Shown here: positions 1 to 33,090 of the stretch, piece after piece
How positions within the stretch are numbered: the first letter of the stretch is position 1
How the letters are laid out: each line of letters opens with the position of its first letter
From: Streptomyces milbemycinicus
GTDB lineage: Bacteria; Actinomycetota; Actinomycetes; Streptomycetales; Streptomycetaceae
DNA: 33,090 nt
Assembly (NCBI RefSeq): GCF_002154605.1
Contig: NZ_MUNE01000002.1
Location: forward strand, 1 to 33,090
Direction of reading: 5' to 3'
Notes under the pieces: generated by a model
What the model was told of the DNA's origin: nothing
What the model saw: only the letters and a program-made list of their open reading frames with translations
The model's database searches: none
Position numbers and translations under genes: made by a program

Positions 1-1840
1 CCGCGACGGCCGCGTCCACCGCGGCGTCGTACTGGATCGGGCCCTCGACCAGCAGGTCCGGGCGGCGCTCACGGACCAGCTCGGTCGCCTTGCGCACCTT
101 GTCGACATCCGCGCCGGAGCCGGAGGTGCCGGTGGAGTACGAGAGCATCGCGATCCGCGGCTCCACACCGAACTGGGCGGCCGTCGTCGCCGACTGGATG
201 GCGATATCCGCCAGCTGCTCGGCGTCCGGGTCCGGGTTGACCGCGCAGTCGCCGTACACCAGCACCCGGTCCGCCAGGCACATGAAGAAGACCGAGGAGA
301 CGATCTGGGCGCCCGGCGCGGTCTTGATGATCTCGAAGGCGGGCCGGATGGTGGCCGCGGTGGAGTGCACGGCGCCGGAGACCATGCCGTCGGCCAGGCC
401 CTCCTGCACCATCAGCGTGCCGAAGTACGAGACGTCGGCGACCACGTCGTAGGCCAGCTCGTACGAGACACCCTTATGGGCGCGCAGCCGCGCGTACAGC
501 TCGGCGAAGCGATCGCGCAGCGGCGAGGTCTGCGGATCGATGATCTGCGCGTCCGCGAGCTGGATGCCCAGCTCGGCGGCGCGCTTGCGGACCGCGTCCT
601 CCCCGCCCAGCAGTGTGAGGTCGCACACATCGCGGCGCAGCAGCACATCGGCGGCGCGCAGCACCCGCTCCTCGGTGCCCTCGGGGAGCACGACCCGGCG
701 GCGGCCCGCGCGGGACCGCTCGATCAGCTCGTGCTCGAACATCATCGGGGTGACCCGGCCGGAGCGGGCGACCGAGATCCGGTTGGTCAGCTCGGCGGTG
801 TCCACATGCCGCTCGAAGAGGCCGAGCGCGGTCTCGGCCTTACGCGGCGCGCCGGCGGTCAGCTTGCCCTCCAGCGCGAACAGCTCGGCCGCGGTCGGGA
901 AGCTGCCGCCCGCCACGGCCGCCACCGGGGTGCCCGGGGCCAGCCGGGAGGCCAGCGCCAGGATGTCCTCCCCCGGCCGCTCGTCCAGGGTGAGCAGCAC
1001 CCCGGCGATCGGCGGGGCGCCCGCGCTGTGCGCGGCCAGGGCCCCGACGATCAGATCGGCGCGGTCGCCGGGCGTCACCACCAGACAGCCCTCGGTCAGC
1101 GCGGGCAGAAAGCTGGGCAGCATGGCGCCGCCGAAGACAAAGCCCCGTACGTCCCGCGACAGCCCTGCATGGTCGCCCAGCAGCACCTCGGCGCCCAGGG
1201 TGCGCACCACCTGGGAGACGGTCGGCGCGGACAGCGAGGCGTCCTCGGGCAGCGCGTAGCAGGGGACGGGGAGCTTGTCCCGCAGCCGCTCGGCCACGGC
1301 CTCCCGGTCATCGGGGGCCACCCGGTTCACCACGACGGCGACGACATCGCAGCCCTGCGCCTCATAGGCGCGGTACGCGTTGTGCGCCTCGGCGCCCTGC
1401 GACTCGACGCTCTGATCCTTGCCGCTGACCACGGTGATCACCGAGGCGCCGAACTCATTGGCCAGCCGTGCGTTCAGCCCCAGCTCGTCGGGGAGACCGC
1501 TGGCCGCGGCGTAGTCGCTGCCCAGCACCAGCACGTACTCGTACTCGCGGGCCACCTCGTGGAACCGGCCGACCAGGTGCGCCACCAGCTCGTCGGTGCC
1601 CCGCTCGGCCTGGAGCGCGGACGCCTCGTCATAGGTGATCCCGAAGACGGACTCGGGCGACTGGCCCAGCCGGTAGCGGGCCCGCAGCAGATCGAAGAGG
1701 CGGTCGGGGTTGTCGTGCACCAGGGGGCGGAAGACGCCCACCCGGTCGACATGACGGGTCAGGAGCTCCATGACCCCGAGCTCGACGACCTGGCGGCCGT
1801 CGCCGCGCTCGATCCCGGTCACGTACACGCTGCGCGTCAC
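1..1840 (-). CDS. pta: Phosphate acetyltransferase, C-terminus cut by window edge
   Basis: Pta interconverts acetyl-CoA plus phosphate and acetyl phosphate plus CoA in the cytosol, usually together with acetate kinase. The minus-strand reading begins at a GTG (VTRSVYVTGIERGDGRQ) and stays open for 613 codons to position 2. It has the long N-terminal ATPase-like domain of large Pta proteins, then the DRTGG region, then the start of the catalytic domain, where the phrase PDLLVEGPIQYDAAVD is typical of the family. Full-length actinobacterial Pta is about 690-700 residues, so roughly 80 C-terminal residues lie outside the window. It diverges from pfkA, a pairing that puts acetate overflow beside glycolysis. 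An ackA gene would be expected just beyond the left edge, but that is inference. Confidence 0.93.
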   Translation of the reverse strand, partial: MTRSVYVTGIERGDGRQVVELGVMELLTRHVDRVGVFRPLVHDNPDRLFDLLRARYRLGQSPESVFGITYDEASALQAERGTDELVAHLVGRFHEVAREYEYVLVLGSDYAAASGLPDELGLNARLANEFGASVITVVSGKDQSVESQGAEAHNAYRAYEAQGCDVVAVVVNRVAPDDREAVAERLRDKLPVPCYALPEDASLSAPTVSQVVRTLGAEVLLGDHAGLSRDVRGFVFGGAMLPSFLPALTEGCLVVTPGDRADLIVGALAAHSAGAPPIAGVLLTLDERPGEDILALASRLAPGTPVAAVAGGSFPTAAELFALEGKLTAGAPRKAETALGLFERHVDTAELTNRISVARSGRVTPMMFEHELIERSRAGRRRVVLPEGTEERVLRAADVLLRRDVCDLTLLGGEDAVRKRAAELGIQLADAQIIDPQTSPLRDRFAELYARLRAHKGVSYELAYDVVADVSYFGTLMVQEGLADGMVSGAVHSTAATIRPAFEIIKTAPGAQIVSSVFFMCLADRVLVYGDCAVNPDPDAEQLADIAIQSATTAAQFGVEPRIAMLSYSTGTSGSGADVDKVRKATELVRERRPDLLVEGPIQYDAAVDAAVA

Positions 1841-1942
1841 GCCTGGCGCTCCGATCTGATGGTCGGCACTGATGGTCGGCACTCGGACCTGAAGTGCGGT
1901 CGAAACTTCCCTAAAAACGGCCGTATCGGCGGCCCTGTCCCC

Positions 1943-1971
1943 TTGACAATACCTGCGGGCATCGATAAAGC
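1943..1971 (+). promoter_or_regulatory. Candidate pfkA promoter
   Basis: A perfect TTGACA hexamer (1943-1948) is followed after 17 bases by TAAAGC (1966-1971), which matches the -10 consensus only moderately. It lies about 100 bp upstream of the pfkA start, in the 232-bp gap shared with divergent pta. The -35 box is striking for such GC-rich DNA; the -10 is weak. Confidence 0.35.
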
Positions 1972-2072
1972 GCTCCTCAGGTACGGGTACAGAGACGGAC
2001 ACAGCACCACCGGGCCCATGAAACAATCGGACTGGCTCACACCTACCCGAAGGCAGCAGGAGACACAGCACG

Positions 2073-3098
2073 ATGCGCATCGGAGTTCTCACCGCAGGCG
2101 GCGACTGCCCCGGCCTGAACGCTGTGATCCGTTCGGTCGTCCACCGTGCCGTGGCCGGCCACGGCGACGAGGTCATCGGCTTCGAAGACGGCTTCAAGGG
2201 GCTGCTCGACGGCCGCCACCGCAAACTCGACCTGGACGCCGTGGCGGGCATCCTCGCCCGCGGCGGCACCATCCTCGGCTCCTCCCGTCTGGAGCGGGCC
2301 CGGCTGCGCGAGGCCTGTGAGACCTCCAAGGACCACGCCCGCGACTACGGCATCGACGTGCTGATCCCGATCGGCGGCGAGGGCACCCTCACCGCCGCCC
2401 GGATGCTCTCCGACGCCGGGCTGCCCATCGTCGGCGTACCCAAGACCATCGACAACGACATCTCCGCCACCGACCGCACCTTCGGCTTCGACACCGCCGT
2501 CGGCGTGGCCACCGAGGCCATGGACCGGCTCAAGACCACCGCCGAATCCCATCAGCGGGTCATGGTCGTCGAGGTCATGGGGCGCCACGCGGGCTGGATC
2601 GCGCTGGAGTCCGGCATGGCGGGCGGCGCGCACGGCATCTGCCTGCCGGAGCGGCCGTTCGAGATCGACGCGCTGGTGAAGATGGTGGAGGAGCGCTTCT
2701 CCCGCGGCAAGAAGTTCGCGGTGATCTGCGTCGCCGAGGGCGCGCACCCCGCCGAGGGCACGATGGACTACAAGAAGGGCGAGATCGACCAGTACGGCCA
2801 CGAGCGGTTCACCGGTATCGGCAACCGCCTCGCCGCCGAACTGGAGCGCCGCCTGGGCAAGGAGGCCCGTCCGGTCATCCTCGGCCACGTCCAGCGCGGC
2901 GGCACCCCGACCGCGTACGACCGGGTGCTGGCCACCCGCTTCGGCTGGCACGCCGTCGAGGCCGCCCACCGCGGCGACTTCGGCATGATGACCGCGCTGC
3001 GCGGCACGGACATCGAGATGGTGCCGATCGCCGAGGCGGTCACCGAGCTCAAGACGGTTCCGGTGCCCCGCATGGACGAGGCCGAGTCGGTCTTCTGA
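2073..3098 (+). CDS. pfkA: 6-phosphofructokinase, ATP-type
   Basis: This 341-residue enzyme phosphorylates fructose 6-phosphate, the committing step of glycolysis. Visible motifs are the N-terminal nucleotide loop (TAGGDCPGLN, about 8-17), GGEGT at 101-105, PKTIDND at 123-129 with catalytic Asp127, MGRHAGWIA near 170 and GHVQRGG near 270. Position 104 is Gly, as in ATP-using enzymes (pyrophosphate-dependent forms have Asp). Position 124 is Lys, as in pyrophosphate-dependent and actinobacterial group III enzymes. That Gly104/Lys124 mix is known from Streptomyces ATP-dependent PfkA. An AGGAG ribosome site (2058-2062) lies 10 bases before the ATG. The length fits the family. Confidence 0.95.
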   Translation: MRIGVLTAGGDCPGLNAVIRSVVHRAVAGHGDEVIGFEDGFKGLLDGRHRKLDLDAVAGILARGGTILGSSRLERARLREACETSKDHARDYGIDVLIPIGGEGTLTAARMLSDAGLPIVGVPKTIDNDISATDRTFGFDTAVGVATEAMDRLKTTAESHQRVMVVEVMGRHAGWIALESGMAGGAHGICLPERPFEIDALVKMVEERFSRGKKFAVICVAEGAHPAEGTMDYKKGEIDQYGHERFTGIGNRLAAELERRLGKEARPVILGHVQRGGTPTAYDRVLATRFGWHAVEAAHRGDFGMMTALRGTDIEMVPIAEAVTELKTVPVPRMDEAESVF

Positions 3099-3153
3099 CA
3101 CCTGCTCCGCACGACACCTGCTGTGCGCCACACGGGCTCTGGTACTGTCCCGG

Positions 3154-3188
3154 CTTGATCAACGGGGTTATCTGATCACCTGATCAAG
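3154..3188. repeat. Inverted repeat between pfkA and the next gene
   Basis: CTTGATCA (3154-3161) and TGATCAAG (3181-3188) are perfect inverted arms 19 bases apart, with a third TGATCA at 3173-3178 between them. The cluster is 24 bp before the start of the following membrane-protein gene. It could be an operator or, less likely, a pfkA terminator; there is no T-run. Confidence 0.4.
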
Positions 3189-3211
3189 GGGGACGAAGGA
3201 GCGGGGGCGGG

Positions 3212-4585
3212 ATGCGTCGGTTGTGGGCCCGCGTGTGGCTGCGCCACACGGCCCTGGTGGTAATCGTCATAGCGCTGGTCGCGGTCTTCGTCGTCGTGAA
3301 CCGCGACAGCGACGGCGGCCATCTCACGGCCAACCGCGCCCAGCTGAGAAAGGCATGCGACGGCACCCTCCCGTACGCGGACCTGAAGCGGTTCGTCCGC
3401 GACGGCCGGGCGGGCGAGCTCAGCCAGCACGGCACGATGCTGGAACCCCGCCGGACAAGCCGGTCGCTGCTCGACTGCACGCTGTCGTGGGGCGACGGAT
3501 ACGGCGTCACCGTCCACGCCGAAGCGCTGGTCTCCGACGTCCCCGAGGGCATGGAGACCGAAGATCTCCTGGGCATGGCCCACACCGACGGCACCTATGT
3601 GGCCCCCGGCACCACCGGCCAGTACGGCAGGCGCGGCGCCTGGCTGGTGACCGAGTGCGTGGACGGCCTGCGCGGCCGGGTCCGGCCCACGACCGACCTG
3701 TACGTGTCGGCACTTGTCACCGACGGCGATCACGAGGCCGACAACGCCGCTGAGCGCGAGGAGCGGTCCAGGGCCGAACGGGCCGCCGCCCTCACCGGCT
3801 TCCGCACCGCCGTCCACGTCGCAAACGCCATCACCGAGGCACAGGGCTGCGGGAGCACCCCGCTCAAGGCGCCGACCGAGGTGCTGGACACCTACGAGTC
3901 GCACGACGAAAACGGCGACTGGCGGTCCGAGCGCATCGAGGAGCCCGGCCGCGATCTGCGCAAATGCGGCTGGATCAACTCCCGTTCGCTGCCCGGCGTG
4001 ATGCCCGGGGCCTGGACCACGCTCGGCGACCTCCAGGAGTCCCGGGTGCTGAGCGCCTGCCAGGGCACCTGGGACTCGGAGGCCGAGAAGAACGACGGCA
4101 GCCACCCGGCGGACTGGCAGGTCACCGGCGTCGAGGCGGCCAGCTGGGCGGGCATCTTCGGCCGGACCGCGTACGACTCGTACGAGCGCGAGGGCCATGT
4201 GCCGGGGTGGGGAGTGTCCCAGAACCAGGGAAAGCCCGCCGGCGACGGCAAGGGCAATGACGGCAAGGGCGACGACGGCAAGGCCGGTGGGACTGACGGT
4301 GCTCAGGGCGAGGACCGGATCTCCTCCTACGTCGAGGACCCCCAACTCGCCCTGTGGGCACGCTCGGTGTGCGGCGGCCGGGACACCTACCACCGCGTCT
4401 CGGTGATCCCCTCGATCCTGATCGAGGACGGCGCGACCGCCACCCTGGGCGCCAAGGACCGCGCCAAGCTCTCCCGTGCGGCGCGCACGGCGCTGGACCG
4501 CTATCTGAGCGCGCCGGACGGCTGGCCGAAGTCGGCGGGGTGCCGCGATACGAAGGTGCTGGGGGAGGTCGAGGAATGGCACTGA
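3212..4585 (+). CDS. Membrane-anchored extracytoplasmic protein of unknown function
   Basis: The product is 457 residues with one N-terminal transmembrane segment (about 14-30, HTALVVIVIALVAVFVVV) after a short basic leader; the rest should lie outside the membrane. No enzyme motif is recognised. The ectodomain holds paired cysteines and a low-complexity Gly/Lys/Asp linker (about 345-370). The segment just after the anchor (KACDGTLPYADLKRFV) resembles the same part of the next gene (DACDGVLAKDEVRAVL), so the two look like tandem paralogues. An AAGGAG ribosome site (3197-3202) precedes the ATG by 9 bases. The gene overlaps the next by 10 bp, which indicates co-translation. Confidence 0.8.
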   Translation: MRRLWARVWLRHTALVVIVIALVAVFVVVNRDSDGGHLTANRAQLRKACDGTLPYADLKRFVRDGRAGELSQHGTMLEPRRTSRSLLDCTLSWGDGYGVTVHAEALVSDVPEGMETEDLLGMAHTDGTYVAPGTTGQYGRRGAWLVTECVDGLRGRVRPTTDLYVSALVTDGDHEADNAAEREERSRAERAAALTGFRTAVHVANAITEAQGCGSTPLKAPTEVLDTYESHDENGDWRSERIEEPGRDLRKCGWINSRSLPGVMPGAWTTLGDLQESRVLSACQGTWDSEAEKNDGSHPADWQVTGVEAASWAGIFGRTAYDSYEREGHVPGWGVSQNQGKPAGDGKGNDGKGDDGKAGGTDGAQGEDRISSYVEDPQLALWARSVCGGRDTYHRVSVIPSILIEDGATATLGAKDRAKLSRAARTALDRYLSAPDGWPKSAGCRDTKVLGEVEEWH

Positions 4586-5826
4586 GCAGACTGCGACGCG
4601 GCGAGCCGGACGGCGAGGGGCCCGATGGACCGGAGGGCGGTCAGGACGGCGAGAGCCCTTCGGGGTGGCTCGGTGGCCGGCTCACCCGCCGTCGCGCGTG
4701 GGGCCTCGCGGCCGCCGTGGTGGCGCTGGCCGCGCTGGCGGGCACGGTCGTCTGGTTCGCCGGCAGCGACGACCGGGCGCTCGACGATGCCTGCGACGGA
4801 GTGCTGGCCAAGGACGAGGTCCGCGCGGTGCTCGGCGATGGCGAGATCAGCGTGAGCAACCGCACCAAGGGCACGTTCGACGCCAAGGCCAAGGCCAAGG
4901 CCAAGGCCAAGGGCGGGAGTGGCGGGGACGGGGCCAACACCCTCGCCGTACGGTGCGAGGTGACGGCCGATGGCAAGGGCAGCGTCAAGGTGAACATTGA
5001 GGCCGGCCCGCGGCCCCGCACCACGTACGGTATTGCCGGGATGTACACCCCCCTGCCCGAGCGGGACACCCTCGCGGTCCCCCTCGGCCACGGCTGGTCC
5101 GGTGTCTTCGGCACGGACAATGTGCGGCAGGACGACAACGAGGACGGCGAGGGGACCGCCGCCGTACTGCTCGAATGCGGCAAGGGCGGCACCAGTCTGC
5201 TGATCACCGTCGAGACCGAGCTCAGCGGCGTCACCCTCGACGACCCCGCCGTCCGCCCCGACTTCGTCCGCACCGCGACCGCCACCGCCAAGGCGGCCAA
5301 CGACCACTGGGGCTGCGGCGCGAGCCTGGGCAAACCGGTCCGTACGGTGGGCCTGCCGGTCAACGAGGACGAGTACGAGCCGCTGCTCGGCGCCGACGGC
5401 ACCTGCGCCGGTGTCCCGACGGCCGCCCGCTCCGCGGTGTCCACGGCCCGGGAGACCGCCCGCGACCGGGCGCCGCGCGAGGCCTGCGCCCTCGGCGCGC
5501 GGGACGGCTCGCCGCGCTACCGCCTCGACGCGTACTACGGCCCGTACGCGGAGGAGACCCGTGCCGAGTACTCCGACAGCCCGTCCCAGGACGGCCCGAC
5601 CCCCGCCGACGAACCCTCGGGCCGGCTGGGCCAGAGCGCCTACTGGGCCAGCGCCTCCTGCCCGGACGGCGCCGAGGACGCGCTGTTCCTGGTCCGCGCG
5701 GACGGCACCGAGGACGACACCCGCCGCAAGCCGGACCTGACGTACGAGCGTGCCGCGCTCAAGGCGTTCGCGGAGCGCTCGGCCCAACACCACGGATGCG
5801 AGGCGCCGACCACGCCGGCCGGGTGA
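4576..5826 (+). CDS. Membrane-anchored extracytoplasmic protein, paralogue of the preceding gene
   Basis: A 416-residue product begins at the ATG inside the end of the previous gene, behind a GGGGGAGG ribosome site (4561-4568). The first 40 residues are an acidic, Gly-rich cytoplasmic tail ending in RLTRRR. One transmembrane helix follows (about 44-62) and the remainder is an ectodomain starting with an ACDG motif shared with the upstream neighbour. An AlaLys repeat (five units) interrupts the early ectodomain. Many conserved-looking cysteines (CEV, ECGK, WGCGAS, TCAGV, ASCPDG) suggest disulfides. The function is unknown. Co-expression with the upstream paralogue is very likely. Confidence 0.8.
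   Translation: MALSRLRRGEPDGEGPDGPEGGQDGESPSGWLGGRLTRRRAWGLAAAVVALAALAGTVVWFAGSDDRALDDACDGVLAKDEVRAVLGDGEISVSNRTKGTFDAKAKAKAKAKGGSGGDGANTLAVRCEVTADGKGSVKVNIEAGPRPRTTYGIAGMYTPLPERDTLAVPLGHGWSGVFGTDNVRQDDNEDGEGTAAVLLECGKGGTSLLITVETELSGVTLDDPAVRPDFVRTATATAKAANDHWGCGASLGKPVRTVGLPVNEDEYEPLLGADGTCAGVPTAARSAVSTARETARDRAPREACALGARDGSPRYRLDAYYGPYAEETRAEYSDSPSQDGPTPADEPSGRLGQSAYWASASCPDGAEDALFLVRADGTEDDTRRKPDLTYERAALKAFAERSAQHHGCEAPTTPAG
4882..4911 (+). repeat. Five tandem GCCAAG units inside a coding region
   Basis: Five identical 6-base units encode a run of Ala-Lys pairs just after the membrane anchor region. The array stays in frame for any copy number, so its length may vary between strains. Confidence 0.9.
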
Positions 5827-5860
5827 CCACGCCCGGCGCCTGCGCGCCCGCCAGGTGAGT

Positions 5861-6244
5861 TCAGACCACCTCGCCGCCCACCCCGGAACGTCCTGCGGGC
5901 ACGCCGACGATGCCCACGGACACCTGCTTGCGGACGGACTCGCCGAAGACCTCGACGACGGCATCGGTGATCGACGAGATCAGCCGCGCGGGGGCGTTCT
6001 CGAACTCCGGGTGGTTCAGCGCCCCTTCGCGCATGCTCAGCGTGATGGCAGGGGCGTTCTCCTCGGTCGGCACTCCGCCGATGCCGTGGCGCCCGCGCGG
6101 GACGCCGAACAGATCGACGACCGCGACGGAGCGCAGCCGCTCGCCGTACACCGCGCCCACCGCGTCGGTCAGCGCGCGGATGAGCTTCGGCTCGGTCTTT
6201 CCGTCGAGTTCTTCCTCGCGGATCTGCACGGTGAAGTGAGGCAT
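5861..6244 (-). CDS. Two-domain tautomerase (4-oxalocrotonate tautomerase-like)
   Basis: The 127-residue protein starts MPHFTV, so removal of Met would leave an N-terminal proline, the catalytic base of the tautomerase superfamily. Two repeated halves are visible: residues 2-60 contain ALTDAVGAVYGERLRSVAVV, and 65-127 contain SSITDAVVEVFGESVRKQVSV. The second half lacks a terminal proline and may be structural. The start was chosen because GGAGA lies 7 bases upstream; an in-frame ATG farther up (6346) would bury the proline and run through the operator. Such enzymes act on enol/keto substrates or halogenated acids; the substrate here is unknown. It lies just downstream of the malG-like gene but has its own operator region. 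Confidence 0.85.
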   Translation of the reverse strand: MPHFTVQIREEELDGKTEPKLIRALTDAVGAVYGERLRSVAVVDLFGVPRGRHGIGGVPTEENAPAITLSMREGALNHPEFENAPARLISSITDAVVEVFGESVRKQVSVGIVGVPAGRSGVGGEVV

Positions 6245-6289
6245 GACGAATCTCCGTTCGGTCGGGTAGCTTGCACGCAGACGTGTTTG

Positions 6290-6320
6290 CTTTGGAAGCA
6301 AAGTATCTTTGAATGCAAAG
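6290..6320. promoter_or_regulatory. Double operator upstream of the tautomerase
   Basis: Two sites of the form CTTTG-N4-CAAAG occur in tandem: CTTTGGAAGCAAAG (6290-6303) and CTTTGAATGCAAAG (6307-6320), centres 17 bp apart. The first extends to TTTGCTT/AAGCAAA. They sit about 46-76 bp upstream of the tautomerase start, where a repressor would act. The AT-rich symmetric form fits a MarR/HxlR-type dimer; no regulator gene adjoins. Confidence 0.6.
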
Positions 6321-6352
6321 CTATTGCCGTGGTTGATCAGTGTCAACCTCGG

Positions 6353-7291
6353 TCAACCCTTGACGGCGCCTCCCAGCGCGAAGCCGCCGCCCATCCGGCG
6401 GGCGATCAGCACGTACAGCAGGATCACGGGGGTCGAGTAGAGGATGGAGAAGGCGGCGAGCTGGCCGTAGGCGACCTGGCCGTAGTTGCCGAAGAAGGTG
6501 AAGATGGATACCGACGCCGGAAGTTGGTCCGGGGTGAGCAGCAGCATGAAGGGCACGAAGAAGTTGCCCCACATCATGATGAAGCTGTAGATCATCACGA
6601 CCGTGATGCCCGGTCCCATCAGGGGCAGGATCACGCGCACCAGGCTCTGCAGCCAGGACGCGCCGTCCGTCCACGCGGCCTCTTCGAGGATGACCGGGAC
6701 GCCGTCCATGAAGTTCTTCATCAGCCAGATGGCGAAGGGGAGTTGCGAGGCGGCCAGGAACAGCGCGGTTCCGTACATCGTGTCGATCAGGTCGACCTGT
6801 ACGAACAGGCCGTAGACCGGGACCATGATCGCGGTGATCGGCAGACAGGTGCTGAACAGGATCGTCAGCAGATACGGGCGTACGAGACGGGAGCGGAACC
6901 GGGACAGCGGATAGGCGGCGAGGGCCGCGCACGCCACGGTCAGGATGGTGGCCCCGCCGCACAGCAGCAGGCTGTTGAGCATCGGCGTGAACGTGATCTC
7001 GTCCGTCCACACCGCCTGGAAGTTGTCCAGCGTGGGGGAGTTGGGGGCGGAGACACGTAGGGTCGCCTCGCCGTCGAGAGAGGCCAGGACCAGCCAGGCC
7101 AGCGGGAGCACGAAGGCCGCAGCGACGACGAGCAGGGCGGCGTCGGCGGCCAGTCGGCGGCGGGTGCGGGGTGACCAGGCGGCGCGGGGACCGGCGGCGC
7201 GGGGACCGGCGGTGCGGCGCTTGGCGGTACGGGATCTGAGCGGGGCGGACTTGGCCGGATGGGACAAGGTGCGGCCGGACGGTGCGGACAA
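6353..7291 (-). CDS. Carbohydrate ABC transporter permease, MalG type
   Basis: The 312-residue inner-membrane permease would form the channel for sugar uptake with a MalF partner. About six transmembrane helices are visible, beginning at AALLVVAAAFVLPLAWLVL. The EAA loop that docks the ATPase reads EEAAWTDGASWLQ followed by VILP. The chosen start is TTG at 7291, because AGGAGG lies 7 bases upstream (7304-7299); an ATG at 7342 has no ribosome site. The N-terminal region before helix 1 is unusually basic and repetitive (GPRAAGPRAA). No binding protein or MalF is adjacent. The matching pair lies at 26036-28302 in the same orientation, so this looks like the displaced third gene of that operon. 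Confidence 0.88.
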   Translation of the reverse strand: MSAPSGRTLSHPAKSAPLRSRTAKRRTAGPRAAGPRAAWSPRTRRRLAADAALLVVAAAFVLPLAWLVLASLDGEATLRVSAPNSPTLDNFQAVWTDEITFTPMLNSLLLCGGATILTVACAALAAYPLSRFRSRLVRPYLLTILFSTCLPITAIMVPVYGLFVQVDLIDTMYGTALFLAASQLPFAIWLMKNFMDGVPVILEEAAWTDGASWLQSLVRVILPLMGPGITVVMIYSFIMMWGNFFVPFMLLLTPDQLPASVSIFTFFGNYGQVAYGQLAAFSILYSTPVILLYVLIARRMGGGFALGGAVKG

Positions 7292-7293
7292 CC

Positions 7294-7309
7294 TCGGACC
7301 TCCTCGCGC
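7294..7309. repeat. Left 16-bp direct repeat of the putative insert
   Basis: TCGGACCTCCTCGCGC, just before the malG start and containing its Shine-Dalgarno complement, matches 26036-26051 at 14 of 16 positions in the same orientation. It is a candidate junction (att-like) copy. Confidence 0.45.
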
Positions 7310-7378
7310 CTGCTGAGCGCAGTCGATCAGCGTTCCGTACATGAAACCGCCCGTCCGGCCGTGAGGGGAAGACTGCGG

Positions 7379-8926
7379 TCAGCGGCTTCGGCTGAGGTGG
7401 GCCGCGAGCGCGGTGGCGTGGCGTACGGCCGCCTCGCCTTGGTGGGCGGCGGCGCGCATGGCGATATAGCCGTCCGGGCGGATGAGGACGAGTCCGTCTT
7501 CGCGCATGTCGTAGATGCGGCGGGCCTGGCCGTCGGTGTCGATGACCGTGTCGGGACCGGTCGCCGTCGGGTCGTCGGTCATCCGATAGGCGCGCAGCGG
7601 GACGGGCGCATCCCACGCGGCCGTGCCGTGGCCGCGGCCGAAGGACAGCAGCGTCCAGTGCGGGCCGCGCAGCAGGTCGAAGAGGCGGAGCTCGCGGCCG
7701 GTCGAGGCGTCACGGCAGGGCGCGTCGGGGGCCCGGTCGCCGGCCTGGAGGCCGCTGCTTCGGGTCGTCAGCGGGCTGTCGGGGTAGGCGATGGTGAGCC
7801 CGGTGGTGAAGTCGTCGGTGAGGCCGCGCAGCGCGGTCGAACCGTCGCCGTCGTCGAAGGCGCGCATCATCGCGTGCATCCGGGAGGTGCTGTCGTCGAG
7901 GACGGCCTGGGCGACGGGGCGGCGTTCTCGTTCGTAGGTGTCCAGCAGGGCGGCGTCGGCGCCACCGAGCACGGCGGCGAGTTTCCAGCCCAGGTTGTAG
8001 GCGTCCTGGATGCCGGTGTTCATGCCCTGCCCGCCGGCGGGCGAGTGGATATGCGCCGCGTCTCCGGCGACGAAGACCCGGTCGACGCGATACCGGTCGA
8101 CCAGGCATACGTTGATCTGGTACAGCGAACGCCAGCCCGCGTCCTGGAGATCTACGTTCGGCAGGCCCGCGCGTTCGGCGAAGATCCGGCGGAACAGCTC
8201 CAGCGTGGGCGTGCCGGACTCCTGCTCGTCGGCGGGGACGGATGCCTGGAACTGCCAGACGTCGGTGCTGGGCAGCGGGAACAGGGACAGGATCCCGTGC
8301 TCGGGGCTCGCCCAGAGGTGCTGGCAGTGCCGGTCGAGGTCCTTGATGTATACGTCGCCGAGGTACCAGCGGTGGTCCGTGTGCGAGGTGCCGCGCAGGA
8401 CGGCCCCCATCCGCTGCCGGACGACGCTGCGGCCCCCGTCGCAGCCGACGAGATAGCGCGCCCGAATCTCGCGCTGCCCGGCCGCCGTTTGTACTGTCGC
8501 GGTGACGGAGTCGGCGTCCTGGCGGAGGTCGCTCACGGCCGAGCCCCATTCCACCTGGCCGCCGAGTTCCACAAGACGGTCGCGCAGGACGGACTCCAAC
8601 TGCGGCTGTGACAGCCAGACCGGCGGGTACGGAACGTCGGGGGCCGTTGTGCCCACGGCCACTTCCACGGCTTCGGAGATCACGCGCTGCCGGTCGTAGC
8701 GCCGGGTCGGGACGTTGATGGCCCCCAGCTGCAGGACGCGGTCGATGATGCCGAGGTCGTCGGCGATCTCCAGTGCGCGCGGCTGGATGGTCTTGGCGCG
8801 GGAGGCGGTGCTGGGCCGTTCGGCGGCCTCGACGATGCGGCAGGTGACACCGCGTCGGGCGAGATCGCAGGCCAGGGTCAGCCCGGTGGGTCCGGCGCCG
8901 ACGATCAGTACGTCGCTCATGGTCAT
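7379..8926 (-). CDS. FAD-dependent aromatic-type monooxygenase
   Basis: This 515-residue flavoprotein belongs to the class A hydroxylase group (PheA/TfdB/UbiH-like), which uses NAD(P)H and O2 to hydroxylate aromatic or polyketide substrates. Three signatures are visible: the dinucleotide fold GAGPTG at 10-15, the DG motif in VGCDGGRSVVR, and the GD motif VFVAGDAAHIHSPAGG with NTGIQDAYNLGWKLA after it. A C-terminal thioredoxin-like domain (from about residue 395, GDRAPDAPC onward) matches phenol hydroxylase relatives. The start is ATG 8926, or ATG 8920 two codons later, behind AAGGGG. It diverges from a MarR gene with matched palindromes between them, so it is probably repressed until its substrate or a toxic phenolic appears. 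The substrate cannot be read from sequence. Confidence 0.9.
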   Translation of the reverse strand: MTMSDVLIVGAGPTGLTLACDLARRGVTCRIVEAAERPSTASRAKTIQPRALEIADDLGIIDRVLQLGAINVPTRRYDRQRVISEAVEVAVGTTAPDVPYPPVWLSQPQLESVLRDRLVELGGQVEWGSAVSDLRQDADSVTATVQTAAGQREIRARYLVGCDGGRSVVRQRMGAVLRGTSHTDHRWYLGDVYIKDLDRHCQHLWASPEHGILSLFPLPSTDVWQFQASVPADEQESGTPTLELFRRIFAERAGLPNVDLQDAGWRSLYQINVCLVDRYRVDRVFVAGDAAHIHSPAGGQGMNTGIQDAYNLGWKLAAVLGGADAALLDTYERERRPVAQAVLDDSTSRMHAMMRAFDDGDGSTALRGLTDDFTTGLTIAYPDSPLTTRSSGLQAGDRAPDAPCRDASTGRELRLFDLLRGPHWTLLSFGRGHGTAAWDAPVPLRAYRMTDDPTATGPDTVIDTDGQARRIYDMREDGLVLIRPDGYIAMRAAAHQGEAAVRHATALAAHLSRSR

Positions 8927-8935
8927 GACGCCCCT

Positions 8936-8950
8936 TACCTAACGTAGGTA
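8936..8950. promoter_or_regulatory. MarR operator 1
   Basis: TACCTAACGTAGGTA has 6-bp perfect arms around a 3-base centre. It lies 10 bp upstream of the monooxygenase start, so bound protein would block its transcription or ribosome access. It differs from operator 2 only at the centre. Confidence 0.75.
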
Positions 8951-9005
8951 TCTTTATTCAAGGCGAACGCCCCTCGGGGCCGCCGCCTGGTCGAGGGCAA
9001 ACGTA

Positions 9006-9020
9006 TACCTAACTTAGGTA
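9006..9020. promoter_or_regulatory. MarR operator 2
   Basis: TACCTAACTTAGGTA has 7-bp perfect arms around a single C. Its centre is exactly 70 bp from that of operator 1, and it ends 21 bp before the MarR start. This supports autoregulation of the MarR gene. Confidence 0.75.
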
Positions 9021-9041
9021 ACTATCAAAGGGAGTGCTCGC

Positions 9042-9566
9042 GTGCCGCACGACAACGAGGGGCTGAGGGGACTGCTGCCCGCCATGAACCGGCTCAGCGG
9101 CACGCTGAGCCGCGGACAGCTCTTCGAACGGGCCACCGCGGCCGCCGGGGTGACCCTGGAGCGGCCCGCCGTGACGATCCTGGTCATCCTCGACGCGGCC
9201 GACCGGCCCCTGCGGGTCGGGGAGATCGCCCAGCGCATGCAGGTCGCCGGCCCGCACGCCACCCGCCAGATCCACGGGCTGGAACAGCGCGGCCTGGTGG
9301 AACGGGTGGCCGACCCCGACGACCAGCGGGCCCGTCTGATCACCCTCACCGCGGCCGGCGAACGGCTCGCCGACCGCTATCTGCGGGTCATCAACGGCTG
9401 GTTCGCCGATGCGCTGTCCGGATGGTCCGACGCGGATCGGCGAGACCTCGTCCTTCTCCTCGGCCGCATGGTCGACGACCTGTCGGCCCATCTGGAGACG
9501 GTCACCAGGGATGCCGGGGATGCCGGGGATGCCGGGGATACCGGGGGCGACCACCCCGCCGAGTGA
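9042..9566 (+). CDS. MarR-family transcriptional regulator
   Basis: The 174-residue winged-helix repressor has a recognition region LRVGEIAQRMQVAGPHATRQIHGLEQRGLVER (written here only as landmarks: LRVGEIAQRM at about 55 and HATRQIHGLE at about 72) and the wing sequence DPDDQRARLITLT near 92-104. The start is GTG 9042, with AAAGGGAG about 9 bases upstream. It diverges from the FAD monooxygenase, and two near-identical palindromes in the 115-bp gap are its likely binding sites. MarR proteins usually release DNA on binding phenolic ligands; that would fit the neighbouring hydroxylase, but the ligand is inference. The C-terminus ends in a repetitive Asp-Ala-Gly tail. Confidence 0.9.
   Translation: MPHDNEGLRGLLPAMNRLSGTLSRGQLFERATAAAGVTLERPAVTILVILDAADRPLRVGEIAQRMQVAGPHATRQIHGLEQRGLVERVADPDDQRARLITLTAAGERLADRYLRVINGWFADALSGWSDADRRDLVLLLGRMVDDLSAHLETVTRDAGDAGDAGDTGGDHPAE
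9510..9545 (+). repeat. Four 9-base tandem units at the MarR gene 3' end
   Basis: Three copies of GATGCCGGG and one of GATACCGGG encode Asp-Ala-Gly repeats that extend the protein beyond the MarR domain. In-frame copy changes would be tolerated. Confidence 0.9.
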
Positions 9567-9568
9567 CT

Positions 9569-10051
9569 TCAGTCCACAAAGAAGCTGTCGTGGCGGATGC
9601 GGAACTCCTCAAGCTCCTTGCCGCCACGCCGGGTCATCTCCGCGACCTGCTCGAAGTACTCCTCGCGCGGTGCGCCCGGGGCGAAGAGCAGCAGCAGGGA
9701 CGCCGGGTCGTCGGAGTCGTTCTTGAAGGCGTGCAACCCGCCCACCGGTACGTACAGGAAGTCACCCGACCGCGCTGTGATCCAGCGATCGCCGTCGTAG
9801 AGCTGCACGGCCCCCGACAGGATGAAGAAGGACTCCGAGATCGAGCGGTGGAAGTGGGTGCTGGGCCCCGGCGACCTGGGACCCATGTCAACCCGGTACA
9901 GCCCGAATTCACCCCCGGTGGTGGCGTGGGTGGCCAGATAGTGAGTCCGGTTGCCCGTGGGGGAGTCCAGCTCGGGCGTGCTGTCAACCGGCCGGTAGAC
10001 CGCGTTGACCTCGCCGTTCTCGCCGAGATAGCGGGGTTCGGGGTACGACAT
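9569..10051 (-). CDS. Cupin-domain protein
   Basis: The product is 160 residues with a single cupin barrel. Metal-binding motif 1 reads STHFHRSISESFFILSG (about 70-86), with His-X-His and Glu ligands. Motif 2 reads GDFLYVPVGGLHAFKN (about 103-118), supplying the final His. The start (MSYPEPRYLG) has AAGGAG 6 bases upstream; longer in-frame readings lack a ribosome site. Small cupins include quercetinase-like dioxygenases, isomerases and ligand sensors, so no reaction can be assigned. It converges on the MarR gene, with stop codons 2 bp apart, and lies downstream of the NmrA-like gene on the same strand. Confidence 0.85.
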   Translation of the reverse strand: MSYPEPRYLGENGEVNAVYRPVDSTPELDSPTGNRTHYLATHATTGGEFGLYRVDMGPRSPGPSTHFHRSISESFFILSGAVQLYDGDRWITARSGDFLYVPVGGLHAFKNDSDDPASLLLLFAPGAPREEYFEQVAEMTRRGGKELEEFRIRHDSFFVD

Positions 10052-10166
10052 GATCGGCTCCTTTGTCTCATCCGTCACCGCATTGTGGACACGGACGGAG
10101 CCGGTGGTCATCGGTCGGATGAACGGGAGGACCAGGGCGCCGGGGACCAGGGCGGGCGGCCCGTCG

Positions 10167-10186
10167 GCTCGGTCAAAAGACCGAGC
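10167..10186. terminator. Perfect hairpin between the NmrA-like and cupin genes
   Basis: GCTCGGTC and GACCGAGC form an 8-bp perfect stem around an AAAA loop (TTTT on the minus strand). It lies about 70 bp past the NmrA-like stop, so it could end that transcript; an operator for the cupin gene is the alternative. No U-tract follows. Just before it in the minus direction (10222-10250) a 12-base CCCCATCCGGCC unit occurs twice. Confidence 0.45.
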
Positions 10187-10253
10187 ACGTGCCGCCGTTG
10201 CCGCCCCGGCCGTACGCGGCCGGCCCCATCCGGCCGACCCCATCCGGCCGGGT

Positions 10254-11135
10254 TCAGGCCAGGACGGCCGGCTTGAGGACTTCTTCGCACCACTGGCGGA
10301 AACTGGTGGGGGTGGTGGACCGGGGGGTGCGCGGTTCGGCGTTGTCCAGGCCCTGGTTCTTGGCCACGATCATGTCGGCCATGCCCCGTACCATCGCGTC
10401 GGACGCCCCGTTTTCGGCGAGCGCCGCCGTGTAGTCCTCGACGGGGACGTACTGGAAGCGCACCGGCTTTCCCAGCACCTCGGACATGATCCGCGCCATG
10501 TCCTCGTTGGACAGGTCCTCGGGTCCGAGGATCGGGACCTCGCCGTGGCGTCCGCTCCAGGAGTCGTCCAGCAGCAGTTCGGCGGCGACGGCCGCGATGT
10601 CGCGGGTGGCGCAGGTGGGGAGCTTGCGGTCGCCGGAGAGCGGGGAGTGGAACACGCCCTGGTTCTTGATCGAGTCGACTTCGCGGAGCAAGTTGTCCAT
10701 GAACGAGGGTGCCGTCAGCGCCCGGAAGTTGACGCCCGTGGTCGCGATCAGGTCGTCCATCGCCAGCGACGCCGACACCAGCCCGGCGTTCGCGATCACC
10801 CCGCGGCCCAGGGCCGAGACGCCGACCACCCGCTTGACGCCCTGGCTCTTGAACGCTTCACACGCGGGCCTGGCGAAGTCCAGATAGAGGGCATCGAGGC
10901 TCTTGGTGCGGAAGTTCGGCGGCGCGAGCCAGAAGACGGCATCCGCGCCCGCGCACGCCTTGTTGATGACGTCGGAGTCGCCGTGCGATCCGGCTATCAC
11001 CTCGACGCGCTCATGTATCCGCGGGGAGAGCCGCGAGGGATCGCGTACGAGCACCCGGATCGGCTCGCCGCTGTCGAACAGGTTCTCAAGGACCTGGCTC
11101 CCGATCTGGCCGGTGGGAGTGGTGATGACGATCAT
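10254..11135 (-). CDS. NmrA-like NAD(P)-binding reductase
   Basis: The 293-residue protein has an N-terminal Rossmann fold with TTPTGQIGSQVLENL at 5-19, a variant of the GxxGxxG nucleotide loop, followed by VRVL-type strand residues (PIRVLVRDPSRL). This architecture marks atypical short-chain dehydrogenases such as NmrA regulators and NAD(P)H-quinone or azo reductase relatives (YtfG/QorB-like). The start follows an AGGAGG 8 bases upstream. It diverges from the LysR gene, the usual layout for a LysR-controlled target. The substrate is unknown. Redox sensing is possible, since NmrA-like proteins can bind NADP without catalysis. Confidence 0.85.
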   Translation of the reverse strand: MIVITTPTGQIGSQVLENLFDSGEPIRVLVRDPSRLSPRIHERVEVIAGSHGDSDVINKACAGADAVFWLAPPNFRTKSLDALYLDFARPACEAFKSQGVKRVVGVSALGRGVIANAGLVSASLAMDDLIATTGVNFRALTAPSFMDNLLREVDSIKNQGVFHSPLSGDRKLPTCATRDIAAVAAELLLDDSWSGRHGEVPILGPEDLSNEDMARIMSEVLGKPVRFQYVPVEDYTAALAENGASDAMVRGMADMIVAKNQGLDNAEPRTPRSTTPTSFRQWCEEVLKPAVLA

Positions 11136-11240
11136 GGAAGGGGCCTCCTGATGAGTGGCGAACCGGCTTCCCGGACGCCGTGCGGAGGTAACTCTCCGCC
11201 GATAAAGGGGTGTTCGTCCAATACCTCTTCGCGCGCATTG

Positions 11241-11255
11241 ATACCCTCCGGGTAT
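11241..11255. promoter_or_regulatory. Palindrome overlapping the LysR start codon
   Basis: ATACCCTCCGGGTAT has 6-bp perfect arms; its last bases are the first two of the LysR ATG. It also contains TACCCT (11242-11247), a plausible -10 box 6 bases before ATG, with no Shine-Dalgarno present. This suggests a leaderless transcript with an autoregulatory operator across promoter and start. Confidence 0.5.
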
Positions 11256-12066
11256 GGATCTGGACCTGCGCAAGCTGCGCTACTTCGTGGCCGTCGCCGA
11301 GCTCGAGCACTTCGGCCGGGCCGCCGACCGGCTGCATATCGCGCAGCCCGTCCTCAGCCGGCAGATCCGCGCGCTGGAGCAGGAGCTCGGCTGCGCGCTG
11401 CTGGAGCGCACCACCCGTTCCGTACGGCTGACCCCGGCCGGTGAGCAGTTGCAGAAGGACGCACTCGACGTGCTCGCCGCCGCGCGCGCCGCCACCCGCC
11501 GTGTGCACAGCGCGGCGCGCGGCGCCCACCGCCTGGTCGTCGGCTTCACGCCCGGGCTGAGCGTCTCGACCGCCGTCCGCGCGTTCGCCCACGAGCACCC
11601 CGGCGTCGAGATCGAACTGCTCCGCCTGAACTGGTACGAGCAGGCCGAGGCGCTACGGGACGGCCGGGCCGACGTCGGCTATCTCCGCCACCCCTTCGAC
11701 GCGGACGGGCTTCACACCGTCCCGATCGGCAGCGAGCCGAAGGTCGTCTGCCTGCCCGCCGTCCATCCCCTGGCGTCCCGGCGCCGGCTCGCCCACGCCG
11801 ATCTCGACGGCGAGGCGATCCTGGGCGGCGAGCGGCGGTGCGCTGCGACGATCGAGGAGAAGCTTGAGCTTGTCGCGGCCGGGGTCGGTATCGCCCTGGT
11901 GCCCCGTAGCGTCGCGCGCTACTACTCCCGTCCCGACCTGGTACACCGGTCGGTGACCGACGCCGTGTCGTACGAAACCTGCCTCGCCGTGGTCGAGGAC
12001 CGCCGCCAGCAGCATCTGTGGGACTTTCTGGCCGTCGCGGCACAGGCGCTGACCGGGCGCCTGTGA
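11254..12066 (+). CDS. LysR-family transcriptional regulator (short form)
   Basis: The 270-residue protein has the LysR helix-turn-helix in residues 3-60 (LRKLRYFVAVAELEHFGRAA then LHIAQPVLSRQIRALE) and the two-lobe ligand domain from about 85 (HRLVVGFTPG). At 270 residues it is shorter than the usual 290-310; the loss appears to be in the second lobe after residue 185, where LGGERRC passes abruptly into ATIEEKLELVAAGVGIALVP. An internal deletion of the sensor region is therefore possible. No ribosome site precedes the ATG. It probably controls the divergent NmrA-like gene. Confidence 0.88.
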   Translation: MDLDLRKLRYFVAVAELEHFGRAADRLHIAQPVLSRQIRALEQELGCALLERTTRSVRLTPAGEQLQKDALDVLAAARAATRRVHSAARGAHRLVVGFTPGLSVSTAVRAFAHEHPGVEIELLRLNWYEQAEALRDGRADVGYLRHPFDADGLHTVPIGSEPKVVCLPAVHPLASRRRLAHADLDGEAILGGERRCAATIEEKLELVAAGVGIALVPRSVARYYSRPDLVHRSVTDAVSYETCLAVVEDRRQQHLWDFLAVAAQALTGRL

Positions 12067-12092
12067 GGCACGCGACACGCACGGCTTGAATG

Positions 12093-12118
12093 GCTGACAA
12101 AGATTGAAATCTGTCAGC
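12093..12118. promoter_or_regulatory. Inverted repeat upstream of the aldo/keto reductase
   Basis: GCTGACA (12093-12099) and TGTCAGC (12112-12118) are perfect arms 12 bases apart; the interior also holds AGATT/AATCT. Size and symmetry suit a TetR dimer, and a TetR gene is the second gene of the same operon, so this is its likely operator. Confidence 0.55.
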
Positions 12119-12171
12119 TGTGCATGTCATGCTTCCTGGGCGCACCCCACCCCCGTCCCGAGGAGCGTCCT

Positions 12172-13188
12172 GTGCAGACCCGCACCCTTGGCACCACCGG
12201 CCCCCAGGTCTCCGCGCTCGGCCTCGGCTGTATGGGCATGTCCGGCATGTACGGCGACGCCGACCGCGCCGAGTCCATCGCCACCATCCACGCCGCGCTC
12301 GACGCCGGGATCACCCTCCTCGACACCGGCGACTTCTACGGCATGGGCCATAACGAACTGCTCATCAACGAGGCGCTTCGCACCGCCCCCGCCGCCCTGC
12401 GCGAACAGGCCCTGACCAGCGTGAAGTTCGGCGCCCTGCGCGATCCGGCGGGCGGCTGGCGCGGCAACGACGGCCGCCCGGAAGCCGTCGGGAACTTCCT
12501 CGCCTATTCCCTGCAGCGTCTGGGCACCGACCACATCGACATCTACCGCATCGCCCGCGTCGACCCCGCCGTGCCCATCGAGGAGACGGTCGGCGCCATC
12601 GCCGAGGCCGTCCAGGCCGGATACGTACGCCACATCGGCCTCTCGGAGGCGGGCCCCGAGACCATCCGCCGGGCCGCCGCCACCGCCCCGATCGTGGATC
12701 TCCAGATCGAGTACTCCCTGCTCGACCGGGCCATCGAGGACGAGATCCTGCCCGTCTGCGGCGATCTGGGCATCGGCATCACCGCGTACGGAGTGCTCTC
12801 GCGCGGCCTGATCAGCGGCCACTGGAGCCGGGACCGCAAGGCCGCCGCCGACGACTTCCGCGCCTACAGTCCGCGCTTCAGCGGGGACAACCTCGACCGC
12901 AACCTCGCCCTCGTGGACGCGCTCCGCGAGGTCGCCGACGGCAAGGGCGTCAGCGTCGCGCAGACGGCCATCGCCTGGGTGCTGGCCCAGAACGCCCGGC
13001 AGCCCGCCGCCATCGTCCCGCTCGTCGGCGCCCGCCGCCGCGACCGCCTGGCGGAATCGCTCGGCGCGCTGGAGGTTACGCTCGATGCCGACGACCTGGC
13101 CGCCATCGAGGAGGCCGTTCCGGCCGGCGCCGCGGCAGGCACGCGCTATCCGGAAGAGCAGATGACCCACCTCGACAGCGAGAAGTAG
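12172..13188 (+). CDS. Aldo/keto reductase with a substituted catalytic histidine
   Basis: The 338-residue TIM-barrel NADPH oxidoreductase starts at GTG 12172, preceded by AGGAG (12161-12165), giving MQTRTLGTTGPQVSALGLGC. Three tetrad residues are present: Asp51 and Tyr56 in LLDTGDFYG, and Lys85 in SVKFGA. The usual histidine, in the segment normally read as QHRVDP, is Ala128 (YRIARVDPAVPIEE). A cofactor-phosphate segment is visible near the end (VPLVGARRRDRLAESLGAL). Some actinobacterial relatives share the histidine change as far as I recall, so activity may persist. It is followed 20 bp later by a TetR gene, probably in one transcript. Confidence 0.9.
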   Translation: MQTRTLGTTGPQVSALGLGCMGMSGMYGDADRAESIATIHAALDAGITLLDTGDFYGMGHNELLINEALRTAPAALREQALTSVKFGALRDPAGGWRGNDGRPEAVGNFLAYSLQRLGTDHIDIYRIARVDPAVPIEETVGAIAEAVQAGYVRHIGLSEAGPETIRRAAATAPIVDLQIEYSLLDRAIEDEILPVCGDLGIGITAYGVLSRGLISGHWSRDRKAAADDFRAYSPRFSGDNLDRNLALVDALREVADGKGVSVAQTAIAWVLAQNARQPAAIVPLVGARRRDRLAESLGALEVTLDADDLAAIEEAVPAGAAAGTRYPEEQMTHLDSEK

Positions 13189-13208
13189 CCGATGACGTAA
13201 GGGACCTG

Positions 13209-13796
13209 ATGCCGCCGCCCGAGAATCCCCTGACCCCCGCCCGCATCCTCGAAGCCACCGAGGACGTACTGCGCCGCTACGGCCCGGCCAAGGCCACGGT
13301 CGTGGACGTCGCCCGCGCGCTGGGGGTCAGCCACGGCAGCGTCTACCGCCACTTCGCCACGAAGGCCGCGCTGCGCGAGGCGGTCACCGAGCGGTGGCTC
13401 GACCGGGAGCACGACGAGCTGTCGGCCATCGCCGACGGCAAAGGCCCCGCGGAGGACCGCCTGCGGCGCTGGCTGGCGGCCCTCTTCGCGGCCAAGCGGC
13501 GCAAGGCCGGCGACGACCCGGAGCTGTTCGCCACCTTCATGGAGCTGGCCCGCGAGAACAGCGGCACCGTCGCCCGCTATCTCACGACGCTGCTGAAGCA
13601 GCTCGCCACGATCGTGGCGAGCGGGGTCGCGGACGGCGAGTTCGCCGCGCGCGACGCGGCGGCCACGGCGCGGGCGCTGTGGGACGCGACGGCGCGTTTC
13701 CACGACCCCATGTACGCGTCGGAGTGGCTGGCCCCGGAGATCGACGCGGACTTCGCGGAGGTGTGCGAACTGCTGCTGCGCGGCCTGCGGGCGTAA
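13209..13796 (+). CDS. TetR-family transcriptional regulator
   Basis: The product is 195 residues. The N-terminal helix-turn-helix covers about 10-55, with TVVDVARALGVSHGSVYRHF as recognition region, followed by KAALREAVTERWL, standard for TetR. The C-terminal ligand domain is all-helical with LFATFMELARENSG. A weak AAGGGA site precedes ATG 13209. It lies 20 bp after the aldo/keto reductase and likely autoregulates that operon through the inverted repeat at 12093-12118. A strong hairpin begins one base after its stop. Confidence 0.88.
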   Translation: MPPPENPLTPARILEATEDVLRRYGPAKATVVDVARALGVSHGSVYRHFATKAALREAVTERWLDREHDELSAIADGKGPAEDRLRRWLAALFAAKRRKAGDDPELFATFMELARENSGTVARYLTTLLKQLATIVASGVADGEFAARDAAATARALWDATARFHDPMYASEWLAPEIDADFAEVCELLLRGLRA

Positions 13797-13827
13797 GCGG
13801 CCTGCGCTCGTAAGGAGTGCAGGCCGC
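13797..13827. terminator. Bidirectional terminator-like hairpin
   Basis: GCGGCCTGC and GCAGGCCGC form a perfect 9-bp stem with a 13-base loop, directly after the TetR stop and 17 bp beyond the convergent thioesterase stop. It lacks a T-run, as is common in Streptomyces. Confidence 0.6.
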
Positions 13828-13844
13828 GTCGGCCGTGTCCGGGG

Positions 13845-14315
13845 TCAGCTCGTGGCGCCGCCCTTCGCGGCGAGCACGATCTGGGTCTGGGTGGTCTGTC
13901 CCACCAGCCGGTCCTTGTCGTCGCGCAGATCGGTCTGTACGACGATGAGGGTGCCGCCGACGTGCAGGGGGCGGGCCGCGGCGTGGACTCGTCCGGAGGC
14001 CACTCCCCGCAGGAAGTTGGTCTTGGACTCCACCGTGGATGTCCCGGCGCCCTTCGGGAGGTTGAGATAGGCGCAGACGGCGCCGACGGAGTCGGCCAGC
14101 GCCATCAGAGCCCCGCCGTGTATGACTCCACCCGCGGTGCAGACCTCCGGTGACCAGGCCAGACTGCCCACGGCCCGGTCGGGGGCGGCCTCGTGGAGTT
14201 CGATGCCCAGCTGTGCCGCGAAGGGCATGGCTGCCAGGGGGGCGGCGGGGTTGAGGGCTGCCGTCTCGGAAGTCTCAGAAGTCTCGGACGTCTCGGAAGT
14301 CTCGGAAGGGGCCAT
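13845..14315 (-). CDS. PaaI-type hotdog thioesterase
   Basis: The 156-residue protein has a hotdog fold: after a Ser-Glu-Thr-rich head, residues from about 27 read AMPFAAQLGIELHEAAPDRA. The active-site helix region then shows GGVIHGGALMALADSVGA, with the HGG signature and catalytic-type Asp, and STVESKTNFLRG later. These enzymes hydrolyse aryl- or acyl-CoA thioesters, often in phenylacetate or quinone pathways. The start at 14315 follows GAAAGGC by about 9 bases. The repetitive head is absent from typical PaaI proteins (about 130-140 residues). It is convergent with the TetR gene. Confidence 0.87.
   Translation of the reverse strand: MAPSETSETSETSETSETAALNPAAPLAAMPFAAQLGIELHEAAPDRAVGSLAWSPEVCTAGGVIHGGALMALADSVGAVCAYLNLPKGAGTSTVESKTNFLRGVASGRVHAAARPLHVGGTLIVVQTDLRDDKDRLVGQTTQTQIVLAAKGGATS
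14263..14307 (-). repeat. Five 9-base tandem units in the thioesterase N-terminus
   Basis: Five copies of GTCTCGGAA (plus strand; two with a single change) encode Ser-Glu-Thr repeats right after the start codon. They form a variable-number, frame-preserving array. Confidence 0.9.
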
Positions 14316-14458
14316 GGTGTGCTGCCTTTCGGGCTCGGGCGCGCGTTCTGTGGCGACCACACTGGCATGTTCCGGCGCCCTGGGGATGCGAGTCAGCGGC
14401 GATCTCGGTCAGCAGTTAGTGCCTGGTTCTGAACCCATCACGAGACCAGGAGGGATCC

Positions 14459-14677
14459 ATGATGAGCGAGATCACTGAGACCATCCCCGCCGGACGACGC
14501 TGCTGGTCGGTGAGCTGGCCGGAGTACACGCCCGCGGACGTCACGCCGCCTGAGCTGCGGCCGTCGGCGCCGGCCCACCACGTGCCCGGCTGGGCCGAGG
14601 CGGCGCCCACGCCGACCGACGTGCACGACTGGGATCACGGACACCCTCTCATCGGCCGGAACACGGCGAGCGCCTGA
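14459..14677 (+). pseudogene. Probable 5' remnant of a Nudix ADP-ribose hydrolase-like gene
   Basis: A perfect AGGAGG (14448-14453) precedes ATG 14459 and ATG 14462; the second is better spaced (a 71-residue product). The protein reads CWSVSWPEYTPADVTPPELR and later VPGWAEAAPTPTDVHDW. This resembles the N-terminal section of NUDT9/TRPM2-type ADP-ribose pyrophosphatases (W-V-W-x-Y-x-P-V-x-T, then WADP), which in intact proteins is followed by a NP-x-GRTG-x-x-GRG-x-LG-x-WG-PN-x-AADP block. That block and the Nudix box are absent; the frame ends with PLIGRNTASA. I infer a truncated gene, though a genuine small protein cannot be ruled out. The family call is from memory of the motif only. Confidence 0.4.
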
Positions 14678-14699
14678 CGACGCCGGTCCGGTACAGCGG

Positions 14700-15083
14700 T
14701 CAGCCTCCCGTCGGCGCGGGCTCCGGAGCCGGGACCGGAGCCAGGTAGAACCGTGACCGGGCGATCCGTCCGTCCCGGGCCCAAATGATGGCGGGCCCGC
14801 CCAGCACAACGGTCGCGCCGTCCGGTCCGGTACCCACATACTCAAACTCCGCCCAGAATTCCGGGCCCGCGGTGGCACGGCGCAGCACCTTCGCCCGTAT
14901 GTCGGGGAGGCGGCTGTAGATCGCCTTCCAGTTGGCGAGCACACGTTCGTTACCGGTGAAACCCTCCGCGGGTCGATGCGGCACCTCGGCTCGGTAGTCC
15001 GGGGTGAAGCAGTCCGCGACCCGCTGAGGGTCATGCGAGTTGATCGCGTCCATGAGGAGCTCGACCGGATCCTGTTCGTTCAT
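14700..15083 (-). CDS. NTF2/SnoaL-like protein, probably 5'-truncated lipoprotein
   Basis: From ATG 15083 (AAGGAG 9 bases upstream) the product is 127 residues of NTF2-like fold: helices at MNEQDPVELLMDAINSHDPQ, then CFTPDYRAEVPHRP, and strands through EFWAEFEYVGTG and GGPAIIWARDG. These folds serve as small-substrate cyclases, isomerases or binding proteins. The reading frame is open upstream to 15255 and encodes SRRDLISGLVAALAAPG, then VLASCG, a twin-arginine-like lipoprotein signal with the lipobox cysteine at 15153-15155. That signal has no start codon, because the IS end begins at 15241. The ancestral gene was probably an exported lipoprotein; today a cytosolic form could start at 15083. 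Confidence 0.7.
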   Translation of the reverse strand: MNEQDPVELLMDAINSHDPQRVADCFTPDYRAEVPHRPAEGFTGNERVLANWKAIYSRLPDIRAKVLRRATAGPEFWAEFEYVGTGPDGATVVLGGPAIIWARDGRIARSRFYLAPVPAPEPAPTGG

Positions 15084-15254
15084 CGTGCTTAACTCCTTGT
15101 CGTCCGTTGTCGAGTTCGGTCCCCTCGACGTCTTCCGGTCGTCGGGCACCCCACATGACGCGAGGACGCCTGGGGCAGCGAGGGCGGCTACGAGACCGGA
15201 GATCAGATCGCGGCGGCTGGGGCCCGTCGGAAGTGGGGACCTTAAGCTTGTTCT

Positions 15255-16754
15255 TTATGGTCTGAGTCGGTTTCGTTCGATGATGCTCTCGGGTCGTTTC
15301 ACGGTCTTGCCCACGTCGTAGCGGGTGGCGGGCCGCCGGTTCTTCGAACCAAGTGGCCTTCCAGAGCCGGGAGTTGAGGGTTTCGGTGCACGGGCCGGAC
15401 AGTGCAGGTGTGGGCGGAGGTTCCGAAACCCCCGGCGGACTCGGGCCGGGGTGAGCCGACCGGCCTCGGCGGGCTTCTCCCACGGCCGCCGCAAGTCGGC
15501 GGCGGCCTCGCGCAGAAGGCGGATCTGGGTGTGCGCGGCGATGATCAGCCAAGTCCAGCGCTCGCCGGCCTCGGGGGTGCGCAGCTTCGGACGGGTCCAC
15601 CCCAGGGTCTGTTTCATCAACCTGAAGAGATGCTCGATGTCGAACCTCCTAAGGAACGCCTGCCAGCGCACGTCGACGTCCTCGCTGTTCAGGCCGGTGG
15701 CGGACGACCAGAGCCAGAGCGGGAGCGGGTCGCCTCCGCCGGGCAGGCGGTCGACCTGAAGGCGGATCAGCGTGCCCTCGATGATGGGAAGTTCGCCGGT
15801 GTGGTCGATCCAGGCGGAGCGGGTGGTCAGGCGGGGGTGGATGCGGTCCCAAGCCATCGCGCGGGCGGTGCCGTACCGGTCGGTGACCTGCGTCGTGGCC
15901 GCGTCCGGCTCGCCCCAGGTGTCCGGCTTGGCGAAGCGGAGCTCCTTGCCGTGCTTCGGTGGTCGCCCGCCCCGGGGATAGGACAGGGCGTACTCCTTGA
16001 GCGAGGGCGTCGGCCGTCGCATGACGCGGTCGGAGCGCATCCGTCCCAGCACTTCGACCGGGAGGCCGCCCAGGAGGTGGGCCATGCGCGGGGCGTCGTA
16101 GCCGGCGTCGAAGACGATGAGGATGTCGCGGTCGCCGAAGTGCCAGCGGCCCATCTCGATCAGGTCCGTGACCACCCTGCGGAGCTGCGCGGCGGTGACC
16201 TCGGCGACGTCGTCCTCGGGGCCGAGACGGACGGCGTCCAGGAGCTGGCACCAGGACGTCCGGCCCGATTCGAGGGCGGCGACGAAGGAGTACGGCCAGC
16301 CGGGGATGAACTGGTCCGAGGACCGTCCGCTGCGACCGTAGACGTGGCAGAACAGGCGGTCCGCGCTGGTCGGTGCGTCGGGACGGAGCCAGTTGCTGAC
16401 GTCGACCGCCAGGACCAGGCGCCCGTCGGCGGCCCGCGGCATCGGCAGACCGGCCAGCACCTGCCGCAGCCGGGGCACGTCCACGTTCCCGCAGTTCAAC
16501 GCCTCGTACATCGCGCCGTGCCCGCGCCGATGCTCGGCCACCAGCGTGAGGTTCACCGGCGAGGTCACCGGACCGTCCGCGCACAACAACGCGTCCACGA
16601 GTTCGAACAGTTCGTCCCCCCGCGCGGTCAGACAGTCGAATAAGTCCTCCCGGAAGCGTGACGCTTGCGCGAACGCCTCCCCGGGACCGGCGTCAGGCAG
16701 CAGACTCACTCTCACGGCCTTCGTCTCGATCGGTGCACCTTGGTCGGAGCACAT
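15255..16754 (-). CDS. DDE transposase (IS4/IS701-like)
   Basis: The 499-residue transposase has an RNase H-type catalytic triad placed as Asp118 (VLAVDVSNW), Asp216 (ILIVFDAGYD) and Glu374 (FDIEHLFRLMKQTLGW). The Y-x2-R/E-x-K-like context near the last Glu (HLFRLMKQ) is typical of the IS4/IS701 superfamily. The C-terminus is a basic tail (GRPLGSKNRR). It appears full length with no stop or frameshift, so the element may be active. Its stop codon lies inside the presumed terminal repeat. Starts other than ATG 16754 are possible, since no strong ribosome site was seen. Confidence 0.9.
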   Translation of the reverse strand: MCSDQGAPIETKAVRVSLLPDAGPGEAFAQASRFREDLFDCLTARGDELFELVDALLCADGPVTSPVNLTLVAEHRRGHGAMYEALNCGNVDVPRLRQVLAGLPMPRAADGRLVLAVDVSNWLRPDAPTSADRLFCHVYGRSGRSSDQFIPGWPYSFVAALESGRTSWCQLLDAVRLGPEDDVAEVTAAQLRRVVTDLIEMGRWHFGDRDILIVFDAGYDAPRMAHLLGGLPVEVLGRMRSDRVMRRPTPSLKEYALSYPRGGRPPKHGKELRFAKPDTWGEPDAATTQVTDRYGTARAMAWDRIHPRLTTRSAWIDHTGELPIIEGTLIRLQVDRLPGGGDPLPLWLWSSATGLNSEDVDVRWQAFLRRFDIEHLFRLMKQTLGWTRPKLRTPEAGERWTWLIIAAHTQIRLLREAAADLRRPWEKPAEAGRLTPARVRRGFRNLRPHLHCPARAPKPSTPGSGRPLGSKNRRPATRYDVGKTVKRPESIIERNRLRP

Positions 16755-16854
16755 GATCAGACGAAGGCCGCTTCAATGTCCGGCGAATGCCCAGGTGAGT
16801 GATCCAGTTCGAGATGTCGTTCGACGCCGGGAGCCAGGCACGGGCACTGATGCC

Positions 16855-17637
16855 TCAGCCGGCGAGCAGGGCCTGCATCCACTGGTCTTCGCGTTGCTCG
16901 ACGTATTCGGCGTCGTTTCGCCAGGCGTCGCCGTGGCCTTCAGCCCACAGCCTTGCCCAGGGCTGGGCTCCTTGGGCTGCCTGGTCGCGCAGGAAGTCGT
17001 GCATGGAACGCGTACGGCGCCCCAGCAGAGGGACCAACCGACGACGTTCGGACTCGGCGAGACCGTAGGCGTCGGCGAAGACTCGCAGTCGGTCCGCCGC
17101 GTCCGGGCTCTGCCAGTCCGGATGCGCGGACAGCGGGATGAACCCGTGAATGGCGTATGCGACATCCCACAGGCGCGAGCCGGGACCTGCAGCGTCCCAG
17201 TCGATGAAGGCCCACCGTGCCTCGTCTGCGACCACGAGGTTCCAAGGGGCCAGGTCGTTATGGGCGATGATGTCACTGCCCTCAGCGGGGATCAGCGTCT
17301 GCCACTGCGCATCGGACGGCGGCGTGAAGTCATGCACAGCGTCGTGGAAGTCCCGGATCAGCCGTGCAACGCGAGCCAGTTGTCGAGCGGGTTCCATCAG
17401 CGAGAACCGATCGGGCCAGACCACATCTCCCGGCATGAAGGACAGGACCTCACGCCCCTGATCGTCAATGCCGAGTGGGCGAGGCGCCGCGCCAAATCCC
17501 ACCTCGTGCAGGTGGGCAAGCAGGGCATGCACAGCGGGAGTCCATGGTCCGGCCGGACGGCGAACGGTGTCCCCGACGCGAACGACACCATCACTGACGT
17601 TGCCGCCGGACAAAGGCTGTTCATCATCGTGCCGCAT
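16855..17637 (-). CDS. APH-family phosphotransferase
   Basis: The 260-residue protein has a protein-kinase-like fold of the aminoglycoside phosphotransferase/choline kinase group. The catalytic loop is HNDLAPWN at 126-133 (Asp128 base, Asn133), and the magnesium site is FIDWDAA at 144-150. The nucleotide end is abbreviated (GGNVSDGVVRVGDTVRR), as in many small APH relatives. Members phosphorylate hydroxyls of antibiotics, sugars or amino alcohols; resistance is possible but unproven. It follows the same strand as the transposase and lies inside the candidate terminal repeats, 100 bp upstream of the transposase start. The start at 17637 lacks a clear ribosome site. Confidence 0.85.
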   Translation of the reverse strand: MRHDDEQPLSGGNVSDGVVRVGDTVRRPAGPWTPAVHALLAHLHEVGFGAAPRPLGIDDQGREVLSFMPGDVVWPDRFSLMEPARQLARVARLIRDFHDAVHDFTPPSDAQWQTLIPAEGSDIIAHNDLAPWNLVVADEARWAFIDWDAAGPGSRLWDVAYAIHGFIPLSAHPDWQSPDAADRLRVFADAYGLAESERRRLVPLLGRRTRSMHDFLRDQAAQGAQPWARLWAEGHGDAWRNDAEYVEQREDQWMQALLAG

Positions 17638-17893
17638 CGAACCAGTGTGTCGGATCAGCTCGTCATGATCACCCCATTAAGGGGGAGCGTCAGAGTAGGG
17701 ACGGAGGTTAAAGAACAAGTTAAGAGCCTGTTTTCGATCCCCGGACTACGATCGCCTTGGGGTGCGTCCACTCGCGTCGGTAGTCATTGCCTACTCGGCA
17801 GGCCGAGGAAGCCGGACGGCCTTGGGTGGCGGTGGTGACCGCCACCGCCGGATTGATCAGTCCCATTGCGCTTCGTGAGATGGCGGCTGCCCG

Positions 17894-18255
17894 CTCCTGC
17901 GGGAGCTTCGGCGGGTGATTCGCCTGGTCATGAGCGTGATTGCGGCCGGCGCCAGATGAACCGGCAGCTTACCGTCCAGGAGTCACGGCACAAGCTCGCC
18001 CGCGACATCTGCCACGGCAAGCGCGGGCAGATCATGCAGGCATACAGGACGGGGCAGGAGGACCAACTCGGCGCGCTCGGCCTGGTCCTCAATGCCGCCG
18101 TGCTCTGGACAACGCGCTACCTCGACGCCGCCGTCGGCCACCTGCGGGCCCTGCCTCCCGAGGAGCGGGAGCATGACGTCCTGGACGACGACGTGGCCCG
18201 GGTCTCCCCGCTGAAGCGCGCCAACCTCAACTGCCTGGGCCGCTACAGCTTCGCC
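17894..18255 (+). pseudogene. Frameshifted C-terminal remnant of a Tn3-family transposase
   Basis: From 17956 the translation reads NRQLTVQESRHKLARDICHG, then KRGQIMQAYRTGQEDQLGAL, and ends LKRANLNCLGRYSFA at 18255. That is the conserved C-terminal block of Tn3-type TnpA, which includes the terminal part of the catalytic domain. The preceding block LLRELRRVIRLVMSVIAAG (17894-17950) lies in a different frame, which stops at 17957-17959, so a single indel separates them. Everything N-terminal (about 850 residues) and the DDE aspartates are missing, and translation past RYSFA is unrelated. No 38-bp Tn3 end was recognised downstream. Between 17725 and 17893 nothing else was recognised. Confidence 0.85.
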
Positions 18256-18391
18256 GCCCGGGTGCCCGTCTGGGTACGGGGCCCGGCGATCTGCGGCTGC
18301 GCCGTGTGGGCGCGAGTGACCAAGAGCGATGCCGCAGGCAGGCAGCGGCGGGGCCCGAGGGCCCCGGCTGCGTGCCCGCCGGGACGGTGTG

Positions 18392-18970
18392 TCAGACCAA
18401 GGCGAGCCGGTCCACGAGCAGCTCCACCCTCTGCGCGGCGTCCTCCGGCAGCAGCCGTCCCGCCCGGGTCAGGGTCGCAATGCCGTGCAGGGATGCCCAG
18501 AACACCTCGGTGAACAGCCCCGGGTGGACGCCGTCCCCGGCGACCTCGGCGAGGCACTCGAGCAGGGCGGCGAAGGCGTCCTTCAGCGGCTCGGGGGTGT
18601 CCTCCTGCGCGTACGCCAGGCCGCCGTCGAGCTGGAACAAGGCGTCGTAGACCGCGGGGTTGTGCTCGGCGAAGTCGAGGTAGGCGCGGGCCAGGGCGGT
18701 GACCCGGGCGCGCGGGTCGTCCTCGGCGGAGGTCGCGGCCCGCACCGCCGCGGCCATCTCGGTGGCGCCCTCCAGGGCGACGGCGCCGATGATCTCGCGC
18801 TTGCCGCGGAAGTGGCTGTAGAGGACGGGCTGACTGTATTCGATGCGCTCGGCGAGGCGGCGGGTGGTGACCGCGTCCCAGCCCCGCTGCTCGGCGAGTT
18901 CGCGGGCCGTCGCCAAGATGAGACGTTCGCGCTCCGCCCGTTCGCGCTGCTTGCGTTCCTGTACCGACAT
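18392..18970 (-). CDS. TetR-family regulator with WHG-type C-terminus
   Basis: The product is 192 residues. The N-terminal helix-turn-helix spans about 15-60, with VTTRRLAERIEYSQPVLYSHF as core (landmarks RRLAERIEYS and QPVLYSHF), and KREIIGAVALEG after it. The C-terminal domain carries FWASLHGIATL, the W-x-H-G pattern of the TetR WHG group. A weak AGGA lies 8 bases before ATG 18970. It diverges from the DUF1772-type membrane gene across an 89-bp gap rich in CTAG elements, so it most likely represses that gene. Confidence 0.88.
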   Translation of the reverse strand: MSVQERKQRERAERERLILATARELAEQRGWDAVTTRRLAERIEYSQPVLYSHFRGKREIIGAVALEGATEMAAAVRAATSAEDDPRARVTALARAYLDFAEHNPAVYDALFQLDGGLAYAQEDTPEPLKDAFAALLECLAEVAGDGVHPGLFTEVFWASLHGIATLTRAGRLLPEDAAQRVELLVDRLALV

Positions 18971-19012
18971 GATTCGATCCTATCACCGCTAGACAATCGA
19001 GCGGCAGTAGTA

Positions 19013-19043
19013 CTAGCGTTGCCTCATCACCTAGCAACACTAG
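19013..19043. promoter_or_regulatory. Candidate TetR operator
   Basis: CTAGCGTTGC (19013-19022) and GCAACACTAG (19034-19043) are inverted arms with one mismatch and an 11-base spacer. A further CGCTAG half-site lies at 18987-18992. CTAG is rare in Streptomyces DNA, so its repetition in this short divergent promoter region suggests a binding site. Confidence 0.55.
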
Positions 19044-19059
19044 ATGCCAGGGGGGCATC

Positions 19060-19506
19060 ATGCTCAACGCACTCGAGGTCGTCACCACCGTGATCGTCGG
19101 CGTGATGGTGGGGGTGGAGTTCTCCGTCGCCTTCATCATGAACCGGATCCTGGACGCGCTTCCCGAGGACAGCGGCCAGCTCGGCCACGCCCACGGCGGC
19201 CGGATGCTCGGCGCCCTGATGCCGTTCTGGTACATAGGCTCGCTCGTCCTCAGCGCGATCTGGGCTGTCGCCGGATGGCACCACCACGGCGCCGGACTCG
19301 TCGTCACCGCCGCCGGCCTGCTGATCGTCAGCGTGGTCATGTCGATGCTGCTGCTCGTCCCGATCAACAACCGAAACAAGACCTGGACCCCCGACAACCG
19401 GCCCGCCGACTGGAAGCAGCAGCTGCACCGCTGGGAACGCTTCCACTACGTCCGCGTCGCCGTCATCATCGCCGCCTTCGCCCTGCTGGTCGCCGCCCTC
19501 ACCTGA
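19060..19506 (+). CDS. DUF1772 (anthrone oxygenase-like) membrane protein
   Basis: The 148-residue protein has four hydrophobic segments: about 5-25, 50-70, 78-100 and 128-147. The family pattern includes EFSVAFIMNRILDALP in the first helix and loop, PFWYIGSLVLSAIW in the second, and VPINNRNKTW before the last helix, with the HRWERFHYVRV stretch typical of DUF1772. Some members act on polyketide anthrones; most are uncharacterised. An AGGGGGG site lies about 5 bases before the ATG. It is controlled, probably, by the divergent TetR. Confidence 0.85.
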   Translation: MLNALEVVTTVIVGVMVGVEFSVAFIMNRILDALPEDSGQLGHAHGGRMLGALMPFWYIGSLVLSAIWAVAGWHHHGAGLVVTAAGLLIVSVVMSMLLLVPINNRNKTWTPDNRPADWKQQLHRWERFHYVRVAVIIAAFALLVAALT

Positions 19507-19831
19507 TACCGAAGCCGCCCCGGCATGCACTGATTCGCCCCGTTATGTCAACGGCTTTCGCCCCGTCGGGGTGAGCCCGACAGGGCTTCGGATTGCTGAC
19601 CCCGCGGGCCGACGCCGCGCCGGTGGCGCACAATCCCCATTCCCCGGGCGGCAGCTGGCCACCGAAATCCCGACATCCGGGAATGCAGCTGCCGCTCAGA
19701 TCCCACAACGGTGATCCCGACAAACTACGCCCCTCGATCAGCCGCGTCCGCGCGGCCTGATCAGGCCCCACACGACTCAGCAAGCTCCACGAAGCTCACC
19801 AAGCCGACGAAGACTCGCAAGGAGAAGAACA
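19507..19831. other. 325-bp gap without a gene; one hairpin
   Basis: No coding pattern was seen. At 19560-19586, GCCCCGTCGGG and CCCGACAGGGC form an 11-bp stem with one mismatch and a 5-base loop, 54 bp past the DUF1772 stop. It is a weak terminator candidate for that gene. The remainder would hold the promoter of the next gene, not identified. Confidence 0.5.
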
Positions 19832-20257
19832 ATGCCGCTGAAGAAGATCAACACCGTCCTGGCCGCCGCCTTCATCCTCTTCATCCTCTGGTTCGGGACG
19901 GAATTCATCCTGAGCCCGGAGACGACGGCCCCGGGCTTCGGCCTGCCGAGCTGGCCGTCCGGCGACGGCGGCGGCTTCCTGATCATCAAGGGAATCCGCG
20001 ACGTCGTCTTGGCCCTGGTCCTGGGCATCCTGCTGGTGACGGGCCACCGCCGGGCGCTGGGCTGGGTGCTGCTGGTGGAGGCCCTCGCCGCGTACGGCGA
20101 CATGGCCACCGTGCTGGCCCATCACGGCTCCGTGGCCACCGCGCTCGGCGTCCACTGCCTGACCGCGACACTGATGGTGGTCAACGGCCTGCTGATAATG
20201 CGCGAGACCCGCAAGGTCGCGGCCGCTCCGGCAACGCCCGCCCTGCAGCCCGCCTAA
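19832..20257 (+). CDS. Small four-helix membrane protein (DUF4267-like)
   Basis: The 141-residue product has four predicted membrane helices: about 6-24, 48-68, 74-95 and 100-122. The segment GFLIIKGIRDVVLALVLGIL and the following GHRRALGWVLLVEALAAYGD recall the DUF4267 group of small membrane proteins, whose function is unknown. A good AAGGAG lies 8 bases before the ATG. It is on the same strand as the DUF1772-type gene but 325 bp away, so probably separately transcribed. Confidence 0.75.
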   Translation: MPLKKINTVLAAAFILFILWFGTEFILSPETTAPGFGLPSWPSGDGGGFLIIKGIRDVVLALVLGILLVTGHRRALGWVLLVEALAAYGDMATVLAHHGSVATALGVHCLTATLMVVNGLLIMRETRKVAAAPATPALQPA

Positions 20258-20288
20258 CGCCACCTTGGCGCGTGTCGGTATTCGCCTG

Positions 20289-20372
20289 TCAGCGCCTGCC
20301 GGGAAAGGCGAGGCGCACGATCTTCTTCCAGTGGGCGGCGGCCTGGTCCCGTTTCTCCGGGATGGCGCAGCG
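20289..20372 (-). pseudogene. Possible IS5-type transposase fragment
   Basis: A 27-codon stretch reads RCAIPEKRDQAAAHWKK and continues to a stop at 20289. AIPEKRDQ-AA resembles the TIPEKADQAAxRKKRG element of IS5-group DDE transposases, but the following GGRPP part is absent. It could be a degraded scrap or chance. The rest of 20258-20532 shows no recognised gene. Confidence 0.3.
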
Positions 20373-20532
20373 CGGCCCCCTGCCCCGATTCTCATAAACA
20401 GTCCTTTGCCCGAGCAAGATCCAAGACGGCGGCCCGGCGATCGCGAAGCACCGGTTCGGTTCGCAGAACTCGTTCTCACTCAAAGACGGGTTCGGGGTAC
20501 TTCTGAGAATCGTTTGTGACAACAACGGGGGC

Positions 20533-21627
20533 ATGGCGGTCCCTCAAGAAGCCTCGCCGAGCGACGCGGACGAGGTCGAGCGCCAGCCCTGCCCGCGCTG
20601 CCGGGCCGAACCCGGCTCGCCGTGCCGCTCGCGCTCCGGCGCGGTCGCCGGCACCTACCACACCGGCCGCTTCACGAAGGTGCCCCGACTCGCCAAGCTC
20701 CTGCGCGTGCCCACCCCCGCCGACCGCGGGCCGGGCCAGCCGTGGCGCCCTGGCACTTCGGTCCCGCTCGCCCTGGCGCCGGACACCTCGAACGCAGACA
20801 TCCGCATCGGGTACGCAAGGTGCTCGACGCTCACCCAGGAACTCCAGTCGCAGCTCGACGCCTTGGCCAAGCACGGCATCCCGCGCGACAAAGTGTTCTC
20901 CGAGAAGATCAGCACCCGGGTTCGCGTCCGGCCCCAGTTCGAGGCCGCGCTCGCGCTCGCCCGCCAGATCAAGGCCCACGCCCCGCACTGCCGGGTCATC
21001 TTCACCGTGTACGAGATGAAGCGCCTGGGCCGCGACGCCGCCGAACTCACCGCGCTCGCCGACCACCTCACTGCCCACGGCCTGGTCTTGGAGATGCTCG
21101 CCGGGCCCCTGCCAGGGATGTACGACCCCCGCGGGCCGGGCCGACTGCTGTTTGCGTTCTTCGCGGCGATGGCGGAGACCGAGCGGGAGAACATCCGGGA
21201 GTCGACCCTCGAAGGACTCGACGCGGCGGCTCGCAAGGGCAAGCACGGCGGCCGGCCACCCGTCATCACCGACGACATGCTGCACACCGTGCTGCGGCGC
21301 CGCGCGAACGGCGAGTCAGTCGAGCAGATCCAGCCCGACCTGATCATCCCCACCGGCAAGCGCAAGGGCCAGGCCCCCAGCGTCGCGAGCATCTACCGCG
21401 CACTCGCCGAACACGAGAAGAAGGAGGCGTACCCCGAAGCCGTCGCAGCGGCCCGCGCCGACTTCGCCGACCTTCAGGACGTCGACGACATCCCCCGCCC
21501 CCGCCGAGTCCGCATCCGGCGGCCAGACGATCCGCTCACCCCGGAGGAAGTCGACCTCCGCCAGCGCCTCCAGGACCAGGTCCTCCAGCCCACACGGACT
21601 GAGGAGCCAGCAAGATCAATCGCTTAG
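20533..21627 (+). CDS. Zinc-finger serine recombinase (resolvase/invertase type)
   Basis: The 364-residue protein has three visible parts. An N-terminal zinc-ribbon-like motif shows Cys20, Cys23, Cys31 and His43 (CPRCRAEPGSPC then TYHTGR). A serine-recombinase catalytic domain starts at about residue 90, with nucleophile Ser98 in IGYARCSTLTQE, MKRLGRDAAELT near 165 and FAFFAAMAETERENIRE near 215, matching the E-helix pattern of small resolvases. A C-terminal region carries GKHGGRPPVI and a helix-turn-helix-like VASIYRALAEHEKK. It lacks the long C-terminus of phage integrases, so resolution or inversion is likelier than integration. A GGGGGC precedes the ATG. An unusual AT-rich inverted repeat lies downstream. 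Confidence 0.88.
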   Translation: MAVPQEASPSDADEVERQPCPRCRAEPGSPCRSRSGAVAGTYHTGRFTKVPRLAKLLRVPTPADRGPGQPWRPGTSVPLALAPDTSNADIRIGYARCSTLTQELQSQLDALAKHGIPRDKVFSEKISTRVRVRPQFEAALALARQIKAHAPHCRVIFTVYEMKRLGRDAAELTALADHLTAHGLVLEMLAGPLPGMYDPRGPGRLLFAFFAAMAETERENIRESTLEGLDAAARKGKHGGRPPVITDDMLHTVLRRRANGESVEQIQPDLIIPTGKRKGQAPSVASIYRALAEHEKKEAYPEAVAAARADFADLQDVDDIPRPRRVRIRRPDDPLTPEEVDLRQRLQDQVLQPTRTEEPARSIA

Positions 21628-21652
21628 CGCCAACCGCTGTTCCCCGGGGCCG

Positions 21653-21700
21653 CCCTCTCAAAAAAATGCTTGCTCTGCATCAAGTATTTCTTTGAGAGGG
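21653..21700. repeat. AT-rich 20-bp inverted repeat after the recombinase
   Basis: Arms 21653-21672 and 21681-21700 pair at 18 of 20 positions around an 8-base loop. The outer 10 bp (CCCTCTCAAA and TTTGAGAGGG) are perfect. It starts 26 bp after the recombinase stop. A recombinase target site, an IS end or a terminator are all possible. The AT content is far above that of the surroundings. Confidence 0.7.
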
Positions 21701-21800
21701 GGTGGGGGGAGGCCTGAACCGGACCGGCATCTACCGCTTCGGGTGACCGTCCGCCGTCCGCCACGTTCTCGGTAACTGGACCATGCCGATGCTAACGGCC

Positions 21801-22382
21801 CTAGGAGTGCGGGGCGGTGCGATCTTGGCGGCGGAAATCGATCATGTAGAAGACCTTGTCGTAACGGCGTTCGCCGACGGCGACGAAGTCGGGCAGGCGG
21901 CCGTATTCGCTGAAGCCCAGCGACCGGTAGAGGTCCAGGGCCTTGGTGTTGTCGCCACGGGCGTCCAGGGTGAGGACTTCGATACCCGCCCGCCGGGCGT
22001 CGGTGATCAAGGCAGCGGTCAGCGCCCGGCCGATGCCACGCCCATGGGCGGCTCCATCCACCGCGATCTTCTCCAGATCGGCATGCGGCCGATGGGTCGG
22101 TCGGGCGTAGCGCAGCCAGTACCCCAGACCGACCAGCCGACGGTCGAGGTAGGCGGCGCGCAGGGCGCCATCCCCGGCCCGCACCGTGGCGACGACCTGG
22201 CCGAGGAGTTCCGCCACCTCTGGGCGTGGGGGCGGTTCGACCCAGCCGAGCGCGGCACCCCCGCGGACCAGATCCGCCAGGATCCGGTGGGCCGACTCCG
22301 CGAACCGGGCTGCCAGGTCCGGATCGGACATCAGCTCCATCGCACTCAGGATGACCGGCTCAGCGGTCCCGCTGCTGGTCAC
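21801..22382 (-). CDS. GNAT-family N-acetyltransferase
   Basis: The 193-residue protein has an acetyl-CoA binding core with KIAVDGAAHGRGIGRALTAAL (landmark HGRGIGRAL), the V-x2-x2-x-G-x-G pyrophosphate loop, followed by LTLDARGDNTKALDLYRSLGF, where an Asn and Tyr typical of GNAT motif B are present. It transfers an acetyl group to an amine; the substrate is unknown. The start is the GTG that overlaps the TGA of the upstream Lrp gene (GTGA), which gives translational coupling and fixes this start. Confidence 0.88.
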   Translation of the reverse strand: MTSSGTAEPVILSAMELMSDPDLAARFAESAHRILADLVRGGAALGWVEPPPRPEVAELLGQVVATVRAGDGALRAAYLDRRLVGLGYWLRYARPTHRPHADLEKIAVDGAAHGRGIGRALTAALITDARRAGIEVLTLDARGDNTKALDLYRSLGFSEYGRLPDFVAVGERRYDKVFYMIDFRRQDRTAPHS

Positions 22383-22825
22383 GGCCGGTTGGGTCCGCGA
22401 TAGGGCAGTGTTTGGCTGTAGACGACGCTCGTGGTCGTGCTGCCGAAGCCGGCCAGCTCGTCCACGAGTGTCTCCAGATGCTCCATGGAGGTCGCGGCCA
22501 CCTTCAGGGTGTAGCAGTCGTCGCCGGTGGTGCGCAGGCACTCCAGGATCTCCCGCCGCTCGGCGAGCAGCCGGCGCAACGGCTGGTGGTGGTTACCCGG
22601 GTACTTCAGCCGGACGACGGCGAGCACGGGATAACCGACCTTGGCCAGGTCCACCACCGCGTGGTAACCGGTGATGACCCCCAGCGACTCCAGATTCCGC
22701 ACCCGTTCCGTAGTGGCCGACGAGCTGAGATTCACGCGCCGCCCCAGCTCACTGAGGGAGATACGAGCCTCCCGTTGCAGCTGCTCGATGATCGCCCAGT
22801 CGACTTCATCAAGGTTCACGGCCAT
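22379..22825 (-). CDS. Lrp/AsnC-family transcriptional regulator
   Basis: The 148-residue protein has an N-terminal helix-turn-helix (LDEVDWAIIEQLQREARISL, then SELGRRVNLSSSATTERV) and a C-terminal RAM domain (about 65-140, PVLAVVRLKYPG and DDCYTLKVAATS) that normally binds amino acids and assembles octamers. No Shine-Dalgarno is seen; TAGAAT (22837-22832) sits 6 bases before ATG, suggesting a leaderless mRNA. It is co-transcribed with the GNAT gene via a 4-bp overlap and divergent from the LLM gene, which it may also control. Confidence 0.9.
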   Translation of the reverse strand: MAVNLDEVDWAIIEQLQREARISLSELGRRVNLSSSATTERVRNLESLGVITGYHAVVDLAKVGYPVLAVVRLKYPGNHHQPLRRLLAERREILECLRTTGDDCYTLKVAATSMEHLETLVDELAGFGSTTTSVVYSQTLPYRGPNRP

Positions 22826-22918
22826 TCCGCGATTCTACCGGGAAAACCACGGGAGACTCCCGCTGCTGCCAGGAAGTTTCGGTTCCGTGCTCCATGATCG
22901 CGGGGATAGCCTCGGGCT
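22826..22918. promoter_or_regulatory. Divergent leaderless promoter region
   Basis: On the minus strand, TAGAAT is 6 bases before the Lrp ATG. On the plus strand, TAGCCT (22907-22912) is 6 bases before the LLM ATG. Neither gene has a ribosome site. No clear -35 box was found for either. Confidence 0.45.
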
Positions 22919-23737
22919 ATGCGACTTGGCGTCAACGTACCGAACTTCGGGCCGGGGACCGATCCCGGCGTGCTGCGCGAGTGGGCGCGAATCGTGGAGG
23001 GGCTCGGCTTCGACCTTCTCATGGTGTCGGACCACGTGGCCGTGACCCCGGACGTGGCCGTGCGGTACCCGGAGCCGTTCTATGAGCCGTTCACCACGCT
23101 GTCCTGGCTGGCCGGGATCACCACCGGGCTGCGGCTGGGCACGACCGTGCTCGTGCTGCCCTACCGGCACCCGTTGCTGGTGGCGCGCATGGCCACCGGC
23201 CTCAACCGGCTCAGCGGCGGCCGGTTCGTCCTCGGGGTGGGGGTCGGCTGGGCACGTCAGGAGTTCGACGCGCTCGGCGTGCCGTTCACCGCGCGCGGCA
23301 GGCTGACCGACGAGTACCTGGGCACGTTGCGGGACGCCTGGTGCGCGGAGGCCGAGTCCAGCACCGGAGCGGTACCCGTCTGGGTCGGGGGCCACAGCGA
23401 GGCGGCGCTCCGGCGCGCCGTCAGGTTCGGCGACGCCTGGCACCCGCTGCGCCTCCCACTTACCCGGATGCGCTCGGTCCTGGCCGACCACGCGATGCCG
23501 GGGTTCGCCCCCCGCATCGCCCTGCGGCTGACCACCACTGTGGTCGACGACCCCGAACGGCCGGTCGGCGTGGGCACCATCGAGCAGATCCTCGACGATC
23601 TCGACGAACTCCGCTCGCTCGGCGCCGACACCGTCGTGTTCGACCCCTACCACGGAGATCCGGAGGAGACCCGTCGGCCCGACGCGGCCTGGCGGGCGCT
23701 CACCGCCGTGGCCACACACTGGAGGACAGCATCGTGA
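22919..23737 (+). CDS. LLM-class (F420-dependent type) oxidoreductase
   Basis: The 272-residue protein is a luciferase-like TIM barrel. It shows MRLGVNVPNFGPGTDPG at the start, FDLLMVSDHVA in strand 2, LGTTVLVLPYRHPLLVARM, and then LSGGRFVLGVGVGWARQEFDALG, the signature block of the family. Small actinobacterial members of this size mostly use coenzyme F420, but FMN cannot be excluded. Its stop overlaps the GTG of the deaminase gene, so both are made together. No ribosome site; probably leaderless. Confidence 0.88.
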   Translation: MRLGVNVPNFGPGTDPGVLREWARIVEGLGFDLLMVSDHVAVTPDVAVRYPEPFYEPFTTLSWLAGITTGLRLGTTVLVLPYRHPLLVARMATGLNRLSGGRFVLGVGVGWARQEFDALGVPFTARGRLTDEYLGTLRDAWCAEAESSTGAVPVWVGGHSEAALRRAVRFGDAWHPLRLPLTRMRSVLADHAMPGFAPRIALRLTTTVVDDPERPVGVGTIEQILDDLDELRSLGADTVVFDPYHGDPEETRRPDAAWRALTAVATHWRTAS

Positions 23738-24165
23738 GCACCACCGCCGACGAAACTCTCCTGCGACGCGCCATCGGCATCGCGGCCCGCGCCGTCACCC
23801 TGGGCGACGCCCCGTACGGCTCCCTGCTCGCCGGCCCGGACGGCACGATCCTCGCCGAGGCCCACAACACAGTGCGGCGCGACAACGACATCACGGCCCA
23901 CCCGGAACTGAAGCTCGCCCGCTGGGCGGCCCGGGAACTCGACCCGGACACGGCCGCACGCACCACCCTGTACACCAGTTGCCAGCCGTGCGGCATGTGC
24001 GGCGGCGGCATCGTCCGCTCCGGCGTCGGCCGGGTCGTCTACGCGCTCTCCACCGAGCAGCTTGTCGAGCTCAACCCGCAGTCGGGCGACTGGCCCACGG
24101 TGACGCAGGACGGCCCGGCCCTGTTCGACGAGGCACGCACCCCCATCGACGCCTACTACCGGTAA
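23734..24165 (+). CDS. Zinc-dependent nucleoside/base deaminase
   Basis: The 143-residue cytidine-deaminase-fold enzyme has a catalytic motif AHPELKLA (His56, Glu58, with Pro in the middle in place of the common Ala) and a zinc motif SCQPCGMCGGG (Cys86, Cys89). The length and HPE variant suit cytosine or guanine deaminase-like proteins rather than tRNA TadA. It starts at GTG 23734, overlapping the LLM stop by 4 bases, with GGAGG about 10 bases upstream. Pairing with an oxidoreductase suggests turnover of a modified base or heterocycle; that is inference. Confidence 0.88.
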   Translation: MSTTADETLLRRAIGIAARAVTLGDAPYGSLLAGPDGTILAEAHNTVRRDNDITAHPELKLARWAARELDPDTAARTTLYTSCQPCGMCGGGIVRSGVGRVVYALSTEQLVELNPQSGDWPTVTQDGPALFDEARTPIDAYYR

Positions 24166-24166
24166 G

Positions 24167-24319
24167 TCACCCGTGTGCGCCGAGCCCGCCCCGGGCTGCG
24201 ATGCGGTCGCGGATGCGCGCGGCCATGTCGGAGGCTTCCTCGGGCTCCATGGCCAGCACGCCGTTCTCGGTCATCAGCGACGCGAACTGCTGCTGCTCGT
24301 ACGGGACGTCCGGCGGCAT
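24167..24319 (-). CDS. Small acidic protein downstream of the ATPase gene
   Basis: A 50-residue reading frame starts at ATG 24319, 11 bp after the ATPase stop, and ends one base beyond the convergent deaminase stop. The sequence (MPPDVPYEQQQFASLM, then LAMEPEEASDMAARIRDRIA) looks helical and acidic. Codon positions are GC3-rich like real genes here. Its function is unknown. It is probably co-expressed with the upstream ATPase, though the ribosome site is weak. Confidence 0.55.
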   Translation of the reverse strand: MPPDVPYEQQQFASLMTENGVLAMEPEEASDMAARIRDRIAARGGLGAHG

Positions 24320-24330
24320 CCGTGGTCCGA

Positions 24331-24783
24331 TCAGAGTTCGACCGGGGAGGTTGCCAGGTCGAGTTCGACCCAGACTTCCTTGCCCACGGTCCGCTCCCGT
24401 ACGCCCCAGCGGGTCGCCAGCGCGCGCACGATGAGGAGCCCGCGCCCGAACTTGTCGTCGGGGGTGGGGCGGCGCGGCTGGGGGAGGCGTTCACCCTTGG
24501 CGTCGGATACGGCGATGCGCAGGAGGGTTTTGGTGAGGGTGAGCTGAACGCGGAAGTGACGCCCAGGGACGCCGCCGTGCAGCACGGCGTTGCTGGCCAG
24601 CTCGGAGACGATGAGCGCGGCGTCGTCAGCGAGGGCGGGGTGGCCCCAGTGAGCAACCAGTCTGGCGGTGTAGCGGCGGGCGAAGGTCACGCTTTTGGGA
24701 AACGGGGAGTAGTCGACGCGGTCGTGATGGACGACGGGGTCGTTGGGGTCTGGAATCCGTGGGTCTTGCGGCGCGAATGCCAT
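24331..24783 (-). CDS. HATPase_c (anti-sigma-like) ATP-binding protein
   Basis: The 150-residue protein has a GHKL fold. The N box reads ALIVSELASNAVLHGG (about 57-72) and the G-box region reads DDKFGRGLLIVRALATRWGV (about 108-127). Such short ATPases resemble anti-sigma kinases (SpoIIAB/RsbW) but lack a recognisable partner here. In Streptomyces they are often found beside XRE/DUF5753 and DUF397 genes, in the abaA/whiJ-like developmental loci, as here. The start is ATG 24783 with GGAGG 6 bases upstream. It diverges from the XRE gene across about 200 bp. Confidence 0.88.
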   Translation of the reverse strand: MAFAPQDPRIPDPNDPVVHHDRVDYSPFPKSVTFARRYTARLVAHWGHPALADDAALIVSELASNAVLHGGVPGRHFRVQLTLTKTLLRIAVSDAKGERLPQPRRPTPDDKFGRGLLIVRALATRWGVRERTVGKEVWVELDLATSPVEL

Positions 24784-24980
24784 CACGCACCTCCAGCAGG
24801 CGGCGGGAATTGGCCCGAGCGCGCGAGGGCATGGCGGGTCGCGGCCCGCCGACTCGCCTCGCTGCGCGAGCGGTTCATCACGGACCGTAGCGTCGTCTGC
24901 GAGATCAACACAAGTTCCTCTTGGAGGAAATCCTCCGATCTGGTTTGCGAGGGTGTATCCGCTGACGCCAGACTGGGCAC

Positions 24981-25862
24981 GTGACTACGAGTCAGCTGAT
25001 GCAGGGGAACAGCACATCAACCGTTCTGGGGCGCAGACTCGGCGGTGAGCTCATCAAGCTCCGTACCGAGGCGGGGCTTACGCAGGGGCACGCCGCCAAA
25101 GCCCTCACGGCATCCACCACCAAGGTCGCCAAGATGGAGCGCGGCTGGGTCCCCATGCGCGACCCGGACATCCGGGCCTTGTGCGAGCTCTACGGCGTGA
25201 GCGATCCTGCGGTTGTGGGCGGGCTGCTGGAGCTGGCGCGGGTCGACCGCGAGCGCCGCAGGGCCAAGGGGTGGTGGGACGACTTCCCGAACCTCGGAGT
25301 AATGCAGGAGTACGTCGCCCTGGAGAACGTGGCGACAAGCATCAGGACGTGGCAGCTCAGCCTTGTGCCCGGTCTGCTGCAGACCCCTGATTACGCCCGC
25401 GCATTGGCCCTCGGCAACTCGATGCGCGGCCACCCGGACGAGGGCGAACAGTTCGTTGCCGCCAGAGTGGCCCGTCAGCGGCGGCTCACCGAAGAACCTG
25501 TGCTGGCACTACGGGCGCTGATCCATGAAGGTGCGCTCCGGCAACATGTCGGCGGGCCGGAGGTCATGCGCTCGCAGTTGGTGCATCTCTGCCACGTCAC
25601 GGATCGGTCCCACATCACGGTTCAGGTGCTGCCGTTCACGGCCGGGGCGCACTTGGGCATGAACGGAGCCTTCAACATCATTTCGTTCGCTGAGCCCGGT
25701 GCCATGGACGTGGTGTATACAGAAACCGCCTTCGGCCAGTTGTGGGTTGAGGGAGGCGACGAAGCCGCCCAGCACCAGGATCTCTTTGAGGAGATCTCCC
25801 GAAGCGCCCTCACTGAGTCGGAGAGCAAGACATTCATCAACGTTCTCCGTGAAGAGGTGTGA
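24981..25862 (+). CDS. XRE-family regulator with DUF5753 domain (WhiJ-like)
   Basis: The 293-residue protein has an XRE helix-turn-helix at about 18-70 (LGGELIKLRTEAGLTQGHAA, then STTKVAKMERG) and a C-terminal DUF5753 domain from about 110 (RTWQLSLVPGLLQTPDYARA onward, with HEGALRQHVGG and IISFAEPGAMDVVYTE). This matches WhiJ/Scr1-type regulators that act with a small DUF397 partner and influence development or antibiotic production. The start is GTG 24981; CAGACT 6 bases upstream may be the -10 of a leaderless mRNA. The DUF397 gene follows 3 bp after its stop. Confidence 0.9.
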   Translation: MTTSQLMQGNSTSTVLGRRLGGELIKLRTEAGLTQGHAAKALTASTTKVAKMERGWVPMRDPDIRALCELYGVSDPAVVGGLLELARVDRERRRAKGWWDDFPNLGVMQEYVALENVATSIRTWQLSLVPGLLQTPDYARALALGNSMRGHPDEGEQFVAARVARQRRLTEEPVLALRALIHEGALRQHVGGPEVMRSQLVHLCHVTDRSHITVQVLPFTAGAHLGMNGAFNIISFAEPGAMDVVYTETAFGQLWVEGGDEAAQHQDLFEEISRSALTESESKTFINVLREEV

Positions 25863-25865
25863 GAG

Positions 25866-26066
25866 ATGAGCACGCTTGAGTTCCGCAAGTCGAGCTACAG
25901 CAACGGTGACCACGAATGCGTCGAGGTGGCCACCAACCACCCCGACACCGTCGCGATACGCGACTCCAAGCACCCCGAGGGCCCCATACTGCGCGTGGCG
26001 CCCGCCGCCTGGACCGCCTTCCGGGAGGCCGTCGTTCAGACCTCGTCGCGCATCAACCGCAGGTAG
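25866..26066 (+). CDS. DUF397 protein with altered C-terminus
   Basis: The 66-residue partner of the XRE gene has a DUF397 core that is clear: FRKSSYSNGDHECVEVA, then VAIRDSKHPEGPILRVAP and AWTAFREAV (to residue 56, position 26033). The final ten residues (VQTSSRINRR) are read from DNA that is also the reverse complement of the malF 3' end, so the original tail and stop seem lost at the junction. Genes 25866-26066 and 26036-26941 therefore overlap tail to tail by 31 bp. Function in the family: a small acidic cofactor or antagonist of the XRE protein. Confidence 0.87.
   Translation: MSTLEFRKSSYSNGDHECVEVATNHPDTVAIRDSKHPEGPILRVAPAAWTAFREAVVQTSSRINRR
26036..26051. repeat. Right 16-bp direct repeat of the putative insert
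   Basis: TCAGACCTCGTCGCGC contains the malF stop codon complement and matches 7294-7309 at 14 of 16 positions, same orientation. DUF397 similarity ends just before it. Confidence 0.45.
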
Positions 26067-26941
26067 ACCAGCGAGAACACCGCACCCACCAGCAGCAACA
26101 GCAGCGCGACCGCCGTGCCGTAGCCGATCAGGGACTTGTTGAACGCCTGGTCGTACATGAAGACCGGCAGGGTCTGGCTGCGGTTGCCGGGGCCGCCTCG
26201 GGTCATGGCCCAGATGAGGCCGAAGACGGACAGCGTCTGGAGCGTGTTGAGCATCAGGTTCGTGCCGATGGAGCGGCGGATCATCGGCAGGGTGATGTGC
26301 CAGAAGCGGCGCGGCCCACTCGCGCCGTCGACCTCCGCGGCCTCGTTGATCTCCTTGGGGATTTCGGAGAGCGCGGCGGAGTAGACGAGCATGGAGAAGG
26401 CCGTGCCGCGCCAGACGTTGGCGAAGGAGACGGCGAGGATGGGGAGGGTGTAGAGCCAGTTCTGGGACGGCAGGTGGAGCCAGTCCAGGATGGCGTTGAG
26501 CGTGCCCTCGCGGCGGAAGAAGGCGTACAGCAGAAAGCCCGCGACGATCTCGGGTACGACCCACGCCGCGATGACGATCGAGCCGGTGATGGTCCGTACG
26601 GGCTTGGAGGCGCGCTGCATGGCGGTGGCGAGGGCCAGCCCCAGGGTGTTCTGGCCGATCAGCGAGGACAGCAGGGTGAAGACGAGGGTGAGGATGACCG
26701 CGTTGCGGAAGTTGTCGTCCTCGAAGGCGCGTTGGAAGTTGTCGAGGCCGACGAAGTCCGTGGTGGCGGCGCCGGTGAGCTGCATATTGGTGAAGGCGAT
26801 GTAGACGCAGTAGCCGATCGGCCCGCCGAGGAAGAGCAGCAGGAGCACCGTCGCCGGGGCGAGGGGGAGCCAGCGCAGGGGGCGGCGTCTCGGGCGGGCC
26901 GGGGCCGCCGGAGCCGCCGCCACCTTGGTCGCGGTCGCCAT
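26036..26941 (-). CDS. Carbohydrate ABC transporter permease, MalF type
   Basis: The 301-residue membrane protein has six helices, beginning at about 26 (PLAPATVLLLLFLGGPIGYC). The EAA loop is NEAAEVDGASGPRRFWHITLP. It should pair with a MalG-type permease and the lipoprotein encoded just upstream. Its ATG overlaps the binding-protein TGA by one base (TGATG), so the two are coupled. The gene that should follow, malG, is missing here and present at 6353-7291. The ATPase is not encoded nearby, as is usual in Streptomyces, where MsiK serves several importers. Confidence 0.92.
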   Translation of the reverse strand: MATATKVAAAPAAPARPRRRPLRWLPLAPATVLLLLFLGGPIGYCVYIAFTNMQLTGAATTDFVGLDNFQRAFEDDNFRNAVILTLVFTLLSSLIGQNTLGLALATAMQRASKPVRTITGSIVIAAWVVPEIVAGFLLYAFFRREGTLNAILDWLHLPSQNWLYTLPILAVSFANVWRGTAFSMLVYSAALSEIPKEINEAAEVDGASGPRRFWHITLPMIRRSIGTNLMLNTLQTLSVFGLIWAMTRGGPGNRSQTLPVFMYDQAFNKSLIGYGTAVALLLLLVGAVFSLVYLRLMRDEV

Positions 26942-28302
26942 CAGTCCTTGGCCACCGTGGCGCCGTCGGCGATCGTCTTGAGTTGGTCGCCGTAGGACTC
27001 GGCCGCCTTGTCGGGGGAGGCGTCACCCGTGGTCACCGACTCCATGGCCTCGCCGATCGCGGTGGAGACCTGGGGGTAGACGGGGAGCGCCGGCCGGTAG
27101 TGGGTGTACTTCACCAGGTCAGTGAAGAAGGTGATCCCCGGCATGGACGACAGATAGCGCGGGTCCTTCGCCACGTCTTTGCGGACCGCGATCTGTGCGT
27201 CGACCACGCACCATTCGACCGCGTTCTTCTTGGTCTGCATCTGCTCGATGAACTTCCAGGCCAGGTCGGGGTTCTTGGACTTGGCGGTGATCGCCCAGGT
27301 CCAGCCGCCGGACATGCTGACCTTGCCGGGTGCCTGGCCGTTCTGGGTGGGCATGGCCGCCTGGCCGAGGGTCTTGGACCATTCGGGCCATGGCTTGCCG
27401 CCGGTCTTCAGCCAGTTCTGGCCGAGCCAGGAGCCGTCGAGGTCGATGGCGAGCTTTTCCTCCGGCAGCCATTCGCTGGAGACGGTGGTGCCGACGTTGG
27501 GGTCGAGGGCGTCGGAGACGTCGGGGCCCAGCTTCTCGTCGTAGACGGTCTTGATGAAGCCGAGGGCGTCCTCGAACCCCTTGCCGCCGGTGACCCACTT
27601 CTTCGCCTTCGGGTCGTACAGCGGGTTCTCGCCCGTGCCGTACAGCAGCATCTCGAAGCCCTGCATCACGGCGGTCTCGCCGGGGGCCTTGCCGGTGTAG
27701 ACGTTGAGCGGGATGACGTCGGGGACCTTCTTCTTGATCGTGCGGGCGGCGGCGAGGATGTCGTCCCAGCTCCCCGGCTGCCAGTCGGCCGGCAGTCCGG
27801 CCTTGGCGAAGATCTTCTTGTTGAACCACAGGCCGCGGGTGTCGGTGCCGTCCGGGATGCCGTACGTCTTGCCGTCCTCGGCCTTGGCCGCCGCCTTCGC
27901 GGTGTCGACGAACTGGTCCCAGGTCTGCCACTTGGCCAGATACTCGTCGAGGGGGCGCAGATAACCCGCCGTGATGTCGGAGTTGATCCGGAAGGTGTCC
28001 TCGTAGACCAGGTCAGGCGCGGTCTTGGGGGACCGCATCATCTGCTGGACCTTGGTGGCGTAGTCGTTGTCCTGGGCCTGGATCGGGATCAGTTTGACCT
28101 TCTTGCCGGGGTTCGCCTTCTCGAACTCTTTTTTCACTCCGGCCAGGAAGTTGTCCTTGAATCTGATCTTGTTGTCGGTGCTGCGGTTGTAGGCGATCTT
28201 GACGGTGTCCGGGTCGCTGCCCGAGCCGCCGCCGCAGGCGGTGAGTCCTGCGGCGGCGACGAGGGCGGCGGCTGTGAGGATCAGTGGGGCGGTGGGGCGC
28301 AC
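26941..28302 (-). CDS. Sugar ABC transporter substrate-binding lipoprotein
   Basis: The product is 453 residues. The signal peptide ends in a lipobox, GLTAC, with Cys23 as lipid anchor, followed by GGGSGSDPD. The mature part is a family 1 solute-binding protein: VKIAYNRSTDNKIRFKDNF at the start, KTAPDLVYEDTFRINSDI, YGIPDGTDTRGLWFNKKIFA and MSGGWTWAITAKSKNPDLAW. The start is GTG 28302 behind AAGGAGG (8-base spacing). The ligand is unknown; a chitinase next door suggests chito- or other oligosaccharides. It is expressed from the promoter with the large palindrome at 28336-28357. Confidence 0.92.
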   Translation of the reverse strand: MRPTAPLILTAAALVAAAGLTACGGGSGSDPDTVKIAYNRSTDNKIRFKDNFLAGVKKEFEKANPGKKVKLIPIQAQDNDYATKVQQMMRSPKTAPDLVYEDTFRINSDITAGYLRPLDEYLAKWQTWDQFVDTAKAAAKAEDGKTYGIPDGTDTRGLWFNKKIFAKAGLPADWQPGSWDDILAAARTIKKKVPDVIPLNVYTGKAPGETAVMQGFEMLLYGTGENPLYDPKAKKWVTGGKGFEDALGFIKTVYDEKLGPDVSDALDPNVGTTVSSEWLPEEKLAIDLDGSWLGQNWLKTGGKPWPEWSKTLGQAAMPTQNGQAPGKVSMSGGWTWAITAKSKNPDLAWKFIEQMQTKKNAVEWCVVDAQIAVRKDVAKDPRYLSSMPGITFFTDLVKYTHYRPALPVYPQVSTAIGEAMESVTTGDASPDKAAESYGDQLKTIADGATVAKD

Positions 28303-28335
28303 TGGCACGACCTCCTTGCTGGCCTCTGGGGCTGC

Positions 28336-28371
28336 GGCCCGACCGTACGGTCGGGCCCGAGTCAAGGTCAA
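28336..28371 (-). promoter_or_regulatory. Sugar operon promoter with 22-bp palindrome
   Basis: A perfect 22-bp palindrome (28336-28357; half-site GGCCCGACCGT) overlaps TACGGT (28347-28342), a good Streptomyces -10. TTGACC (28371-28366) lies 18 bases upstream as -35. A second inverted repeat, GTCAAGG/CCTTGAC (28361-28381), covers the -35. A LacI- or ROK-type repressor is likely, but none is encoded nearby. Confidence 0.6.
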
Positions 28372-28433
28372 TCCCCTTGACCAGGAACGCCCTTGATCGA
28401 ACGCCAGCCCGGAGGGAACCAGGCGGTAAGCCC

Positions 28434-29477
28434 TCAGCCGGTGTAGCCCGCCAGCACCTTGGTGAAGTCGTACGTCCCCTGGTCGATGCCGCTGCACGCG
28501 TCCGCGTCCCCGCCGGAGCCGCACTTGCGGTCGCGGTTGAGCGACCAGAAGCTGACCCGGGCCAGGTGGTGGCTCTTGGCGTACGAGACCACGGACTTGA
28601 AGTTGTCGAGGGTGACCGTCTCACCAGCGACATCGGTCTTGCCGTTCATGGAGGAGAAGCCGACCTTGCGGTACGCGTCGTCGGAGGACAGACCGTACGC
28701 GCTCGCGACCGTGTTCTTCAGACCGTCGACCGCCGACTTGGTGGCCGCCGCCATGTCCACGGAGCCCTGGCCGAAGTCGAAGGGCATGACCGCCCAGCCG
28801 TCCACGTCGACGCCGGACGCGGCGCCGCGCTTGACCAGGTCCTTGCCGTTGGAGTCGGGGCCGCTGGTGGTCGTGCCGAAGGTGACGTACACCTTGATGC
28901 CGCTGTTCTTCTGCTTGACGATCTTCAGCGCGTCGATCACCCGCTGCCGGACCGTCGCGTTCTCGAACTCGCTCGCTTCGATGTCGATGTCGATCGACTT
29001 GAGCTTGTAGGCGTCGATCACCTTCTGGTACGCGCCCGCCAGCGCGGAGGCGGAGGAGCACTTCTCGCCGAGCTTGTTACCGCTCCAGCCGCCGAAGGAC
29101 ACCGTGACATCGCCGCCGGCCGAGCGTATGGAGTTGATCGTGGACTGATCGGTGCCGCCGGTGAGCGCGCGGGAGCCGTCCCACTTCGGGTTGCAGCCGC
29201 CGTCCGAGAGGATGAAGGCCATCGTGAACTGGGTGGTGCCGGTGGCCGACATCACATCGGTCGCCTTGGGCGGGCTGCCCCAGCCCAGGTAGAGGTACGG
29301 GCCGGTCTGGCCGCTGGCGGCGGCCTTCACGGCCGGGGCGGCCTTCGCGGCCGGGGCGGCCTTCGCGGTCGGGCTGGCCTGGGCGCCGGTCGCGGCGAGG
29401 GTCGCCGCGCCGCCGGTGGCTATCAGCGCGCAGGTCGCGGTGAGGGCGAGCCTGCGGCTGCGCTTGGACATCTTCAT
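28434..29477 (-). CDS. Secreted GH18 chitinase
   Basis: The 347-residue exported glycosidase has a signal peptide over residues 1-34 (basic KMSKRSRR, hydrophobic core, ATGAQA cleavage site), followed by an Ala/Lys/Pro-rich linker to about 55. The GH18 barrel starts with GPYLYLGWG. The substrate strand SFGGWSG is at 127-133, and the catalytic DxDxE is Asp163-Asp165-Glu167 (SIDIDIEASE). The first Asp of the full DxxDxDxE motif is Lys160, as in some bacterial relatives. No chitin-binding module is present. An AGGAGG lies 11 bases before ATG 29477. Products could feed the neighbouring sugar importer. Confidence 0.9.
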   Translation of the reverse strand: MKMSKRSRRLALTATCALIATGGAATLAATGAQASPTAKAAPAAKAAPAVKAAASGQTGPYLYLGWGSPPKATDVMSATGTTQFTMAFILSDGGCNPKWDGSRALTGGTDQSTINSIRSAGGDVTVSFGGWSGNKLGEKCSSASALAGAYQKVIDAYKLKSIDIDIEASEFENATVRQRVIDALKIVKQKNSGIKVYVTFGTTTSGPDSNGKDLVKRGAASGVDVDGWAVMPFDFGQGSVDMAAATKSAVDGLKNTVASAYGLSSDDAYRKVGFSSMNGKTDVAGETVTLDNFKSVVSYAKSHHLARVSFWSLNRDRKCGSGGDADACSGIDQGTYDFTKVLAGYTG

Positions 29478-29578
29478 GGCGGTGTGGTCCTCCTGAGGGG
29501 GGTGAGGGGAGGAGGCGACGGGTTCGGGGGGAGCATATGTGTACCGAACATCCGTCCATGCGGGGGGTTGCGGCTGTG

Positions 29579-29632
29579 AACCTAGCGAGCCGTCGCCGCG
29601 CCGACAAGATGGTGGATAGGAAAGTTTCCTAT
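29579..29632 (-). promoter_or_regulatory. Chitinase promoter and upstream palindrome
   Basis: On the minus strand, TTGTCG (29607-29602), a 17-base spacer and TAGGTT (29584-29579) form a good promoter, implying a leader of roughly 95 nt. Directly upstream is ATAGGAAAGTTTCCTAT (29616-29632), with 8-bp perfect arms about one base, a likely operator. No DasR-type TGGTCTAGACCA site was seen. Confidence 0.65.
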
Positions 29633-29661
29633 TGCTTGGTCGGTCGGCGGTCGGTCGGCGG

Positions 29662-30375
29662 TCAGCCGGCAGTCAGCCAGCGGTAGACCAGCTCGGGGCG
29701 GCCGACCTGCCCGTACTGCGGCGCCCGCGCCGCGCGCCCCGCGTCGACCAGGTGCTCCAGATAGCGGCGCGCGGTGATCCGCGAGATCCCCACCGCCTCC
29801 GCCGTCGCGGCGGCGGAGATCCCGTCCGCGGCGGCGCGCAGGGTGTCGGTCACGGCCTGCAGAGTGGCCGGGGTCAGCCCCTTGGGCAGCTCGGCCGGCT
29901 GCGGCGCGCGCAGTGCGGCCAGCGCGCGGTCCACCTCGTCCTGGCCGCTGGCCTCGCCCACGCTCGCGCGGAATTCCGCGTAGCGCAGCAGCCGGTCCCG
30001 AAGCGTTGCGAATGTGAACGGCTTGAGTACGTACTGCACCACCCCGAGCGAGACGCCCTCGCGGACCACCGCCAGGTCACGGGCCGAGGTGACCGCGATC
30101 ACATCCGCGGTGTGACCTGTCGCACGCAACGCCCGGAGCAGCTGCAGACCATGTCCATCGGGCAAATACAGATCCAGGAGCAACAGATCGGCGGGCGTGC
30201 GCTCCAGCTGGCGCTGCGCGTCGCCGCGCGTCCGCGCCACGCCGACGACCGAGAAGCCGGGGACCCGCTCCACATACATCCGGTGCGCGTCCGCGGCGAC
30301 CGGGTCGTCCTCGACGACGAGGACCCGTATCGGGGCGGGCCGCGCCGGGTTCGCCTGCGACGGGCTCGGGCTCAT
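29662..30375 (-). CDS. CitB/DcuR-type response regulator
   Basis: The 237-residue protein has a receiver domain at about 16-130: VEDDP acidic pocket at 21-25, phospho-acceptor Asp68 in LLLLDLYLPDGHG, Thr in VTSARD, and Lys in VLKPF. The C-terminal DNA-binding region has ISAAATAEAVGISRITARRYL as helix-turn-helix landmarks (AVGISRITARRYLEHL), typical of CitB/DpiA regulators. Its ATG overlaps the kinase TGA by four bases (ATGA). The likely target is the divergent dicarboxylate symporter gene beyond the kinase. Confidence 0.92.
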   Translation of the reverse strand: MSPSPSQANPARPAPIRVLVVEDDPVAADAHRMYVERVPGFSVVGVARTRGDAQRQLERTPADLLLLDLYLPDGHGLQLLRALRATGHTADVIAVTSARDLAVVREGVSLGVVQYVLKPFTFATLRDRLLRYAEFRASVGEASGQDEVDRALAALRAPQPAELPKGLTPATLQAVTDTLRAAADGISAAATAEAVGISRITARRYLEHLVDAGRAARAPQYGQVGRPELVYRWLTAG

Positions 30376-32093
30376 CGGGCGGGTTCCTCTTCTTGGGCGG
30401 GTGGCTCTTGGGCGGGTTCCGGTGGGGAGGGCTGCTTCGGGATGGCTTTCGTGAGGGAGGTCCCTGGTTCTGCGAGCGCGGCTTCCGTCAGCGGCATTCG
30501 GACCGTGAATTCCGCGCCGCCGTCCGGCGTCCGGGACACCTCCACCGTGCCGGAATTGCGCCGCACCGCCTGCTGTACGAGGGCGAGCCCCAGCCCCCGC
30601 CCCGCGGACTTGGTGCTCCAGCCGCGCCCGAAGGCCGCCTCGGCCGTCGCCGGGTCAAGACCGGCGCCCGTATCGCTTACGCGCAGCGTCAGCTCGTCGG
30701 CGACGGCGCGCGCGGTGACCGTCACGCGGGCGCTGCGGGCCGCGCCGCGGCCGGCGCCCTCGGCGGCGGCGTCCGTCGCGTTGTCGATGAGGTTGCCGAG
30801 GATGGTGACCAGGTCGCGGGCCGGGAGGCCGGGCGGCAGCAGCCCGTCGTCGATACGGGTGTCGGGGGCGAGGACGAGCTCCACGCCGCGCTCATTGGCC
30901 TGGGCGGCCTTGCCCAGCAGCAGGGCGGCCAGCACCGGTTCGGCGACGGCCCCCACCACCTGGTCGGTCAGCGCCTGCGCCAGCTCCAGTTCGGCGGTCG
31001 CGAAGTCGACCGCCTCCTCGGCCCGCCCCAGCTCGATGAGCGAGACGACGGTGTGCAGCCGGTTGGCGGCCTCGTGCGCTTGGGAGCGCAGGGCCTCGGC
31101 GAAGCCGCGTACGGAGTCCAACTCGCCCGACAGCGCCTGGAGTTCGGTGTGGTCGCGCAGTGTGACGACCGTGCCGCGCTGCTCTCCGCTGCTGACCGGG
31201 GAGGTGTTGACGACCAGGACCCGCTGGGCGGTCAGATGCAGCTCGTCCACCCGTGGCTCGGCGGCCAGCAGGGCGCCGGTCAGCGACGGGGGCAGGCCGA
31301 GGTCGGAGACGTAGCGGCCGACCGAGTTCACCGAGTTCTCGGACAGGCCGAGCAGTTCCCGGCCGGCGTCGTTGATCAGTGCGATCCGCCGCCGCCCGTC
31401 GAGCATCAGCAGCCCTTCGCGGACGGCGTGCAGCGCGGCCTGGTGGTAGTCGTGCATCCGGCTCAGCTCGCCGGCGTTCATACCGTGGGTATGGCGGCGC
31501 AGCCGGGCATTGATGACGTAGGTGCCGATGCCGCCGATCGCCAGCGCGGCGAACGCGACGACGAACAGCGCCAGCATCTGGCGGCGCACCTGCGCGCTGA
31601 TGGTGTCGACGGTGATGCCCGCGCTGACCAGCGCGGTGATCTTGCCCCCGGCCTGAGCGTCGCGCACCGGGGCCACCACGCGCACGGACGCGCCCAGGGT
31701 GCCGGTGTACGTCTCGTCGAAGATCCGGCCGTGCAGCGCGGGCCCGGTGTTGCCGAGGAACTCCTCCCCTATACGGGCCGGATCGGGATGGGTCCAGCGG
31801 ATGCCCCGCGTATTCATGATGGTGACGAAGGCGACACCGGTGTCATGGCGCACCTGCTCCGCGTACGGCTGGAGCCGGGCGGTGGGGTCGTCGGACCGTA
31901 CGGCCTCGGCGACCGCCGGCGAGTCGGCGACGGCGGTCGCGGCGGCGGTGGCCTGGCGGCGCGCGGACTCCTCTGCCTGGCTCCGGCCGGTGACGTACGA
32001 GAAGACCGCGCACCCGGCGACCACGACGGCGACCAGGACCACCTGCATGGCGAACAGCTGGCCTGCCAGACTCCGGGGACGGGGGACGCGCAT
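30372..32093 (-). CDS. CitA/DcuS-type sensor histidine kinase
   Basis: The product is 573 residues. Transmembrane helix 1 is at about 13-33 and helix 2 at about 172-195, enclosing an extracytoplasmic CitA-like sensor (QVRHDTGVAFVTIMNTRGIR, then HPDPARIGEEFLG) that usually binds citrate or C4-dicarboxylates. A cytoplasmic PAS region follows (REGLLMLDGRRRIALINDAG), then phospho-acceptor His340 (SQAHEAANRLHT). A HATPase domain has the N box NLIDNATDA and G boxes DTGAGLD and GRGLGLALV. The start was taken at ATG 32093; an ATG at 32111 is also in frame, and neither has a strong ribosome site. The C-terminus is Pro/Glu-rich. Confidence 0.92.
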   Translation of the reverse strand: MRVPRPRSLAGQLFAMQVVLVAVVVAGCAVFSYVTGRSQAEESARRQATAAATAVADSPAVAEAVRSDDPTARLQPYAEQVRHDTGVAFVTIMNTRGIRWTHPDPARIGEEFLGNTGPALHGRIFDETYTGTLGASVRVVAPVRDAQAGGKITALVSAGITVDTISAQVRRQMLALFVVAFAALAIGGIGTYVINARLRRHTHGMNAGELSRMHDYHQAALHAVREGLLMLDGRRRIALINDAGRELLGLSENSVNSVGRYVSDLGLPPSLTGALLAAEPRVDELHLTAQRVLVVNTSPVSSGEQRGTVVTLRDHTELQALSGELDSVRGFAEALRSQAHEAANRLHTVVSLIELGRAEEAVDFATAELELAQALTDQVVGAVAEPVLAALLLGKAAQANERGVELVLAPDTRIDDGLLPPGLPARDLVTILGNLIDNATDAAAEGAGRGAARSARVTVTARAVADELTLRVSDTGAGLDPATAEAAFGRGWSTKSAGRGLGLALVQQAVRRNSGTVEVSRTPDGGAEFTVRMPLTEAALAEPGTSLTKAIPKQPSPPEPAQEPPAQEEEPAR

Positions 32094-32116
32094 GCCACAC
32101 AGTGTGCACATGGCCG

Positions 32117-32130
32117 TTTCGTGAACGAAA
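32117..32130. promoter_or_regulatory. Candidate response-regulator site in the divergent promoter
   Basis: TTTCGTGAACGAAA has 6-bp perfect arms and a GA centre, in the 162-bp gap between the kinase and symporter genes. A related half-site (GAACGGAA) follows at 32132-32139. It is AT-rich for this genome and well placed for the adjacent CitB-type regulator. Confidence 0.45.
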
Positions 32131-32255
32131 TGAACGGAAGGGTGACCGCCATCACAGGCGGGGTGCATAGTCCTCGGGACCGTTCAGGGCGAAGTGCGAG
32201 CCGCACGACGCATCAGCCGGGACAGCTGGACGGCAGAGCAGAAGGGGGCAGCACC

Positions 32256-33090
32256 GTGGCTGCGCAGACCTCGCCGCCGGATTCCGTGGGTACGGATGCC
32301 GGGCGGCCGAAGAAGGACCGGATTCACCTCCTCTACATCGCGGTGATCGCCGCGGTCGGGCTCGGCATCCTGGTGGGCTTCGTCGCCCCCGACACCGCCG
32401 TGGAGCTCAAGCCGATCGGCACCGGCTTTGTGAGTCTCATCAAGATGATGATCTCGCCGATCATCTTCTGCACGATCGTGCTCGGCGTCGGCTCGGTGCG
32501 GAAGGCCGCGAAGGTCGGCGCGGTCGGCGGCCTGGCGCTCGGCTACTTCCTGGTGATGTCGACCGTCGCGCTCGCCATCGGCCTGGTCGTCGGCAACATC
32601 CTCGAGCCGGGCAGCAGCCTGCACCTGACCCATGCGGCGGCAGAGGCCGGGCAGGGCCAGGCGGCGGGCGCCCACGAGTCCACCACGGACTTCCTGCTCG
32701 GGATCATCCCGACCACGCTCGTCTCCGCCTTCACCGTGCAGGAGGTGCTGCAGACCCTGCTGATCGCGCTGCTGGTCGGCTTCGCGCTGCAGGCCATGGG
32801 CAAGAGCGGCGAACCGGTGCTGCGTGGGATCGGCCACATACAGCGGCTGGTGTTCCGCGTGCTGTCCATGATCATGTGGGTGGCCCCGGTGGGTGCCTTC
32901 GGCGCGATAGCCGGGGTGGTCGGCGAGACGGGCGTGGACGCGCTCAAGTCGCTCGCCGTCATCATGATCGGCTTCTACATCACCTGTGCGCTGTTCGTGT
33001 TCCTCGTGCTCGGCACGGTCCTGCGGCTGGTCGCGGGCCAGGTACTTCAGCAGCGCGAAGATGTACCACGCCCGCGACCAGCCGCAGGAC
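32256..33090 (+). CDS. dctA: Dicarboxylate:cation symporter (DctA/GltP family), partial
   Basis: The N-terminal 261 residues of a DAACS transporter are present. Helix 1 is LLYIAVIAAVGLGILVGFV, followed by FVSLIKMMISPIIFCTIVLG (the family's strongly conserved helix 2 entry), later LGIIPTTLVSAFTVQEVLQ and MWVAPVGAFGAIAG. It imports C4-dicarboxylates with cations. The start is GTG 32256, with GAAGGGGG 7 bases upstream. Family-like sequence stops at position 33038 (VLRLVAG); bases 33039-33090 are an inverted copy of the expected next stretch and the preceding 21 bases, so the last 17 codons are not real DctA. Regulation by the neighbouring two-component pair is likely. Confidence 0.88.
   Translation, partial: MAAQTSPPDSVGTDAGRPKKDRIHLLYIAVIAAVGLGILVGFVAPDTAVELKPIGTGFVSLIKMMISPIIFCTIVLGVGSVRKAAKVGAVGGLALGYFLVMSTVALAIGLVVGNILEPGSSLHLTHAAAEAGQGQAAGAHESTTDFLLGIIPTTLVSAFTVQEVLQTLLIALLVGFALQAMGKSGEPVLRGIGHIQRLVFRVLSMIMWVAPVGAFGAIAGVVGETGVDALKSLAVIMIGFYITCALFVFLVLGTVLRLVAGQVLQQREDVPRPRPAAG
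33018..33090. repeat. Fold-back inverted repeat at the window end
   Basis: Bases 33018-33038 and 33070-33090 are perfect reverse complements (21 bp). The 31 bases between them, reversed, encode NIFALLKYL-like DctA residues if one extra G is allowed. An artefact is the simplest explanation. Confidence 0.85.

Follow-up and report, generated by a model that had tools for sequence, protein, structure and literature searches.

A DUF397 gene that ends in antisense malF at a probable rearrangement join within a split sugar-transporter operon of Streptomyces

Background

In a 33,090-nucleotide stretch of Streptomyces milbemycinicus DNA (contig NZ_MUNE01000002.1, positions 1 to 33,090; hereafter the window), a small gene of the DUF397 (BldB) family runs at its 3' end into the opposite strand of a gene for a malF-like sugar ABC permease. 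What does this junction record? A sequence-only reading of the window had taken it for the edge of a genomic island, fixed to the base by the fusion and coinciding with a direct repeat. Comparison with other Streptomyces indicates that the join is real and ordinary in kind. It most likely marks a past gene rearrangement, in a region whose DNA content differs greatly between related species. The features discussed are collected in Table 1. The names malE, malF and malG are used by analogy and imply no substrate, since both permeases show only the BPD_transp_1 domain in Pfam.

Table 1. Features of the window that bear on the DUF397/malF join
Feature	Position	Strand	Basis and remarks
malG-like permease	6353..7291	-	BPD_transp_1; probable TTG start at 7291, from the Shine-Dalgarno (SD) sequence and alignment with relatives
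Clade-wide conserved malG leader and start region; other end of shared DNA	7268..7373	-	blastn, alignment
malG-side repeat copy, GCGCGAGGAGGTCCGA	7294..7309	-	Probably the malG Shine-Dalgarno region
DNA apparently private to the window at this locus, about 17 kb	7374..24328	.	blastn against relatives' stretches
AbaA-like HATPase_c_2 protein, third member of the triad	24331..24786	-	Pfam
XRE/WhiJ-like regulator, partner of DUF397	24981..25862	+	PF13560 (HTH_31) and PF19054 (DUF5753)
DUF397 (BldB-family) gene	25866..26066	+	66 aa; ORF call; PF04149
Triad/malF DNA join	26033..26041	.	blastn limits against relatives; ambiguous over a possible 3-4 nt of shared CAG/CAGA (26037-26040)
DUF397/malF tail-to-tail overlap, 31 bp	26036..26066	.	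ORF coordinates
malF-end repeat copy, GCGCGACGAGGTCTGA (malF R-D-E-V-stop)	26036..26051	-	Sequence
malF-like sugar ABC permease, intact	26036..26941	-	301 aa, ends RLMRDEV; Pfam BPD_transp_1

Results and discussion

The DUF397 gene ends on the antisense strand of malF

The DUF397 and malF open reading frames (ORFs) lie on opposite strands and overlap at their 3' ends, and the ORF coordinates confirm the extent of overlap given in the sequence-only reading. The match to PF04149 spans residues 5-56 of the DUF397 protein and positions 2-54 of the 55-position profile (E = 8.7e-21; 74.3 bits, above the gathering score of 24). These limits agree with the earlier placement of the end of the conserved core at residue 56 (26033). 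The C-terminal residues of the ORF are VVQTSSRINRR. Antisense malF provides codons 58-66 (QTSSRINRR), the TAG stop codon and, silently, the third base of codon 57. That the tail and its stop codon are antisense malF can be read directly from the sequence, as had been claimed; the ten residues counted earlier become nine whole codons and one silent base. A simple scan found no terminator between DUF397 and malF.

The reading frame of malF is open to its usual end. Three residues from this end the window has D and most near relatives have E, and all 27 malF examined finish in E-V. The closest other malF among 392 genomes of the genus is 92% identical, and the 29 best matches from other genomes of the genus range from 79% to 92%.

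Two kinds of DNA meet at the malF stop codon

Where one homology stops and the other begins was located by blastn comparisons with relatives that carry the DUF397 gene together with its adjacent WhiJ-like XRE and AbaA-like HATPase genes (the triad). In nine of the 11 such relatives, homology to the triad ends at 26020, 26022, 26022, 26023, 26025, 26032, 26033, 26033 and 26040. Homology to malF starts at 26034 in three relatives and at 26036 in seven. The outgroup exceptions are G008, where it starts at 26051, and G058, which lacks the triad and where the start at 26028 probably reflects 8 nt of chance extension. These limits support a meeting of DNA of two origins at about 26033-26041, flush with the malF stop codon. 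The right junction proposed earlier near 26034-26036 is a real join with sound coordinates, but it does not provide an independent fix of an island edge.

The exact point of joining may be blurred by a short shared sequence. The DUF397 proteins of G150 and of one G055 copy (copy 3) end in V/A-Q-N-A-M, and those of G165 and G372 have T-Q-E-P; all four genes share with the window a CAG codon at residue 58. Because CAG occurs at this residue in four relatives, the CAG of the window may be native and the join may lie within the shared CAG/CAGA.

Variable tails in DUF397 homologs

A fall in conservation at residue 56-57 had been proposed as a test of the fusion. We gathered 59 distinct DUF397 ORFs, 57 of which contain the RDSK motif and were aligned on it. 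F52 is conserved in 56 of the 57, and at residues 53-58 the numbers that match the window are 17, 1, 24, 11, 7 and 5. The proposed drop is not diagnostic, because DUF397 tails vary after F52 in homologs with ordinary ends too, and it was rejected as proof. It is the switch in DNA homology, not residue conservation, that shows the fusion. Homologs sharing the VQTSSRINRR tail, the case named in advance as speaking against a fusion, were sought and none was found: TSSR, SRI[NS]R and QTSS are absent from the tails of all 57 homologs and from the two unaligned ORFs.

The C-terminus of the DUF397 protein is indeed antisense malF, as the claim of an altered C-terminus held, but with 14 residues after F52 it falls within natural variation (6-27 residues in the 57 homologs). 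With an intact core, and with tails that differ so freely in nature, the protein is most simply expected to work and its tail to be neutral, or probably nearly so; malF itself is intact.

An old split between malF and malG

In the genus at large, malG is found within the 1.5-kb flank in 19 of 30 malF loci. Across the whole clade to which the window belongs, the two genes are 4-30 kb apart, and contiguous malF-malG was seen only in more distant lineages. The distance from the malF stop to the malG-side copy of the repeat discussed below is about 18.7 kb in the window, 14.9 kb in G055, 9.3 kb in G069, 16.8 kb in G165, 21.5 kb in G096, 29.7 kb in G180, 12.2 kb in G384, 15.6 kb in G372, 17.5 kb in G357 and 6.3 kb in G360. 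The malF-malG distance is about 4.3 kb in G058 and 6.5 kb in G008, which together with G360 have the split operon without the triad. Of 23 genomes, the survey downstream of malF covers all but G300, G304 and G337; G198, whose malF lies 71 bp from a contig end, was left unclassified, and G060 (locus L029) has no malG within 1.5 kb. The malG of the window is 93% identical to those of G055 and G069.

The triad is found near malF in the same orientation, with DUF397 toward malF, in the window and in 11 relatives. In every one of these relatives kilobases separate the DUF397 stop from the malF stop: 2.2 kb in S. sabulosicollis, 2.4 in G069, 2.9 in G384, 4.6 in G055, 4.7 in G372, 5.6 in both G357 and NBRC 110028, 7.3 in G150, 8.2 in G165, 8.6 in G180 and 12.2 in G096. 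In eight of the 11, malG lies beyond the triad on the same contig. For the other three the comparison is limited to the malF side: malG of G150 sits on a different contig, and the stretches of S. sabulosicollis and NBRC 110028 stop short of malG. The XRE regulator of the window is 77-80% identical to its counterparts in G055, G069, G384 and G372. By its distribution, the triad appears to be an old resident beside malF.

The direct repeat with which the junction had been said to coincide is not peculiar to an island in the window. One copy of the 16-bp repeat GCGCGAGGAGGTC[C/T]GA forms the end of malF (R-E-E-V-stop); the other lies just before the probable TTG start of malG. Copies within two mismatches are present at both ends in the window and in eight of the nine triad relatives checked (G055, G069, G165, G150, G180, G384, G372 and G357), around mostly different DNA. 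In G096, the exception, and in G360, which has no triad, the malG-side copy is perfect and the malF end is more diverged. In contiguous relatives, one stretch is common to the malF end and the malG start. Because both copies are found in relatives whatever lies between them, the repeat is no evidence for an island edge in the window. It records the old split of the operon, not the arrival of the window's 18.7 kb.

At the malG end, DNA shared with relatives extends beyond the repeat by about 40-65 bp, reaching 7349 in most comparisons and 7373 with G069, so private DNA does not begin at the repeat there. The blastn match over 7268-7349 is 84-88% identical in G055, G384, G165, G096 and G360; that of G069 (85%) extends to 7373, and that of G180, weaker at 76%, to 7378. 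The leader at 7294-7350 on the minus strand reads GGTTTCATG(T/G)ACG..ACGCTGATCGACTGCGCTC, followed by the Shine-Dalgarno sequence, and is clearly conserved in seven of the ten split-operon relatives aligned. It is perhaps a promoter or operator that malG needed once it was cut off from malF.

The interior of the interval

What the window shares with its relatives between malF and malG amounts to the triad and about 80-105 bp ahead of malG; the intervening 17 kb is private at this locus. When the window from 7.3 to 26.0 kb was compared by blastn to the relatives' stretches, nothing was found beyond the triad and the malG leader except similarity to an FAD-enzyme gene, over 138-175 bp at 68-71% in three relatives. 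A search confined to the 6 kb at 18300-24320 returned matches with E <= 1e-100 in 124 of 199 genomes of the genus. They come as separate pieces of up to about 2.1 kb, which gives this part the look of a patchwork. A further segment, found beside malF in NBRC 110028 and G180 and present in several others too, is matched in the window's genome in part only, at 67% over about 490 bp, 74% over 160 bp and 91% over 32 bp.

Some interior elements have relatives elsewhere. A serine recombinase (Resolvase) is encoded at 20533-21627, and DNA related to it is present at many other loci of the genus, with no link to this site. The surrounding region (20387-21643) has matches of about 78-90% at many such loci and is probably mobile in its own right. 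Close copies of a block of about 1.2 kb at 18300-19507 (a TetR-like gene and its neighbor, judged by eye) occur in many of the matched genomes, and a second copy, 90% identical, is present in this genome (contig C692). At 15165-16929, a DDE_5 transposase ORF is flanked by 28-nt arms with 75% complementarity, which finish in a perfect 9-bp pair. Only imperfect inverted pairs were found around this ORF, and that the arms are the ends of an insertion sequence is a weak possibility. A 116-bp repeated element at segment borders was considered as an attachment site and dropped, as its reverse strand appears by eye to be the signal-peptide-like start of two related genes.

The defining signs of an island were looked for at this site. 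Near relatives do not show an empty site lacking the DNA in question, as they possess the triad end and the malG leader, and a flanking direct repeat specific to the insertion is lacking, as the repeat is found at both ends in most triad relatives. A single clean island inserted at the 16-bp repeat was rejected on these grounds. What survives of the description as an island edge fixed to the base is the flush join, probably private to the window; the split of malF from malG throughout the clade, the old triad and the shared DNA past the repeat speak against the rest.

Copies of the malF end in other genomes

Copies of parts of malF were observed in the intervals of relatives at 7783-8091 of locus L073, 10120-10192 of L071, 13144-13185 of L069 and 6160-6190 of L070. 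Three of the four end at the malF stop codon, and the copy in L070 is weak. Copies of the 3' end that finish exactly at the last base of malF are 307 bp long in G096 (E = 3e-143), 34 bp in G055 (1e-8) and possibly 36 bp in G069 (0.004); a 73-bp copy in G165 (9e-30) is not of the 3' end. The comparison set comprised malF and malE (five loci each), malG (four), chitinase (two), and RR and pfk (one each), run against 15 intervals, of which those of G150, G357, S. sabulosicollis and NBRC 110028 were covered in part. No control gene (malE, malG, chitinase, RR or pfk) gave a match below 1e-4 (best 3e-4) in these intervals. By E-value the G069 copy is no better than the control genes, and it rests on its position at the last base of malF. 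Three more malF matches (two in G180, one in G372; 3e-4 to 0.004) are short, lie away from the 3' end and were set aside as chance. A position-weight scan for malF ends found, beyond the genuine ends, only G055 and G096; it missed the G069 copy, which has a one-base shift, and its null of 20 shuffles of one locus gave no score of 5. In G069, an ORF that looks by eye like histidyl-tRNA synthetase (L070 4060-5424) directly adjoins malF, with the possible copy beyond it.

These copies suggest insertion of DNA next to malF in other lineages, in which case the flush state could be the older one. They also bring to mind a broader notion, which we regard as rather doubtful, that the malF 3' end is a recurrent platform for recombination, where segments enter or leave at the stop codon, keep malF whole and sometimes leave copies behind. 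If this were true, the DUF397-malF fusion would be one product of a repeated, site-focused process and not a one-off accident.

Origin of the join

The explanation that we favor, and hold to be reasonably probable, is a rearrangement private to the window's lineage that set the 3' end of DUF397 against the malF stop. The malF-malG junction would have been split long ago in a Streptomyces clade that includes S. iranensis and S. sabulosicollis, and each end would have kept a copy of the last codons of malF, which double as the ribosome-binding region of malG. The interval between them could then have become a place of DNA gain and loss, with the AbaA-WhiJ-BldB-like triad as an old resident on its malF side. 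Recombination in the window's lineage would have placed the DUF397 3' end against the malF stop codon, perhaps at the 3-4 nt of shared sequence (CAG/CAGA). With the native DUF397 stop removed, translation would read through nine codons of antisense malF before meeting an in-frame TAG. Both the privacy of the join and its short-homology mechanism are what we infer from these comparisons. Speaking against them, the shared CAG depends on a residue present in five of the 57 homologs and is only 3-4 nt long, and the flush triad could be ancestral, with the insertions beside malF in other lineages coming later.

This last arrangement, in which the flush join is the original edge of a triad insertion at the malF 3' end and other lineages gained DNA afterward, is unlikely but deserves the most weight among the alternatives. 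A tree of malE/malF/malG and neighbors that used more genes, with missing data, than an earlier one in which the window was weakly placed makes the window sister to all other triad carriers plus G360 (bootstrap 88 for DNA and 97 for protein). This agrees with an original edge, as do the malF 3'-end copies in G096, G055 and possibly G069 that stop at the last base of malF. Given this sister relationship, tree position alone therefore does not decide the age of the join. A private join is modestly favored because an ancestral fusion might leave antisense-malF tails in its descendants, and none of the 57 homologs has one. In G069, moreover, about 280 bp and another small ORF (seen by eye) separate the possible malF copy from the DUF397 stop, and on the malG side the limit of shared DNA is not at the repeat.

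Far less weight falls on explanations that dispense with a join of this kind. That the DUF397 stop was lost by point mutation beside an already adjacent malF is highly unlikely. Stop-codon loss is a known route to gene overlaps (PMC2174442), and the adjacency itself would then be older, but DUF397 homology stops only a few bases short of the malF stop, or in one comparison runs beyond it, so that hardly any intergenic DNA is left, and kilobases lie between the two genes in all 11 relatives. An artificial union of unrelated pieces at 26033-26041 by the assembler is, by a shade, the most improbable reading of all. The draft is highly fragmented (1,328 contigs), but the triad and malF have the same order and orientation, kilobases apart, in those 11 relatives. 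A 1,961-bp stretch spanning the join is matched in full at one place in this genome, its 21 other matches being to short parts at 68-81%, and the join leaves two clean ORFs.

Implications

A lineage-private rearrangement of this sort would be a tidy example of a small protein gaining a new C-terminus at no visible cost to its neighbor. It also carries a warning. A sharp fusion boundary with a flanking repeat can mimic an island edge, and here relatives reveal a repeat that is part of the host operon and, within the flanked DNA, genes that are old residents. With contents both old and new across a dozen species, the split malF-malG interval may offer a natural series for following how a broken operon becomes a hotspot. 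Our literature searches brought up no description of the fusion or of this hotspot.

Comparison with known systems

Genomic islands and insertion hotspots at gene 3' ends resemble this locus in having variable DNA beside an intact 3' end, here that of malF, and some relatives hold partial malF copies. The locus differs in that no integrase is tied to the site, no repeat is specific to an island and no tRNA gene is present in the window.

Convergent overlaps are ordinary, with 58 counted in E. coli, and loss of a stop codon is among the routes described for gene overlaps (PMC2174442). Like genes altered in that way, DUF397 reads the antisense strand of its neighbor to the next stop. The cause here, in contrast, appears to be a rearrangement join instead of a point mutation.

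Judged by Pfam, the triad has the same three gene types (HATPase, XRE-DUF5753 and DUF397) as the abaA-whiJ-bldB paralog loci of Streptomyces. The DUF397 protein of the window has the CVEVA and VAIRDSKxP motifs, and KSSYSN where KSSYSG is given in PMC10294661. It ends in antisense malF, unlike members of those loci that end at their own stop. According to the same source, most DUF397 proteins consist of the domain alone.

The XRE-DUF397 pairs of S. coelicolor (Scr1/Scr2 and others) likewise have an XRE gene followed by one for a small DUF397 protein, of 63-91 aa as listed in PMC10364602, a range that takes in the length found here. Such pairs have been linked to development and antibiotic production, and 14 DUF397 proteins are described as showing no clear toxicity when overexpressed (PMC10364602, PMC10294661). 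The likeness is drawn from the genes alone, and the pair in the window differs from these in its setting, within a split sugar-transporter operon.
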